This document shows, in pieces, positions 1 to 64,000 of a stretch of DNA of 64,000 nt. The translations under genes and the position numbers were made by a program. Under the pieces are notes generated by a model. That model worked only from the letters and a program-made list of their open reading frames with translations, was not told the DNA's origin and ran no database searches. The stretch is from Fidelibacterota bacterium (GTDB lineage: Bacteria > Fidelibacterota > UBA8477 > JABMPR01): positions 1 through 64,000 of the forward strand of contig JABIFX010000062.1 of the NCBI GenBank assembly GCA_018650445.1, read 5' to 3'. Position 1 is the stretch's first letter. Every line of letters begins with the position of its first letter.

Positions 1-20
1 AAAGCCCCGGTCCTAGGGGC
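1..20 (-). terminator. Rho-independent terminator after the tRNA cluster
   Basis: On the minus strand GCCCC and GGGGC pair around a 7-nt loop and are followed by TTT at the window edge. It lies just downstream of tRNA-Gly, where the cysS-tRNA transcript would end. The rest of the T-run, if any, is outside the window. Confidence 0.55.
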
Positions 21-36
21 AATTCACTGTCAAGTT

Positions 37-109
37 GAGCGGGTGATGAGGATCGAACTCACATAACCAGCTTGGAAGGCTGGTGTTCTACCATTGAACT
101 ACACCCACT
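37..109 (-). tRNA. tRNA-Gly (anticodon TCC)
   Basis: The minus strand folds as a full cloverleaf. A 7-bp acceptor stem (AGTGGGT with ACCCGCT, one G-T pair), the D-arm, an anticodon stem CCAGC/GCTGG around the loop with TCC, and a T-arm with GTTCGATC are all visible. No CCA is encoded after the discriminator. It is the last gene of a three-tRNA run behind cysS. Confidence 0.95.
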
Positions 110-161
110 GGGTCCAGACAGCAACATTTTCGAATTGCCTCCCCAATATTGTTAAAAAGCG

Positions 162-244
162 TGGGCCGAGATGGATTTGAACCACCGTACTCGATTGAGA
201 GCAGATTTACAGTCTGCCGCCTTTAACCACTCGGCCATCGACCC
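162..244 (-). tRNA. tRNA-Tyr (anticodon GTA)
   Basis: Class II tRNA on the minus strand with a long variable arm. The acceptor stem pairs GGGTCGA with TCGGCCC, the anticodon arm GCAGA/TCTGC displays GTA, and the T-loop reads GTTCAAATC. The 3' CCA is not encoded. It lies between tRNA-Thr and tRNA-Gly with short spacers, so the three are probably co-transcribed. Confidence 0.95.
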
Positions 245-267
245 AAATAAAAAAAAACATAAGTTCG

Positions 268-340
268 AGCCAAGGACAGGAATCGAACCTGCGACCGCCG
301 GTTTACAAAACCGATGCTCTACCAACTGAGCTACCTTGGC
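268..340 (-). tRNA. tRNA-Thr (anticodon TGT)
   Basis: Minus-strand cloverleaf with acceptor GCCAAGG/CCTTGGC, D-loop AGTTGGTAGAG, an anticodon loop showing TGT, and a T-arm with GGTTCGATTCC. It is the first tRNA of the three-gene run and begins about 120 bp after the cysS stop codon. Confidence 0.95.
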
Positions 341-363
341 CGTTTTTTTTCTAAAAGCCGAAG

Positions 364-391
364 AATATATATGCTGGATTTGCAGACACAA
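364..391 (-). promoter_or_regulatory. Possible promoter for the tRNA cluster
   Basis: On the minus strand TTGTGT (-35-like) and TATATT (-10-like) are 16 bp apart, about 24 bp upstream of tRNA-Thr. This could give the tRNAs their own start besides read-through from cysS. It rests on consensus resemblance only. Confidence 0.35.
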
Positions 392-463
392 GAACTATTG
401 GGAATGTAATTCTGAAAAAAATTATAAAGGGAAAGCTGTCTTATCTGGACTATTGCTGGCGGA

Positions 464-1870
464 CTACTTCATTTTCCATTTAGTACCGTCAGGGGTATCG
501 ATCAAATCTACACCCAGAGCTACTAATTCATCGCGGATGGCATCACTGGTAGCGAAATCTTTATTGGCTCGAGCAGCTTTTCTGGCTGCAATTTTAGCTT
601 CAACGAATTCAGCATCAATTTCAACTTTCAACCCACTCTCCATATCAAGAACACCCAACACATGATCAAACCTGCGAATGAGATCAATGAGACCCGTGGC
701 ACCGGCGGCACTTAGCCGTCCCTCAACCATGGACCTGTTTCCCCAGCGAACCAATTCAAATATGGCTGCCAGGCCACCTGATATATTCAAGTCATCATCC
801 ATAGCTGAAGTAAAATGATCATCAGCAACATGGATTTGATCGCTGGCATCCTCCTCACCTAAGCCATCATAGGTCTGCAATTTTGAGAAGAATTCTCTCA
901 ATCGATTCACAGCCTTTTGAGCTTCTTCCAGTCGAGATACGGAGAAATTCAGTTTCTGGCGATAGTGCGTAGTAATTAACATCCAGCGAATGGCTTCCGC
1001 AGGGTAACCCTGATCCAGAAGATCTCTCAGCGTGTAGAAATTGTTGAGAGACTTGGACATCTTCTTATTGTCAACCAGTAAATACTCGGAGTGCAGCCAG
1101 TAGTTGACAAAATCTGCACCCGTTGCACAGACACTCTGGGCCAATTCGTTTTCATGATGGGGGAAAATATTATCTACACCGCCACAGTGGATATCAAAGT
1201 GGGGACCCAGGAGCTCCGTGGACATGACAGAGCATTCGATATGCCAGCCCGGTCTACCTTTTCCCCATGGTGATTCCCAGTGAACATCTCCATCCTCGGA
1301 TTTATAACCTTTCCAGAGGGCAAAATCACGTGCTCCCTCCTTCTCATAACTATCATCAGCGACTCTACCTCCACTTAACATTTCATCTGGGTTGAGGTTG
1401 GCCAACTTTCCATAATGTTCATACTTTCCAATATTAAAAAAGACACTTCCGTCTGGAGTGGTATAGGTATAGCCTTTGGTCTCCAGGTCAGAAATCATAG
1501 TGATCATTTCCGGGATGTAGTTGGTGGCTTCAGGATAATTTTGAGCCGCCTGCATATTCAAAGTTTTCAAGTCAGCATGGAAGGCCGCTTTAAATTCATC
1601 GGTGAGCTCTGTGAGCGAAATGTCTCTTTCCCGACTTCGGCGGATTGTATTGTCATCTACATCAGTGAGATTCATAGCCTGATTTACATCAAATCCCCGA
1701 AATTCAAGATATCGGCGAAGTAGATCCTCAAAGATAAAGGTTCTATAATTACCAATATGAGCAAAATCATACACAGTAGGTCCGCAGGTGTACATCTTAA
1801 CCTTGCCAGATTCCAGTGGTTGAAATGCTTCTTTCTGACGTGTGATTGTGTTATAGAACCGAATACTCAT
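464..1870 (-). CDS. cysS: Cysteinyl-tRNA synthetase
   Basis: Charges tRNA-Cys with cysteine using ATP in the cytoplasm. The 468-residue product has the usual length for the family. The class I signature appears as HIGN at residues 38-41, next to TCGPTVYDFA with zinc ligand C29. Further zinc ligands are in HIEC (C213) and the HHE motif at 238-240. KMSKS lies at 270-274. The gene is last in an apparent operon lgt, ZIP-permease, ddl, cysS, starting 10 bp after the ddl stop. Three tRNA genes follow on the same strand. The ATG start puts CxPT at the normal distance from the N terminus. Confidence 0.97.
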   Translation of the reverse strand: MSIRFYNTITRQKEAFQPLESGKVKMYTCGPTVYDFAHIGNYRTFIFEDLLRRYLEFRGFDVNQAMNLTDVDDNTIRRSRERDISLTELTDEFKAAFHADLKTLNMQAAQNYPEATNYIPEMITMISDLETKGYTYTTPDGSVFFNIGKYEHYGKLANLNPDEMLSGGRVADDSYEKEGARDFALWKGYKSEDGDVHWESPWGKGRPGWHIECSVMSTELLGPHFDIHCGGVDNIFPHHENELAQSVCATGADFVNYWLHSEYLLVDNKKMSKSLNNFYTLRDLLDQGYPAEAIRWMLITTHYRQKLNFSVSRLEEAQKAVNRLREFFSKLQTYDGLGEEDASDQIHVADDHFTSAMDDDLNISGGLAAIFELVRWGNRSMVEGRLSAAGATGLIDLIRRFDHVLGVLDMESGLKVEIDAEFVEAKIAARKAARANKDFATSDAIRDELVALGVDLIDTPDGTKWKMK

Positions 1871-1880
1871 ACTTCTTAGC

Positions 1881-2786
1881 CTAGCTATATTTTTTCAAAC
1901 TCAGTTTTAGAATCTCATCTATTAATTGGGGAAAACTAAGACCATTTGCAACAGCACCCATGGGCAAGAGTGACGTCTCTGTCATCCCAGGTAAGGTATT
2001 AATCTCAAGACACCAGGGTTGATTCTCAGGATCCAGGCGAAAATCAACTCGGCCATACACCTGCACACCAACAGATTGCATGGACTTGACTGCTAAATCC
2101 TGGATATGCATCGTCAGTGCATCGTCAAGATTGGCCGGACACTCATACTTGCTCATGCCCTTGGTGTATTTTGATTCGTAATCATACAGCTCATGGCCAG
2201 GGAAGATTTCTACGATGGGAAATACTTGATCTCCGAGAACACCCACTGTGAGTTCACGTCCCAGAACGAACCGCTCAAAGATTAACCTGCTGAATGCTCC
2301 AGAGACCTGTCGAGCTTCAATCAGATCTTCTGGGCTTTCACAAACCGATAGACCAATTGTTGAACCTTCGTTATCAGGTTTGATAACATAGGGCAACTGG
2401 AGTTTGGTCTCAGGTAATTCCTGACCCGTTTCATGTAGAATCAGTTCCCAGTCGGCAGTTGGTATTCCGTATTTTTTGAATTGACGCTTCGAGGCATCTT
2501 TTGAGAAGGCCAGCAAACTGTCAGCAACTCCAGCTCCGGTATAAGGAATCTGGTTGGCCTCCAGGGTGGCCTGGAGTAGTCCATCCTCACCTGCTCTACC
2601 ATGGAAACCAAGGAGAACAATGTCATAGGAATCATCCCACTCTTGGGTGACATCCAGTTCATTTCCCAGATCCAGGCGTCGGTAGGCATAACCCAATTCT
2701 TGGAGTGCTCGTTCCATGGCTGCAGTAGATTTTATCGAGACCTCACGTTCATGAGAACTTCCACCGCCTGCCAGTAATATTTTCAT
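1881..2786 (-). CDS. ddl: D-alanine--D-alanine ligase
   Basis: ATP-grasp enzyme that joins two D-alanines for peptidoglycan precursors in the cytoplasm. The 301-residue protein opens with the family motif GGGSSHEREVS. It carries the ATP-binding segment YVIKPDNEGSTIGLSV in the middle and the Mg/substrate segment LEINTLPGMTETSLLP near the C terminus, with the acidic DFRLDP stretch before it. Length is at the short end of the DdlB range. It lies 11 bp after the permease gene and 10 bp before cysS. The Ala-Ala rather than Ala-Lac specificity is assumed from family norms. Confidence 0.95.
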   Translation of the reverse strand: MKILLAGGGSSHEREVSIKSTAAMERALQELGYAYRRLDLGNELDVTQEWDDSYDIVLLGFHGRAGEDGLLQATLEANQIPYTGAGVADSLLAFSKDASKRQFKKYGIPTADWELILHETGQELPETKLQLPYVIKPDNEGSTIGLSVCESPEDLIEARQVSGAFSRLIFERFVLGRELTVGVLGDQVFPIVEIFPGHELYDYESKYTKGMSKYECPANLDDALTMHIQDLAVKSMQSVGVQVYGRVDFRLDPENQPWCLEINTLPGMTETSLLPMGAVANGLSFPQLIDEILKLSLKKYS

Positions 2787-2797
2787 TTACTCATCCC

Positions 2798-4588
2798 TTA
2801 ATCGTGACAGTCATCACAACAATCGTCTTCTTTTTCAGAATCTCCCAGACCCTCATAGAGATTCTCCAACATTCCTCTCGGACCAATTCTGAACAGCGAA
2901 CCGGCAAAAAGCATCAATAAGATACTGCCTGCCAAAAGATTAATCCATGAGTGATCATCGCTTATTTCTGCTCCGGCGCCCACATGGGCTGAATCCCCCA
3001 TGATAAAATTGACTCCAAATCCAATGACAATGGTTAGCCCAATAATCACCAGGGGAAAAATAATTGCTATACGTCCACCATGGAGTTTTTTCATCACACC
3101 GAGGGTGGTAATGTTCGTGGCCGGTCCAGTAATAAGAAAAGCAATTACGGCTCCTGCGGACACACCATTCAGAAGCATGACAGCAGCGATAGGTGTTGCT
3201 CCTGTAGCACAGACATAAAGCGGCATTCCAATGAGAGCCATGATAATAATATCGACACCGTATGGGAGCGAGCTCCAATCGAGCTTGCCCAGAAAAGGAT
3301 CTGTGATGGCGGCAATGATGAGCCCCATAAGCACCCAGGGACCAAGATGATCGATCATTTCTTTATTCAAGGTGGCCCAAAAGCGCTTCCAGGGATTGAC
3401 TGTTGTCTTCAGTTTTTCAGACTCAATCACAGGGATGGTCATTTCCTGTTTTACAGGTACCACCAAGTCCATTAAGTAACCAGTGAGCCAGGCAATCAGG
3501 GCGGCAGCAATTAAACGTGCGACCGTCATCTTCCAGCCCAGGAGAGGTACGGAAATCATTATAGCATCGATACCCAATTCAGGGGTGGCAATTAAAAATG
3601 CCATCCCGGCACCTACAGATACTCCTCGTCTAACGAGACTATGGTAAAGCGGGACAACCCCACAGGAACAGATGGGCAGCGGGAGTCCAAAGAGCATCCC
3701 CTTCCCTACTCTCACAGATCTGTTTTTTGAGTGAAGCCAGTTGATCCCTGCTTCAGGAATAAAATTTTGAATACTGGAGGCGATTAAAAATCCCAATAAC
3801 AGGGCGGGAGCACTCTCAAAAAAGAGAGCAAAGGTAAGCTGAGCAGTTGATCCAATTGAATGGGCATGCGGTAACTCGTGACCCAGTGGTAAAAAATATA
3901 GTAGACCAGCCCCGGCGAGAGCACCAAAAGCTGAAGGTAAGGCATTCTTTGAATTTGAATGTTTATGATCATTTGCCTCAGAAGCAACGCCATGAATGTG
4001 GCGGTGAAAGAGCACGTGTAGGAGTGATCCAGTTACCAAAGCCTGGAAATAGGTGATGTATGTGGAATGCACTCCAGGGAATTCAGCAGCTCCCAGGGTA
4101 AAACCTGCGGCAGTTGTCAGACTCATCAACGCCAGGACACTCACAATGACTTTAATATTGCTGAGAGGCCTTAAAGCCCACCAGATCAGCAAACCAACTG
4201 GAAGACGGTGTAAGATGACTGCATAAGCCAATACCTGACCAGATCCGTGGTCGCGTGAGGCCTGTGACACGGCAATGCCATCCATGAGTGTATGCACCAG
4301 GATACCGCTAAATGCCAAAACGAGCACACCACTGTGGGTCGCCCTTTCATAGTTGTGAAAAGCGCGTTCTGCGAAGTAGGGTAACAAGGCTCCGATTACG
4401 ACCATAAGGAGCGCCATCCCTCCAATTTCGACCACCGCTTCAGGCAAGAGGTGGATGACGGCGATACCACCGATTGTGACCAGGATGAATCCATCCAGAA
4501 ATCGATTGATACCCGGTTGTTGTTCAAAGATCTTTGCCAGGAATGGACCCAGGAGAAGCGCGCCAATGGCAAGGACAAGCAACGTCAT
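2798..4588 (-). CDS. ZIP-like / YraQ-type permease fusion, metal-related membrane protein
   Basis: A 596-residue polytopic membrane protein that appears to join two transporter modules. Residues 1 to about 200 resemble ZIP metal transporters, with H46/E50 in HLLPE, H99/D103 in HTLMDG and H127 in HRLP on hydrophobic helices. A His-rich loop follows (residues 195-245). From about 255 onward it matches the PF03773-type permease (YraQ/ArsP-like), with the LPICSCGVVPL signature at 304-314 and a second helix set containing CATGATP. The tail ends in EKEDDCCDDCHD, a likely metal-binding tag. It overlaps lgt by 4 bp (ATGA) and precedes ddl by 11 bp. Substrate is unknown; a divalent metal or metalloid is inferred. 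Confidence 0.75.
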   Translation of the reverse strand: MTLLVLAIGALLLGPFLAKIFEQQPGINRFLDGFILVTIGGIAVIHLLPEAVVEIGGMALLMVVIGALLPYFAERAFHNYERATHSGVLVLAFSGILVHTLMDGIAVSQASRDHGSGQVLAYAVILHRLPVGLLIWWALRPLSNIKVIVSVLALMSLTTAAGFTLGAAEFPGVHSTYITYFQALVTGSLLHVLFHRHIHGVASEANDHKHSNSKNALPSAFGALAGAGLLYFLPLGHELPHAHSIGSTAQLTFALFFESAPALLLGFLIASSIQNFIPEAGINWLHSKNRSVRVGKGMLFGLPLPICSCGVVPLYHSLVRRGVSVGAGMAFLIATPELGIDAIMISVPLLGWKMTVARLIAAALIAWLTGYLMDLVVPVKQEMTIPVIESEKLKTTVNPWKRFWATLNKEMIDHLGPWVLMGLIIAAITDPFLGKLDWSSLPYGVDIIIMALIGMPLYVCATGATPIAAVMLLNGVSAGAVIAFLITGPATNITTLGVMKKLHGGRIAIIFPLVIIGLTIVIGFGVNFIMGDSAHVGAGAEISDDHSWINLLAGSILLMLFAGSLFRIGPRGMLENLYEGLGDSEKEDDCCDDCHD

Positions 4589-5448
4589 TGAGCAATTTCT
4601 CCCGATTTCTTATGTTGGGTATACCCAAGGTACCATACCAGGCATGCTCCCAGCATCATTCCGAAACTAAGGAGCTGTCCCATACTAAAATAATTAAACA
4701 ATATAAACCCGAGGTGTTCATCTGGCTGTCTGAAGAATTCTACAAAGAAACGTGCAACCCCATATGTAAATAAAAATAAACCAGAGAGAAAACCCTGGAA
4801 TGGAGCCTTCTTCCTGAATGACCAGACGATTGCAAATGAAACTAGGCCTTCAAATAATGCTTCATATAGTTGTGAAGGATGTCTTAATAGTCCATCTCTT
4901 GCGTGTGGGAAATACATTCCAATCCAACTCTCAGTAACCCGGCCATAGAGTTCGCCATTGATGAAATTCCCAATACGTCCAAAAGTATAGCCTAACGGAA
5001 TACCCACCATGATCAAATCTGTTAATTCAAAATATTTAACTTTATGTTTACGTGCGAATAACCAAAGCCCTATCGTTACGCCTATACCACCCCCGTGATA
5101 AGACATACCTGAGATACCCGTAAATTTCCAATGGCCATTAATTTTGGCAATTGGAGAGATTATTCGGATTGGATCCATTAAAAGATCCTCAAAACCATAG
5201 AAGAGCACATATCCAAAACGTCCACCGAGGATTACGCCAACTACCGCATACATAATGGCGTCCGCAAGAAAATCCAGGCTGTACGGTAACTTTTCGTCCT
5301 TGATCCTAAATTTTGCAACGAGGTATGCTGTTGCAAAGGCAGCGATATACATCATGCCATACCAGCGCAGCGGGAAATTTCCAATAGTGAAAATGACTGG
5401 ATCCATTTGTGATGGAAGATGCTGCCACCACTCGATAAAATGATTCAA
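4585..5448 (-). CDS. lgt: Prolipoprotein diacylglyceryl transferase
   Basis: Inner-membrane enzyme that transfers diacylglycerol from phosphatidylglycerol to the lipobox cysteine of prolipoproteins. The 287-residue protein has about seven membrane segments, the signature GRIGNFINGE, the N-terminal DPVIF...LRWYG segment, SYHGGGIG, and RHPSQLYEA near the C terminus. The start is TTG, supported by AGGAG 8 nt upstream and by the usual dozen residues before DPVIF in the family. Starting at the ATG just before DPVIF would leave no N-terminal segment. It is first in the operon and overlaps the next gene by 4 bp. Confidence 0.95.
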   Translation of the reverse strand: MNHFIEWWQHLPSQMDPVIFTIGNFPLRWYGMMYIAAFATAYLVAKFRIKDEKLPYSLDFLADAIMYAVVGVILGGRFGYVLFYGFEDLLMDPIRIISPIAKINGHWKFTGISGMSYHGGGIGVTIGLWLFARKHKVKYFELTDLIMVGIPLGYTFGRIGNFINGELYGRVTESWIGMYFPHARDGLLRHPSQLYEALFEGLVSFAIVWSFRKKAPFQGFLSGLFLFTYGVARFFVEFFRQPDEHLGFILFNYFSMGQLLSFGMMLGACLVWYLGYTQHKKSGEIAQ

Positions 5449-5576
5449 AGTCTCAACTCCTAATTCAAAGGTTTCATCGGCGCAAAAATAGGCCTATCTC
5501 ATTCCATACCAAGCAAAAGCACAGACTAACTTGACTACTTAACCTTTGAGAGGAAAATATGTTTCTGTCCATACAC

Positions 5577-5604
5577 CAAAAGAGGCCACCAATTGGCAGC
5601 CTCT
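5577..5604 (-). terminator. Rho-independent terminator after the DUF35 gene
   Basis: The minus strand forms AGAGGC ... GCCTCT with an inner CCAATTGG palindrome and then TTTTGG. It lies 29 bp after the DUF35 stop codon and before lgt, separating the two transcripts. Confidence 0.75.
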
Positions 5605-5632
5605 CTTCTGATAATCTAGATACTGGGGCTTT

Positions 5633-6223
5633 CTAAAAAGTAAATCCCTCAGGCAAGTCAGCAGCACTTGTTCCTGCAGGTACCCAGGAAAGATCCATGA
5701 TAGTGAAAGTCGGTTTCTTAGTTTGGAAGATGGGCACCACTTTCATTCCAATTTCGGGCTCTCCAATTGAGAGATACCCCATCAGGATGGTGGATACTCC
5801 TTCAAACTCGACATTTACAAAACGAATTGGTTTTTCCAGAGTATTGAAAGCCCCTGTTCGTTCAGTGATCATAAAGGTATGCACGCTGGCACCTTTGCGA
5901 GCTAATTCAGTGAGATCTACTTCCTCATTTCGCATGAGACAATCTGGGCAATGAATGCGATAGGGAATGTATACTGAGCCATAAGTCTCACATTTTGGAT
6001 TGGCGCATTTCGTCCCCAACAATTTGGCATTGCTAAGATTTTCAAAGAAAGGCGCTTCACCACCGTAGGCATGGATATGCGTCATATCAGCAGGATTGGT
6101 TATACCCAGAAGTTTCCCTGATTCATCTCTGATGGGTTCATTGGGGTAGGCATAATGGAAATTACCTGTTACACGATAACGACCATTCTCGACCTTGACG
6201 GTTCCTCTATTTTGAGTAGTCAT
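5633..6223 (-). CDS. Zn-ribbon/OB-fold (DUF35-type) acyl-CoA partner protein
   Basis: A 196-residue protein with a rubredoxin-like zinc ribbon (C73, C78, C92, C95) followed by an OB-fold-like C-terminal half. This is the DUF35 family, whose members form complexes with thiolase-fold enzymes and help bind acyl-CoA. It starts one base after the thiolase-like gene stop, and its strong GGGAGGGG ribosome site overlaps the last codons of that gene, so the two are translationally coupled. The N-terminal extension of about 60 residues before the zinc ribbon is longer than in minimal DUF35 proteins. The partner is almost certainly the upstream thiolase homologue; the substrate cannot be read from sequence. 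Confidence 0.8.
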   Translation of the reverse strand: MTTQNRGTVKVENGRYRVTGNFHYAYPNEPIRDESGKLLGITNPADMTHIHAYGGEAPFFENLSNAKLLGTKCANPKCETYGSVYIPYRIHCPDCLMRNEEVDLTELARKGASVHTFMITERTGAFNTLEKPIRFVNVEFEGVSTILMGYLSIGEPEIGMKVVPIFQTKKPTFTIMDLSWVPAGTSAADLPEGFTF

Positions 6224-6224
6224 C

Positions 6225-7649
6225 TTAGCCCCTCCCTTTTAATTGATGATCTGGATGAACCAAGACGGTTGCAGTTACATGAGATCCAACACCGGCATGA
6301 CTAATCGCCAATCCTCTTTTAGCTCCCTTCACCTGCAAATCGGTCCAATCATCTGGTTTCACACGGTTAAATCGTTTCCACTTCGCTTCATCAGCGTGCA
6401 TTTCTGACCAACGTCCCCAGATATGTTGTGCCACCTCAATCACTTGCATTATACCTGTGGCTCCCACAGCATGCATACAGCCAATGAGACCTCCTGAGAG
6501 GTTAGCAGGCAGTTTTCCTGGTTGACCAGTAAATGGATTGGTATGGTAGCAATCACCTGATTCTACGTAGCTGCGACCCTCTCCATAAGGGCGGATGCCA
6601 ATATCTTCATATGTTTGTATATCACTTATTGTGAAGGCATCATGCAATTCGACAAGATCAAGATCTTCTGTTGGATCCACTATACCAGCCATTCCATAAG
6701 CATAATAGGCTGCCATACGTGCAGCAAGAAAACCAGTAAAGCCAGGATATCTATCTCCACCTGGAAAACGAACACCAAGATCTTTGTATTGGTCTGGACT
6801 CTCATTAGGTAACAATGGAATAGCCATGTCGCGACGGTCAGCCACACGTAGGGTATGGGAACCTGCAGATGAATACAGAAGAAGTGGATTGTCTGTCATC
6901 TCGTATGCTGTTTTCTCATCAGCCAGAATGACGCAAGATGCTCCAACACTCATGAGGCAACAATCAAGCGCTCTCAGTGGATGGGCAACAATGGGAGAAT
7001 TAAGTACGTCTTCCACAGTAATTTTCATGGGGCTCTGGGCATGAGGATTCATGCGGGCATAGCCCTTATTTTTTACTGCAATTTCAGCCAGAGTCCGGCG
7101 GAAAGATTCTTCCTCTTTACCAAATACCTGCCAGTATTTTTGAGCCATGACTGCATAGTATCCTGTATAGATATGACCCAAGGGGGTTTCCCAGTCTTTA
7201 TCGGCTGCTGAGGCGATATAGTGATTGCCCTCATCTGTTGGCACTTCATCCATACGTTCCCAACCCATGGCTAACGCTGTATCTGAGTAGCCTGAAGCAA
7301 CGGCTTTGTAGGCCTCCCAGATGGTTGAGCCACCTGTGGCCCCTCCGGTTTTAATCCCAACGTTTCCAAGTGGATCCAAGCCGAGACGATCATGTATGAC
7401 TGCTTCCCCTAGCAGTTGATCACCGAAATGATCTGCGAAGTGACCGTAATAGCAACTATGGATGTATTGTTTTAATTCTTCAGGGGATTTGTTGATAAAT
7501 TCGGCTGCCTCTAGAAAGGAATCGATAACCAGCTCTTCGGTCCGCTTCTCCGGTATGGCTCTGTCAAATTTTGACATACCACCTGTTACCAGATAAACGG
7601 GCTTGCTCATCTGTGGAATTTTGAGCTGTTGCTTACTGAATTTGATCAT
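6225..7649 (-). CDS. Thiolase-superfamily protein without the usual catalytic Cys (SCP2/Ltp2-like)
   Basis: A 474-residue thiolase-fold protein of the SCP2-thiolase type. The C-terminal half has DLVELHDAFT and a GCMHAVGATG segment, equivalent to the family's GHP.GATG. The position where thiolases carry the acyl-accepting Cys reads GGATGGS (residues 102-108) with no Cys. In the DUF35-paired Ltp2 aldolases the same Cys is dispensable, so a retro-aldol or other non-thiolase acyl-CoA reaction is plausible. The start at 7649 is chosen because GGGAGAG lies just upstream and the 46 extra codons before it do not resemble a thiolase. It is coupled to the DUF35 gene. Confidence 0.8.
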   Translation of the reverse strand: MIKFSKQQLKIPQMSKPVYLVTGGMSKFDRAIPEKRTEELVIDSFLEAAEFINKSPEELKQYIHSCYYGHFADHFGDQLLGEAVIHDRLGLDPLGNVGIKTGGATGGSTIWEAYKAVASGYSDTALAMGWERMDEVPTDEGNHYIASAADKDWETPLGHIYTGYYAVMAQKYWQVFGKEEESFRRTLAEIAVKNKGYARMNPHAQSPMKITVEDVLNSPIVAHPLRALDCCLMSVGASCVILADEKTAYEMTDNPLLLYSSAGSHTLRVADRRDMAIPLLPNESPDQYKDLGVRFPGGDRYPGFTGFLAARMAAYYAYGMAGIVDPTEDLDLVELHDAFTISDIQTYEDIGIRPYGEGRSYVESGDCYHTNPFTGQPGKLPANLSGGLIGCMHAVGATGIMQVIEVAQHIWGRWSEMHADEAKWKRFNRVKPDDWTDLQVKGAKRGLAISHAGVGSHVTATVLVHPDHQLKGRG

Positions 7650-7824
7650 GTTTCTCTCCCATATTTGAGTTATGTAAATGGGATAGGCGTCACCATGAGA
7701 GCTGACACAATACCCGCACGTAAATATCCAGATTCTATTCAAAAAATGTTGAGGTGTTCGGGGATAAACTAATAGGAAGGATTGCATTCCAAAAGAGAAT
7801 CTGATTACAAACCTGTCACTTCAT

Positions 7825-7855
7825 AAAAAAGGCGCAGTGTTGCCACTACGCCTTT
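7825..7855 (-). terminator. Rho-independent terminator after the outer-membrane protein gene
   Basis: On the minus strand AAAGGCG pairs with CGCCTTT, with a further AGTG/CACT stem inside, followed by TTTTTT. It lies 28 bp past the stop of the barrel protein gene at 7883. Confidence 0.85.
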
Positions 7856-7882
7856 AATGATTTGGTCAACTATTGACTTAAT

Positions 7883-9160
7883 CTAGTACAGGTACCCCAA
7901 TCCAATATATAGACCAGAATTTCCATCTTGCTCATCAGAAGCCATTCCATAATCTACGGCGATAATGAAATTCTCGTTAAGAACGATTCTTAGGCCACCG
8001 CCAAAAGAGAGATGAAGACCTTCCTCGGTTTCCATGGGCAAGGTCTTATTTTCAACCTCATAAGGTTCTAGGACTTGCCCAAAATCAGTGAATCCATTAA
8101 GAGCCAAATAGAGGTTTTGACCTCCTATCACAGTCCTGTAAAATTTCCAGCGTGCTTCCATGTTGGCCATAAAAATAGTGTTACCTACTACCCTGTTTTT
8201 CAGAATTCCCCGTAGCGATTTTGACCCGCCCATTCCTTCAGTGGTTACGTAGCTACTCTGATACCAGGGCAGCATAAAGAAGGGCACATCCCCCAGATTC
8301 TGTTGATACCCCAGACGATAGGCAAAAGACAAATCATTTTCAATCAGTGTGAAATATTGTCGATGTGTGGCTGTTAGGGTTGTAAAACTAAAATCGCTTC
8401 CAAGAAAACCAGGATAACTGGTTATCAAAGCTTCAGTCCAGATACCACTCATGGGATTTGGCTCATTGTCCCGAGTATCGTAAACCACACCCAATTTAAT
8501 GAAATTAGTCAAGCCGCCATTGGCTTCATCAGCTCTGATATATCCTTGATCAACATAATTATCATATAGGGTAGGTGCATTGAGCGGGAGAAGATCTTCA
8601 TCTTTTCCTTCGTTCAAGCCAGATTCATCTACAGTGTCGACTTGAGTATCCACATATCCAATCCCAGCGATTAATCTCAGATTATCACTGATCACACTCT
8701 TCTGAAAATCTGCAGAGAGCCTGAGAGTATTCCTTTCGTGACGATAAAACATCCGAGTTATGTATGCGTCGGTTGAATCTGATTCTTCAAATCCGGGTCG
8801 GTAATCAGCCTCATATCCATTGAAACCATAAAATGGTAAAGCCTGCTCAGTGAAATACCCTGCAAACGCCGTGACTCGAATATCATATGGCAGCAAATAT
8901 TTTGAGTCGAAAAACAGTTTATTTTCTCCACTACCTTTGGTCGTGCGAGTCCAGGTTGGTTTCAAAGTGTAATCGTAATCAGGGTTATTTGATCCATCAC
9001 CAAAATTGTAGGCTTCAAAAACAATTCCATACAAAAATCCAGTATCTGAATTATAGGCAACGGCAGGCACACCGCCAAATCCCCAACCTGTTTTAGCTTC
9101 CTGGCCATAGGCGAATGCCATTGAAAATATCAGGATTACCAATAAGAACTTACGACTCAT
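7883..9160 (-). CDS. Outer-membrane beta-barrel protein (surface-antigen D15/BamA-like)
   Basis: A 425-residue exported protein with a signal peptide ending near AMAFAYGQ. It consists of alternating amphipathic strands and ends in GLGYLY with a terminal aromatic residue, as in outer-membrane barrels. Segments such as GGSKSLRGILKNRVVGNT and a late 'FGGGLRIVLNENFIIAVDYG' pattern resemble the C-terminal barrel of the surface-antigen (D15) family, but no POTRA repeats are present. Start 9160 is preferred over the longer frame because AGGAGG sits just upstream and gives a clean signal peptide. It lies 22 bp after the TPR-TlpA gene. Ligand or transport role is unknown. Confidence 0.7.
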   Translation of the reverse strand: MSRKFLLVILIFSMAFAYGQEAKTGWGFGGVPAVAYNSDTGFLYGIVFEAYNFGDGSNNPDYDYTLKPTWTRTTKGSGENKLFFDSKYLLPYDIRVTAFAGYFTEQALPFYGFNGYEADYRPGFEESDSTDAYITRMFYRHERNTLRLSADFQKSVISDNLRLIAGIGYVDTQVDTVDESGLNEGKDEDLLPLNAPTLYDNYVDQGYIRADEANGGLTNFIKLGVVYDTRDNEPNPMSGIWTEALITSYPGFLGSDFSFTTLTATHRQYFTLIENDLSFAYRLGYQQNLGDVPFFMLPWYQSSYVTTEGMGGSKSLRGILKNRVVGNTIFMANMEARWKFYRTVIGGQNLYLALNGFTDFGQVLEPYEVENKTLPMETEEGLHLSFGGGLRIVLNENFIIAVDYGMASDEQDGNSGLYIGLGYLY

Positions 9161-9182
9161 ACCACTTTCCTCCTGTAACAGT

Positions 9183-10391
9183 TTAACTATCAAGCAAACT
9201 CTCCAGACGCCACGTCATTTCCCTGACAAAGTCCTTGTCTGGATCAAATCCCACAATCTTGTAACGGATTTTTCCTTGTGGTCCTATTATAAACAGACTT
9301 GGGATACCTTCCACACCAAATTTTGTAGCAGTATCGCCAGCATAAGCTATGGGGAAAGTAAATTTCATTTCATCAATATAAGGCTGAACCTTTTGTTTTT
9401 CCTGGTCTGTTGATGCTGCAACAAACACAACACGAGGGTCATTTTTGTAGATTTCATAGAAAGCTTGAAATTCAGGTAATTCTCGACGACAGGGATTACA
9501 CCAGGTAGCCCAGAAGTCTACAAAGAGAACCCTACCAAGCATGTTGGCATTGTTTATAGATCTACCATTAAAATCGGTGATTTGAAATTCAGGGGCATCT
9601 AGATAAAAAACTTCTGAGAGTACTTCCTCTTTGCGGCGTTCATCAAGACTGGTGTGGAGATCACTCATGAAAGCCTTGGAATCTTTACCCGGATTAAGTT
9701 TAGCATACATCGCTATCACTTTTTGATTGATGAGAGCCTTGCCAGGTGACATCTGCAGAGCAGCAATATAATCTTCCAGGGCTCCAGCGAAGTTTTCCTG
9801 ATTTTCAAAAATGAGCCCACGGCGTAGTAAAGTTTCGGGTTGTTCAAGATAGTCCAGTGCCACACCATATGCTTCGAGGGCTTTTTCCATCTCATCCTGT
9901 TTCTCATAAATACTGGCTTGCGTATCAAAAATCATCGCTCCCAATTCATCGCGCCACTTCAGCCCCTCCTCCTCAACTTTAAATTTCGCTATCGTAAAAT
10001 CCATCACTGCAGGAGCTTCGTTAAAAAGCAGCATCTGCTGAGACATAACCCAGGCCAATCGATTACCAAAAGCGATCTGATCAGTAACCTCCAGGGCACC
10101 GTTTTCAGGATAGTTCTTCAATAAATCAAAGACTTTCCTGAAACGCTTTTCATCGCTTTCCATAATGGCGCGTTCAGCAGAGCGTACCATAGCCATGCCC
10201 GCGGCATATTCCTGAGGATAATTTTTGCTCAACTCATAGGTAAGGTCCATCCAGATATCATATTCCAGTTCCTGGCCCACCGTATCCACTAATACCTTAA
10301 ATCTTTCAGGTGACACTTCTGCTTCTTTCTCACAAAAGCTCAACATCATGGCTAACCCGATTACAAACAGCAACAACAAACTTTTTTTCAT
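9183..10391 (-). CDS. Exported TPR-TlpA/ResA-type thioredoxin
   Basis: A 402-residue protein with an N-terminal membrane or lipoprotein-type signal (LSFC at residues 17-20, a poor lipobox). A helical region with TPR-like repeats lies around residues 150-235. A C-terminal TlpA/AhpC-type thioredoxin domain carries WCNPC at 297-301 and the cis-Pro segment GVEGIPSLFII. It is probably a periplasmic disulfide reductase anchored to a membrane. It sits between a YheT-like hydrolase and an outer-membrane barrel on the same strand, so it may assist folding of that envelope protein; this is inference. Confidence 0.85.
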   Translation of the reverse strand: MKKSLLLLFVIGLAMMLSFCEKEAEVSPERFKVLVDTVGQELEYDIWMDLTYELSKNYPQEYAAGMAMVRSAERAIMESDEKRFRKVFDLLKNYPENGALEVTDQIAFGNRLAWVMSQQMLLFNEAPAVMDFTIAKFKVEEEGLKWRDELGAMIFDTQASIYEKQDEMEKALEAYGVALDYLEQPETLLRRGLIFENQENFAGALEDYIAALQMSPGKALINQKVIAMYAKLNPGKDSKAFMSDLHTSLDERRKEEVLSEVFYLDAPEFQITDFNGRSINNANMLGRVLFVDFWATWCNPCRRELPEFQAFYEIYKNDPRVVFVAASTDQEKQKVQPYIDEMKFTFPIAYAGDTATKFGVEGIPSLFIIGPQGKIRYKIVGFDPDKDFVREMTWRLESLLDS

Positions 10392-10423
10392 TACATCCTC
10401 TTTTCTCTATATTGAAATCTTAC

Positions 10424-11374
10424 TTAATTCTCTGTCAAAAATTTAAAGACGGTGGGAACCATCCATGACTTCCCATAATGGTCTACAAATCCCACATGTC
10501 CCCCTCTTTCTGTCAATACCGAGGAAACCATTCCCTCAGACTTTTGCGGCATCGATGCTTCCGGAACAAAGGGGTCATCCCGGGAGGCCAGATAAAGTGT
10601 AGGTACAGGGATATCCTTCAAACAGTTTTTTGAACTCATTACCGAGTAATAGTGAGCCGCATCTTTAAAGCCATGGATAGGTGCCGTGGCAGCATTGTCG
10701 AGCTCCCAGAAGGTTTTTGCCTTAGCCAATTTGTTTGCCATACTATCATCGCCGATCAGTTCTGATTTGAGACGATATTTCAACAACAGGCTCTTCCTAA
10801 ATCTAATGACGTAATTTCTGCTAAATCCTTTGCCCATAAAATCTGCGGATGCACCGAGATCCAGGGGTGTGGATATGATGGCAGCAGCTTTTACGCGTTC
10901 CATTGACTTTCCCTTGGCCAGGTAGTGTGCGATCTGACTTCCACCGAGCGAAACCCCCAGCAGGTATACTTGTTGACTCATTTCCATCTGAGGTAGTCGT
11001 TCATCCAGGAAGTATTTAATGTCCTGATAGAATCCGGCATGGTAGAATTGCTTATGTTTGTTGATGAGTCCACCACAACTCCGCATATGAAGGACAACAC
11101 CACTCCACCCTCGCTTACTACATTCGTTCATGAACAGCCGGGCATAACGGCTTTGTGAGTTGCCCTCCATCCCGTGAATAAGTACCACCAGGGGTGCTTC
11201 AGGGTCACCATCAACCCAATCTGCGGCAATGATGTCTCCATCGGGTAGATTCAGTATTTCGCGACGATAATTCGGGAGTTTCACCGGCATGAATAAAGAT
11301 GCAAATATGGATTGGAAATGACCATTGGGTAGCCAGCCGGCAGCTATAAACGGGCTAGGTTGAAAATTCTCCAT
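10424..11374 (-). CDS. Alpha/beta hydrolase, YheT family
   Basis: A 316-residue cytoplasmic hydrolase of the YheT/ABHD1-3-like family. The N terminus has the typical PFIAAGWLPNGHFQSIF, followed by oxyanion motif LIHGMEGNSQS. The nucleophile elbow GVSLGG has S142, the acid is in SRDDPF, and the His is in ERGGHVGF near residue 297. Family members are putative carboxyl-ester hydrolases with no settled substrate. It is 32 bp upstream of the TPR-TlpA gene on the same strand and divergent from the amidotransferase gene. Confidence 0.85.
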   Translation of the reverse strand: MENFQPSPFIAAGWLPNGHFQSIFASLFMPVKLPNYRREILNLPDGDIIAADWVDGDPEAPLVVLIHGMEGNSQSRYARLFMNECSKRGWSGVVLHMRSCGGLINKHKQFYHAGFYQDIKYFLDERLPQMEMSQQVYLLGVSLGGSQIAHYLAKGKSMERVKAAAIISTPLDLGASADFMGKGFSRNYVIRFRKSLLLKYRLKSELIGDDSMANKLAKAKTFWELDNAATAPIHGFKDAAHYYSVMSSKNCLKDIPVPTLYLASRDDPFVPEASMPQKSEGMVSSVLTERGGHVGFVDHYGKSWMVPTVFKFLTEN

Positions 11375-11498
11375 CGAATTGAAAATAGTTCAGAGAGGTC
11401 TTCATGCAACACAGTAAAACCTAATAACCTTGCTCCCAATTTCCAACAACCTGCACCAAATCCTTTCAATCCATGCTTATATAAACTACATTTTCGCC

Positions 11499-12752
11499 AT
11501 GTTGACACCATTTTTTAAGCGTGGTTTAGTCTTTCTTCTACTGGTAATGCCTTTGTTCCCCTGCCGTATGCTGGGTGTAATCGCATTACCAGGCGAATCG
11601 TTAAGCAGCACCGATATAAATGGTGATTGGCATCCGTACCTCTTAGGAGAGCTGGAGGAGTTTCGATTACAGGGTGGTTCAGGTCAATGGCCTTATAACA
11701 ATCAAGATGGTTGGGCCATGACGAGTTATCACGTGAGCCAGGATGTACCTGAAATCCAAACGGTTCGATCTGACGAAGGAGCATATTCTGATGTCGATTA
11801 TTATTATGAAACCTCGACACTGCTGGATGAAACTCAGGTCCCCATACTTATCGGGCATCTTCGTCAAACCAGTTCAGGAGCAACTGATATTGAAAATCCT
11901 CACCCTTTCATTTACACCGATGATAGTGGTGTAAACTTCAGTTTTGGGCATAATGGTGATATAAGCAAGGAAGCGGTTCGAGAGCTCATTGGAGATGAAT
12001 GGTTGACCCTGCACCCACCCCAAACCTACGATACTGGACCCTGGGATGGATCAGGCTGGGATAGTGTTATAGATTCCGAGTTGTTTTTCTTTTGGATCAT
12101 TAAAAATATTGAGGAATTGAACTCAGTACTTGAAGGGATTCAACAGGCGCTCATCGTCCTTGAAGATCAACAGCCCTGGCAGCTTAAAAATTTTCTCTTT
12201 TCGGATGGAACAGATTTATATGCCTATCGTCGATCGCTTATGAGTGATATTCATTATTTTGATGCCAGCCAGAATAATAACCTTCCCCCTCACCTATCAG
12301 AGAGCAATCACCGCGTGGTTATGAGCACACCTCCCACCGATGGTGCAGTTTCTGAATTACCATGGATTGAACTTCCAGATAGAAACCTTTTGATCTTCAG
12401 GGGTGATGGTAGCACTGAAATTCATGCTGGCTTTATTCCAACTGGATTAATAGCGGATACCCCGATACCAGGTCAATACAGGTTAAGCCGGGCATACCCC
12501 AATCCTTTTAACAATAGCACGACCATACCTGTTCAAGCCAATGAATCAGGCTATTACTCCATCCACATATTCAACCTAAAAGGTCAAATGATATTCGCAG
12601 AAACAAATTGGGTCAATGATGGAAGTGTGCACAATTTTCTGTGGTCTGGCCTAGATGGCGAGGGAAACGAATTACCTTCGGGTAGCTTTTTCTTTCAGAT
12701 TAGCTCATGTTCTGAGAATGTCTCAAGGGGAAAACTATTATTGCTCAAATAG
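11499..12752 (+). CDS. Exported class II glutamine amidotransferase-like protein with sorting domain
   Basis: A 417-residue protein with an N-terminal hydrophobic signal, a GATase class II (Ntn-hydrolase) domain and a C-terminal NPFN-type sorting domain. The motif CRMLGV (C22) matches the N-terminal CRLLG of YafJ/EgtC-type enzymes. GHLRQTS (119-125) and GHNGD (150-154) complete the glutaminase site. The nucleophile lies directly after the hydrophobic segment MLTPF...PLFP, so removing the leader would expose the N-terminal Cys. The last 85 residues contain AYPNPFNNSTTI and end LLLLK. ATG 11499 is chosen over an upstream TTG; no clear Shine-Dalgarno is visible. Its stop is 3 bp from that of the convergent SufS-like gene. 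Substrate unknown. Confidence 0.75.
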   Translation: MLTPFFKRGLVFLLLVMPLFPCRMLGVIALPGESLSSTDINGDWHPYLLGELEEFRLQGGSGQWPYNNQDGWAMTSYHVSQDVPEIQTVRSDEGAYSDVDYYYETSTLLDETQVPILIGHLRQTSSGATDIENPHPFIYTDDSGVNFSFGHNGDISKEAVRELIGDEWLTLHPPQTYDTGPWDGSGWDSVIDSELFFFWIIKNIEELNSVLEGIQQALIVLEDQQPWQLKNFLFSDGTDLYAYRRSLMSDIHYFDASQNNNLPPHLSESNHRVVMSTPPTDGAVSELPWIELPDRNLLIFRGDGSTEIHAGFIPTGLIADTPIPGQYRLSRAYPNPFNNSTTIPVQANESGYYSIHIFNLKGQMIFAETNWVNDGSVHNFLWSGLDGEGNELPSGSFFFQISSCSENVSRGKLLLLK

Positions 12753-12755
12753 GCT

Positions 12756-14243
12756 TCATTCACCTATATACTGATCTATTGCCCCACCAATATTAAATAT
12801 TTCTTCATTATCAACACGGTAGGATGTATTTACATAATCATTCTCTGAATTCAGCTCATACTCTTTGCTATATGTTTCACCGTTTTGAACAATATCCTTC
12901 AGGGCAGCGATGAGTAGAGCCACATCCTCCAGGGTTGAATACAGACCAAAACTAGCTCTCACCATCCCTGCTTTGCGCATAAATTCTGGAGACATATTAC
13001 CAAAATCGATTTCACCAAACTCAGCTTCAAGATCGTAAGACATCATTTCCTTGACATAGGGATGGGCGCAAAAACACTGATTCCTCACCGCAATATTAAA
13101 GTAATCGTTCAATTGAGCAGCCACCAGACCATGGTCCATTCCTCTAATGTTGAAGGAAATCGAAGCGGCCCGGGGACAAGCCTTCAGGTCAGAACCACCA
13201 TAGATGAGAATTTCTGGTATTTTAGACATCTCCTTGATGGCGGTTTCCAAAACTTCGTCTTCATCTTCCATCAGTATTTGCATACCAATTCGATCAAGAA
13301 TTTCGATGGTGGTAGCCAGGGCTATAGCTCCTGGGATATTGGGGGTTCCGGCTTCTTCTCGATCAGGAAATGTTTCTTTGACCTGGTAGCGATCTTCCAG
13401 GACGCGATCTACCATGCCTCCACCAACTTCTTCAGGTTCAATGGCCAGCAGGTGGTCCTTGCGAGCCACCACAACCCCTGGTGATCCCGGCGTGTACGTT
13501 TTATGACCAGAGAAAACGAGGGCATCAATACAGGCGTCAGGGTCATCGGGAAAAAACATTTTTGTAGGGAGGTGAGCAACACTTTGGGCGCCATCCACCA
13601 TGAGAAGGGCTCCATATTTATGGGCAAGGCGAGCGATATCATGAATGGGATTAATAATCCCAGTTACGTTACTTACAGCGGTAATGGAGACATAACTGAC
13701 TTTGCCAGCACCATCATGGAGAGCTTCTTCCAATTTGGGTAGACTAATACACATCTGATTTTCATCAAGACCATCTACAGGTACATGATATACATGCTGC
13801 ATATGCTTTCTATGAGGTAAATCATTGGAGTGATGCTCCATAATGGAGATGATTGCTGTATCTTTCTCGGGATGTACATCTCGGAAGACACGCGCCATCC
13901 TGTTGATGCCCCCTGTGGTCCCAGAGCCTGTAAAAAAACAGGTATAAATATCGGGATCTGCACTTAGAAAGCTGAGTATCCTTTCATGAGCCCAATCGTA
14001 GGCAGCTGTGGAAATGTGCGCGGAATGATGGAGTTTGCTATGCGTATTGGAGTAGTGACTCATGAAATCTGCGGTTATCTGGGCTGTTGGACGAAGCATG
14101 AGCGAGCTGGCAGTTGAGTCCAGATATATCCGTCTGGTTTTCTCCCCTCCCACCGTCTGGTAGGTTGTATCTAAACCAATAAAGTCTGAACGAATCTTTT
14201 CGAGAAGTGCTTTGCCAGTTAAAGATTTTCCAGATGATCTCAT
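12756..14243 (-). CDS. SufS-like class V aminotransferase (cysteine desulfurase / selenocysteine lyase type)
   Basis: A PLP enzyme of 495 residues in the NifS/SufS fold. The PLP lysine is K248 in FSGHKTYTPG, with D217 in MVDGAQ. The segment VRNQCFCAHP (C390, C392) occupies the place of the SufS catalytic Cys. It is some 90 residues longer than SufS, including a roughly 50-residue acidic C-terminal tail. Likely chemistry is removal of S or Se from (seleno)cysteine as a bound persulfide or selenide. No sufBCD or iscU is adjacent. The gene lies just downstream of two UGA-containing selenoprotein candidates but behind a terminator, so a selenium role is only suggestive. Confidence 0.75.
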   Translation of the reverse strand: MRSSGKSLTGKALLEKIRSDFIGLDTTYQTVGGEKTRRIYLDSTASSLMLRPTAQITADFMSHYSNTHSKLHHSAHISTAAYDWAHERILSFLSADPDIYTCFFTGSGTTGGINRMARVFRDVHPEKDTAIISIMEHHSNDLPHRKHMQHVYHVPVDGLDENQMCISLPKLEEALHDGAGKVSYVSITAVSNVTGIINPIHDIARLAHKYGALLMVDGAQSVAHLPTKMFFPDDPDACIDALVFSGHKTYTPGSPGVVVARKDHLLAIEPEEVGGGMVDRVLEDRYQVKETFPDREEAGTPNIPGAIALATTIEILDRIGMQILMEDEDEVLETAIKEMSKIPEILIYGGSDLKACPRAASISFNIRGMDHGLVAAQLNDYFNIAVRNQCFCAHPYVKEMMSYDLEAEFGEIDFGNMSPEFMRKAGMVRASFGLYSTLEDVALLIAALKDIVQNGETYSKEYELNSENDYVNTSYRVDNEEIFNIGGAIDQYIGE

Positions 14244-14348
14244 TCCTAAACTCCCAGTTGATATCTTATGAATTGACTTGGAAAGTCATGCTAGAATATA
14301 GTCAGGCCCCTGCCTGAAAAAATATTTCTGTTCTTTATAATCCGTTCT

Positions 14349-14378
14349 AAAAAGCAGGAGGCCATCCAATGGACGGCC
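14349..14378 (-). terminator. Rho-independent terminator after the first selenoprotein gene
   Basis: On the minus strand GGCCGTCC pairs with GGATGGCC (one G-T pair, loop ATT), followed by TCCTGCTTTTT. It lies 28 bp after the stop of the gene at 14407. Confidence 0.8.
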
Positions 14379-14406
14379 CCCTTGCACTCTATTTATATTG
14401 TGATGT

Positions 14407-17004
14407 CTATTTAATCAACATCATTTTTACTATTTGCTCAGAACCAGCAGCAGTTATACGGGCAAAATAAATACCGGTTTCAACCGATTTTGAAGAAGCA
14501 TCGGTACCATTCCACTGATAGCGGTAGGTGCCTGGTACAAGTTCTGACTGCACGAGACTATTTACTTCTTGACCTAGAATATCATAAATCTTCAGGGTCA
14601 CGAAACCATTAGCAGGTATACCAAACTCAATGGTAGTTGTAGGATTGAAAGGGTTGGGATAATTCTGCTTCAATTGCAGTACTTCCGGCAGCTCAATACT
14701 CTCAACACTCAGGAATTGACCCGTGTAGAAGCCGGTTCTCTGGTTATTACCGCGGGCAGTTGACCAGGTCGGACCAAGATCGGAGAGCATTTTAAGATTG
14801 ATAATGGTCAAATCATTGTTTGTCCCAACGATGATCTCCAGAGTACCGTCCTGACTTAAATCAGCCACGCTTGGAGTTCCCTGGACCGGTCCTGACATGG
14901 TTAGTGGGAATAGATCCAAGGCCGTGCCATCATGATGGAAGGCGTACAATTCTCCAGCGTTTGATCCAACGATAATCTCTGCTACACCATCACCATCAAG
15001 ATCTGCAATAACTGGTGAACTATAACAGGCTCCACCAAGACTTTGTGGCCACCCCGTCACTGTATTACCTTGATAATCAAGTACATTGATGAGACCTGCG
15101 AGGGTTGTATAAATAATCTCCATAAATCCATCACCATCGAAGTCATGTACAGCTGCAGTCGTACGAATACTGGCAGAAGAGATTCTGGTATTCCACAACA
15201 GGCTACCATCACTAGCAAGGGCATAAAAATATCCAGCATCTTGACCTGCTAATATTTCCAGTGAACCGTCACCATCTATGTCAGCAATAACAGGAGGTGC
15301 AGCAACATTGGTTACCAGATCTACTGGAAAACCACTCAATAGCTCACCATTTAGATTATAGGCGAAAATGCTATCACTCCAGGTACCAACAACAATATCT
15401 TTGCTACCATCGCCATTGATATCTGCTATGGCAACACCTGCAGACATTCTTCCACCATCAATAATGACAGGATAATTATCTACTGGGGTACCATCATGAT
15501 GGACAGCCAGTAAATCATAACCGTAACCGCCGGCGACTATTTCAAGATCTCCATCATTATCAAGGTCATCTAGCGCAGGCGTACCCATGAGGTAGCTTGA
15601 GGCTTCTGTGATAGCGCCCCCTGAGCCATTGTGTTGGATGACATGAATTTTGCGATCACGGGAAGTCACCACAACTTCCAGATCTCCATCATTGTCAATA
15701 TCAGCAACAGCTGGAGCTCCAATAATCACATTTCCCGTGATATATGGAAAACCGGCCAACTCAGTACCTGCGAGTGTGAAGACGTGGACAAGACTATCGG
15801 TTCCAGCGACCACCACCTCATTGGTTCCATCACCATCAAGATCCACGACTGCATTTCCACCCAAAATCGGTTGAGAAACGCTTACTGGAAAATTGCTCTG
15901 AAACAGGTCAATACTCACGGTAAGGGGCAAAATGACCTCATACGGATCCTCAGTGCTTTGATTGGCAACCATTCTCAAATTAAAACCGAAATCAGAGATA
16001 TCGGGAGCATCCTCTGATACCGTAAAGGCAAATTTATCGTTGAAATTTGTGACGATGTCACAGGACACAATCATATTGTAAAATCCCACACTATCTGTAA
16101 CGGTAACATATGGATTCGTTGTAGACAGGTAGCCAGTGACGTCGAAGGCATTTACAAAACCACAGGCGTTGGTTACGGACACAGAGTATTCAGCAGATTC
16201 ACCCGGGTTCAAGGTACCGTCGCCATCATCTCCCATAATACTGAGATTGGTTGAAGGAATTGAGAAGAGGGGAAAAGTGATGGGTGAAATTTCACTCACA
16301 TGAACTGTTGAGGCATTGAGTACAGTGTGGTCTAAACTCTGAACAAAGACTACGAGTCTGCAATCATCAGTTATATAACTAGGATCAACAGAAAAATTAA
16401 CCACTTCAAGTGCTTGAACACCTGCTTCCAGGGATATTGTAGTTCCTGAGGCATTTGGGAACATGTCTCGCATGACATGTTCATGATTTGGATAACCATT
16501 GGATCCCATGAAGTAGAGCCCATCCTGAACTAGAACTACATGAAGTTTATAGTCTCCACTGACACCTGCTTCAGGGGTCATAGCTACTACACAACTTCCA
16601 TTGCCACTAGGATTATCGTAAATACCGAATAGATCTATGCTGAGAGGTGCCGATGTTGCAGCATTAGATGTAATTAGGTTTTGCCATGAATTGGTATTGA
16701 CACCGTCTACCTGGATGTCAGGTACGGCATTCACTCCATAGTACTCGCGTCTTGTGGTAACGTCAGCGGGATTGTGCAGATTATAAGGATCTGTGGGTGA
16801 AGGCCAATTCACGTGGTAAGAAATTTGGGTGAACATATCTGGGTTATTTTGATAGAACACGTCTATCTGAGCCCCTGTTGGGCCGCAACCAGGTCAGCCT
16901 GCGTTGGTGAAATATTCCGTTAGGACCAATCTTTCGGCAGTATGCCCCAATGCGAATAACGCAAGCAGTATCATCACTACGCTTGCGAATCTGTTTTTGA
17001 TCAT
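14407..17004 (-). CDS. Secreted selenoprotein candidate A: Omp28/thioredoxin-like domain, FG-GAP propeller, sorting domain
   Basis: Read through a UGA at 16894-16896, this gene encodes 865 residues. Residues 1-23 are a signal peptide (MIKNRF... ending HTA). Residues 24 to about 250 are an Omp28/thioredoxin-like domain with TNAG-U37-PGC40-GP, a U-x-x-C redox motif. About 250-365 is a CARDB-like beta domain (DGTLNPGESAEYSV). About 385-735 holds eight FG-GAP/VCBS calcium-type repeats (LDGDG, DNDGD). The last 85 residues form a NYPNPFNP sorting domain ending MMLIK. The start ATG has GGAGAG 4 nt upstream. Without recoding, only a 36-residue peptide would be made. The product is probably surface-bound or secreted. 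The UGA is seen; Sec insertion is inferred from the paralog and the hairpin. Confidence 0.85.
16851..16867 (-). promoter_or_regulatory. SECIS-like hairpin downstream of UGA codon 37 (selenoprotein A)
   Basis: Nucleotides 27-43 after the UGA form a 6-bp stem GATAGA/TCTATC with loop CGTGT. The loop begins 32 nt after the UGA, within the 16-37 nt spacing described for bacterial SECIS elements, and has G in its second position. The same positions pair in the paralog with different bases. It lies inside the coding sequence, as bacterial SECIS elements do. Confidence 0.75.
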
Positions 17005-17065
17005 AATCTCTCCAAGTTGAATTGTATTATGTGCCTGTGTAAAGCATGGCATAACATAGATAAAG

Positions 17066-17096
17066 GAGGGGGACTGTGCCACCACAAAGCTCTTCG
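17066..17096 (-). repeat. Degenerate copy of the terminator found at 19918-19948
   Basis: The stretch around CTGTGCCACCACAAAGC resembles TTTGTGCCATCACAAAGC at 19918-19948, with flanking GATAA and AAGG also shared. Each lies about 62-64 bp upstream of a selenoprotein start codon. The copy here has lost most of the stem pairing. It is the expected relic of a duplication that included the leader as well as the gene. Confidence 0.55.
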
Positions 17097-17165
17097 TGAA
17101 AGAAACGTTAGTAAAAATTAATTTTGAGATCCAAACTATCTGCGTATTGAATCATAAGTGGGTAC

Positions 17166-17200
17166 TAAAAGAAGAAGACCATCCAATGGATGGTCTTCTT
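17166..17200 (-). terminator. Rho-independent terminator after the second selenoprotein gene
   Basis: A perfect 13-bp stem (AAGAAGACCATCC with its complement, loop ATT) is followed on the minus strand by TTTTAG. It lies 27 bp after the stop at 17227 and separates the two paralogous genes transcriptionally. Confidence 0.9.
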
Positions 17201-17226
17201 ATGAAAAACTACAACGAGTTGATGAT

Positions 17227-19854
17227 CTATTTGATCAGTGTCATCTTTATAACTTGTTCGCTCGTAGTTGTTTGTATTTTTGCGAAGTAAATACCTGCTG
17301 CAACAGTATTACCTGATCGATCCAAACCATTCCATTGTAAAGAATAACGCCCTGATGATAAAGTAGCATCAATCAGAGTAGTCACTTCATTGCCTCGTAC
17401 ATCAAAAATGGTCAACATAGTTGCTGCCATCTCCGGTATACCAAACTCTATGGTTGTGCCCGGGTTAAAGGGGTTGGGATAATTTTGCTCAAGCGTTAAC
17501 TGATCAGGAACTACCCGCTCATTGTGGGTTCCCACGAGGTTATTAGGAAGATAGCCTGTTCGTTGGAAATTCCCACGCGAGGTATACCAGAAAGATCCAG
17601 CTTCGCTAATTGCAGGCATATCTACCACGCTAAGTCCAAGATCAGTTCCAAGCAGAATCTCCACATTCCCATCGAGATCAAGATCCTGAATGGTAGCTGC
17701 ACAATGCACTCTGGCACCCTGTGTCATAGGAAAGTTGGGCATAAGTGTTCCATCTATCTGGAAGGCGTACAAATCATTAGAGTCATCCCCAAGAATAATC
17801 TCAGGAATACCATCACCGTCAATATCTGCCAAAGTAGGCGGACTGTAACAGGTTGTGGCAAGACTCTGAGGCCACCCATCCAGCATGTTTCCAGCATAAT
17901 CCAGAACATTAACGCGACCCTCTGGAGATACATAAACAGTTTCCATCAGACCGTCCAGATTGTAATCAAATACTGCAAGGGCACTTAAAATCGGAATTGC
18001 TGCAAATTGGTGATTCCAGGTTACGACTCCAGTGCTTGAGATCGCATAAAGTTCACCCCCCAATTGACCTGTGATTATTTCAAGACTTCCGTTACCTGTT
18101 AGGTCGGTAATTACTGGAGGGGTTTTGATGCTTTGGCCTAAATCAATAGGAAATCCCTCCAGGCTGATACCACTGGCATTATAAACATGAATGAATCCTG
18201 CATTGGTACCGACGACGATATCTTTGGATCCATCTCCATCAATATCAGCGATGGCAGGCGCTGCTTCCATGCGTTCACCATCTATGATAATCGGAAAACC
18301 TGTCAGAGGAGTACCATCGTGATGGAGAGCGATTAGATCATAACCAAACCCTGCTACAACAACTTCCATATCACCGTCGTTGTCCAGGTCATCTATAACA
18401 GGAGTTCCCATAATTGGACCGCTAGCCTGGGCGACTAATTCGCCAACTCCTTCATGGTCTATTATATAGATGCCACCATCGGATGTAGTGAAGACAATAT
18501 CCAAGAATGAATCATCGTCTATATCTCCTACAGCTGGGGCTGTTGTGATTTTCCCTTCAGAAACAAAAGGGAACCCCGTCAATTCAACGCCAGCGGCAGT
18601 AATGGCATGAAGCAGGCTATCCACCCCGCCAAATATTACTTCTTGGGTTCCATCACCATTGAGATCTAGTACAGCGCTACCGCCTACAATCCCGCCCTCA
18701 TAGCTGATGGGGAAATTATTCTGGAACATATCAATCGTCACAGTGAGCGTCTTATTGGTTTCATAAGGATTCTCTGAATCCTGGTTCGCAAGAAGGCGTA
18801 AATTGAAGTCAAATTCACTAACTCGTGGTGCCTCAGATGAAACTGTGAATGTAAATTTGTCTATGTCATTACTGGCTGTACTACATGGGGGCAGTGAACT
18901 GAATACACCTATGCTATCACTAATACTGATTAAAGGGTTAGTACTGGATAAATAACCAGTTATGCCAGTGGCTTCAATCCAGTTACAACTGTTATCTATT
19001 GTCACATAATAATTGGCTGATTCACCTGGATTAAGTTTGTTGTCAGCATTGTCATCAAACAGGTCGATACTTGTAGATACTGTCTGGAGGTATGGGACAT
19101 TGATAGGAGTAAACTCGGTCACATCAAAACTTGCTGTATTCAAGATTGATTTGTCAGAAGCCTCGACAAACACGACGAGACGACAGTTAGCAACTGCAAA
19201 ATCCTGAGGTATTTGCACGTCGACGGATACTGTTGCATCAACGGCTGCTTCCAAACTAATGGGAGTACCTACATACCCAGGGAACATATGGCGCATGACT
19301 GCATCATGATGAGGATATCCATTGGATCCCATGAAGTACAAACTATCCTCAACCAAAACTACCTGGAGAGTGTATGCACCTGTCACACCTGCTTCAGGGG
19401 ATAAAGTGATATCCAAATTACCGACTCCTTGATAGTTCATATCTCCAGTTGCAGTTATTGAAAGGGGCGCAGTCGTTCCCGCTTGATTCAGGATTGCTGC
19501 TCCCCACACCGAAACATCCTGGTTATCATTTAAACCATTGTTACCATCCACCGCAATATACGGAACCCAGTTGCTACCATTAGGATTAGGATAGGACTGT
19601 ATGCGAGCTATTGGGTCGACAGTGTTATAACTATAATAAGGATCACTGCCAGGCCAAGACACATGGTAATGTATTGAAGTGAATGCTGATTCGTTACCTT
19701 GTCGGAAAACTTCCAACTCTGCCCCTGCGGGACCACAACCAGGTCAGCCAGCGTTGGTGAAATATTCAACAAGCACCAGCCGCTCTGCTGAATGTCCCAG
19801 CGCAAATAGAGCCAGCAGTACCATCAATACTATTGTCAATTTGTTTTTGATCAT
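17227..19854 (-). CDS. Secreted selenoprotein candidate B, paralog of candidate A
   Basis: With UGA at 19744-19746 read as Sec, the gene encodes 875 residues. The layout matches candidate A: signal peptide 1-23 (MIKNKL... HSA), Omp28/thioredoxin-like domain with TNAG-U37-PGC40-GP, a CARDB-like region (KLNPGESANYYV), eight FG-GAP/VCBS repeats (LNGDG, IDGDG), and a NYPNPFNP sorting domain ending MTLIK. The ATG at 19854 has GGAGAG upstream, identical to candidate A, and gives U at the same residue number. No other stop interrupts the frame. A start at the TTG just after the UGA would delete the signal peptide and redox motif, which is implausible for a sorted protein. Location is inferred to be the cell surface. 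Confidence 0.85.
19701..19717 (-). promoter_or_regulatory. SECIS-like hairpin downstream of UGA codon 37 (selenoprotein B)
   Basis: Nucleotides 27-43 after the UGA form a 7-bp stem GTTGGAA/TTCCGAC (one G-T pair) with loop GTT, G in first position, starting 33 nt after the UGA. Compared with paralog A, pairs 28-42, 29-41 and 30-40 change on one or both sides while pairing is kept, and G34-U35 of the loop is conserved. Confidence 0.78.
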
Positions 19855-19913
19855 AATCTCTCCGTATTTTTTTTGAAACTGATTGATCTAGAAAACTATT
19901 GACTAAGATAGAT

Positions 19914-19947
19914 AAGCAAAGGGCTTTGTGCCATCACAAAGCCCTTT
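19914..19947 (-). terminator. Terminator hairpin between the RND operon and selenoprotein B
   Basis: A perfect 13-bp stem AAAGGGCTTTGTG/CACAAAGCCCTTT with a 4-nt loop is followed on the minus strand by a weak T-tract (TTTGCTTATC). It lies 41 bp after the RND gene stop and about 64 bp before the selenoprotein B start, so any promoter for that gene must overlap or follow it. Confidence 0.75.
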
Positions 19948-19988
19948 GTTTAACAATTTTAATAATCTGCAGCCCTAGGCTGAGGAGA

Positions 19989-22900
19989 CTATGTTGTACT
20001 CCCTAGCTTTTTTCGTTCTGCACGGCTCTCAATTAAGGAATATAAGACTGGGACTATGATGAGAGTCAGGAAGGAGGAAACTGCCAGACCAAAGATCAAA
20101 CTGACTGCGAGGGGTCTCCAATATTCGGCTCCACCTGCCAGGTTCAAGCTTAAGGGAATCATACCTGCCAGTGTAGTTACGGTGGTGAGAATGATTGGGC
20201 GAAGTCTGTTCCTGCCAGCCTTAATTAAGGCTTCCCGCACCCGCATACCTGTCTTACGCAGATCGTTGACATAGGCGATAAGCACAATTGCGTCATTTAC
20301 CACCACTCCCATGAGAGCTACCACACCAAAAAAGGCCATAATTCCAAATGGAACTCGGGTGACCATGAGACCAAAAATCACTCCAATAAATGAGAGCGGT
20401 ATCGCCAGACCGATGATCAGAGGTTGTTTGAAGGATTTGAACTGAGCACTCAGGATGATCATGATCACAACAAATCCGATCATCATGGCTCTACCAAGGC
20501 TTGCAAAAGATTCGGAAGCCTCGTCTTCAATCCCACCATAATCCACAGTAACACCGTTTGGTACTGCAAGTTTAGCCAGGAAGGGATCCATGTGACGTCG
20601 AATATCCGTGGCATCGACACCCTTGGCCAGATCACAGGACACCGAGATGTTGCGCTTGAAATCCTGGTGCTTAATCAGGGTTTCACTACTGCCTAGCTCC
20701 AAAGAGGCGACATTTTCAAATGGTATCATCTGCCCCATCTGGTTCATGATGTTCAAATTTCGAATTGCATCGACAGCATCGTCGCCATCCGTTTTCAGGC
20801 GAACAACAACGGGAATATCTTCGAGACCATCTGAGTAGGTCGTTGCCTCCAGACCAATCATCGCTGCAGCCAGGGTGTTGCTTACTTCCTGGCTGGATAG
20901 TCCATAATTCGCAGCACGATCGTGATCAACAATAGCCTGGAACTCAGTTCTGCGTACACCCAGACTCGATTCAACATTCAAGGCACCTTCTACAGTCGCC
21001 AAATCTCGTTTTACCTGCTCTGCCACAAAACCTATGGCTTCCAGATCATCACCACTAATATCAATGATTACATTGCTGGCAATGGGTGGTCCTTCAACAA
21101 TTGTTTGAAGCACGATTTCAACACCAGGTATACGCGAGAGATCTGCATCCATAATAGCCATGAGATCATCAACCGAAATATCGCGCTCACCGGTTTCTAC
21201 CAGGTCCACATTTATCTGACCAATTTCGGCGCCTTTGCCACCTCCTTGAGCCAAACGCACATTCTGAACGCCACTCTCTCCAACCGTGGAAACAATTCTA
21301 TCAACTTCTACAAAACCAATCAAGTATTCTTCAATTTCCTTGACTACAGCATCGGTATAATCGAGTTGACTCCCTGCAGGGGTGTTGATATCCAGAATAA
21401 TCCTGGGTTTAGCAACCTTGGGGAAAATTTCCAATTTGACTAGCTTGGTATCACTGACAGCAGAAATTCCTACTGCAGCAATGGACATAAAGAAAACGAC
21501 TGTAGCTCCAAGTATGACCAGAATTCGGTGATTCAATGCCCATTTGACAATGCGAGTATAAGCACGCTTACCAGCCCACTCTCCACTGAGCAAGCCAGCG
21601 CGCTTTGTAACCATCATCATTTTCGAAGCGAGAACTGGAATGAGGAAGTGATCAGCTAGAAATGCTCCAACCAGAGTGAATATGACCACTTTGGGAATCA
21701 CGGATAAAAATTGGCCCATGGTTCCTGACATATAAATAATGGGTGCGAAAGCCACCATGGTGGTCAACACTGAAGTCATAATGGGGATTCCCACTTCATC
21801 GATGGCCTGTAAAGCGGCAGCCTTGCGGCTAAGCCCTTCCTCCATATGTCGATAGGTCGATTCAGCCACAATGATGGCGCCATCCACCACAATACCCAGC
21901 ACAATAATCAGTCCAAACATAGAGATACCCGTGCGTGCCAGATCAAAGACATACATGAGGGGAAATGAAGACATGAGTGCAAACGGCAGCGCAATGGAGA
22001 CGATAAGGGCGTTTTTAAAGCCGATTCCCGCAAAGAGAACAATGATGACGAACAAAATTCCCCAGGCAGCATTCTGGTTTAGCTGACTGTTCTGTCTTTC
22101 GATATCTGTGGCTTGTCTGGCAGTATAGGCATAATCCATTCCGTCAGGGAACTTTGCAGCCAGTTCGTCAACAACTGCTTCAATCTGCTCAGTAGCTTCC
22201 ACAATGTGGGCACCGGTTCTTTTTGAAATGAGTAACGTCACACTATTCTGCTGCTGGTAGCGGGAATAACTTGATGGTATCTCAAAACCATCTGTTACCG
22301 TTCCTACATCACGAATACGTTTCACATTGCCAGATGCATCAACGCCTAGAATAGTATTTTCTATGTCATTGATATCAGAATACTTACCTACGGTGCGTAC
22401 AAATATGTCCTGGCCCTTCAGTTTGACAGTACCGCCGGGGAAATTCATATTGCTCCGGCGCAGCGCCATCATGATTTGCGGGATACTGAGATTGTTTGCC
22501 AGAAGCAAATTGGGATCAATATCGATGGCAATTTCACGCTCTTCACCACCAAACATCTCCACTTGATTCACACCGGATATGCGTGTGAGTTGATCCTTAA
22601 TCAGCTCAGCTTGAATGCGTAATTCATGGGGTGAGAAATCTCCAAAGATATTCAGAATACTTATCGGTGTGTCGGCAAAATCGATATCTGTTACTGTAAC
22701 ATTATCTATTTCATCTCTGAGCTCAGGAATAGCCTCGTTTACTTTCTCCTTTAAATCATCTATACTTATATCAAGATCAGCTTCTGGAGAAAACTTGATG
22801 GTGATAAAACCGACATTTTGCATGGCATAACCCGTGATGTCATCAACATCCTGTAATTGTGCCAGTTTTTCCTCAATAGGTTTGAGAATCTCGGTTTCCA

Positions 22901-23075
22901 CTTCAGAAGGTGCTGCACCAACATAGGTTGCTGATACAAAGGCATAGGGAATTTCAATGACCGGAACCAACTCTAGCGGAAGAATCAAATACGTTGTTAT
23001 ACTGGCAATAAAAATGCCCAGTGAAGCAAAGATGATGGCCATGGGATGATTTATGGCCTGTTTTGAAATTTTCAT
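19989..23075 (-). CDS. RND-type multidrug efflux transporter (inner-membrane pump)
   Basis: A 1028-residue AcrB/MdtB-type pump with an N-terminal helix, two large periplasmic loops and two sets of membrane helices, the usual length for the HAE1 family. It exports drugs or amphipathic compounds with proton antiport as the trimeric core of a tripartite pump. The TM4 motif reads LGIVVDGAIIVAE, so the second Asp of the usual DD pair is Gly. The TM10 motif is MGVVVNDAIVLIAY, without the AcrB-type Lys. This pattern occurs in RND branches other than AcrB. The gene follows the adaptor by 14 bp in the operon tetR-tolC-mfp-rnd. Substrates cannot be read from sequence. Confidence 0.92.
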   Translation of the reverse strand: MKISKQAINHPMAIIFASLGIFIASITTYLILPLELVPVIEIPYAFVSATYVGAAPSEVETEILKPIEEKLAQLQDVDDITGYAMQNVGFITIKFSPEADLDISIDDLKEKVNEAIPELRDEIDNVTVTDIDFADTPISILNIFGDFSPHELRIQAELIKDQLTRISGVNQVEMFGGEEREIAIDIDPNLLLANNLSIPQIMMALRRSNMNFPGGTVKLKGQDIFVRTVGKYSDINDIENTILGVDASGNVKRIRDVGTVTDGFEIPSSYSRYQQQNSVTLLISKRTGAHIVEATEQIEAVVDELAAKFPDGMDYAYTARQATDIERQNSQLNQNAAWGILFVIIVLFAGIGFKNALIVSIALPFALMSSFPLMYVFDLARTGISMFGLIIVLGIVVDGAIIVAESTYRHMEEGLSRKAAALQAIDEVGIPIMTSVLTTMVAFAPIIYMSGTMGQFLSVIPKVVIFTLVGAFLADHFLIPVLASKMMMVTKRAGLLSGEWAGKRAYTRIVKWALNHRILVILGATVVFFMSIAAVGISAVSDTKLVKLEIFPKVAKPRIILDINTPAGSQLDYTDAVVKEIEEYLIGFVEVDRIVSTVGESGVQNVRLAQGGGKGAEIGQINVDLVETGERDISVDDLMAIMDADLSRIPGVEIVLQTIVEGPPIASNVIIDISGDDLEAIGFVAEQVKRDLATVEGALNVESSLGVRRTEFQAIVDHDRAANYGLSSQEVSNTLAAAMIGLEATTYSDGLEDIPVVVRLKTDGDDAVDAIRNLNIMNQMGQMIPFENVASLELGSSETLIKHQDFKRNISVSCDLAKGVDATDIRRHMDPFLAKLAVPNGVTVDYGGIEDEASESFASLGRAMMIGFVVIMIILSAQFKSFKQPLIIGLAIPLSFIGVIFGLMVTRVPFGIMAFFGVVALMGVVVNDAIVLIAYVNDLRKTGMRVREALIKAGRNRLRPIILTTVTTLAGMIPLSLNLAGGAEYWRPLAVSLIFGLAVSSFLTLIIVPVLYSLIESRAERKKLGSTT

Positions 23076-23089
23076 GAGGTAATCCTTCC

Positions 23090-24139
23090 CTACTCCACGA
23101 TATCCAGAAGAACACCATCTTTAACATCATTGTGCCCTCGGACAATAAGTATATCTCCAGGGCTAACATCAGCTTCAATAAATACTCGGGATCCTGATAA
23201 TGCGCGAATCTTGATTTCTTTCAGAACGGCTCTGCCCTCTTCTTCAGTGTAAATAAATTTTTTATCTCCATCGTCTTGAATCAGATTGAGCGGTAAGACC
23301 AGGGCTTCTTCGTAGTATTCTTGAACAATACGAACGTCACCAACCAGCCCCAATTTCATGCCCCTCATATTGCCGGACATGCGAACTTCAACATCATAGT
23401 TATTGGACATGTTTTTGGGAGCCATGCCAATACGTAGTACGGCACCTCCAAAAACTCGATCAGGGAAGGTTTTAAACTGGATCTGGGCGAACTGACCATT
23501 TCTGATCTGCCCGATGCGAGCTTCCGGCACGGGGACAATGATTTTCAAGTGATTCATATCGGCCAGAACCATGGGTGGCTGCATGGCTCCACCTGGGGCA
23601 ACCAAGTCACCAATATTTAAATTCTTGGCTACAATCCAGCCATTAAAGGGAGCACGTAAAGTGGTATTATCCATGGAGTTTTTCGCCTGAGTATAGGCTG
23701 CTCTGGCGTTATCCAGACCAATGCGGGCCATCTCAAATTGATCAGATGAAATCACATTGGAGTTAAATAGAGCCTTTGAGCTTTCTAAATCGCGTTCGGA
23801 TTTCTCATACATGGATTTTGCCTGGGCATACATGGTTGAATACACATCTGGTTCGATACTGGCCAGACGTTGATCCTTGAACACGTAGTCTCCAATATTA
23901 ACCCAGATTGAATCAACCTGTCCAGCTGATTGGAACAGCAAATTTACTTGATTTTCAGAAACGACTCTTCCAATACTATGGAAATCAATCTGAAAGGGTT
24001 GATACTTGATTGTATCCAGCGCAACCGGCACTTTTGATTCTACAATTTCTTTTACTTCTGTCTCACCGCCACAATTGACCACAACCATTAAACTTGCTGC
24101 GATAAGTAGTGTGGATAAGTATGTTTTCAACGATTTCAT
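23090..24139 (-). CDS. RND efflux periplasmic adaptor (membrane fusion protein)
   Basis: A 349-residue HlyD/AcrA-like adaptor that links the inner-membrane pump to the outer-membrane channel. A signal peptide ends near VVVNCGG, a possible lipoprotein site (C24). The lipoyl-like half (VNLLFQSAGQVDSIWVNIGDYV), a helical hairpin around residues 110-165, the second lipoyl half (TLRAPFNGWIVAKNLNIGDLV) and beta-barrel regions follow in normal order. The start overlaps the TolC-like stop by one base (TAATG), so the two are translationally coupled. Confidence 0.92.
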   Translation of the reverse strand: MKSLKTYLSTLLIAASLMVVVNCGGETEVKEIVESKVPVALDTIKYQPFQIDFHSIGRVVSENQVNLLFQSAGQVDSIWVNIGDYVFKDQRLASIEPDVYSTMYAQAKSMYEKSERDLESSKALFNSNVISSDQFEMARIGLDNARAAYTQAKNSMDNTTLRAPFNGWIVAKNLNIGDLVAPGGAMQPPMVLADMNHLKIIVPVPEARIGQIRNGQFAQIQFKTFPDRVFGGAVLRIGMAPKNMSNNYDVEVRMSGNMRGMKLGLVGDVRIVQEYYEEALVLPLNLIQDDGDKKFIYTEEEGRAVLKEIKIRALSGSRVFIEADVSPGDILIVRGHNDVKDGVLLDIVE

Positions 24140-25578
24140 TATTCTTCTCCAAGGGCACGTGCCAATGAAGCACGGGCGCTGTTATATTCAAAATATGCCT
24201 GGTAAAGACCAAGTTCGGCCTGGTCGCTGGCGCTTTGGGCATCTAAAACCTGCAGTTGGCTCGCCATACCCTGTTGAAACAGTCTTTGAGCCATATCAAC
24301 TCCCTTATGGGCTTGCTCTACACCTTTAAGCCCGGCATCAATTTTCCGTGAGGATTCTTTAATACTCAGGAAAATACTCTTCAGTTCCAGGAGTAGATTC
24401 TCCTTCATATCATGCTGTTGATATTCAGATTTTCGATGATCGGCTTTGGCTTTCTGTACTCTGGCAGTGGATCCAAAACCATTAAAAATTGGCATATTTA
24501 TGCCCACAGCTAATGAGGAGGATTCCTTAAAACTTGCATCATCAAACCCGTCATCATTGTAAGACTTCATCTCCTGGTAAGAGCCTGTCAGAGCAATTGA
24601 AGGCATAAACTCTGCCTTAACCATGAGGATATTCTCTTTCATGAGTTTAACGTTAGCTTCCAGTTGATTCAACATGGGTTGATTGGAAATCATTTTGCGT
24701 TCTAGATCAGCCAGGTCAAGGTCATGTACAATTTCTGTTTGGAGTTCACCCAGTATCGCCACATCCTGATCAATCTGGAGACCGCAGCTACGCTTTAATC
24801 CTGCATAAGCCAATTCTTTCATTTTACGGGCATTACTCACCATGGTAGTCTGGTTAGCAACCTGAACATCAGCTCGTATGACGTCGAATTCAGCTGTTTT
24901 TCCCTGTGCATAAAGTGCTGAGACATTTTGAAGGTTCTGTTGCATGACCTCCAAAGAATTTTGCATGACAGAGACCATTTTGTCAGCCAGTAATACTCCA
25001 TAATAAGCTTTCTTGGTATTCTCAATAACTGAGAGTCGAGTGACATCAGCAGCTGAGCTTGCCAGATCACCATATACATTAGCCCCACGGATAGCAGCGA
25101 TAACACGACCCTCAAACAGCGGTTGAGTCAGACTGAGTCCATAGACCATGGTATTGTCAGATCCAAAAGCCAATTCCAGCGGAACCATCTGAACACCTGT
25201 CTGCTGAAGATGCTGACCAGGAATAGGGATTCCATTTTGTCCGGTGTAAGGGATCGTATTCCCATTATTATCTGTCATAGCTACTGGATTACCTGCTGCA
25301 TCCAGGACTCCAAATGGGATCGGAAAAGACATGGGCTGGGCGCCAATGGCGAAGCTGTGCGAGGCTTGACCAAAGGCCGAAACTACTGGGAGGGCTGAGG
25401 AAAAAGCTTCCTTGCGCTGGGCTTTTGCTTTGAGGAGGTCTTCCTGGGCATTTTGCATATTCACATTGTTATCCAAAGCAAGCTTGATAGCCTGCTTGAG
25501 CTCGAGCTCCAGGGTTACAGCCTCCACTGAGTTAATCAACGTGAGGCTGATCACCAATGTCAGCAAATATTTATTCAT
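24139..25578 (-). CDS. TolC-family outer-membrane efflux channel
   Basis: A 479-residue exported protein with signal peptide ending NSVEA, then the two-repeat OEP architecture of TolC: long amphipathic helices (ELKQAIKLALDNN at the start; LDAQSASDQAELGLYQAYFEYN near the end) and barrel strands. It forms the outer-membrane exit duct of the tripartite pump. It overlaps the TetR gene by 4 bp upstream and the adaptor by 1 bp downstream, so the whole operon appears co-translated. Confidence 0.92.
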   Translation of the reverse strand: MNKYLLTLVISLTLINSVEAVTLELELKQAIKLALDNNVNMQNAQEDLLKAKAQRKEAFSSALPVVSAFGQASHSFAIGAQPMSFPIPFGVLDAAGNPVAMTDNNGNTIPYTGQNGIPIPGQHLQQTGVQMVPLELAFGSDNTMVYGLSLTQPLFEGRVIAAIRGANVYGDLASSAADVTRLSVIENTKKAYYGVLLADKMVSVMQNSLEVMQQNLQNVSALYAQGKTAEFDVIRADVQVANQTTMVSNARKMKELAYAGLKRSCGLQIDQDVAILGELQTEIVHDLDLADLERKMISNQPMLNQLEANVKLMKENILMVKAEFMPSIALTGSYQEMKSYNDDGFDDASFKESSSLAVGINMPIFNGFGSTARVQKAKADHRKSEYQQHDMKENLLLELKSIFLSIKESSRKIDAGLKGVEQAHKGVDMAQRLFQQGMASQLQVLDAQSASDQAELGLYQAYFEYNSARASLARALGEE

Positions 25579-26192
25579 GATTTGGCTCCATTCAAAAAAA
25601 CATCAATAATTTCATCAGCAATCACCTCATCCATTTGCATGTCCCCCACGTTAAGTGAACGGACCTGGCTATGAATCATTCCACTGAGGTAGGCCGCATA
25701 ATGTTGGGCATTACCCGCGCGTAATTGGTCTGCATCTATGGCAGCCTGCATTTCGATGATCACCAGCCTTTTCAAATCCTGAAAGCGATCAAAGACTTCT
25801 TTGCTACGGGCATGATTCATTAATACCTGATGATTTGTCATAATCACATGCATAAAATCGGTATTGTTTCGATAGTAGTTAAACTGGGAATTGGCGATGA
25901 GGCGGATTCGATCGAGGGGATCAGAAACTGATGACAGTTGATCGTATAAGAAATCGAGCATGTTCCCCACAGCATAATCAAATGCTGAGAGGAGTAGATC
26001 ATCCTTATTCTCAAAATAATTATAAAGGGTACCTTTACCAAACTCGGCCAGAGCGGCGACATCCTCAAGTTTTGTCTCAGCAAACCCTTTCTGAGCAAAG
26101 AGATGCACTGCAGCTTTCAGGATGGCTTCCTTATTGCGCAGCTTGTCTCTTTCTTTGCGGCTTAAAACAGTATTGTTTGAACTAATATTCAT
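25575..26192 (-). CDS. TetR/AcrR-family transcriptional regulator of the efflux operon
   Basis: A 205-residue regulator. The N-terminal helix-turn-helix spans about residues 20-65 (KEAILKAAVHLFAQKGFAET ... GKGTLYNYFENKDDLL), and the rest is the helical ligand/dimer domain. It is the first gene of the efflux operon, overlapping tolC by 4 bp, so autoregulation with ligand-released repression is the likely mode. The upstream gap to the divergent HDAC-like gene contains TACGTA and TGTACA palindromes near 26285-26296, which could be part of an operator; this is a guess from symmetry. Confidence 0.9.
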   Translation of the reverse strand: MNISSNNTVLSRKERDKLRNKEAILKAAVHLFAQKGFAETKLEDVAALAEFGKGTLYNYFENKDDLLLSAFDYAVGNMLDFLYDQLSSVSDPLDRIRLIANSQFNYYRNNTDFMHVIMTNHQVLMNHARSKEVFDRFQDLKRLVIIEMQAAIDADQLRAGNAQHYAAYLSGMIHSQVRSLNVGDMQMDEVIADEIIDVFLNGAKS

Positions 26193-26325
26193 AATATGAC
26201 TCCTGGGTCACAATTAAGTATGGAGAGTCAGAATAGCAAGAGACTTTGTTCTTTTTTTGAAATTATTTTGCACTTCTACAGACTTACGTATGTACAAGGC
26301 ATGAGATTTGAATATCTTTCCCGCC

Positions 26326-27246
26326 ATGATAAATGTGATTACCAGCGAAAGATTTCTACAACACGATACCGGTTTTGGTCACCCCGAACGACCTGAGCGG
26401 CTATCTGCCTGCACTGATGGAATTCGTAAAAGTGAATTCCTTGATCAGGTAAAATGGGTCGAGCCGCGGAGAGCCGATGTTGAAGAAATAAAGCTAGTCC
26501 ACTCTCCAGCGCATATTCTTAATGTGCGCAACACTGCTGAACGCGGTGGTTTCAGCCTGGATCCTGATACCATGGTAAGCCCGGAGAGTTATGACATAGC
26601 ACTTAAGAGCACCGGTGCCTGGTTGGATGGAGTTGATCGCATTGTGGGTCACCAGGAGTCTTCATTTGTCATCTCTCGCCCCCCTGGACATCATGCTGAG
26701 CGTGACAACGCCATGGGTTTCTGTCTCTTTAATAATTGTGCTATCGCCGCAAATTATGCCATGACTGTCAAGGGTGTTAATCGAGTAGCAGTTCTGGATT
26801 GGGATGTGCATCATGGGAATGGCACCCAGCATATTCTGGAATCTGATCCAAATCTGGCATATTGTTCACTCCATCAGTGGCCTTACTATCCCGGGACTGG
26901 TGCAGATCATGAAAAAGGTGATTTCAGCAATGTTCTGAATATTCCACTTTCAATTGGTTCTGGTAAATATGAATATTTTGATGCCTTTGATAAGAAGGTT
27001 TTACCCTTCCTCAAGAATTGGGAACCTGAATTACTTATTGTCAGCGCCGGATTTGATGCCAGTCAAAACGATCCTCTGGGAGGTATGCTGCTCTTACCTG
27101 AACATTTTGCAGAATTTACTCGTTACTGCCTGGATATTACTCCTCATCTACTGATAGGTCTTGAAGGTGGCTATGATTTGAAGGATCTTGCTGATTGTTC
27201 CAGATCGGTCGCCGAAGCGCTGATTGAGCATGAAACCCAAGATTAG
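26326..27246 (+). CDS. Histone deacetylase-like amidohydrolase
   Basis: A 306-residue zinc hydrolase of the arginase/HDAC fold, related to bacterial HDAC-like and acetylpolyamine amidohydrolases. The active site shows RPPGHHAE (GHH at 121-123), the zinc-ligand segment DWDVHHGNGTQ (158-168) and SAGFDASQNDPLGG toward the C terminus. Likely substrates are acetylated small molecules or lysine side chains; the bacterial role is often unknown. The ATG at 26326 is preferred over a TTG 18 bp upstream because the family motif HDTGFGHPERPERL then falls near the N terminus. It is divergent from tetR. Confidence 0.9.
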   Translation: MINVITSERFLQHDTGFGHPERPERLSACTDGIRKSEFLDQVKWVEPRRADVEEIKLVHSPAHILNVRNTAERGGFSLDPDTMVSPESYDIALKSTGAWLDGVDRIVGHQESSFVISRPPGHHAERDNAMGFCLFNNCAIAANYAMTVKGVNRVAVLDWDVHHGNGTQHILESDPNLAYCSLHQWPYYPGTGADHEKGDFSNVLNIPLSIGSGKYEYFDAFDKKVLPFLKNWEPELLIVSAGFDASQNDPLGGMLLLPEHFAEFTRYCLDITPHLLIGLEGGYDLKDLADCSRSVAEALIEHETQD

Positions 27247-27335
27247 GAACCTTCAGTTGCAAATAACTAGAAACACAAAGATAGGGTGCTAACCTTACGA
27301 AGGTTTGAAACCGTCTTAGGGTCATTCAATAAATT

Positions 27336-28751
27336 ATGCTAGATACTAGACGACAAGCACTGCGTTTACTGGGCAAATTGCAAATTTCCTCGACCAGACG
27401 TCTGCTTAAAATGATTGGGACTGCATTTTTTGCAGCTATGATCGCCTTCATCCCCTCCTATTCCGGTTTAGAACCGGCTGCTATGTGGACACTTTTTATC
27501 CTTATCTTTGCGGCAGGCTTATGGATGACCGAGGCAATTCCCGCATTTGCAGTTGCCATACTGATCATTGGTCTGGAAATTCTCATCTTAGGTCAACCAG
27601 GTGGTGTGTATGCCACGGGTCCAAAGGATTGGCAGATGTTTGTGAATCCCTGGGCCAGTCCTATCATGTGGCTCTTTATGGGTGGTTTTGTTTTAGGACA
27701 GGCGGCTCAAACCACTGGTCTCGACAGGATGATGGCTCGATTTGTTCTGAAATGGTTTGGATCTCGTCCCTCAAATGTGTTGCTGGGAGCCATGGGATTG
27801 ACCTTTGTGTTTTCCATGTTTATGTCTAACACAGCTACCACAGCTATGATGATGTCAGTTATGGCACCGGTCATTGCCGGGATCGATAAAAAAGATCCTT
27901 TTGTCAAAGCGCTACTGCTGGGTGTCCCTTTCGCTGCCAATGTGGGTGGAATGGGAACCATCATTGGAAGTCCACCCAATGCCATTGCTGCGGGTTTGCT
28001 CAACGAGACCCATGCCATTAGTTTTGTCGAATGGATGACACTGGGACTCCCCCCGGCCATCGTGCTATTTTTTATTGCCTGGCTCTATTTACGATTTGCA
28101 CATCCATCAAATTCTGAGACTCTTGATCTCCGTGGGCTGGAGTGGGAAACCAGAACGGGTTCGTTGCTTCCCATGTGGAAACGTCTCCTGGTATTCCCTG
28201 TTTTCATATTGACTGTCTTATTGTGGATGACCGGCTCCATACACGGTATGCCCACTGCAGTTGTCTCCTTTATTCCCATCACAATTTTTGCTGTAACTGG
28301 TATTTTGAATGTCGCTGAAGTGCGTCGCCTGCAATGGGATGTGCTAATGCTCATGGCAGGTGGGTTGTCTCTGGGTGTGGCAATTCAAAAAAGTGGTTTG
28401 GCCACCTGGGTACTGGGTCTCATCCCCATGGATACTATGGGTCTGCTTGCCATCGCATTTGTATTGGCCTATGTCACGACCTTACTGTCAAATTTCATGA
28501 GCAATACTGCTGCCACAAATATACTGGCTCCTCTGGGTATCGCAGTTGCTGTTGGTTTTGAACCTATCGTAGTTATTCCACTGGCCCTCGGTGCCTCTGC
28601 AGCCATGTGTTTGCCCATCTCCACACCTCCCAATGCTATTGCATTTGCCACTGGAGGTATGAAAACCACAGATTTTGTCAGAGGTGGTATATTAATGGGG
28701 ATACTCGGTCCTGCCCTGGCAGTACTCTGGGTATTCTGGATGTTGGGTTAA
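27336..28751 (+). CDS. SLC13/DASS-family sodium:dicarboxylate or divalent-anion symporter
   Basis: A 471-residue polytopic membrane transporter of the DASS family. The two family repeats show FMSNTATTAMMM and FMSNTAATNILAPL, the SNT substrate/sodium-binding motifs, and conserved GTIIGSPPNA and LPISTPPNAIAF. It probably couples sodium entry to uptake of dicarboxylates, sulfate or phosphate. It follows the HDAC-like gene after 89 bp. Its stop codon overlaps the stop of the convergent FAD dehydrogenase gene in a shared TTAA (28748-28751), so no terminator lies between them. Confidence 0.9.
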   Translation: MLDTRRQALRLLGKLQISSTRRLLKMIGTAFFAAMIAFIPSYSGLEPAAMWTLFILIFAAGLWMTEAIPAFAVAILIIGLEILILGQPGGVYATGPKDWQMFVNPWASPIMWLFMGGFVLGQAAQTTGLDRMMARFVLKWFGSRPSNVLLGAMGLTFVFSMFMSNTATTAMMMSVMAPVIAGIDKKDPFVKALLLGVPFAANVGGMGTIIGSPPNAIAAGLLNETHAISFVEWMTLGLPPAIVLFFIAWLYLRFAHPSNSETLDLRGLEWETRTGSLLPMWKRLLVFPVFILTVLLWMTGSIHGMPTAVVSFIPITIFAVTGILNVAEVRRLQWDVLMLMAGGLSLGVAIQKSGLATWVLGLIPMDTMGLLAIAFVLAYVTTLLSNFMSNTAATNILAPLGIAVAVGFEPIVVIPLALGASAAMCLPISTPPNAIAFATGGMKTTDFVRGGILMGILGPALAVLWVFWMLG

Positions 28752-31609
28752 TTTCCGAAAACGGCTCCATGAACAAGATGGATCAGAGATGAATAACTCT
28801 CATCTGTAGCGTTTGACATCCCCATTTCACAAGTCCGAGATGTGGAAAAATGTCCATTCACCCCATGATGCTGGCGCACTTCTGCTGCCTCATCTCGGGT
28901 GGCATGTTCAGTAAGCTCTGGAACCAGAAAACCTCTATCGCCTGCAAAACCGCAACACCCCGTATCCTCAGGGATAATAGCCTCATGGGCACAGGTCTGG
29001 CCCACTGATAACATTTTCCCTTCCAGACCCATCTTCCGTGATGAGCAAGTAGGATGCAGAATGATCTTGTCTGCTTTGTGTTTAATATCCAGTCGAGGGA
29101 TAATGGTATCATTCAAGTAGGCAATGATATCCACAATATTTAAAGCCTTCCATTGCTGCAGATACTCTCCTTCAAGGATCGAATCATAATGCAACATTTT
29201 GTAGGTACATGGCGAGGTATCCACCACAATGGGTAATTTCCCCTGCTGGGATGTCTTCCATAGAGAACGTACAGTATTTTCTGCCATGAGCTTGTAAGCT
29301 TTATTGAAGCCCTTTGAGGAATATGGGGTTCCACAACAGAGGTCTTCCAGGTGGTCAGGATAAATTGGATGTATGCCAGCCTCTTGCATAAGTTGAATAA
29401 ATGCTTCTGCAGTACTCAGTGTATTGGTTTCACCTGGGGTTTTATTCATGCCCCGACTGAGACAAGAGGCGAAGTAAACCATTTCCTCTTTTTCATCAGA
29501 ATTCTTGATTCGGATGACGGGCAAACCTTTGCCGCCAGTTGGCATAAATTTGTGCCAGACGGGAATTCGCCCACCACTCCAGCGATATAGTACCATTGAG
29601 AGGGAAACGATTCTTTGGCTGCCAATGAGTCGAGTAATGGGAGTTGCCAGGTTGAGCCCCAGACGGATCATCTCCACCACAAAACTAAAATATCTGGCTG
29701 TCCACCAGGCAAGTCGGCGACTGATCAGGCCATGACTCTCTTTTCTAAAATGACGGGTTAAGTCACCTGTATCAATTTTTACAGGGCATCCCAGAGCACA
29801 GAGACCATCCACTGCACAGGTGTCAACACTTTCATAGGCGTAATCCTTGAGCAAAACCTGAGCAGTTTCCCGTTCGGTGAAATCACCTTTCTGAAGCAGT
29901 TGAATTTCACGCCAGGTAGCAATACGCCGTCTCGGTGTCATACTCAAGTCCCTTGAAGGGCACCAGGTTTCACAAAATCCGCATTCGATACATTTGTCGA
30001 CGACAGCTTCAACTGTGGGTGTTGGTTTGATATTCTTAAGATAAATCTCAGGGTCGTCATTAATGATCACACCTGGATTTAAAAGAAGATCAGGATCAAT
30101 GAGGGCTTTGAGATCACGCATAATCTCTACGGCTACCTCACCCCATTCAGTTTCAAGGAAAGGAGCCATGTTGCGACCCGTACCATGTTCAGCTTTTAAG
30201 GCACCGTCATAGGTGCCCACAGTCATCTCCACTACATCTTTGATAAAATGTTCATACTGATCCCTACCAGCGGCATCAGCAAAGGTTTGAGAAATTACGA
30301 AATGGAGATTGCCATCCTTGGCGTGACCAAAAATAATGGCATCATCATAACCATGTTTCTTAAACAGTCCCTGAAGTTCAAGGGTTGCATCGGCCAGATC
30401 CTTCAACCGGAAGCAAATATCCTCGATAATGACAGTTGTTCCTGACTTCCTGACAGCACCAACTGAGGGCAGCAAGCCTTTACGTAGCTTCCAATAGAGC
30501 ATACGGGTAGGCTCATCCTCGGTGAAATCAGCGGGATGAATTAATTTGGCAGTTTTTAGAACTTCCAGACCTGCATCCACCTTACCAGCAAGGGTTTTAG
30601 AATCAGGTGCCTGAAATTCACAAAGCAGAGCGGCTGCTTTTTCAGGAAGCGTTTTTATTTCCTCTGACATACCCGGTTCATCCTGTATGGAACGCAGAGC
30701 TGCTCGATCCATAAGTTCCAGGGCCTGGGCTCCCGCTTTTTGCAGGGGCAGCACGGTTTGTGTTGCTGAGCGTATATCTTTAAAGAAAAGTAAGGCAGCG
30801 GATTTGTGTGGGTCATCTGCCAACGTCTTTAAGCGTACCTTTGAAATGAACCCCAGAGTTCCTTCTGAGCCAACCAGGAGATGACTTAATATATCAATAG
30901 GTTTTTCATAATCGATAAGTGCGTTCAGTGAATAGCCCTGCGTGTTCTTGCGAGTGTATTTATCTCTCACGCGTTTGTAGAGGGTTTTATCAGCGAGAAC
31001 GCGTTCTCTAAGATCAAGCAGACCCTGATAAATTTCTGGAGACTGCTCTAGAAGTTGCTCGTCACTATTCTCATCGATGGTATCGTATGTTTGACCATTG
31101 GGGAGGACAAATCGCACAGAGTCCATGGTGTGGTAGGCATTATCCTTTACGCCGCAACACATACCACTGGCATTGTTGGCAATGATTCCCCCAACCATAC
31201 AGGCATCCAATGATGCTGGATCGGGACCAATTTTGCGACCATATGGTGCCAACCGGCGATTCACCTGTCCCCCAATCAAGCCAGGTTCCAATTGAATGGT
31301 TCCCTGCTCTTCATCAAAGAAAAAGTCCTGCCATTTGTTGCTGACTTCTACCAGGATCCCATCAGTAATTGATTGACCAGACAGGGAGGTTCCAGCAGCT
31401 CTGAATACGAGGGGTATCTTACTGTGCTGAGAATATGCAAATAGTTGGATGATTTCTGTTTCGCTCACCGGCTGAACGATCACCTCTGGAATCAGCCTGT
31501 AAAAACTGGCATCTCTGGCAAAACTGTGGCGATCAATGAGTCGTGCTTTAATCCGATCCTCAGGCAGGATAGCTTTTAACGCATCCAGCATTGGGTTCTC
31601 AGGTTTCAT
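28748..31609 (-). CDS. FAD-linked 2-hydroxyacid dehydrogenase fused to Fe-S/CCG domains (GlcD-GlcF or Dld-II type)
   Basis: A 953-residue fusion. Residues about 1-480 form a VAO/GlcD-type FAD domain (FRAAGTSLSGQS pyrophosphate-binding segment; AEHGTGRNMAPF). A ferredoxin-like segment follows with two 4Fe-4S motifs, CIECGFCETWCP and CAVDGLCALGCP. The C-terminal part has paired CCG domains (DLCCGTPYS, DTGCCGFAG) as in GlcF and heterodisulfide reductase. The likely reaction is oxidation of D-lactate or glycolate with electrons passed to the quinone pool. The exact substrate is uncertain (YdiJ-like proteins share the layout). It is 12 bp downstream of the Ppx/GppA gene. Confidence 0.88.
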   Translation of the reverse strand: MKPENPMLDALKAILPEDRIKARLIDRHSFARDASFYRLIPEVIVQPVSETEIIQLFAYSQHSKIPLVFRAAGTSLSGQSITDGILVEVSNKWQDFFFDEEQGTIQLEPGLIGGQVNRRLAPYGRKIGPDPASLDACMVGGIIANNASGMCCGVKDNAYHTMDSVRFVLPNGQTYDTIDENSDEQLLEQSPEIYQGLLDLRERVLADKTLYKRVRDKYTRKNTQGYSLNALIDYEKPIDILSHLLVGSEGTLGFISKVRLKTLADDPHKSAALLFFKDIRSATQTVLPLQKAGAQALELMDRAALRSIQDEPGMSEEIKTLPEKAAALLCEFQAPDSKTLAGKVDAGLEVLKTAKLIHPADFTEDEPTRMLYWKLRKGLLPSVGAVRKSGTTVIIEDICFRLKDLADATLELQGLFKKHGYDDAIIFGHAKDGNLHFVISQTFADAAGRDQYEHFIKDVVEMTVGTYDGALKAEHGTGRNMAPFLETEWGEVAVEIMRDLKALIDPDLLLNPGVIINDDPEIYLKNIKPTPTVEAVVDKCIECGFCETWCPSRDLSMTPRRRIATWREIQLLQKGDFTERETAQVLLKDYAYESVDTCAVDGLCALGCPVKIDTGDLTRHFRKESHGLISRRLAWWTARYFSFVVEMIRLGLNLATPITRLIGSQRIVSLSMVLYRWSGGRIPVWHKFMPTGGKGLPVIRIKNSDEKEEMVYFASCLSRGMNKTPGETNTLSTAEAFIQLMQEAGIHPIYPDHLEDLCCGTPYSSKGFNKAYKLMAENTVRSLWKTSQQGKLPIVVDTSPCTYKMLHYDSILEGEYLQQWKALNIVDIIAYLNDTIIPRLDIKHKADKIILHPTCSSRKMGLEGKMLSVGQTCAHEAIIPEDTGCCGFAGDRGFLVPELTEHATRDEAAEVRQHHGVNGHFSTSRTCEMGMSNATDESYSSLIHLVHGAVFGN

Positions 31610-31621
31610 TCGATGAATCCC

Positions 31622-32578
31622 CTATTGATTTTTCACATACTCATCGTGCATATGATGCACCAATCCATCAGCCAGGCCGAATTGGGGGACGAATATTTCA
31701 TCAATCTCACCCCATTTCATAATGGATTTGAATATTTTGGAAGCATGAACAATAACATCAGCGCGGTCTGGTCGTAGATGTAATATTCTGATGCGCTCTT
31801 CTATGTTGTATGAATTGAGCATGGCATCAATCTCGTTTAATTCTGTAAATCTAACTGGCATATCATTTTTGCTGCTAGAGAGTCTGAGGATTTTATTCAT
31901 GTTTCCCCCTGAGCCAATGGCACTTAACTGAATATCAACCGGGCGGAATTCTAATACCCAGGCCTGCATATCATCCCAGACAGCCTGACTTACCTGCCGA
32001 TTCAATAAACGGACCGAACCAATGGGAAAGGAGCGTGAAATCAGGCGCTCACTCCTGGCAAAAAAGGTCAATTCTGTGCTACCACCACCCACATCAATAT
32101 AGAGATAGGCCCTGTCAGGGTGGAGAGTTTCGGCGATATGGGAAGCAAAGATCATCTCAGCTTCCACGCCACCATCGATAATCTCCAGGTTTAGCTGACT
32201 TTCCTCTCTAATTCGGGTCGCAATTCTGACACCATTCTGGGCTTCGCGCATGGCCGAAGTTGCACAGGCTCGATAGTCCCTGGGTGCGTATGCTTTTAAC
32301 AGATGGGAAAAGGCTATCAGGGTGGAAACAAGTTGCTCTTCTTTTTGGGGAGAGATGACTTGATCCTTAAACACATCTTCTCCCAGACGAATGGGCATTC
32401 TTACCAGAGATTCTTTGGCAAATACACAGTGTGCCCCTGTGGTCATTACTTTGGATAAGAGAAGACGGACACCATTGGAGCCAATATCTATGGCAGCATA
32501 TTTTTGTTCTGAGTCAGGAGACCAGTTCAGCTCAGGATCTCTTTTTGTCACACGAAATTTCTTAGACGATTTAGCCAT
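31622..32578 (-). CDS. Ppx/GppA-family phosphatase (single catalytic unit)
   Basis: A 318-residue protein covering the two ASKHA-type subdomains of exopolyphosphatase/pppGpp phosphatase: the phosphate-1 motif AAIDIGSNGVRLL near the N terminus, TSAMREAQNG in the middle, and phosphate-2 motif LYIDVGGGSTELT. The C-terminal HD-like domains of E. coli Ppx are absent, as in short bacterial forms. It hydrolyses polyphosphate or the pentaphosphate alarmone; which one cannot be decided. It is 7 bp after sixA, in the run sixA-ppx-FAD dehydrogenase. Confidence 0.88.
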   Translation of the reverse strand: MAKSSKKFRVTKRDPELNWSPDSEQKYAAIDIGSNGVRLLLSKVMTTGAHCVFAKESLVRMPIRLGEDVFKDQVISPQKEEQLVSTLIAFSHLLKAYAPRDYRACATSAMREAQNGVRIATRIREESQLNLEIIDGGVEAEMIFASHIAETLHPDRAYLYIDVGGGSTELTFFARSERLISRSFPIGSVRLLNRQVSQAVWDDMQAWVLEFRPVDIQLSAIGSGGNMNKILRLSSSKNDMPVRFTELNEIDAMLNSYNIEERIRILHLRPDRADVIVHASKIFKSIMKWGEIDEIFVPQFGLADGLVHHMHDEYVKNQ

Positions 32579-32585
32579 TTAGAAT

Positions 32586-33083
32586 TTAGCTCAGATTCTT
32601 TTTTGTGAGATAGGTAAGCAGCTTTCCGCCCTTTTTGATCGCCTTTAGCCAGGTTCTGGTGTTGAACGTGATACCAACAACAGAGGACGTTGGCATGCCC
32701 TCGCGAAATTCCTTGCATAAATTCCAGCATAAAGCATTGAAAGTTGGATTGTGCCCAAAGAGCATGAGGGTTTCAACATCATCATCAACATGGGAGATGA
32801 TGTCAATCGCCTGGTCAATTCCTCCAAAATGATAGAGAGGCTCCAGCTTGACAATATCAGCAACGGGGTAATTTAATTTCTCGGCAAAGATACTTGCAGT
32901 TTCAAGAGCCCGACAAGCAGGACTTGAAAGTATGAGATCAACATCAGTTAGATCCTGGGCGAGATGCTCGGAAATTGCAGTAGCTTTTTCCACCCCATAA
33001 TCTGCCAGACAGCGATTGAAATCGGAAAAGTCAGGTGCCACTTCAATTGCCTTGGAATGCCTGATGATATACAATTTTTTCAT
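32586..33083 (-). CDS. SixA-type histidine phosphatase
   Basis: A 165-residue phosphohistidine phosphatase of the SixA branch, which removes phosphate from His in phosphorelay or PTS proteins. It opens with KKLYIIRHSKA (RHxK, catalytic H9) and has LSSPACRALETA and MLFGHNPTFN with the second catalytic His. The start at 33083 puts the RH motif directly at the N terminus; the 11-codon longer frame adds nothing family-like. It is first in a run with the Ppx/GppA and FAD-dehydrogenase genes. Confidence 0.88.
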   Translation of the reverse strand: MKKLYIIRHSKAIEVAPDFSDFNRCLADYGVEKATAISEHLAQDLTDVDLILSSPACRALETASIFAEKLNYPVADIVKLEPLYHFGGIDQAIDIISHVDDDVETLMLFGHNPTFNALCWNLCKEFREGMPTSSVVGITFNTRTWLKAIKKGGKLLTYLTKKNLS

Positions 33084-33166
33084 AGTTCTGAGCCCTAACA
33101 TGGTAGGGTAAAACATAGCATAAACTGATATGATCTGTTAGTGAGTTTTTCAGAGATTTTTGGGGA

Positions 33167-33206
33167 GTTGTCGCTGTAGGGGCGGGGTAATCACCGTCCC
33201 CACAAC
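33167..33206. repeat. GC-rich hairpin element between kbl and sixA
   Basis: GTTGT and ACAAC enclose an inner stem GGGGCGG/CCG(T)CCCC with an 8-nt loop. It is strikingly GC-rich for the surrounding spacer. No clean T-tract follows on the minus strand, so it is not a textbook terminator for kbl. It may be a dispersed repeat; no second copy was seen in this window. Confidence 0.4.
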
Positions 33207-33231
33207 GATAAAATATTACTACGAGATGACT

Positions 33232-34413
33232 TTAAATAACACCGAATTGCTTGCCGACCTCAGTAAAGGCTTGAATGGCCCGATCGAGATGTTCGCGGGT
33301 GTGGGCAGCGCTGATTTGAGTTCGAATTCTGGCTTCTCCCTTAGGTACTACAGGAAATGAGAATCCAATAACATAGATTCCTTTTTCGAGCATGGCGGCG
33401 GCGATATCGGCAGCCAGTTTTGCATCTCCAAACATGATGGGCACGATGGGATGCTCCCCCACTTTTATATCAAATCCCGCAGCAGTCATTTTCTCCCTAA
33501 AGTAACGGGTGTTCTCCTCCAGTTTCTGGCGTAAATCTGATGATTCAGACAGGAGGTCAATAACGGCAATGCTGGCTGCGGTGATGGCAGGTGCCAATGT
33601 ATTACTGAATAAATATGGTCTAGAGCGCTGTCGCAGCATATCCACAATTTCCTGGCGAGCTGCCGTGAAACCTCCGCTGGCTCCACCCATGGCCTTACCC
33701 AGGGTTGAGGTGATTATGTCAACGCGTCCCATGGCACCTCGAAATTCATAGGAGCCTCTGCCATTTGGTCCAAAAAATCCGGTGGCATGTGAATCATCAA
33801 CGTGAACGAGGGCATCATACTTTTCTGCCAGATCACAAATTTTATCTATTTGGGCCACATAGCCATCCATTGAGAAAACACCGTCTGTGGATATAAGACG
33901 AGTCCGAGCATCTTGAGATTCCTTCAAGATGGATTCCAACTCATCCATGTTGTTATTAGCATAGCGATATCGCCTGGCTTTACAGAGACGGACGCCATCA
34001 ATAATGGAGGCATGATTGAGTTGGTCAGATATAATGGCATCCTCTGGCCCCAGAATGGTCTCAAAGAGCCCACCATTGGCATCAAAGCAGGATGAATACA
34101 GGATAGCATCATCCAAGCCCAGGAAACCGGCAATTCTCCCTTCCAATTCCTTATGAATACTCTGGGTACCACAAATAAATCTCACGGAACTAAGCCCAAA
34201 ACCCCATTTAGCCAGCCCATTTTGAGCTGCTTTTATGAGGCGAGGATGATTGGCCAGTCCAAGATAGTTGTTGGCGCAAAAATTCAGCACCGATGTACCT
34301 GCTACCTGAATTTCGGCACTTTGCTGTGATTCAATCACACGTTCTGCCTTGAACAGTCCAGCTGCTTTAATCTCGGCGAGTTCTTCAATTAGACGTGTTT
34401 TAGTTGTGTTCAT
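33232..34413 (-). CDS. kbl: Glycine C-acetyltransferase (2-amino-3-ketobutyrate CoA ligase)
   Basis: A 393-residue PLP enzyme of the alpha-oxoamine synthase family that cleaves 2-amino-3-oxobutyrate with CoA to glycine and acetyl-CoA. It shows [14 protein letters not shown] at the N terminus, the cofactor segment [12 protein letters not shown] (residues 204-215) and the PLP lysine K240 in [10 protein letters not shown]. Length matches E. coli Kbl. It overlaps the upstream threonine dehydrogenase gene by 14 bp, so the two form a threonine-catabolism pair, which supports Kbl over related synthases such as BioF. Confidence 0.95.
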
Positions 34414-35422
34414 AACGGCTCCTGATCACGGGCATTAAATATTCTGAAAAAGCCTTGTCCAGATCATGATTGGCTGACCAACCCCAATCCGCCCGGGCCT
34501 GATCGTCGTCAATATCTGCTGGCCAGCTGTCAATGATGGACTGACGATTATCGTTGATAACAAAATCTATATTGGCTTCTGGATAATAGGATTTAACCTT
34601 GGATAAAAACTCCCCTGCGGAGGGGTTAAATGCCTTCACATTGTAAACCATCTGGGTCAAGGCCTCTCGTGGTGCTGCCATGAGCATCTCGATAGCGACG
34701 ATAGCATCACTCATGGTCATAAATGGGATGGTAGCATTTTCCCGCACAAAACAGCTGTATGGTTCTCCCTTTGCAGCGGCATGGATCATTTCCGGTGCAT
34801 AGTCACTGGTCCCGCCTGCTGGAAGTGTGTGAGCACTGATAATTCCAGGGAACCTGATACTTCTAAAATCAACTAAACCTGCCGTATCAGTGGTGGAAAG
34901 TCTCTTGTAATAGTGACTGTAGTAATCTCCCAGACTTTCGCAATAGAGCTTGTTACAACCATACATGGTTTGAGGATGACGGTAATCATCTTCATGTATA
35001 GCACCAATCGAGGTCTTTTCTTTTAGGGAAGGGATTCCATAGACTGCAATTGAGCTGGGGAAGAAAAATTTAACAGGTTGACCGTGACTCTGGGCTTGTT
35101 CCATGGCGAGATCCAGTAGATTCAGAGTTCCATCCACATTCACTTCGTGGGCAATCACTGGAGAAAATTCTGCCCGAGTACTTAATAGAGCAGCCATGTG
35201 GTAAATGGCTTCGATTTGATATTGGGCGTTGATCCGTTCCAACAAGTTACGATCCAGAATATTTCCTATGAGGCAATCCTGAGTTCGTTCCTGAACGAAT
35301 TCATCTGCCATGCTAAGATCTATACCAATGAGATTGCGGATGCCTTGATTATGTAGAGAACTAACCAAACCATGACCGATTTCACCATTTACACCAGAAA
35401 TCAAAATAATCGATTTACGCAT
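34400..35422 (-). CDS. L-threonine 3-dehydrogenase, SDR/epimerase type
   Basis: A 340-residue extended short-chain dehydrogenase that oxidises L-threonine to 2-amino-3-oxobutyrate with NAD. The Rossmann motif GVNGEIGHG is at residues 10-18, and the active site has S123/S124 with Y154-x3-K158 (MYGCNK). This epimerase-like form, not the zinc MDR form of E. coli Tdh, is typical of Bacteroidota and related phyla. Overlap with kbl by 14 bp gives tight coupling, sensible because the intermediate is unstable. Confidence 0.92.
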
Positions 35423-35464
35423 TTACCTTCTCCAGAACTCTTGTTCTCATGATTTACGAATAAA

Positions 35465-35500
35465 TAAAAAAGCCCCCTGCTAAATTCAGCGAGGGGACTT
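35465..35500 (-). terminator. Rho-independent terminator after the lipoprotein gene
   Basis: On the minus strand AAGTCCCC pairs with GGGGGCTT, an inner GCT/AGC pair adds length, and TTTTTTATTT follows. It lies 29 bp after the stop of the gene at 35529 and before the threonine genes. Confidence 0.85.
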
Positions 35501-35528
35501 AAAGGATATGATTTCAAAAAGGGAGGGG

Positions 35529-36020
35529 TTATTCGGTTTCAACCTCATCCTTTGTCAAGTAGTCATTAATAGCTTCGTTAAAGGTTTCAAGAGCCTTCAC
35601 AGGAAGATTATCGATGTTGTCATTGATGCGACGGATAACCATGCGAGTGCTACTGGCATTTGTTTTCACAGTCGTCAATTCTTTTTGCATGGTATTGATT
35701 GACTTATCAACATACATCTGAGATGAATCCATCTGGGTTGAGAATACTAGCATGAGGGTATTGATCGAATCTAGCTGGGCAGTCATGGCTAATAATGCAG
35801 CCCGATCTTCCATCAAGACAGAGTCAAGAACAACACTCAAACTACCGGCAAGGTCTGAGACCAAAGCCTCTTTTTGGGCTTCACCTTGAGCCTGAACATA
35901 TTCTACTGTAGCCAGATTAAATTTTGCTGCACCACCCTCTGTAGGGATAAAACTCAAGGAGGAACAAGATCCTAAGAATAGAGCTGATAATAAAATTGAA
36001 ATGGTAATCATTTTGTTCAT
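35529..36020 (-). CDS. Small lipoprotein with a coiled-coil body, function unknown
   Basis: A 163-residue protein with a lipoprotein signal (LFLGSC at residues 15-20, then SS). The mature part is mostly heptad-like helix with many Ser, Thr, Met and Leu, suggesting a coiled coil from about residue 40 to 140. I do not recognise a named family. It is transcribed alone, with a strong terminator behind it and a divergent aldo/keto reductase upstream. A periplasmic, outer-membrane-anchored spacer role would fit the shape but is not shown. Confidence 0.7.
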   Translation of the reverse strand: MNKMITISILLSALFLGSCSSLSFIPTEGGAAKFNLATVEYVQAQGEAQKEALVSDLAGSLSVVLDSVLMEDRAALLAMTAQLDSINTLMLVFSTQMDSSQMYVDKSINTMQKELTTVKTNASSTRMVIRRINDNIDNLPVKALETFNEAINDYLTKDEVETE

Positions 36021-36312
36021 TTGTATCCCCTTAATTGGAATGAGTGATGTGTGCTCAAGTTGATCCAGGTCACACGATATTTGCTTTCGAAAAAAATAGC
36101 GTTTGCTACAACCAAGTCAAGGAAAAAGCAGAAATTATGCCATTTTCTAGCAATTTAAAAAAGTCACCCAATCCAACATTGAATAACCTTGCCAACCTGA
36201 ACCGATTTATCTCGATATCACCCATACTTTTATTTTTCTTAGATTGGAAACTGGCAGCCCACTATTTATTCTTAGCCCGATCACTACTTATCAAAAAAAA
36301 GAGGATTTGAAT

Positions 36313-37302
36313 ATGGAATATCGTCGTTTAGGAAGCTCAGGCTTAAAAGTAAGCACCTTGTCATTTGGGTCATGGGTAACCTTTCAGACTCAGGTTGATC
36401 TTTCACTGGCAGAAGAGATGATGAAAACCGCCTATGATGCGGGAGTAAACTTTTTTGACAATGCTGAAGTTTATGCCAATGGTGCCTCTGAAGAGATAAT
36501 GGGTGATGCCCTCAAGAAACTTGGTTGGAGCCGAGATACATTTATAGTTTCCTCCAAGGCTTTCTGGGGAGGGCAGCTTCCGACACAGAGAGGATTGAGT
36601 CGCAAACATATTACGGATGCCTGCCATGCAGCTCTGGGCAGACTCAAGGTAAACTATCTCGATCTGTTTTTCTGTCACAGACCTGATGAGTCCACTCCCA
36701 TTGAAGAAACTGTACGTACCATGACTGATCTTATTCATCAGGGTAAGGTGCTGTATTGGGGGACTTCCGAATGGAGTGCACAGCAAATTATGGAAGCTTA
36801 TGGTGTTGCCCGGCAGTACGGACTAATCCCCCCTACCATGGAGCAACCCGAATACAATATGTTTCGTCGTGACTATGTTGAATCTGATTACCGAAGACTC
36901 TATACAGAAATTGGTCTGGGAACCACTATCTGGTCACCTCTTGCATCAGGATTACTCACTGGGAAATACAGTCAGGGCATCCCGGATAACGCCAGAGTCA
37001 ATCTACCTGGATATGGCTGGTTGAAAAAAATGGTTGAATCGCCGGAGGGTCAGGCAAAAATTCAGAAGGCTATTAAACTCCAGGAAATAGCCAACGATAT
37101 TGGTCACTCCCTGACAAATATGTCATTGGCCTGGTGTGCTGTCAATCCCAATGTGAGTACCGTTATTCTGGGGGCTTCAAAAATGTCCCAATTGACAGAA
37201 AATTTAAAGGCCCTGGATGCATTGCCAGCTCTGACACCAGAGGTCATGGAAAAAATTGAAGTGGTTCTGGAGAACAAACCAGCCCCACCACCCCAGTTTT
37301 AG
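36313..37302 (+). CDS. Aldo/keto reductase, voltage-gated potassium-channel beta-subunit-like
   Basis: A 329-residue NADPH-dependent reductase with a TIM barrel. It starts MEYRRLGSSGLKVSTLSFG and carries the catalytic tetrad in FFDNAEVYANG (Asp, Tyr), VSSKAFW (Lys) and LFFCHRPD (His). The C-terminal NADP site reads VILGASKMSQLTENL. Sequence style is closest to the KvbB/YghZ group, which reduces small carbonyls such as methylglyoxal. The start at 36313 has AGAGGA 7 nt upstream; the longer frame extends into the spacer. It converges on the usher gene with a 12-bp gap. Confidence 0.92.
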   Translation: MEYRRLGSSGLKVSTLSFGSWVTFQTQVDLSLAEEMMKTAYDAGVNFFDNAEVYANGASEEIMGDALKKLGWSRDTFIVSSKAFWGGQLPTQRGLSRKHITDACHAALGRLKVNYLDLFFCHRPDESTPIEETVRTMTDLIHQGKVLYWGTSEWSAQQIMEAYGVARQYGLIPPTMEQPEYNMFRRDYVESDYRRLYTEIGLGTTIWSPLASGLLTGKYSQGIPDNARVNLPGYGWLKKMVESPEGQAKIQKAIKLQEIANDIGHSLTNMSLAWCAVNPNVSTVILGASKMSQLTENLKALDALPALTPEVMEKIEVVLENKPAPPPQF

Positions 37303-37314
37303 TCAGAAGGATAT

Positions 37315-39915
37315 TTACTCAAGGATAAAATCTAAGCCTTCAACAAAATCTCCTTCAGCAGTGGTTGTAACTGAAAAACTATTTTTTTCAGGGACTGATC
37401 GTACACCAAGGAACTCAAGTTGACTTTCATCCACCCAGGCTTCATAGTCCCCAGGGGGAATTTCCATAGAGTAGTATGACCCATCAGAAAATGTCCTGAG
37501 CGTAGATTCATAAGTACCCCCAATAGCTTTCACATGAATTCTCAAACCAGAAATTGGGAGTAGTGTACCATCTACCATTTTATCTACGCGACCATCAATA
37601 ATTCCCGTCGTAAAAAATGGAATCTCCAAAACCTTAAAACTATTGGGATCCAGAATGACAGAAAACTCTCTGTTTTTTGGCATGAGCAGAGGATTCATGA
37701 TATTTGATTCGTTGATTTCAAAATTGTAACGGCGGTAGGGTTGCAGCTGGGATAAGCGAGGTATACCAGACTTGGACAATTGTCTCGCCGAAGCCCGTTT
37801 AATGCTAACTGCGTTCCCAGGTAACAACTCTTCTCCCTCATCATATCGACCTGAGTTGTTTTCATCGACAAACATGCGGATAGAGGCGCCAGACCGTCCA
37901 ACCTGCTGACGATTATCCCAAAGAAATTCACCATTCGGTTTGTCCAAGGCTATGGATCCTCTGATGGTTTGAGCAACGGAATGACTGTGATTGGCATTTT
38001 CTATCGAAGTAATACTTCTGAATTTATCAGCATCCCAGGAAATCCCCAGTTCATAGGTGCTGCTTTTGGATAGCATATCCCCACCAATCGCTAATTGGAA
38101 TTTGAGGGTTTTAGAGATTTGCTTGGTTATCTGAAGATTGTAAGACTCAAATTCACCATTCACCGTATTATAGAATACATCACTTCTGAGGTATGTGCCC
38201 CGGATGAGCTGATGGTAGAGAGGATTTCTAGGTATTGAGTAAACGACACTGACATGGGCATCGCTATGAACTGTTTGAGATTCAGCGTATATGACTCTTT
38301 CTTCTTTTAGCCCATATCGAATTCTAAATCCCTTAATACTATTACTAAAATCGAGGTTAATCCCGATCTCGTTTGAGTCTGAATATTTCTTCCAATTACC
38401 ATCGAGACGTGTGATGATTGGATTTACAAAGATGGGAATCGGAAAGTAAACACCCGTATTCAGCGCATGGTTAAAGCCAAGCGGATTCTGCTCCCCTTTT
38501 TTCTGATAATAGGTATAGTCGAAATTCCAGGACGAATTTTGGGAACCGCGTCCCTGGGTAGTTACTTTGTAAAACGACCCATAGACAAGATCCAGATTAA
38601 GCAACAAATCACCACCCACGCGGCTCGAGAATTGATTATAGAATATGGGTCTGTTTTGATTCTCCTTGCTGCCATAGTCAAGGCCAATTATAGAGCTCAA
38701 CCACTTATTGACTCCATATGAAATCGCTAATTGGCTGAGATCTCTTTGTTCAGTATCCGTTGGATCTATGTTAGTCTGAACACCACCGTTTAGATGGTAT
38801 CTTAATTCACCTGGTGGCAAAAAGTTAAAAGGGATATCAACCTGTCTGTCTAGTTCAATAACATGCCCCTGTTTCGCATAAATTCGGATTTTAAATCTGG
38901 ATATTCCATAATTGAGAGGGACAAAAAATCTATAATAACCAACGTCATCGGCTGTGGAGACTTCAACGAGACGATCATTTTGGTACAGTTCTATTTCTGC
39001 TTCAGGATCAGTATTGCCATCAATAATATATTGATCAAATGATGTTTGCGTCATGATGGGTTCATTGGAGATACTAAAGCCGTGGATGCTTCTCTGGTTT
39101 AGACCTTTAGAAGTTAAAGCCCCAATACTGGTCCTGGTAAAATAAGGACTCTTATCCAGCACATAGCGCCATCTTACACCACTCACCTTAGCACTTGCAC
39201 CAAATTGATTGCCCGTAGTAATAACTGTGCCCTGAACATCACCGAATAGGAGTTCACCCCCAATCGAAGTATTCAAATTTAAGTTTGTACTGTTTTTAGA
39301 TACGGTGCTAAATAGGGTGTAATCAAGGAGTCCGCCATTTAGTACACGTTGCTCTCTTTGGTGAATAAGCGGATACCAATCGTCAGATACCTGGGTGTAC
39401 TGCATCCTTCTCTGCTGACTTCTTCTATTCTCATAACGACTGATTATGGGTAGGATATCACTGGTTTCCAGCTTTAAAACTAATCTACTCAGGTCAATGC
39501 TAAGTTTTAGATCAAAAAGTTCCTCAAACACTTTCGCTTTGAGGAAAAAATCCACATCCTTAATTAAGAAATCAGAGGCATACAGTGTGGTTTTTTGATC
39601 TTTTAGGTAGGCTGTATGATTGGCAAAATCCAGAAGATAAGTATTGTCTTCATGTAGATAGTACCCACTCACACTAAAGCTTTTAGCACTTAATGTATAA
39701 TTAATTGCCAATAGCTCGAAAAGTTCAGTTAGGGGAAAGAAGAATTCACCATCTTTTGTGATAGCGACCATTATTTCATCAATGACACCTTGATAGCGAA
39801 AAGAGAGATAAACTTCGTCTTCCCAGCTTTCGGATGACTCGCTTTCTGATGCACTGACAAAGCTTCCAGCCCATAGTATGCTGATAGCGAGTAAAAATCG
39901 TTTAAGCAAATTCAA
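37315..39915 (-). CDS. Usher-like outer-membrane assembly protein
   Basis: An 866-residue exported beta-rich protein with signal peptide (ending SFVSA). It has an N-terminal domain, a beta hairpin/plug-like segment (GNTDPEAEIELYQNDRLVE, then YYRFFVPLNYG), a long barrel-like region of alternating strands (about 380-690), and C-terminal beta domains including a carboxypeptidase-regulatory-like fold (SDGSYYSMEIPPGDYEAW). The plug-like motif and position after a PapD-like chaperone mark it as an usher of the chaperone-usher pathway, closest in style to the alternate/CS1-type group. It starts with TTG directly after the chaperone's TAA, with no spacer. Family assignment is by eye. Confidence 0.65.
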   Translation of the reverse strand: MNLLKRFLLAISILWAGSFVSASESESSESWEDEVYLSFRYQGVIDEIMVAITKDGEFFFPLTELFELLAINYTLSAKSFSVSGYYLHEDNTYLLDFANHTAYLKDQKTTLYASDFLIKDVDFFLKAKVFEELFDLKLSIDLSRLVLKLETSDILPIISRYENRRSQQRRMQYTQVSDDWYPLIHQREQRVLNGGLLDYTLFSTVSKNSTNLNLNTSIGGELLFGDVQGTVITTGNQFGASAKVSGVRWRYVLDKSPYFTRTSIGALTSKGLNQRSIHGFSISNEPIMTQTSFDQYIIDGNTDPEAEIELYQNDRLVEVSTADDVGYYRFFVPLNYGISRFKIRIYAKQGHVIELDRQVDIPFNFLPPGELRYHLNGGVQTNIDPTDTEQRDLSQLAISYGVNKWLSSIIGLDYGSKENQNRPIFYNQFSSRVGGDLLLNLDLVYGSFYKVTTQGRGSQNSSWNFDYTYYQKKGEQNPLGFNHALNTGVYFPIPIFVNPIITRLDGNWKKYSDSNEIGINLDFSNSIKGFRIRYGLKEERVIYAESQTVHSDAHVSVVYSIPRNPLYHQLIRGTYLRSDVFYNTVNGEFESYNLQITKQISKTLKFQLAIGGDMLSKSSTYELGISWDADKFRSITSIENANHSHSVAQTIRGSIALDKPNGEFLWDNRQQVGRSGASIRMFVDENNSGRYDEGEELLPGNAVSIKRASARQLSKSGIPRLSQLQPYRRYNFEINESNIMNPLLMPKNREFSVILDPNSFKVLEIPFFTTGIIDGRVDKMVDGTLLPISGLRIHVKAIGGTYESTLRTFSDGSYYSMEIPPGDYEAWVDESQLEFLGVRSVPEKNSFSVTTTAEGDFVEGLDFILE

Positions 39916-40746
39916 TTAGATTTTGGTGAAACTGCCTCGGATCGTCTGGGGTTCGGTCGGGACAATTTCATTCGCAGGGATATCTGACCTGCCAGAGGTC
40001 ACGGTTAGTACGACATCATAATCACCCACATCAAGATCGCTGATATCCATGGTAAGACGCCTCAATCCATCATAATAGATGGATACGAATACTTTCTTCT
40101 CCTGGACAAGTTTGCCCTCTCCGTCAAACACTTCAGCATGCATAGTGCCTAAGAAGGGCGCATTACCACTTTTGGTATAATCAACAAAAACATTTGCCAC
40201 CTGGTCTTCGATCACTGGACGAAGTTTATAGGGGACTACTCCTGAAGTCACTACTCCAGATTTATAAAAGATTGAGGTAATCTGGTTGAATTGCATGGTG
40301 ATCTGGGTGCTAATTCCAGTTTGATTTACGGCACCAACCTCTGGGCTTACCGCACTGGATGTAGTGACCAATCTGGACCAGTACATTCCTGGCTCTATAC
40401 CTCTTGGGGGTTTGGCTGTGACTCTGACTATCTGTCTTTCGCCAGGTCCCAGAACAAAATTTTTAGGAAAACCCCGCAACCAATCCGTGGCTGAGTGCAA
40501 TTTTTCTTCGTTTGCATCATCGTAGATTAATTCAATATCCCCTGCTTCATTGGCTTTTGGGTAGGCAAATTTAAAAGCCAGTTTGACTTCTTGAGGATCC
40601 TTGGAGTTATTCATTATCAAAATAGTTTCAAAACGTTGTTTGCTATCCAAAAATGCGGATGTCGGTGAAATAGCTACCTGAGAAAACAGGCTGGAAAACA
40701 TCATGATAAGTGTCAACACAATAAGGGTCATTCTTCTGCTAATCAT
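39916..40746 (-). CDS. PapD-like periplasmic pilus chaperone
   Basis: A 276-residue exported protein with a signal peptide (MISRRM ... SLFSQ). The first Ig-like domain runs VAISPTSAFLDSKQRFETILIMNNS with the strand pattern of fimbrial chaperones, and the segment RGFPKNFVLGPGERQIVRVTAKPP corresponds to the G1 region. The second Ig-like domain follows (VFVDYTKSGNAPFLG). Such chaperones complete subunit Ig folds in the periplasm by donor-strand complementation. The usher gene begins at the next base. Divergence from classical FimC is considerable. Confidence 0.72.
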   Translation of the reverse strand: MISRRMTLIVLTLIMMFSSLFSQVAISPTSAFLDSKQRFETILIMNNSKDPQEVKLAFKFAYPKANEAGDIELIYDDANEEKLHSATDWLRGFPKNFVLGPGERQIVRVTAKPPRGIEPGMYWSRLVTTSSAVSPEVGAVNQTGISTQITMQFNQITSIFYKSGVVTSGVVPYKLRPVIEDQVANVFVDYTKSGNAPFLGTMHAEVFDGEGKLVQEKKVFVSIYYDGLRRLTMDISDLDVGDYDVVLTVTSGRSDIPANEIVPTEPQTIRGSFTKI

Positions 40747-40850
40747 ATCTATCTCTCAGTTTTGTAAAATTGATTCTCTATTGTCTTGATATATTAATCT
40801 AGATAAAGGCAGGAAGCCAACCCCAAAATAAGATGAAAAGAGACTCCAGA

Positions 40851-40883
40851 AAAAAGAAAGGGCTGTGATAATCACAGCCCTTT
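40851..40883 (-). terminator. Terminator or attenuator between the major subunit and the chaperone gene
   Basis: A perfect 12-bp stem AAAGGGCTGTGA/TCACAGCCCTTT with a 3-nt loop is followed on the minus strand by CTTTTTTC. It lies 28 bp after the subunit stop and before the chaperone and usher. Partial termination here would make subunit transcripts exceed assembly-gene transcripts. Confidence 0.85.
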
Positions 40884-40911
40884 CACGGTCTTGTTTAGGA
40901 AATCTAAATTT

Positions 40912-41481
40912 TTATTGGTACACCAGGGTCATTGACCAGGCACCACCACCGTTACCACTAATACCTGAACCATTACCAGTTGCAGTTGAGTATGCACCAG
41001 GACTCTGGGAAGCACCAACAACCAGGTCGCCACCAATCCAGAAGTTATAAGTTCCTGTACCACCACCACCGGCTGTTCCACTCAAATCCACAGTAGAAAC
41101 ACCACTGGTAAGCGAGGTTGCTGAAGCTGGTTGTGTTGTGCTATGACCAACAACATCAGCAGTAAATGTCATGTTTTCAGTTAAGTTGCCCAATACAGCT
41201 GTAGCATCAAAGGCGATTGTGATTGTGGCACCTTCTTCTCCACTTATGGCAATGTTACCTGCAGTGGTTGTTCCACTAACATTGGCGTGTGCAGCTCCAC
41301 TGAGTGGATCAACTGTAGCTGTTGAAGCTTTAGAAACATCACCAATAGCAATGTCTGTATTAGATGTATAACTAAGAGCAGTTACGCCCACAGTAGCTGA
41401 GACATCCAGGTTTTGATCTTGAGCAAAACTTAAACTGGCTATGAGTGTTGCGATTAAAATTATAAGTGTCATCTTTTTCAT
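40912..41481 (-). CDS. DUF4402-type fibre subunit (probable major subunit)
   Basis: A 189-residue exported protein with signal peptide ending SLSFAQ. The mature part is an all-beta, Gly/Ser/Thr-rich DUF4402-type domain: an N-terminal VSATVGV strand, 'GNIAISGEEGATITIAFD', then GTYNFWIGGDLVVGASQSPGAYS and a final MTLVYQ strand. The terminal strand ending in an aromatic residue matches subunits taken up by chaperones. It stands first among the terminator-flanked genes, with its own 241-bp leader, which suggests high-level separate expression. The role as fibre subunit is inferred from the neighbouring chaperone and usher. Confidence 0.7.
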   Translation of the reverse strand: MKKMTLIILIATLIASLSFAQDQNLDVSATVGVTALSYTSNTDIAIGDVSKASTATVDPLSGAAHANVSGTTTAGNIAISGEEGATITIAFDATAVLGNLTENMTFTADVVGHSTTQPASATSLTSGVSTVDLSGTAGGGGTGTYNFWIGGDLVVGASQSPGAYSTATGNGSGISGNGGGAWSMTLVYQ

Positions 41482-41663
41482 TTTCTTTTCATCCTTATTT
41501 CAATTTTTTCAAATGTTCGTTTCTCCGTCGAACACTGTCAATATATTCAAAAGTGATGCCAAAACAGTATGCATATACTTATGTGCATATATAACAACCA
41601 CTTATCATATTTTGGGTTACTGGAAATACTTAATTGATTACAAATATAGTCTCAATTAAATGA

Positions 41664-41686
41664 CAACAGATGTAGACAATCTGTTG
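41664..41686 (-). repeat. Perfect 8-bp inverted repeat after the second subunit gene
   Basis: CAACAGAT and ATCTGTTG flank a 7-nt spacer, 37 bp after the stop at 41723. On the minus strand it is followed by TCATTTAATT. It could be a weak terminator or an operator for the downstream major-subunit gene. Confidence 0.45.
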
Positions 41687-41722
41687 CAAAAATATTACAC
41701 CTGTGTTGTAGAAAAAGAATAC

Positions 41723-42292
41723 CTAGTAGTACTGAACATATAAATCTACAGTCCCGGAATAGGCACCTGAACTAATCATACCCACATCGATGGTCCCAAA
41801 TACATATAGGTAAGCCGTAACTATCTGAGGTGTGTGGGTACTGCTTGGTGGGGTGGGTGGTGCTCCTGCAGGACCACTCTCCCGTTCTCTCATTTGAAAT
41901 CGAGCCGTATTACCTATCGCCGTTTTGGCCTGATTGATGTCATTGACACCATAATTGGCATACGCAAGCTGAAGATTGAGTGGCATTTTTTGAGCGGGGT
42001 AAATGAGATGCACCAGGTCTGTGGGTGCTACCAGAGTTACCTCAACATCCAACTCTTCATTTCCACTGATAGCGAAAATGCCCATGCCCCCATCACCAAG
42101 CCCAATGCTTGTTATCCCATCTCCTGCCATTACTTGAGGAAAAGCCATATCTGCATCTTTTGTAGCATCAAGCGAACTGGCAACGTGTACACTAAAATTT
42201 ATTGTCTGGCCTGATAGTGATTGCACAGACAGGGTCACAAATAGAGTACTTATAAGGATAAAGTGCTGAATATTGATTTTGCTTCTACTCAT
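41723..42292 (-). CDS. DUF4402-like minor fibre subunit
   Basis: A 189-residue exported protein with a long signal (ending QSLSGQ). The mature part resembles the neighbouring subunits: an early VHVASSLDATKDADMAF strand, 'GGMGIFAISGNEELDVEVTL', and a C-terminal GTIDVGMISSGAYSGTVDLYVQYY strand pair ending in aromatic residues. An insert with PPTPPSS lies near residue 145. It sits 18 bp after the smaller subunit gene. Similarity is in pattern rather than clear identity, so the family call is tentative. Confidence 0.55.
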   Translation of the reverse strand: MSRSKINIQHFILISTLFVTLSVQSLSGQTINFSVHVASSLDATKDADMAFPQVMAGDGITSIGLGDGGMGIFAISGNEELDVEVTLVAPTDLVHLIYPAQKMPLNLQLAYANYGVNDINQAKTAIGNTARFQMRERESGPAGAPPTPPSSTHTPQIVTAYLYVFGTIDVGMISSGAYSGTVDLYVQYY

Positions 42293-42310
42293 AATCTATC
42301 TAAACACATC

Positions 42311-42805
42311 CTAGTTATAATCCACTTCAACGATAAAATCTCCATCATATTGTCCAGGAACCAGGCCTACCAGGCTGAAACGACATCCAACCCACATGTA
42401 ATAAACTCCTGCTGAGTTTAAAACAACATTTTCAGGATTGGTGGTAAACAGGATAGAAGCAGATTGATTATTTTCAGGACTCCCGCTCAACATGTAATTC
42501 ATGAGCAGGGGTTGATTTGTATCAAGATTGGTCATGGTTACCTGTATAGAATAGGATACCTGGATACTGGAGTTGGCCTGTCCCTCCAGTCGTAATACGC
42601 CTGCACCACCATCGGTAATAGGAGAAATCACTTTCTCTTCCTGCCCAGGCAATACTATCCCGGCATCTATATCAGAAATCGTTATCACTTCAATCTGATC
42701 TAAAACATTGGCAGAGATGTGAAGTTCAATGGCGGATTTTTCCTGCTGACCCAAAAGACTAGATCCGAGAATGAGTAAGCCAATTATGTAGTTGGACAGC
42801 TTCAT
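42311..42805 (-). CDS. DUF4402-like minor subunit coupled to the adhesin
   Basis: A 164-residue exported protein with signal peptide ending SSLLGQ. The pattern is that of the other subunits: LHISANVLDQIEVITISDIDAG, 'GAGVLRLEGQANSSIQVSYSI', and a terminal GLVPGQYDGDFIVEVDYN strand. Its ATG overlaps the adhesin TGA stop by 4 bp (ATGA), so it is made in step with the adhesin. That suggests it is the adaptor that joins the adhesin to the fibre, by analogy with tip adaptors of chaperone-usher pili. Confidence 0.58.
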   Translation of the reverse strand: MKLSNYIIGLLILGSSLLGQQEKSAIELHISANVLDQIEVITISDIDAGIVLPGQEEKVISPITDGGAGVLRLEGQANSSIQVSYSIQVTMTNLDTNQPLLMNYMLSGSPENNQSASILFTTNPENVVLNSAGVYYMWVGCRFSLVGLVPGQYDGDFIVEVDYN

Positions 42806-45800
42806 CGTAATAATATCATCTTCTTCGTAAAGTATTTATCGTCTATTTGCATTTGACAGAAATATATACCGCTGCTGCGTCCTGTAGCAAGCCAGTTCAG
42901 ATTGTGTTGGCCTGCGAAATAGAATTTACTTTCAACAAGTTGGTCAACAAGCCTTCCTCTAACATCATATATTTTCGCGGAGACCCTTCCCTCAAGTGGA
43001 ATTGAAAATGGGATGATGGTACCTTCATTAAATGGGTTTGGATAGTTTTGACCCAGGGTAAAATCCTTGGGAATCTCAGGGAATGCATTGCCTGGATCAA
43101 TCCTGAGCAAAAATCGTGGGCCATCTTCATCGCTCTTTTTCATCAGTTGAAAAGGTACAGATCCTGTAAGATTCCGAGTGGGAGAAATTGGTAATAGCGA
43201 TTTTTTCCCAAGTCTGTTCACATCAAATTCATAATACTCATGGACCGCCATATCTATTTGGGCTCCAGTTTCCAAATCTTCCAGTGTCAAAGTCCATTCA
43301 GAATGGAGGTCCTGCATCCGAGGCCATGATAGCTTATAGGATCCCGAGAGTGGAGCACTATTCACATAACCATTGACATAGATTGGAATCTCCAGAGTCC
43401 TTCCAAAGCGCGAAGGATGAGACTGAATAGTAAGCAGCTTGTGGTCATAACTTTCCGTATACAGTTCCAGATATGTCTGAGTCGGGGGCATCAGATAGTA
43501 GGCATCCCGATCATCCTTGTTGATGGAACCGAATTCATTGAACTCGATGAAAGTGTTGGTCAGAAGTGTGTCATTTTCCAGTAACAGATTCAGAAGGGGC
43601 TGATTTTGTGCCCGTTTATAGAAGACACCACCGGTGACCTTACTGGTTTTCGGAACCTTCAGGACCGGTGCGGCGGCATTGGCCTTGACCCAGAATCCTT
43701 GAAAAGGTGAGATCAAACCACTGCCCAGCGATCCGGCAGTGCCATTCCAGGTTAGATAGGCACCCTCGCCTGAGTTGGCCGCATGATCCCAGACATAGAT
43801 CACGTTATCCATGTTGGTTTTGGTCCAGCCCACATCATCCCAATCAATGGTAGCCATAAAGGGGTTACCCACCAAGTTCCAGCCCGTATCTGCTGCGGCT
43901 GTATAAGTAACGCCAAAATCGAAGGCGCCAGCAGTTCCCTCATCTTCCAGTCCAACCACATCCAGAGTGGTGGGTAAAGGATCAGAATAGGCTGCCTCGC
44001 CAGGAATATCCCCAAAAGCATACACAAACAGGCCGCGACCAGCCACAGTGGCATCCGTGGCATTAGCTGGTTTACGCCAACGTTGGTTATCCGTCCCTGT
44101 ATAGGTTTCGTCATAGTACAGGACAGATGGAGATCCTGTGGCAGAGTCAGATCCAGTATATCCCTGGGTAAGGAAATTGCTAAACAGGTCAGCATAGGTG
44201 GACGCTACCGGACTCGCCAATAGGCGCCATCCAGTCACCCCGGTAATTCCTCTTTCTCCGCGTATCGTACCTGACGTAATGGATTTTGTATTTGCGATCA
44301 ATGATCGGCCAGTAGGTACGACCAAACTACCATTGGTCAGTGTTAACGTCCCAGTGACGGTAAAATCTTCAACCAGGAGGACTCCGGAAGGGTTATCAAT
44401 GGTCATATTCACCAGGCTACTACGATTGGAGAGGCGTTGAGAGAGTGAACCATTGAACTCCACATTGTCAAGTGAGAGACTAGAAATGCTCAGCTCTCCT
44501 CCGACCCGCAAGGTATCGACAGAGCTACCAATAATCTCACCTTGGCCTGACAGATCGCCGGTAATATCGAAGCTGATCCCTCCTGAAATGGTTACGTCTG
44601 CCCCTGATTCAATGGACATAGACCCTATCTGCAGATTGTCAGTTGAAATGATTGGGTAGCGAATTCCCTCTGCAGGTGGGTTGGGAATCAGCACAGCATC
44701 ACCGACTCCGGGAATGCCATTATCCCAATTGAGTGCATCGTTCCAATTGCTAGTGTAAGGATCATTACCAGGATCACTCTCCCACTTATGGGTAAAGGAA
44801 TCGAACTGAACACTGGCATCATCGGTCATTCCTGTACCATTGAGGAGGCCTGTGATTACTGCGGTCTCAACTGTGTTGGATGACTGTAAGGTCTGGGTGT
44901 AGGTCCCATCGCCTTCATCGACGACAACCCCCAACAGACTTCCAGCGCTGGCAATCAAATTGACGGTTTCGCCTCCTGAATTCAGATCATTACCACCGGC
45001 ATCTTTGAGTTGAACCGTGATCAGGGTTGTGCTCGCCCCATCGCTGCGGATCACACTGGAGGCTGAGATAATTTCAGATGTAATCGCGGACGCAGCACCA
45101 GAGAGGACCGAAAAACTATTGCTGTTGCCAAATTCAGAACCACCTGTATTGGTCGCTGTCAGTGTAAAATCTCCGATACTGCTCAAGGCCAGAGTATAAG
45201 AACTTAAGACTCCAGCCGTAAAGGCAACCGTGGTGCCACTGCCAACGCTGAGGACACCAGAAGATGAAATATCTACGGTACCATTAAAGGTCGCATCAAC
45301 GGTTTGAGTTCCATCCACGGCAGATATTTTCACATTGAAGCTAATGCCTGCATCCTGTGTAAGAATGGGACCGCCGCTCTCCTTCTCAAGGAGGAAGGTG
45401 GTGAATTGACCGGGGTTGGTGATATCAAAATTGCCGCTTACTGCTGATGTGAGTCCAGCACTACTTGCCGTCAACTGGTAAGTATCTACCGTATTAATAC
45501 TTAGATCGCTAAAGGAGACCTGCCCCTGAGCGTCTGTGTTCAAAACCATACTGCCACTCAGGCTACCACTACCCGTTGTGATGGCAATGGCGATTGGTGT
45601 GCCTGCGATCAGGACCGAATTGCCGTTGGCATCCTTAACCTCCGTATCAATAGCTGGCGAAAGCACATTATTGAGCGTACCAATGGTTGGTGCCTGGGAA
45701 TAGATGATGTTGCTAGCAGTCCCTGCAAACATTTCAAAAATTCCGAAGTTGGTGGCTCCGGTGGCCCCGGTGGTCCCGGTATTTGTAATGGTTCCAGAAT

Positions 45801-48800
45801 TTGGAACCGTACCAGTGTTCGGTTGTATGCGCAGACCACTAAAAGTCACCTTACCCTGGGTATTTACTCCAGCTGATGATTCGTTGGTAACGGTGAAAGT
45901 AACGGTCGAACTATTACGGCTGGTATACGTCATGGCGAGAGAGGTAGGTCCTGTTAACGCAGGTTCAACAGTTACCCCAGGATCAGCTCCACCAGTATCC
46001 CATTGAAACCCAATTGGGGCATTTAGAATAATCGTTCCATTTAGAGCTAAATCACCTGAGACATCCTCGGTGAGACGCGGACCGGTTAAGGTGGTCCATG
46101 CAGAATTTGCATCATCGGCTGAAATAGCTTCACCCCCAGTGGCAGGTTCCAGCAGCCCCACGCTCAGAGAATACTTGTCAGACAGATATTCCTCAACGAT
46201 ACTTCGCTCAAATTCAGAGAGATGACGGGTATAAAAAATGACTTCAGACATAAGTCCATCCCAACCACCCGGGGGGGTATCCTCGGCTCCCACGCCAATT
46301 TTGAATCTGCGTGCATTGACCAGAGGAGCATTGGGTGGAATTCCAGAGAAAGAGGGATTGTTCAGCACACCATTCAGATAGAGATCATAGACAGAGCCAC
46401 TATTCCAATCCACGCATATGATCTGAGCGTCCGTGGTTTGGGCATTCTGGCTACTTTCTTTTTCATTTGAGGTAACATCTGCTCCAATGGCTACCTTGAT
46501 CACATCGGATGCACTGCCATTATCTCCGGTAGCATCGTACCTTATGGTAAATTCTTTGTCACCCTTGTCGGCATTGCGAGTGGTCATAAACCCCTTATCA
46601 GTACCAGTAGAATAAGACTGTACTACGAAAAAGCTGGTAAACCCGGTGAGCCCGTTGATATATGCTTCTCCCGCTTCATCCACCATGGACTCGCCGCCAG
46701 TCCCTGAAAATTCAATGGCATTGGCTGAATTCAAACCAGCCACACCGATCCGGGCTAGTGGGTTTCCATCATCGTTGATAAAATCATGACCATTTCCGCT
46801 CTGGTCTTTCCACAGGGCAATAGTCTGCCCCTCGGTGGCGGGAATAGTCCCAGCCAAATCATTGAAAACATCTGCATTACCATTCAACCACAACTCCAGA
46901 TCTGCAACTGTGGCAGGTTTACCTGAGGCAATGGCACGTGTCACTCCTGGACTATAAAGCTCACCATCGCTGACTGAGTATTCAACAACCCGAGTGGCTA
47001 ACTGGGGCGAAGGTTGAGTATTCTCGTAAGTAACCGATCGAAGTGCGATTTCATATTGAGTCAGAGTATTGGTCCCCTGCAGAACCAGGAGCCCGATACC
47101 GCTATACCAAGTGCTGGTGATCCCATAGATACTGCTGAATGCCAGAACGTCCTCACCAGATACATAGCTTCCTGTGATCTGGACCCGGGCACTGTCCAGA
47201 AAGGTATCGTCACCATCTTCGGCCGTGAGATCATCGGTAATGGCTACAGCACCATCGCCAGCTTCATAGGCGAGTCCTATGCTCTCCACATTGCCCAGAA
47301 TCGGCGCATCGTTGACCGGCGTCACGGATAAATCTCGTGTGACAATGGAGCTATGATCAGAACCATCGCTGATTTCAAAGCTGATTGTGCGGGTGGTAAC
47401 CGATGGATCAGGGTTCAAATTTTCATAGCGTACGGATCGAAGGGCGGTCTGGTAATTTAAGGTTGATGAACTCCCTGACAGCAGAATAACACCACTGACG
47501 CTATTCCAAGAGGCGGTGATACCGTTCTCAGGAGTAAATAGAAGTTTGTCCTCGCCACTCACGTAGCCTGCGGTGAAGGATACCCAGGCTGAGTCCATAT
47601 AGGCATCATCCAGGTCGGATACCAAAACACTACTGGTAATGGCAGTATCTGGGTCCCCATCAGTAAAAGCAAGGGTGGTCCCTTCAATACTAGTTAAGAC
47701 AGGTGGGTTATTCACTCCATTGATAGAAATATTTCTGGTTGATCCGCCACTGATTGCCACACCATCATCAATGCTGATACTCACTGTACGGGTCAATGTA
47801 GAGGGAGTGAGACTATTATTATAATATTTGATGGACCGTAACGCTGCGTTGTAGGTCGTCAGTGAGGCAGTCCCGGTGAGCGTTAACGTACCAGTGCCCT
47901 CAACCCAGGAGCCAGTGATGCCGTTGGCATCAACAAATTCCAGGGTGTCTTCAGGACTGACGTAGTTCGTGGTGATCTGGATCGTCGCTCCAGTGAGGTC
48001 TACATCGCTATAGTCATTACATTCAATACTCGAGGTAATCGGCTGAGCGGGATCAGTTTCCTGATAAGAGAGTGTGGCAGTCTCCAGGTTAGCAAGGGTT
48101 GGACTCTCATTTGCAGTTGAAATGGTGTGGAAGGTGCCAGGAGTAGCCATATTCGTGTGTTCAGTTGCTATCCAGTCGGCTGATAAGGCGATATTGGAAA
48201 CACGGATCTCATCAATGAGGCCATCCCATGATGACGCGGTCAGGTCTGTTATTCCCTTACCAATAATAAAGGTTAGAGCGCCCTGGGTGTTTCCAGACCT
48301 CGTAGTCTGTGTAGCGCCTACATCTAGTGAGCCATTGATATATAAGTCGGTGGCACTTCCAGCCACACGCGCCAGGGTCAGGTTGTGCCAACTGGTGGTC
48401 ACCTGGTTATCGCTGGAATTGTGTTTCTGATTTCCATCACTCGCACGAATGGTGGTTCTCCATCTATTGATTCCCGCACCACCGATACTTCCTGCAGCAT
48501 CTGCACGCAGGGACAGTTTATTGTCGTTTCCTGCAGGCGTTTTGGCAATATACAAACCTCTGTCAGTATCTATCGCATCTGGCTTGGCCCAGATTGAAAC
48601 TGTAATATCAGCTAGCTGATCCAGATAGATCGCACCATTCTGATCTTCCAGATAGTCTCCGTCCCCATCAAACTCTCTGGCAGCTCCCAATACACCTGCT
48701 GGATTCACAACAGTGAGGTTGTTGAGCAGGGTATGCCCATTGGGACTTGAATCGTTAAGATCCTCAAGATGCCAGACACTGAGGTAATTTGCATTCCAGG

Positions 48801-49230
48801 TTGAGGTAGTAGATTGGTTTGTAAAAATAGCATCATTGCCATAGTAAAGATATATGTCAGTATCCACCGTGGGAGAAAGTACTGGCAGACGTACCCAACT
48901 CAGCACATGACCTGTAGCTGGGTCATAGTTTTGCAGTTCCTGATCCAATAAGGTGCTGCCATCAGCCTCAGTAAAAATGATATCAAAGCCAGAGGGGTTG
49001 ACAACACCACCACCGTTGGCAAGGGATTTGAGCTTCACGTCAGTGAATTCGACCATTACCGGAAAATTAGTGTGGGCAGTGGAGCCACTGATCTGGGAGC
49101 TATTGAGCGTGATCAGTTTACGATGCCCGTAACCGGCAGGCTGAGCTGACAAGTCTGAAGTAAATACCAGAATTACCAACAGCATCCAGAGATGACCCTG
49201 CACGTATATCTTGGTACTTATTTTATTCAA
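42802..49230 (-). CDS. Giant multidomain surface adhesin with sorting domain
   Basis: A 2142-residue secreted protein. Approximate order: signal peptide (to about 30), DUF2341-type domain (32-125, LYYGN), LamG/concanavalin-like domain (135-365), three tandem repeats of about 125 residues (375-750, each with a 'LR S[VI] xYxN' strand and TRT[IV]S[IF]), a second LamG-like domain (755-990, QSGNGHDF), invasin-type Ig domains (about 1140-1480, VKDANGNSV and LKDAGGNDL), a beta-rich 'WRLLASP' module as in other sorting-domain proteins (1690-1900), and a NYPNPFNE sorting domain at the end (KKMILLR). The start is TTG; it gives a Lys-containing n-region, whereas the internal ATG would not. It likely binds glycans or proteins at the cell surface. 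Confidence 0.8.
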   Translation of the reverse strand: MNKISTKIYVQGHLWMLLVILVFTSDLSAQPAGYGHRKLITLNSSQISGSTAHTNFPVMVEFTDVKLKSLANGGGVVNPSGFDIIFTEADGSTLLDQELQNYDPATGHVLSWVRLPVLSPTVDTDIYLYYGNDAIFTNQSTTSTWNANYLSVWHLEDLNDSSPNGHTLLNNLTVVNPAGVLGAAREFDGDGDYLEDQNGAIYLDQLADITVSIWAKPDAIDTDRGLYIAKTPAGNDNKLSLRADAAGSIGGAGINRWRTTIRASDGNQKHNSSDNQVTTSWHNLTLARVAGSATDLYINGSLDVGATQTTRSGNTQGALTFIIGKGITDLTASSWDGLIDEIRVSNIALSADWIATEHTNMATPGTFHTISTANESPTLANLETATLSYQETDPAQPITSSIECNDYSDVDLTGATIQITTNYVSPEDTLEFVDANGITGSWVEGTGTLTLTGTASLTTYNAALRSIKYYNNSLTPSTLTRTVSISIDDGVAISGGSTRNISINGVNNPPVLTSIEGTTLAFTDGDPDTAITSSVLVSDLDDAYMDSAWVSFTAGYVSGEDKLLFTPENGITASWNSVSGVILLSGSSSTLNYQTALRSVRYENLNPDPSVTTRTISFEISDGSDHSSIVTRDLSVTPVNDAPILGNVESIGLAYEAGDGAVAITDDLTAEDGDDTFLDSARVQITGSYVSGEDVLAFSSIYGITSTWYSGIGLLVLQGTNTLTQYEIALRSVTYENTQPSPQLATRVVEYSVSDGELYSPGVTRAIASGKPATVADLELWLNGNADVFNDLAGTIPATEGQTIALWKDQSGNGHDFINDDGNPLARIGVAGLNSANAIEFSGTGGESMVDEAGEAYINGLTGFTSFFVVQSYSTGTDKGFMTTRNADKGDKEFTIRYDATGDNGSASDVIKVAIGADVTSNEKESSQNAQTTDAQIICVDWNSGSVYDLYLNGVLNNPSFSGIPPNAPLVNARRFKIGVGAEDTPPGGWDGLMSEVIFYTRHLSEFERSIVEEYLSDKYSLSVGLLEPATGGEAISADDANSAWTTLTGPRLTEDVSGDLALNGTIILNAPIGFQWDTGGADPGVTVEPALTGPTSLAMTYTSRNSSTVTFTVTNESSAGVNTQGKVTFSGLRIQPNTGTVPNSGTITNTGTTGATGATNFGIFEMFAGTASNIIYSQAPTIGTLNNVLSPAIDTEVKDANGNSVLIAGTPIAIAITTGSGSLSGSMVLNTDAQGQVSFSDLSINTVDTYQLTASSAGLTSAVSGNFDITNPGQFTTFLLEKESGGPILTQDAGISFNVKISAVDGTQTVDATFNGTVDISSSGVLSVGSGTTVAFTAGVLSSYTLALSSIGDFTLTATNTGGSEFGNSNSFSVLSGAASAITSEIISASSVIRSDGASTTLITVQLKDAGGNDLNSGGETVNLIASAGSLLGVVVDEGDGTYTQTLQSSNTVETAVITGLLNGTGMTDDASVQFDSFTHKWESDPGNDPYTSNWNDALNWDNGIPGVGDAVLIPNPPAEGIRYPIISTDNLQIGSMSIESGADVTISGGISFDITGDLSGQGEIIGSSVDTLRVGGELSISSLSLDNVEFNGSLSQRLSNRSSLVNMTIDNPSGVLLVEDFTVTGTLTLTNGSLVVPTGRSLIANTKSITSGTIRGERGITGVTGWRLLASPVASTYADLFSNFLTQGYTGSDSATGSPSVLYYDETYTGTDNQRWRKPANATDATVAGRGLFVYAFGDIPGEAAYSDPLPTTLDVVGLEDEGTAGAFDFGVTYTAAADTGWNLVGNPFMATIDWDDVGWTKTNMDNVIYVWDHAANSGEGAYLTWNGTAGSLGSGLISPFQGFWVKANAAAPVLKVPKTSKVTGGVFYKRAQNQPLLNLLLENDTLLTNTFIEFNEFGSINKDDRDAYYLMPPTQTYLELYTESYDHKLLTIQSHPSRFGRTLEIPIYVNGYVNSAPLSGSYKLSWPRMQDLHSEWTLTLEDLETGAQIDMAVHEYYEFDVNRLGKKSLLPISPTRNLTGSVPFQLMKKSDEDGPRFLLRIDPGNAFPEIPKDFTLGQNYPNPFNEGTIIPFSIPLEGRVSAKIYDVRGRLVDQLVESKFYFAGQHNLNWLATGRSSGIYFCQMQIDDKYFTKKMILLR

Positions 49231-49663
49231 AATGTTAATATGCCAATTCCTCGCGATTCAGACCAACCCTTATTATTAACAACATATATGCCAAGATTCA
49301 ACCTCATCAGAAACCAAGCTATAGGGCTGCTTTCTGATTAAGTTTATAACACCTTTATTTATTGTTTATTATACACTTAAAAAACTCATCATATTGACAG
49401 CTGTACAACCTTGTTTCAAACTTACTGGCTATAAGATACTCTATTTACATAATACATTCATAATTATGTGACAGAACTCATTGTTTAACGTCAGATTTTC
49501 GTGACAATTTTTATCCGAAATAGGATAATCATAGAATAACTATTCATTCTCTTCGGAATACACTAACCTTCTGTTATTGTAGAATTGGAATTCAGGTTTG
49601 GTGGAATAAAAAAAGCCCTGAATCAGGGCTTATAAATTTTTAGATAATTGCATGGATCAAGGG
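49231..49663. other. AT-rich spacer upstream of the adhesin gene
   Basis: A 433-bp gene-free stretch, clearly AT-rich. It holds the leader of the adhesin transcript and, at its right end, the terminator of the PilX-like gene B. GAGGA lies about 17 nt before the adhesin TTG, farther than usual. I see no convincing ORF. Confidence 0.6.
49607..49631 (-). terminator. Rho-independent terminator after PilX-like gene B
   Basis: On the minus strand AAGCCCTGA pairs with TCAGGGCTT and is followed by TTTTTATTCC. It lies about 32 bp after the stop at 49664 and separates the pilin-like genes from the adhesin operon. Confidence 0.85.
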
Positions 49664-50584
49664 TTAATTGATGCGAGCCCATTCTTCTATTTGCTTTGGC
49701 CAATCATAATCTTCAAAAAGACCAAAACCAGTATTCCATTCATAGTATTCAGGATACTCGTCATCCAGCATATCAATATCTTCACAGAGTCGTGCAGTTC
49801 TTGAAACCACCGGACCAGTGAACTCACCTTCATGCAGTCTTATATGACCAGCTGAGTAGATTGCACCTTCAATATGAATTTCGTCACCATAGCCCTGGTC
49901 AAAATGCGTATCATTGTATGGGTTTGTCATGATAAGTGCTGGCAGGGGGACACCATCAATTATTGGTGCTTTTATTATGACGTCATCTTTTAACTCGATA
50001 TGATATCCAGTGAAGACGAGGGTTACATTCTCAGCATAAACATTATGAATATCTAGCCAACTGCCGTGAAAAATATTGATTCCTTCAACTACATGCTCAT
50101 CATGAATATGTTCATCCCATAACCACACCTCTTGTGCGGCATTAGCTACCAGGTATTCCATGTCAACCTTGGGTAGAAATCCAATATTATGTCGAAGTTG
50201 ATGATTCGGAGCTTCACCTGCGGTTTTTCCACCATTGTAATCCATACCATACTTCGTTGCGATGGCGCGATTAAAATGAGAATCCTCTTTAAGATCAAGA
50301 ATAAGTCCTGATGTCTCCTCGTCAATTGTCTTTGTGACAGAGAGTCTCTTGGTATCACTATCATAGGCAGCAGATATGTCACCAACATTGAAGTTTGCCA
50401 GGCTATCACCACCGGCGTTAACACGCCAAAGTGCGATGTTAGCAAATGATTCTACTTCAACTTGGTCCTGGACTGTTTGCACAGCAGCTTGTGTATCCAA
50501 ATTAACTACGGTAGCTAAATTGAGTACACCCAGGCCAGTAGCGCTGAAGATAACGGCAGTGATCATGATGGCGACGATATACAT
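49664..50584 (-). CDS. PilX-like pilin-locus protein, copy B
   Basis: A 306-residue protein with an N-terminal hydrophobic helix (MYIVAIMITAVIFSATGLGVL, about residues 1-21) and a soluble, acidic, His-rich body with a beta-helix-like run (VEGINIFHGSWLDIHNV ... VTLVFTGYHI ... DEIHIEGAIYSAGHIRL). It is about 80% identical, without gaps, to the protein at 51406. Genes for PilV- and PilW-like prepilins lie upstream on the strand, so this is probably the PilX-like partner. The expected prepilin leader is missing: the frame reads HESGLT before the ATG but has no start codon, and a short ORF (ATG, three codons, TAA) lies directly upstream. The start is therefore uncertain. Confidence 0.65.
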   Translation of the reverse strand: MYIVAIMITAVIFSATGLGVLNLATVVNLDTQAAVQTVQDQVEVESFANIALWRVNAGGDSLANFNVGDISAAYDSDTKRLSVTKTIDEETSGLILDLKEDSHFNRAIATKYGMDYNGGKTAGEAPNHQLRHNIGFLPKVDMEYLVANAAQEVWLWDEHIHDEHVVEGINIFHGSWLDIHNVYAENVTLVFTGYHIELKDDVIIKAPIIDGVPLPALIMTNPYNDTHFDQGYGDEIHIEGAIYSAGHIRLHEGEFTGPVVSRTARLCEDIDMLDDEYPEYYEWNTGFGLFEDYDWPKQIEEWARIN

Positions 50585-50649
50585 CGTTAGACCGCTTTCA
50601 TGATCGAATTAACTCTGATGATAATTTGCTTCCGCATAACCCTATAAGG

Positions 50650-50666
50650 GTCAAAATTTATGCCAA
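50650..50666 (-). promoter_or_regulatory. Weak sigma-54-like element upstream of PilX-like gene B
   Basis: On the minus strand TTGGCAT and TTGAC lie in the -24/-12 spacing of sigma-54 promoters, 66 bp upstream of the gene. The -12 box lacks the usual TTGC. The paralog has a better match in the corresponding place. Confidence 0.25.
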
Positions 50667-51331
50667 TTGTCACCCTGTATTCTAACACGTTGTAGTTGAG
50701 ACGCTTACATCCATCAACTAAACGTATAATTCAGCAAATCGGCGTAATTATTGATGTATAATGTTACACTTTTTTGAATTTTGTGTCATATTCCGGTACC
50801 ATTTGTCTATGTTAGCTAAAGCTCCACATGCTAGAAATGGTCGGGTTTGGACATTTTTGCCCTTAAAGGATGATATATTATTTCATAATATACAATCACT
50901 TAGGGGGCTTCTCTGATTGCTTCAGCGAGCAAATATGTCGCTTTTCCCTCTATGCAAAATAGCTATTTCATATTCACAATTGGAATATATACATTACACT
51001 TTTCATGCATTTTGTGATCCTATGATATTTTGGTATAATGAAGCTTTGTACTAGATATGGGCTGATACTTTCTATTTTATACTAGATTTGTATCAAATAC
51101 ATATTTTTTTGGCAAATCAGTTATGCAATATTCAGCAATATTGAAATGATTTGATATTCTCAAGGTAAAATGAATTGTTAATCTACTAGATATGGAGGAT
51201 TCATCCCGGGTAAACACGACCTACAGCAGATAGGTCCTATCCCTCGCTTCAATCTAATCCAAAATGATAGTAAGTTTCCTCCTACCACAATTTGTTCTTT
51301 CTGTAAAATGTTGAACCAAGGAGAATTCGAT

Positions 51332-51356
51332 AAAAAAAAGTCCTGGATCAGGACTT
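51332..51356 (-). terminator. Rho-independent terminator after PilX-like gene A
   Basis: On the minus strand AAGTCCTG pairs with CAGGACTT (loop of 3) and is followed by a run of T. It lies about 50 bp after the stop at 51406 and corresponds to the terminator behind gene B. Confidence 0.85.
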
Positions 51357-51405
51357 CATAAATAATTGCTATTGGGGATTCCCAGGATAGTTGAGAAGAA
51401 AGGTA

Positions 51406-52326
51406 CTAATCGATACGAGCCCATTCCTGTATCTGTTTTGGCCAGTCGTAGTCTTCATAGTTTCCAAATCCCAAATTCCAGGCATAATACTTACTATCTT
51501 CATCATCAAGCATATCAATATCTCTACATATACGAGCAGTCCGAGAAACAACTGGACCAGTAAATTTGCCTTCATGTAGTCTTATATGACCAGCTGAGTA
51601 AATAGCTCCTTCAATATGAATTTCATCACCATAACCCTGATCAAAATGGGTATTATTGTATGTGTTGGTCAAGATCATTGCTGGTAATGCAACATCATCC
51701 ACGATGAGAGCTTTCAGTTTGACATCATCTTTTGGTTGGATATCATATCCAGTGAAAACCAGAGTAACATTTTCCTTATCGACATTATGTATATCCAGAT
51801 AGCTGCCATGAATAATGTTGATTCCTTCAACGATATCATCATCGTGAATATGTTCATCCCATAACCACAATTCTTGAGCAGCATTAGCTACCAGATATTC
51901 CATATCAACCTGAGGAAGAAATCCAATATTAGGTCGAAGTTTGTGGTTCGGTTCCTCACTAGCAGTTTTTCCATAGTTATAATCGATATACGATTCCGTA
52001 GCTACTGCCCTGTTAAAGTGTGAGTCTTCTTCAAGATCAAGAATAAGCCCGGATATTTCATCACCGTTGGTCTTGAGTACAGTCAGCTTCATTGCATCAC
52101 TATCATAGGTGGCAGATATATCTCCCACACTAAAGTTGCCCAAGCTATCACCACCAACATTTACGCGCCACAAAGCCACATTACTAAATGACTCAACCTC
52201 AACTTGGTCTTGTACAGTTTGAACAGCAGTCTGCGTATCCAAATTAACGACAGTAGCTAAGTTAAGTACACCCAAGCCAGTAGCACTAAAGATTACGGCG
52301 GTGATCATGATGGCAACGATATACAT
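51406..52326 (-). CDS. PilX-like pilin-locus protein, copy A
   Basis: A 306-residue paralog of the protein at 49664, about 80% identical by eye with no indels. The first 32 residues differ at none of the helix positions, while their codons differ mainly at third positions, so the N terminus is under selection and translated. Directly upstream is AAAGAGATT, then ATG, AGA, GCG, GCC, TAA, GAT and the ATG used here, so an in-frame stop separates a good ribosome site from the gene. Re-initiation after the mini-ORF is one way it could be translated. It has its own terminator. The role is presumably in a type IV pilus-like or pseudopilus fibre. Confidence 0.65.
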   Translation of the reverse strand: MYIVAIMITAVIFSATGLGVLNLATVVNLDTQTAVQTVQDQVEVESFSNVALWRVNVGGDSLGNFSVGDISATYDSDAMKLTVLKTNGDEISGLILDLEEDSHFNRAVATESYIDYNYGKTASEEPNHKLRPNIGFLPQVDMEYLVANAAQELWLWDEHIHDDDIVEGINIIHGSYLDIHNVDKENVTLVFTGYDIQPKDDVKLKALIVDDVALPAMILTNTYNNTHFDQGYGDEIHIEGAIYSAGHIRLHEGKFTGPVVSRTARICRDIDMLDDEDSKYYAWNLGFGNYEDYDWPKQIQEWARID

Positions 52327-52471
52327 ATCTTAGGCCGCTCTCATAATCTCTTTAATGTCAATATATACATAGGGTATCAATATAAACATTTTTCGGAGTT
52401 GTAGTGAAATTACCTCTTCGAAATGTTGTGACATATTTATGTTGATCTGTTGTCTCATAGGCCCATAAAGC

Positions 52472-52488
52472 TTCAATAACTGTGCCAA
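52472..52488 (-). promoter_or_regulatory. Sigma-54-like promoter element upstream of PilX-like gene A
   Basis: On the minus strand TTGGCACAGTTATTGAA matches the -24/-12 consensus (TTGGCAC, then TTGC-like) at 15 of 17 positions by my count; the -12 box has A instead of C. It lies about 146 bp upstream of the gene. Sigma-54 promoters are known for pilin genes in other bacteria. Confidence 0.35.
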
Positions 52489-52580
52489 TTTTTGTCATAA
52501 TTCATATCCCCCTATCACTCAGAGCTTTACACGTATTCAATAAATGATTAGTTTATAAAATACTCGTAATATTTGATGAA

Positions 52581-52615
52581 TAAAATGACACATTCTTTAA
52601 AAAAGTGTCATTTTA
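52581..52615. repeat. Perfect 11-bp inverted repeat
   Basis: TAAAATGACAC and GTGTCATTTTA are separated by 13 nt. It lies about 255 bp upstream of PilX-like gene A, among AT-rich DNA. A dimeric regulator site is possible; as a terminator it has no adjacent gene end. Confidence 0.5.
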
Positions 52616-53057
52616 TTACAACATTTGCCATAATTTTCGAATTGTTAGATTACATTTTTACTCAGAATCAGGCCATATTCTAATTCAGTAGTGCCTATTA
52701 TACTATAAATAACAATTACTTATGAAGACACATTTCTTTTAGCACCAAAAAATAAGTCGCTATTTCACTCGCTCACAAAAATGACCTGATACCTCAAAAC
52801 CATTAAAAATATTACACTTTTTAGCCATTTCCCAATAATCAATTGCTTGGCTAATATGATGCAATATACCAGTTATAGGATGATATAGCTGATTGCGCAC
52901 TGAATATTGCTCGCAAATATTTATTTCTAAGTTTGGATGCTAGATAAAGTCCCGATTGTAGATGCTTCAATATGATATTGAGATATCGATTACATCCAGG
53001 ACATATTATTGTGAATTTTCTTGCGGGGTTCTCAATAGCAATCTAATGCAGGCGACA

Positions 53058-53558
53058 CTAATTCCGAATAGTTACTATCCATGACAGTTCGATACTGTCA
53101 CCTTCTTCAGATAACACCATGGTGACCCTCAACATCTTTTTGCTGTAGCCAGTACTTTCTGAAAAGAGTATTTCTGAAATATCTGAGTCAATGGGACTAT
53201 GAATTAAACCGTCAATTTTCCATTCTAAACTCAAGCCATTTGCAGAGAGATGATCTACTGTTCCATCCATTCGAACTGAACGCATGATAAGTCCTGTGGC
53301 TGATGTAACCTCTGAAATTTCGTCGCTGGCACTTGCGAATATTTGAAGTGAATCAGCGATCTGACTCGTGAGCTTTGTTCTTACATATTGATCCACCACA
53401 AAAGCATCCTGACTCAACTGGGATCGCACCATAGTATCATTATACATATTACGGGTAAACATGAGGACCGATGAAAAGCCAATGGCTACAATACTTGAAA
53501 TCACGGTAGCTATCATGAGCTCTACCAGGGTGGTTCCACTGGAGCTATGACGATACAT
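53058..53558 (-). CDS. PilW-like prepilin (minor pilin)
   Basis: A 166-residue protein with a type IV prepilin N terminus: a short leader with Arg and Ser, then cleavage G followed by TTLVELMIATVISSIVAIGF, including the Glu at mature position 5. The body is small and beta-rich. Its ATG overlaps the PilV-like TGA in TGATG, so the two are coupled. Minor pilins of this type prime assembly of type IV pili or type II secretion pseudopili. No assembly ATPase or platform gene is in the window. Confidence 0.8.
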   Translation of the reverse strand: MYRHSSSGTTLVELMIATVISSIVAIGFSSVLMFTRNMYNDTMVRSQLSQDAFVVDQYVRTKLTSQIADSLQIFASASDEISEVTSATGLIMRSVRMDGTVDHLSANGLSLEWKIDGLIHSPIDSDISEILFSESTGYSKKMLRVTMVLSEEGDSIELSWIVTIRN

Positions 53559-54025
53559 CAATAATCCCAGGCCATTTCTGCAGAGATGTATGCAGTCAGG
53601 CTATCACTTACATTGCCCGTAGTAAACCAGGAGATCTTTATCTGAATCATATAGTAGTCTGGTATATCTGTATCCGTTGGCGATAAACCGTCCGTCGTAT
53701 CATCAATTCCAAAAACCTCGGTAGTTCTATAGGCAGTGAGATTATTCGCGGTAATCTCCTGATTGGTCTCAGGAAGACTATCAGGTATAGCATCATATCC
53801 CCAATCAACAGCCTGTTCCATGCGGGAAGCCATATTGATCCAGGCAAGTTGTCTACGAATACCTCGATCAATATCCCAGCGCGAATACACCATATACTGA
53901 GCAGTACCCATGGCCACTATTGACAGGAGGGTCACCGAAAAAATGATTTCGATGAGCGTGAAACCCCTACGCGGAAGAAGCGTTCTAAACTTTCGAATTA
54001 TAGGATTTGTTGGGAACTTCTTCAA
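53558..54025 (-). CDS. PilV-like prepilin (minor pilin)
   Basis: A 155-residue protein with leader RKFRTLLPRRG and mature N terminus FTLIEIIFSVTLLSIVAMG, the classic prepilin methylation/cleavage motif with Glu5. It is the first gene of the pilin-like run and starts with TTG, preceded by GGGTGAGAA. A later ATG inside the hydrophobic helix cannot be the start without losing the signal. Membrane-anchored before assembly. It is coupled to the PilW-like gene. Confidence 0.8.
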   Translation of the reverse strand: MKKFPTNPIIRKFRTLLPRRGFTLIEIIFSVTLLSIVAMGTAQYMVYSRWDIDRGIRRQLAWINMASRMEQAVDWGYDAIPDSLPETNQEITANNLTAYRTTEVFGIDDTTDGLSPTDTDIPDYYMIQIKISWFTTGNVSDSLTAYISAEMAWDY

Positions 54026-54128
54026 TTCTCACCCGCGTTGGAATCCTTTATAAAGGCAATAATTACTGGCCTTTAAATTAGACCCCCCAATGAATGATGG
54101 TTAGTGAAATAATCCATCTTGATTTCAC

Positions 54129-54893
54129 CTAAGCTCTCTCCCCCACTCCAGAAATATTAAAACCCATATCTTCTAAGGTAACTTGAAGATCTGGCCTGAG
54201 GGGGCGACTCAGGTTTCTGGCAATGACCCCAGACCAGGCGGCTACATCCAGATTTTTGCCCAAATTGGCATAGTGCTGCGCCAATTCTGTGTTGTGAGCC
54301 TCTATCTTTGATTTTGGAATTGTCATATCATATTTTTCCTGATGAATAACCAAGTCAGCAGGCAATCGTGGTTTCTGTGGTGGGATTTTATCCCTGTCAG
54401 GCCAGCCAAGACACATCCCAAAGCTTACATAGACATGCTGCGGCAATCCTAACAATGCGGCTACTTCTCGTGGATGATTACGCATGGCACCAATCATGAC
54501 AGCTCCCAGACCCATTGATTCTGCCCCGGTTTGAACGGACATGCCTACCAGAGAAGCATCAATGGTGGAGATAATGAAGGTCTCCAGATTGTTGGTCATT
54601 TCTGCATCATGTAGCTCGCAGACAGTTTTTAGACGATGCAAGTCAGCACAGAATGCGAGAAAGACTGGACAGGTTTCCACATGTTTCTGATTCCCCGCCA
54701 AAACGGCTAATTCCTGTTTAACATCAGGGTTCCTAACCACAATGACACTGTAGGCCTGCATATTACTGCTGGTTGGCGATCTTCTGGCTGCTTCCAGTAT
54801 CTGTGTAAGCATCTCTTCTGAGATACCCTCTTGAGTGAATGAGCGGATTGTTACATGTTGATTCTGAGCTGTTAACGTTGAGGATACTTTCAT
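54129..54893 (-). CDS. NfsA/FRP-type FMN nitroreductase
   Basis: A 254-residue flavoenzyme of the oxygen-insensitive NADPH nitroreductase group. It has the FMN-binding segments RSFTQEG and ARRSPTSSNMQAYSVIVV near the N terminus, and GLGAVMIGAMRNHPREVAALLGLP followed by GMCLGWPD typical of NfsA/Frp. It reduces flavins, quinones or nitro compounds in the cytoplasm. It is transcribed alone, between the pilin-like genes and a terminator for the next gene. The C-terminal 60 residues (arm with KIPPQKPRLP) match the family. Confidence 0.9.
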   Translation of the reverse strand: MKVSSTLTAQNQHVTIRSFTQEGISEEMLTQILEAARRSPTSSNMQAYSVIVVRNPDVKQELAVLAGNQKHVETCPVFLAFCADLHRLKTVCELHDAEMTNNLETFIISTIDASLVGMSVQTGAESMGLGAVMIGAMRNHPREVAALLGLPQHVYVSFGMCLGWPDRDKIPPQKPRLPADLVIHQEKYDMTIPKSKIEAHNTELAQHYANLGKNLDVAAWSGVIARNLSRPLRPDLQVTLEDMGFNISGVGERA

Positions 54894-54950
54894 GAAAGAC
54901 CTTTATCGGTGATTAAGTTTCTATTTCAACTAAATATACAAAATAGACCA

Positions 54951-54986
54951 GAAAAAAAGAAGCCCCCGTGTGTGGACAGGGGCTTC
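54951..54986 (-). terminator. Rho-independent terminator after the 1160-residue surface protein
   Basis: On the minus strand GAAGCCCC pairs with GGGGCTTC around a GC-containing loop, followed by a run of seven T. It lies 47 bp past the stop at 55034. Confidence 0.85.
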
Positions 54987-55033
54987 GTCATACTATTGGC
55001 AAAGGAGGTTTGAATGTCTTTAAGCCAATAATC

Positions 55034-58000
55034 CTATTTTAGATAAAGCATCTTGATGACATCCACGTTGCGACCCGCCTCGAGCCGTGCAAAATAGACA
55101 CCTGTACTCACCTGATTACCATGGCGGTCAAGACCATACCAGGTGGTTTCATAATTGCCCACACTTCTAAAGTCATTCACCAGCTCTACAACCTCCCGGC
55201 CCAGCAGGTCATAGATGACCAGGCGAATATCAGCATTCTCAGGCAATGCATACCGGATATGGGTCATGGGGTTGAAGGGATTGGGGTAATTCTGGCTCAG
55301 CATGAATCTTTGAGGAATTTCAACATATCCGGATTCCACATCAACAGGCTCCATTGAGGCGTAGCCTATTCTCCAATGATCTGTACCAGACGCTGTTGAC
55401 ACACCATTGTACCACATTTTATACTGACCTTGATCAATGATAACTGTAGGATAAAATGAAGCCAAATCGTTCCATGAACCAGATTCACCAGCATCAATTT
55501 CTGGCCCAGAACTAGAGTTATTGGTCCAGTGAATGCCATCATTTGAAGTTGCCCTTCCAGATCGGCTAGCAACTGTTCCATCATTACCAGAATACCACAT
55601 GAGATATTGAGCACCATTGTAAACTACACTTGAAGCGTAGAACAAATTACTGGTCCAGCCATTCTCATCGGGTACAAAAACGGGATTTTCCGCTGCCTTA
55701 TCCCAGGTGATCCCATCAGAGGAATAAGCAACACCAACTGCTCGACCATCAGCATTACCACCGAGATACCACATCGTGAATTGCGAACCATCATGAATTA
55801 CACCAACCGCTGCGCACATGTTTGCATCCCAGGTCCCCACATCACCTTCCAGAACTGGATTTGCAGTGACTTCCCAATTGATCCCGTCGGCAGAAGTTGC
55901 ATGAGCAACTTTATCAGCCCAATTGAAGAACCACATATGAAGAATATCATCTACCAGAAGAACTCGAGGCAGATAGAGATGCGTACCATACCAGGCAGTG
56001 GCATTCCCTGAAAGCACAGGATTATTTTCATATCGTCTCCAATTTATACCATCAATAGATGTCGCATATCCAATTTTGTAGCTGCTACCACTGTCCCCCG
56101 CATACCACATATGATACAGCCCATCAAAAAACAGAACATCTTGACTCCAGACTTTTACATCGTCCCAAGTACCAGGTGCTCCCCGTGAAAATACCGGGTT
56201 CTCACCCCTATCCCACCAGTTCCAGGCAGTTGTGACCGCATGGGCTGAATATGAAGATTCAATGGCTCCCATATCCGGTGCTGATCCTGGAGGATCGGGA
56301 CAGGCACGCCCATTTATGTCCTGGGGAAGTGCATTGTAAGTGACACTATCAATCGTACAGCATGCTGTCCCTGCACCTATGCATTGTGAGGTGGTGAAAC
56401 TTAAGGCATAACTCTGAGTTAATTGAGGATCAACAGAGAGAGAATTAGCGAAATTAACGATATCATTGACAGGTGGTACTGGATGTTCCCAATCGATACC
56501 ACCGACGCCTCCCTTCAGACAAGAATTATGGAAGTCAAGTGAATGCCCGGTCATATTATATGTTCCAATTTCTGGACCCTCAGCTCCAGGACTATCTGTA
56601 AGTATATTATAGGCAATGATGGTATTGATAAAGGTCGCATCCCCTCCATTGGAGTAAAATCCGCCGCCCTTCCATCCTGCCCTATTATTAGCGATTGTAT
56701 TATTTATGAAAACTGGATGTGCGTTTCCCCCAATACCGACACCCCCGCCATAGCCCTGACTACCATTATTTCCAATACTCACGTTTTCTACAATCAAATT
56801 ATTCTTGAGAAGTGGTTCACACCCAGTTCCCCATATACCAATCCCCGCTCCAACATCAGAATTGCGGTTATTTCGGATGGTGTTTCCTTGAATCAGAGGA
56901 CTGGAATTCCAACCCACCATGATCCCACCACCATGGGCACCTATATTGTTAAAGAGGTGCACAGCTGTGTTGTGCTGAATCAAATTGTTTATGATTTTAG
57001 GGTTGGAACCATTTAGTATTGCCAAGCCTCCACCATAGCTAGCGGTTCCGGACACATCTCCTATAACTCGATTATATTCAACAATAGAGTTATCTATGCA
57101 AATTTTGCTTACTTCAGAAATAAAAATGCCACCACCCACTCTGCCATCTAATCCACCGGCATCACCAGCAAAAGTTTTGGCATAACGGATATTACAATAG
57201 CTGATAAGCGATGAATCATTTGTAGCTGGTGTCTCATCAAACCTGATCCCGCCCCAGACCCCATCACTGCCTGCATTAGAGCCATATCCCAAGGTGTCAT
57301 CCACCATGAACCGGATCGGTTCTTCTTCGCTTCCCAGAGCCAGAATTTGACCTTGGATATTTATTGGGTCGTGTGTCAAGAATTCAATTGTGGTTCCAGC
57401 TTCTATAGTGAGTGTTTCTCCATCGGGAATAGTGATTTCACCCTGTACCCGGATGGGTGAAGCAGCCTTTGTCCATGTACCGAAATTTTCACCTGGGGGA
57501 ACAATAGTGGGGTTGTATTTTGCCAGTCCAAAATCAGAGCCTGTACCATCCCGCAACCAACCACCATATAAGCTCCAATAGCTACCCTCATACTCAATAA
57601 CATCCATAATACATGCGCCATCTTCATCGTAATTACCTAGTGGACCTAGATCTAGAACAGGGTTGAACAAGGCATCTTTACGCCAGTGAATGCCATCAAC
57701 CGAGACGGCAGTATGTGTTTTCATCTCCCATCCGGCAGCATTGTATGGACCCTGAACGTACCAAGCCCAATATCTGTTGCTAATTTTTTTTACACACCCA
57801 GGTATCGTCCATTTTCCACTTGGTGGTTCAATGACTGGTTCAGAATATACATTCCAGTCAATCCCATTTTCTGAAGTTGCATAGGCAATATCCTCACTAC
57901 CCGCAACACTGGGGCTGGTTCCAAACCACATTTTAAACCTGTCAACTTCCGCCAAAACAAATGGATTACGAACCCACATTACATCAACATGGGGGAATAG

Positions 58001-58516
58001 AATATCGTCTGGAACTATGACTGACTCAGGATGCTTATTCCAGGTGATACCATCCAAAGAGGTGGCATATCCTAGGGATTTGGTCCCGCCATACCTGGGC
58101 TGGTGAGCAGAACCTGTGTACCACATCTTATAGGTTTCACCTTGTTTAATGACCATTGGTGCACCCACGTGGGCAGCATCCCAGGTTCCCTCTGTTCCTG
58201 TCAGAATAGGATTATTGGAATACTCGACCCAGCCAGAGTCAAGGTTCATGCTATACCACATTCCGATACTAAAAGTTGTCCCATTTGAGGCGCCGACATA
58301 GAGCTTGAAAGTATCTACATCTACCAGAACATGACCCAAACTCCAGTCCCATGCTTCCTGACCCCCATTCCAGGTCCCAGGTAATCCTTGATTGTGAATA
58401 AGTGGTTCATCAATATTCTGTTTGTGCCAGATTTGTCCAAACTCCGGTGCTGTCTGACCCCAAGCCCAACTACATAGCACCACCAGAATTAACATGCCTA
58501 CATTGAATCGACGCAT
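55034..58516 (-). CDS. Large secreted protein: glycosidase-type propellers flanking a parallel beta-helix, with sorting domain
   Basis: An 1160-residue secreted protein with signal peptide ending SWAWGQ. Residues about 25-330 and 750-1060 are repeats of the GH43/GH32-like five-bladed propeller type (YKMWYTG, YATSxDGIxW, NPV). Between them (about 350-735) is a right-handed beta-helix with many 'NNxIxxN' coils (IINNLIQHNT, NTIRNNR) and a choice-of-anchor-like end (APDMGAIES). The last 85 residues are a NYPNPFNP sorting domain ending KMLYLK. Whether the propellers are catalytic is not clear; the usual acidic triad cannot be assigned. It lies downstream of a hybrid two-component sensor on the same strand. 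A carbohydrate-related surface function is inferred. Confidence 0.75.
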   Translation of the reverse strand: MRRFNVGMLILVVLCSWAWGQTAPEFGQIWHKQNIDEPLIHNQGLPGTWNGGQEAWDWSLGHVLVDVDTFKLYVGASNGTTFSIGMWYSMNLDSGWVEYSNNPILTGTEGTWDAAHVGAPMVIKQGETYKMWYTGSAHQPRYGGTKSLGYATSLDGITWNKHPESVIVPDDILFPHVDVMWVRNPFVLAEVDRFKMWFGTSPSVAGSEDIAYATSENGIDWNVYSEPVIEPPSGKWTIPGCVKKISNRYWAWYVQGPYNAAGWEMKTHTAVSVDGIHWRKDALFNPVLDLGPLGNYDEDGACIMDVIEYEGSYWSLYGGWLRDGTGSDFGLAKYNPTIVPPGENFGTWTKAASPIRVQGEITIPDGETLTIEAGTTIEFLTHDPINIQGQILALGSEEEPIRFMVDDTLGYGSNAGSDGVWGGIRFDETPATNDSSLISYCNIRYAKTFAGDAGGLDGRVGGGIFISEVSKICIDNSIVEYNRVIGDVSGTASYGGGLAILNGSNPKIINNLIQHNTAVHLFNNIGAHGGGIMVGWNSSPLIQGNTIRNNRNSDVGAGIGIWGTGCEPLLKNNLIVENVSIGNNGSQGYGGGVGIGGNAHPVFINNTIANNRAGWKGGGFYSNGGDATFINTIIAYNILTDSPGAEGPEIGTYNMTGHSLDFHNSCLKGGVGGIDWEHPVPPVNDIVNFANSLSVDPQLTQSYALSFTTSQCIGAGTACCTIDSVTYNALPQDINGRACPDPPGSAPDMGAIESSYSAHAVTTAWNWWDRGENPVFSRGAPGTWDDVKVWSQDVLFFDGLYHMWYAGDSGSSYKIGYATSIDGINWRRYENNPVLSGNATAWYGTHLYLPRVLLVDDILHMWFFNWADKVAHATSADGINWEVTANPVLEGDVGTWDANMCAAVGVIHDGSQFTMWYLGGNADGRAVGVAYSSDGITWDKAAENPVFVPDENGWTSNLFYASSVVYNGAQYLMWYSGNDGTVASRSGRATSNDGIHWTNNSSSGPEIDAGESGSWNDLASFYPTVIIDQGQYKMWYNGVSTASGTDHWRIGYASMEPVDVESGYVEIPQRFMLSQNYPNPFNPMTHIRYALPENADIRLVIYDLLGREVVELVNDFRSVGNYETTWYGLDRHGNQVSTGVYFARLEAGRNVDVIKMLYLK

Positions 58517-58671
58517 ACTTGTCCCCTTCCTAAAAAGTTATGGTATAAGTTTAGCAATTCCGACAATTGCAGACTAACACAGATGGAACCAATCCTATCC
58601 CGTATGGAACATTTGGATCATTTTTGAGGATATTCAGGTAGAAATGGTTTTGGCGGAGTAGGTCAGATAGT

Positions 58672-61600
58672 TTATTCGTCTGAGTTGATCATATTCTGGT
58701 CTGATAAAAATGCTGAGGGTGTTTTTCCATATTCCTGGTGGAAGGATCTTGAGAAATGTGATGGATTTGAAAAGCCAACCTTGTAGGCTATTTCTGTAAT
58801 GGTAGCATGATTATTTCCCAATAACATGGCAGCTCGTTTCAAACGAATCAGTCGAATAAACTCTACCGCCGTTCGTCCAGTAAGTGCTCTTAATTTCCTG
58901 TTCAATTGTTGACGACTCATAAAGATATTTTGAGCCAGGTTGTCCACCTTAAAATCTGTATCATCCAGGTGGTCACTTATGATCCCCACTGCCCTTTCAA
59001 GGAAATGCCTGTCCATGGATGAGATATCCAGATCGGCGGGGATTAAACTGAACTCCCTCTGAAAACGTTCTCGTAAGACCTGTCTCTGATCAATCAAATT
59101 TTTGATACGAATTCTTAATTCCTTCGCCTCGAAGGGTTTTGTTAGATAGGCGTCAGCACCTGTTTCAAGTCCCTTTACCTTGCTTTCAATATCTGCCTTC
59201 GCTGTGAGCATAAGCACGGGGATATGACTGGTGCGCTCATCGGTTTTCATATGCCGGCAAAACTCCAGCCCGTTCATTTTTGGCATCATGATATCACTGA
59301 TAACCAGGTCGGGGATGAGTTCTCTCACTTTGTTGAGACCGTCCTGGCCATCTGTGGCTTCATGGCATTGATAGCTCTTTTCCAGATAAGATCGGATATA
59401 ATTACGGACATCAACATTATCTTCAACAATCAGCAGGATGGGTAAGGCATCCCCATTGTCAGCCTCAGAAAAATTTCGACTATTTTCATGGTCAGGTTCA
59501 ATTGGTTCAGTCTGGGTATCCTCTGTGGCCACATTTCCGGGATGGACGATTTCATGGGCAGCAAGATGTTGCTTACCAAGGGGAAGCCGAATTGTAAATA
59601 CAGTACCAATTTCTGCATTACTCTCCACCGTGATTTTTCCCCGGTGGATATCCACCAGCTCCTTGGTCAATGAAAGTCCGATACCCGTCCCACCCCATTG
59701 CCTGGTTTCAGTATTATCCACTTGATGGAAACGATCGAAAACTTTGGTCAAATGATTTTCAGGAATACCGATGCCTGTGTCTGAAACACGAATAATGATC
59801 TCTCCCTCTTTGCTCAGCATGGATGTTTTACTCCTGGAGATTCCCACCATGATGGTGTTACCTACTTCAGTAAATTTGAAGGCATTGGAGAGTAAATTAT
59901 TGAGGATTTTGACTATGGCTTCCCGTTCTACAAAGATCTGGATATTCTCATCTGTTGACTCAAATATTAAATCGATCTTTTTGCGCTCTGCCAGAGATGC
60001 AAAGGAGAGTACCAGACCTCGCAGAAGAGGCACAATATTCTGTTGAGATACCTGGAGAATCATGTTTTTGTCATCAAGCTTGGATATATCCAGAAGCTGA
60101 ACCACCAATTCGAGTAGCCGTTTCGCCTGTCTTTGTATAAGCGATAGATCTGCCTGCATCTCTTGGTTTTTTATCTGGGAAATTAAATTACCTACTGGAC
60201 CTAGAATGAGTGTAAGGGGCGTACGAAATTCATGAGAAATATTGGCCATAAAGCGTGATTTATGATCATCCAATTCATGATAATGTTCTGCAGACAGATG
60301 TTCCAGTTCAACTTGATGAGTAAGCTTAATTTTACTGACCTGGAATCGCCAAAAAGACACTGCCATTCCCACTAGCACCAAAAAATAACCAAGGAAAGCC
60401 CATTGAGTCTCCCACCAGGGTGGCGAGATGATAATTCTCAGAGAAGTTCCTTCTTCATTCCAAACACCACTATTGTTTGACCCCTTTACTCGAAAGGTAT
60501 AGCTGCCATGGTCAAGGTTGGTATAGGTTACTTCTCTATTAGATGCATCTGTGTAATTCCAGCTATCTTCGAAGCCTTCCATGAAGTAGGCATACAAATT
60601 TTTTGAAGGACTTCTGAAATCCAGAGCAGCAAATGTAAATGAAAGAATTTGCTCACGATGACTCAAATGTAATTCTTCCAGTCGCGATATTTCCTTCGGC
60701 AGAGAAATTTCCCCTCGGCTTTCTCCTTCAGAAGCAGATTTTACTGGGACAGATTTATGGGCAATTTTGAAGTCAGTTAATAGTACCTTGGGTGGAATCG
60801 GGTTACTTACTATGCTATCCGGGTGGAAGGATACCAGACCACTACTTCCCCCTATAAATACCTCACCGTTTTCATTACAATATCCTGAATTGAATTCGTA
60901 ACCGTTCCCGGGAAGCCCATCCTCTTTCCAATAATTCTTGAAGGTTTCTGCGATGGGGTCAAAATGTGAAAGACCTATTTTAGTGGTAAGCCACAGCATA
61001 CCATTCCTATCTTCTACAATGCTATTTATATGATTGTGAGGGAGACCATCATCCATTGTGTAATGAACAAATTTCTGCGACTTGTGGTCGTAGCGGTCCA
61101 GTCCATTCATGGTACCTACCCAGAGCACATCCACCCCATCCAGAGAGGCTGGCAGAAGCGCATCAACAAGATTACTGGCTATTGATTCAGAGTCATTCTT
61201 ATCGTGTTTATACCAGACCTCATCCCCACTTTTCAGGTCAAGTCTCAATAAACCTCCTGCAAAAGTTCCAACCCATAAATAATTTGATGTATCCAGTTGA
61301 GCTTCGTGAACTGAATAAGCTCTCAGTCCCTTTTGTCTTTTGAACTGGTCCTTGACATAATCAAATTCAACCAAGTTATCGGCAGTCCCTATCCAGACTC
61401 GTCCAGTGGGTCCCCTAACCATGGTATACATCATGTCATCATAAGCTGCACCAGAAAGATCAGGTTGAAAATGATAGGTGGAAAAACGACCTGTTCTCAT
61501 ATCAAGTTTTGAAAGCCCCTTCATGGTACCAACCAATAATGTTTCAGAATCAAGAGCAATGAGGTTTAAAACGGAATTGTGGGCAATACTTGCTGGGTCA

Positions 61601-62862
61601 TTTGGATCATGTCTAAACCAGGTAGTTTTGCCAGTTCCTCGCTCTAAACGGCAGAGACCCTTGCCAAAAGTCCCAATCCATAAAATTTCACCATTTCTAT
61701 TGAAGCTTGATTTGACGTTACTGATCCACTTGTTACCCAACTCACTGAGACCGGGGACGGATTTATCATAGCGAGTAAATACTGCCTTTGGGGCATCCCA
61801 TTTACTAAGCCCATTGACATGCCCAAACCACAATACGCCTGAATTGTCCTCACATGCTGAGAAAATGATGTCCGCTCCTATGCTATGAGGATTATCCGCA
61901 TCTTCTGAAAATCTGGTAAAATCACCAGTTTCCCTATTGAGTAGATCAAGTCCTCCGCCATATGTGGTTATCCAAAAATTGCCAAGCCGATCTTCATAAA
62001 GATATTCTATGGCGTTACCGCTGATGGACTGAGGGTTGAGAGGATCATGCACAAAATGAGAAAAAGTTGGTTCCGTCCCGATTTCCCTGCCAGCTTCGAG
62101 TCTATCCAGACCGCCACCAAAAGTTCCAACCCAGAGCGTACCATAGCGGTCCTCGAAAATCTCGTCAACATTATTCCAACTTAAACTCGCTTTATTTTCA
62201 GGATCATTGACATATGAAGTGAAAGTATCTGTTTCCGGGTTATATCTGCATAAACCATGGCGAGATGTCCCCGCCCAGAGTACCCCCTGACCATCTTGAT
62301 AGAGAGCAGTTATTGTACTACCCAATTGATAGTGTCGAAACTCACCTGTTTCATAATTCAGTCTATCCAGGCTTCCAACCACACCCACCCATAGCTCTGG
62401 AACGCCGTCGAAAACGACCTCCTCTGCAATCCAAACACTATTATTACTAATACTTGTGGAATCATCAGGATCATGTTGGTAATTGGTGAAAGTTTCAGTT
62501 GTGAGATCCAGACAACTCAAACCCCCTCCCACTGTACAAACCCATAATTTGTGATGTCCCTGTGCATGGGATGTCAGGGCCTGTCTGAGAACATTACCTC
62601 CCAGACTGTTTGGGCTCTCTGGATCATGGCGAAAAGTCTTGAAACCATACCCATCATACTTGTTGAGTCCATCTTCTGTGGCAACCCATAGAAAGCCTTG
62701 ACAGTCAGTAAGAACTTCCAACACAAAACGCTGAGAAAGACCTTCTTCAATTGAAATATTTTCGAAACGGGGAGAGATGGGCTGTGCGGATAAAAGTATC
62801 AGTTTTCCCAGCAAAAGAATGATAATTCTCAGTGCAGTGTGACTACAAAGTTTCAGATCCAC
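58672..62862 (-). CDS. Hybrid two-component sensor/regulator (propeller-Y_Y_Y-HisKA-HATPase-REC-AraC)
   Basis: A 1396-residue one-protein signalling system. A signal/anchor precedes a periplasmic two-lobed Reg_prop propeller (to about 735, repeats like LWVGTxGGGL) and a Y_Y_Y domain (745-815), then one membrane helix (820-840). The cytoplasm holds HisKA (H877 in SHEFRTP), HATPase (LLSNAFKF near 990, DTGIGIP at 1028-1034), a receiver domain (D1190) and an AraC-type HTH (about 1290-1390, ITEIAYKVGFSNPSHFSRSF). This is the HTCS type that often regulates glycan-use genes. The start is GTG behind AGAGGGGG. The nearest same-strand target candidate is the propeller/beta-helix protein, 155 bp downstream. 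Confidence 0.93.
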   Translation of the reverse strand: MDLKLCSHTALRIIILLLGKLILLSAQPISPRFENISIEEGLSQRFVLEVLTDCQGFLWVATEDGLNKYDGYGFKTFRHDPESPNSLGGNVLRQALTSHAQGHHKLWVCTVGGGLSCLDLTTETFTNYQHDPDDSTSISNNSVWIAEEVVFDGVPELWVGVVGSLDRLNYETGEFRHYQLGSTITALYQDGQGVLWAGTSRHGLCRYNPETDTFTSYVNDPENKASLSWNNVDEIFEDRYGTLWVGTFGGGLDRLEAGREIGTEPTFSHFVHDPLNPQSISGNAIEYLYEDRLGNFWITTYGGGLDLLNRETGDFTRFSEDADNPHSIGADIIFSACEDNSGVLWFGHVNGLSKWDAPKAVFTRYDKSVPGLSELGNKWISNVKSSFNRNGEILWIGTFGKGLCRLERGTGKTTWFRHDPNDPASIAHNSVLNLIALDSETLLVGTMKGLSKLDMRTGRFSTYHFQPDLSGAAYDDMMYTMVRGPTGRVWIGTADNLVEFDYVKDQFKRQKGLRAYSVHEAQLDTSNYLWVGTFAGGLLRLDLKSGDEVWYKHDKNDSESIASNLVDALLPASLDGVDVLWVGTMNGLDRYDHKSQKFVHYTMDDGLPHNHINSIVEDRNGMLWLTTKIGLSHFDPIAETFKNYWKEDGLPGNGYEFNSGYCNENGEVFIGGSSGLVSFHPDSIVSNPIPPKVLLTDFKIAHKSVPVKSASEGESRGEISLPKEISRLEELHLSHREQILSFTFAALDFRSPSKNLYAYFMEGFEDSWNYTDASNREVTYTNLDHGSYTFRVKGSNNSGVWNEEGTSLRIIISPPWWETQWAFLGYFLVLVGMAVSFWRFQVSKIKLTHQVELEHLSAEHYHELDDHKSRFMANISHEFRTPLTLILGPVGNLISQIKNQEMQADLSLIQRQAKRLLELVVQLLDISKLDDKNMILQVSQQNIVPLLRGLVLSFASLAERKKIDLIFESTDENIQIFVEREAIVKILNNLLSNAFKFTEVGNTIMVGISRSKTSMLSKEGEIIIRVSDTGIGIPENHLTKVFDRFHQVDNTETRQWGGTGIGLSLTKELVDIHRGKITVESNAEIGTVFTIRLPLGKQHLAAHEIVHPGNVATEDTQTEPIEPDHENSRNFSEADNGDALPILLIVEDNVDVRNYIRSYLEKSYQCHEATDGQDGLNKVRELIPDLVISDIMMPKMNGLEFCRHMKTDERTSHIPVLMLTAKADIESKVKGLETGADAYLTKPFEAKELRIRIKNLIDQRQVLRERFQREFSLIPADLDISSMDRHFLERAVGIISDHLDDTDFKVDNLAQNIFMSRQQLNRKLRALTGRTAVEFIRLIRLKRAAMLLGNNHATITEIAYKVGFSNPSHFSRSFHQEYGKTPSAFLSDQNMINSDE

Positions 62863-63642
62863 CCCCCTCTAACTGGTTTTACTGATATTGTCTATTAAAG
62901 TAATAATATAATATTGTTGATGTAAAGTGTTAATATCCACAATTATTCATAATCGTTCTCATACTATTAGCGCGCATGAGAGCCTTAATTTGTGTAAGAG
63001 AAGGTTAAATGGCAGATAATAGTAATGATTCACTATTTACTTTTGATATTCAATCCATTGATAATTTTAAAGTTTTAGATTTAAGCTGGATTATTAGAAT
63101 TATTAAGATTTGAAGATTAAAATTGATTAATATTCAATTTTCAGGCATATAATTTCCACAAACATGTGGAATCTCGATTGAATCCTATTACTGAATCGTC
63201 CACGACAATAACCCCACCTAACTTAAATAGCTTCCGCACTTACGAGGGATAATAATGCACTTCTATTGTCCAGAATTACAACTTTTTTGATTTGGTTTGG
63301 TAGCTATTTTCAGGAAATGTTTGATGGATCATTGAGAGCTTCGATGATTTCTAATCCATTGAACTTTTACTAATTTATTTTAAGTTATTCCTTACACATT
63401 TAGATGCAGATACTAAATACTGAAGCTCTTGTTGCGTTTTCATAATGATGTTTTAAAGACTTAATATATTGTGTCTCCAATTGAGACATACACGGGGTGT
63501 GGTCTTTACCGGTACTGGAAACAGTCCCAGTGATAAATAAGAATAGTATTAGATCAATTTTATCTGAAACTGTGTTTGACATAAACACTATTCTACCCAC
63601 ACACTAAAAAATTGACGATTAACATTTCGAAAGGGAATATTG
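62863..63642. other. AT-rich divergent intergenic region
   Basis: A 780-bp gene-free region between the GTG-started sensor gene (minus) and the BadF-like ATPase (plus). It must hold both promoters. A small ACTG-GAAA-CAGT hairpin with a GNRA loop lies near 63513-63524. I see no recognisable riboswitch or RNA gene. A 66-codon minus-strand ORF at 63400-63600 looks like noise. Confidence 0.5.
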
Positions 63643-64000
63643 ATGCAGCAATATCTGGGTATTTGCGCTGGAGCCTCTACCATCACCTCAGTGAACCTCC
63701 ACCAAGATGGTCAAGACACTACGATTGGAAACATTTTCTCCAAACCTCATGAAGGCAACCCCCGTGAGGTCATTACCAACTTATTAAATGAAATTGATGT
63801 TGAACAGTTTGACGCAGTCGTTGTTACGGGTCGTCGATTCAAGGAACTTATTGATCTGGAGACCATTTCAGAGCCACAAGCTGCCGAGCTCGCTTTAAAA
63901 TTCATAAATAAAGATAAGAAATCCTATAACGCCATCATCAGTGCTGGTGGTGAAACCTTTATGGTATACCAACTCGATAAGGCTGGCAAAATTTCCAAAG
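63643..64000 (+). CDS. BadF/BadG/BcrA/BcrD-type ATPase, 5' part (cut by window end)
   Basis: The first 119 residues of a protein of the ASKHA-type acyl-CoA dehydratase activase family. The N terminus LGICAGASTITSVNL is the phosphate-binding hairpin (usually GIDxGSTxTK), followed by VVTGRRFKELIDLE and a second strand-turn IISAGGETFMVYQLD. Family members are iron-sulfur ATPases that energise 2-hydroxyacyl-CoA dehydratases or benzoyl-CoA reductases. Cys ligands, if any, would lie beyond the window. AAGGGA is well placed before the ATG. The Asp normally in GIDxGS is Cys-Ala here, so it may be a divergent member. Confidence 0.75.
   Translation, partial: MQQYLGICAGASTITSVNLHQDGQDTTIGNIFSKPHEGNPREVITNLLNEIDVEQFDAVVVTGRRFKELIDLETISEPQAAELALKFINKDKKSYNAIISAGGETFMVYQLDKAGKISK

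Follow-up and report, generated by a model that had tools for sequence, protein, structure and literature searches.

Side by side on the minus strand, an uncultured Neomarinimicrobiota bacterium has two genes with an in-frame TGA close to the start of each, and the question is whether this codon ends translation or is read as an amino acid. Analysis of the window (the whole 64,000-nucleotide stretch of DNA) and of homologues leads us to consider it very probable that UGA codon 37 of both genes is read as selenocysteine (Sec), presumably by means of a conserved SECIS-like hairpin. The products would be predicted secreted Omp28/HBP35-like U-x-x-C proteins that also bear an FG-GAP propeller and a type IX sorting tail.

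Two long frames and their domains

The initial annotation had described two frames in which the UGA of codon 37 was the sole interruption, with a well-placed ATG, a GGAGAG and over 800 open codons beyond the UGA, and this description held. In both genes GGAGAG lies 4-9 nt upstream of the ATG start codon, the site reads FTNAG-TGA-PGCGP, and 828 (gene 1) and 838 (gene 2) codons follow the TGA with no further stop (Table 1). At random composition and local GC, an 829-codon open frame has a chance of ~1e-21. The gene 1 product is ordered as a signal-like start, an Omp28/thioredoxin domain, an Ig-like domain, an FG-GAP propeller and a type IX sorting tail. Matches to PF11551 (gathering score 34.9), PF13517 (cut-off 26.9 bits) and TIGR04183 (cut-off 23 bits) exceed their thresholds in both genes. 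The claim that both end in a sorting domain was thereby borne out, and on a further model, PF18962 (cut-off 27), gene 1 is over at 29.5 and gene 2 just under at 26.5. As for gene surroundings, genes for an RND pump and a cysteine-desulfurase-like enzyme accompany the FG-GAP-fused selenoprotein genes.

Table 1. Positions of the two genes and of their associated features in the window.
Feature	Position	Strand	Remarks
Gene 1, predicted selenoprotein, 865 residues	14407..17004	-	uncultured Neomarinimicrobiota bacterium
Gene 2, predicted selenoprotein, 875 residues	17227..19854	-	domain order as gene 1
Gene 1 in-frame TGA, codon 37	16894..16896	-	predicted selenocysteine of U-x-x-C site
Gene 2 in-frame TGA, codon 37	19744..19746	-	predicted selenocysteine
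Gene 1 GGAGAG	17008..17013	-	ribosome-binding-site-like; read from sequence
Gene 2 GGAGAG	19858..19863	-	ribosome-binding-site-like; read from sequence
Gene 1 SECIS-like hairpin	16851..16867	-	GAUAGA-CGUGU-UCUAUC, 6 bp; loop 32 nt past UGA
Gene 2 SECIS-like hairpin	19701..19717	-	GUUGGA-AGUUU-UCCGAC; loop 32 nt past UGA
Gene 1 Omp28/thioredoxin-fold domain, ~residues 22-238	16291..16941	-	PF11551 60.1 bits; model pLDDT 94.6
Gene 2 Omp28/thioredoxin-fold domain, ~residues 22-246	19117..19791	-	PF11551 59.9 bits
Gene 1 FG-GAP beta-propeller region, ~residues 370-740	14785..15897	-	PF13517 115.5 bits, 6 stretches; structure model
Gene 2 FG-GAP repeat region, ~residues 380-750	17605..18717	-	PF13517 83.6 bits, 4 stretches; limits by analogy with gene 1
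Gene 1 type IX sorting tail, residues 782-862	14419..14661	-	TIGR04183 36.2 bits
Gene 2 type IX sorting tail, residues 792-870	17245..17481	-	TIGR04183 29.2 bits
Gene 1 upstream hairpin element	17055..17100	-	degenerate copy; 57.6 bits
Gene 2 upstream hairpin element	19907..19952	-	terminator-like; stem 19917-19948
Terminator-like hairpin past gene 1	14356..14382	-	
Terminator-like hairpin past gene 2	17172..17200	-	

Decoding of the UGA

The UGA is kept in all 22 genes of the FG-GAP-fused branch seen in the genus (14 genomes), and the source genome holds three gene copies with the same TGA. In most of the more distant relatives, the residue at this position is Cys. Homologues were aligned at residue 37, as had been proposed, and Cys was found in 8/8 database relatives covering the position and in 18 of the 33 called rows, the other 15 having UGA. 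The Sec/Cys column is invariant across 46 aligned homologues, both the U and the C of U-x-x-C are strictly conserved, and codons 1-36 encode a conserved signal-like sequence; in the homologue tree (40 rows) several placements lie on long branches. Bacterial selenoproteins are recognized by just such an in-frame UGA, conserved in homologues and replaced by Cys in others, together with the decoding machinery. The sel genes were also looked for in the same genome, a draft that is 86.75% complete and 4.56% contaminated, and tRNA-Sec, SelA, SelB and SelD are all present, contrary to the absence that the initial annotation had named as refuting its reading. SelB occurs in 26/27 genomes with TGA-bearing genes versus 40/73 without, once G057, G087 and G094, which have further TGA-bearing matches and all possess SelB, are placed among the former. 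The one UGA genome in which SelB was not found, G013, is 86% complete.

A SECIS-like hairpin begins 26 nt downstream of the UGA. The features given for bacterial SECIS elements in PMC13188914 are an upper stem of 4-16 bp, a loop of 3-9 nt with G in its first two positions, a distance of 16-37 nt from the UGA and an MFE <= -7.5. Genes 1 and 2 conform to this model, as do 27/27 nearer UGA homologues (>110 bits, the count leaving out six below 110 bits and losing L040 through a motif filter). None of 15 Cys homologues conforms at the same place, the filter having cost this count L039 and L071; the Cys alignment took in 12 of the 15 rows. In the six distant UGA homologues, 1-3 of 6 pairs are formed in the same register, and these genes may have other elements. 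The stem shows compensatory changes among UGA homologues, and synonymous sites past the UGA are constrained by the covarying hairpin; one of five measures taken on the hairpin, that of further pair types, was no better than shuffles (318/500 as high). Folded as single sequences, the region past the UGA showed no excess stability over shuffles (z +0.75 to -1.35), the best 55-nt fold was without the hairpin in 3/27 UGA sequences, and an Rfam search of the region returned no known element.

Were the UGA a genuine stop, a 36-residue peptide would be made and translation of the long frame would begin internally, at a GTG or TTG, and give a cytoplasmic protein cut short at its N-terminus, which is how databases annotate it. 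Gene callers indeed place the start past residue 37 in 40/48 database proteins found, and the ORF listing gives frames of 817 and 829 aa from GTG/TTG starts for genes 1 and 2. The 40 FG-GAP-fused entries found in a database of 5.8 billion proteins, two of which are genes 1 and 2 or near-copies, all begin past residue 37 and so are without signal sequence and active site. However, a protein truncated in this way would have neither signal nor redox site, and a genuine stop is very improbable in view of the conserved signal-like codons behind a ribosome-site-like GGAGAG, the Cys at the same position in relatives and the synonymous sites held in the hairpin. A frame open across the UGA would also be expected if another amino acid were inserted, through stop-codon reassignment or plain read-through. 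Yet TGA is the terminal stop of 5 of the 39 main ORFs, hand-picked from the window's ORF list, and frames past it close again after 4-62 codons, so that there is no change of the genetic code; with the hairpin and the full Sec machinery present and Cys as the alternative residue in homologues, such decoding is highly improbable. Finally, TGA differs from TGC or TGT by one base, as a pseudogene or single-base sequencing error could produce, but more than 800 open codons are very improbable by chance, and the recurrence of the TGA in the three source copies, throughout the genus and in other assemblies refutes this reading, whose probability we regard as negligible. The claim of U-x-x-C selenoproteins with an Omp28/thioredoxin fold, fused to FG-GAP repeats and a sorting tail, is thus supported by the Sec machinery, the conserved UGA, the hairpin and the domain matches.

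A fused variant of a known selenoprotein kind

The initial annotation did not recognize the family among described selenoproteins. Selenoproteins related to Omp28 had, however, already been recorded: NCBIfam NF045500, also known as 'hypothetical protein GOS_C', is one with a UxxC site that was predicted in 2008 (PLoS Genet, PMC2398784; Table 1 of PMC13188914). The FG-GAP-fused branch, on the other hand, was not found described in the literature that was available. Genes 1 and 2 share with NF045500 the Omp28/thioredoxin-like domain, the U-x-x-C site and the predicted Sec, but they fall far below its cut-off of 200 bits (gene 1 at 43.7 bits, gene 2 without a match at E 0.1). Members over the cut-off occur in 24/245 genomes of the phylum; among the matches listed, 40 of the 43 over-cut-off genes have one TGA, and 35/43 have open frames of 354-441 aa, whereas genes 1 and 2 encode far longer proteins with a propeller. 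The hairpins are also placed differently: NF045500 genes have, by eye, a hairpin-like stretch of the GCGAGUUUCGC type ~nt 16-26 past the UGA. Another distinguishing point is the hairpin upstream of the FG-GAP-fused genes. From these sequence comparisons, genes 1 and 2 are likely a variant of this already known kind, one with a fused FG-GAP propeller and a tail predicted to serve in secretion.

Also close are short Omp28 proteins of the same order, of which L058, L060 and L038 share the Omp28 domain, the UGA and the hairpin with genes 1 and 2, L061 being a Cys form. In place of a propeller and a sorting tail, these four (~300-330 aa) carry a dockerin-like tail, which exceeds the Pfam cut-off in L038 and L061 but stays below it in L058 and L060. 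Against the Omp28 lipoprotein model NF033782 (PDB 2r2c), genes 1 and 2 score 28.8 and 38.2 bits versus 150, and no lipobox was seen in them by eye.

The closest PDB match to the predicted Omp28 fold is HBP35 of Porphyromonas gingivalis (5y1a), a type IX-secreted Cys protein that reduces insulin (PMC2907840, PMC3120885). It differs from genes 1 and 2 in its Cys instead of Sec and in its 15% identity, and the available text of these reports mentions no FG-GAP propeller for it. A PDB profile search with three sequences gave 2axo as sole match (E 0.063), HBP35 not being among the matches; the kinship was seen by fold only.

Predicted export, function and control

Export to the surface is suggested by the signal-peptide-like N-terminus (judged by eye), the TIGR04183 tail, a mark of type A cargo of type IX secretion, and a SprA homologue in the source genome (PF14349 119.1 bits, frame 2202 aa), SprA being the one component covered by our type IX search. 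In the proposed course of events, SelB and Sec-tRNA would insert Sec at UGA codon 37, export would run through the general secretion pathway, and the type IX system would then take the product across the outer membrane. Outside the cell, the U-x-x-C pair would likely act as a thiol:disulfide oxidoreductase, by analogy with HBP35, and the propeller may offer a ligand- or surface-binding platform. The redox function is suggested by the predicted thioredoxin-like fold and the motif. A rather unlikely alternative is that Sec is inserted in a domain that binds metal, heme or peroxide rather than serving as an extracellular oxidoreductase, or in a protein that stays periplasmic. HBP35 also binds hemin, through a portion of the protein outside its CxxC (PMC2907840, as far as its available text goes), and for GOS_C the available text of PMC2398784 offers no functional evidence. 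Nevertheless, the U-x-x-C site is of the thioredoxin type and precedes helix 1 in the predicted model, with both residues strictly conserved, and the sorting tail and the SprA homologue speak against a periplasmic location.

The exact 16-nt core of the upstream hairpin lies ~70-95 nt upstream of an FG-GAP-fused selenoprotein gene in 17/17 copies (19 genomes of the genus). Its alignment comprised 18 sequences picked for showing the element, with L029, L030 and L034 (degenerate or absent) left out, which biases the pair counts towards structure. We tentatively envisage, as a possibility on the doubtful side, a family exclusively of Sec forms, made up of multidomain selenoproteins on the outer surface and governed by a regulon of its own. 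The hairpin might then be an attenuator or operator that adjusts how much of a costly selenium enzyme is made to selenium status or redox state; the protein itself might be a thiol:disulfide reductase powered by selenium and anchored at the surface through the type IX system.

To conclude, genes 1 and 2 offer a clear example of predicted Sec use beyond the cytoplasm, in proteins that also have a propeller and a type IX tail, and the upstream hairpin is a candidate element for controlling a selenoprotein gene specifically. Besides, HBP35 shares the fold, has Cys in place of Sec and is of already measured activity, which permits a direct test of what Sec contributes to a thiol enzyme outside the cell.

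The gene pair and its decoding context

The initial annotation had described two tandem exported U-x-x-C selenoproteins fused to FG-GAP propellers, each frame being interrupted solely by a UGA at codon 37. The frames bear this out, since the TGA is followed by 828 (gene 1) and 838 (gene 2) open codons with zero further stops, and the site reads FTNAG-U-PGCGP in both genes. The two proteins are 51% identical and share the same domain order of Omp28 (PF11551), FG-GAP repeats (PF13517) and a type IX sorting tail (TIGR04183), all over their cut-offs; the Pfam tail model (PF18962) is above its cut-off for gene 1 and slightly below it for gene 2. A full-length structure model of gene 1 (mean pLDDT 85, pTM 0.62) predicts a thioredoxin-like domain that contains a beta insert, then a domain of beta structure (residues ~243-365) read as Ig-like, a propeller at ~370-740 and, after a linker of low confidence, a tail domain. 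In a tree that includes the tandem genes, where certain deep placements are unsure, gene 1 and gene 2 fall into two separate clades with several species in each, and the tandem duplication therefore predates those species.

Features of the gene pair and its surroundings (window positions unless a contig is named)
Feature	Position	Strand	Remark
Gene 1	17004 to 14407	minus	865 residues, counting through its one TGA (codon 37)
Gene 2	19854 to 17227	minus	875 residues, counting through its one TGA (codon 37)
Third Omp28-FG-GAP copy (locus L021)	contig C210, 122 onward		own TGA and upstream hairpin
Upstream hairpin	19907-19952	minus	
Upstream hairpin	17055-17100	minus	
Upstream hairpin	contig C210, 26-71		
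Cysteine-desulfurase-like gene	12756-14243		flanks the pair
RND permease gene	19989-23075		flanks the pair
440-aa protein	11430-12752	plus	type IX sorting tail; adjoins the desulfurase-like gene, opposite strand
2142-aa ORF	42802-49230		

The host genome can make selenoproteins. SelA (520.6 bits) and SelB (347.8 bits), which share a contig, SelD (362 bits) and a tRNA-Sec (72 bits, anticodon TCA) were all found in the draft assembly (86.75% complete, 4.56% contaminated), so that the search for selA, selB, selC and selD turned out positive. By eye, its SelD gene contains an in-frame TGA in a UAGK context (locus L015, 1528-1530, contig C56), and SelD is predicted to be itself a selenoprotein. Elsewhere in the window UGA is a stop: it terminates five of 39 hand-picked main ORFs, and the frames of these five close after another 4-62 codons.

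SelB and the UGA forms go together. Of the 24 genomes in which a UGA form was seen, 23 have a SelB score above the cut-off, versus 43 of 76 others (Fisher p 1.8e-4, uncorrected for kinship). Additional TGA-bearing hits occur in three of these 76, all of which have SelB, and moving them gives 26/27 versus 40/73. The sole UGA-form genome without SelB over the cut-off (G013) is 86% complete. Relatives also repeat the order of RND permease, selenoprotein gene(s) and cysteine-desulfurase-like gene, with 18 of 40 loci showing an RND match and 10 the PLP enzyme; some of the loci cover the same gene, and many are too short to extend to the neighbours.

Conservation of the UGA and replacement by cysteine

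A homologue was detected at E 0.001 in 36 of 100 related genomes. Within the genus, 22 Omp28 genes of the gene 1/gene 2 branch, from 14 genomes, have one TGA each in the matched domain, and a sister genus provides one additional gene. Twenty of the 22, as well as the gene from the sister genus, contain the propeller, and the remaining two are truncated by contig ends. Among the homologues of related genomes, no propeller-bearing gene has a sense codon at the Sec site; an 874-aa Cys frame in genome G062 is devoid of propeller. One branch gene (genome G006, contig C58) displays an extra TAG besides its TGA, perhaps due to decay or an assembly error.

The aligned rows of UGA genes share the context T-x-x-x-U-x-x-C, and Cys stands at the site in the ~430-aa homologues from the same genomes. 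Neither the Sec/Cys column nor the second Cys varies among 46 aligned homologues. For loci on named contigs (41 found, 40 rows inspected), the site is U in 15, Cys in 18 and not callable in 7. The U rows come from Neomarinimicrobiota and, in one case, Ca. Zixiibacteriota, and those from Ignavibacteria and Bacteroidetes that could be called have Cys. Cys at residue 37, which the initial annotation had proposed to look for, thus occurs in these 18 rows and in all eight database proteins that reach this residue. The other 40 of the 48 database proteins start downstream of it, all with FG-GAP domains listed; two of these 40 correspond to the window's own genes or close copies of them, P0039 being letter-for-letter part of gene 2 and P0002 sharing 99.9% identity with gene 1. 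On a contig from another phylum (Ca. Zixiibacteriota, locus L087), a 1271-codon Omp28 frame has U at the site, its limits being unsure because it contains eight TGA in total.

Hairpins after the UGA and upstream of the start codon

Right after the UGA, codons agree in 0.77 of same-residue pairs among 19 genes (mean 0.46, sd 0.07), the top of 843 overlapping windows. This is probably explained by a hairpin that occupies nt 27-43 downstream of the UGA and is reminiscent of a selenocysteine insertion element (SECIS). Across 25 distinct sequences, all six of its pairs form (100% of cells), and four show changes on both sides (3/500 shuffles equally high); its covariation score is attained by 0/500 shuffles, and sliding it to other registers lowers pairing to 18-63%. 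Further pair types are no better than shuffles (318/500 as high). The same columns in 12 Cys homologues are 52.8% paired, like shuffles. The published bacterial SECIS model calls for a G at loop position 1 or 2, lying 16-37 nt from the UGA, on a stem of 4-16 bp with an energy of at most -7.5 kcal/mol (PMC13188914); 27 of the 27 UGA genes that score above 110 bits fit it, as do 0 of 15 Cys genes. Three observations count against the hairpin: single-sequence folding energies after the UGA are unremarkable, the best 55-nt fold leaves it out in 3 of the 27 sequences, and in six more distant UGA homologues, which lie outside this group, no more than 1-3 of the six pairs are made at its position. 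Five short UGA forms (L058, L059, L060, L036 and L038) have the same post-UGA hairpin; in a domain scan, L058, L060, L038 and also L061, which is a Cys form, combine Omp28 with a dockerin-like tail.

A further hairpin of up to 15 bp (ACGAAGGGCUUUGUG-RURG-CACAAAGCCCUUUGU-like) lies 5' of the start codon and mostly ends 59-62 nt from the ATG. In 16 distinct sequences, picked for showing it, 88.3% of cells are paired and six pairs have both-side changes (0/500 shuffles as high for either; 1/500 for the number of pair types). Its exact 16-nt core occurs 17 times in 10 of 19 genus genomes, each time directly before a branch gene, and the reversed control gives zero matches in these 19 genomes. In the own genome, a fourth core site appears only with one mismatch (contig C60), and the control likewise has one match there. 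A covariance model, built from 18 of its 19 sites with 150 candidates scored per genome, recovers 19 sites in 11 genomes; the only other matches are four of the same palindromes on the opposite strand. Three genomes with branch genes (G002, G005 and G017) give no match to the hairpin. As the gene 2 copy is terminator-like, the hairpin may serve as a terminator for the RND gene, as an attenuator of the selenoprotein gene or as a regulator-binding site.

Relation to a known selenoprotein family

The view that this combination is unrecognised among described families holds only in part. A 2008 study described "hypothetical protein GOS_C", a protein with UxxC and a thioredoxin-like fold that was represented by 74 Sec and 312 Cys sequences (PMC2398784); Table 1 of a 2026 review equates GOS_C with NF045500, UxxC (PMC13188914), which NCBIfam entitles "Omp28-related selenoprotein". 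The Omp28-related UxxC kind was therefore already known, but no paper on the FG-GAP-fused form was found in the literature searched, a search short of some relevant papers. In the same phylum, 24 of 245 genomes contain NF045500 members that score over the cut-off; among the 43 such genes listed, with a gene split in two pieces taken as one, 40 have a single TGA. By eye, these genes exhibit a different hairpin-like stretch, GCGAGUUUCGC and variants, at ~nt 16-26. Genes 1 and 2 differ from them in architecture, length and hairpin position; against a cut-off of 200, gene 1 scores 43.7 bits and gene 2 has no match at E 0.1. They are a variant within a known kind and not a new kind. Loci from other taxonomic families of the phylum (L136, L137 and others), with frames of 561-1177 aa, one TGA and an Omp28 match, suggest further fused Omp28 selenoproteins; the U site was inspected in a few of them.

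To conclude, the initial observation was right, and the predicted selenoprotein nature of genes 1 and 2 is about as well supported as sequence alone allows. Among its most interesting aspects are the likely extracellular use of selenocysteine predicted in a propeller fusion and a candidate dedicated hairpin upstream of the genes.
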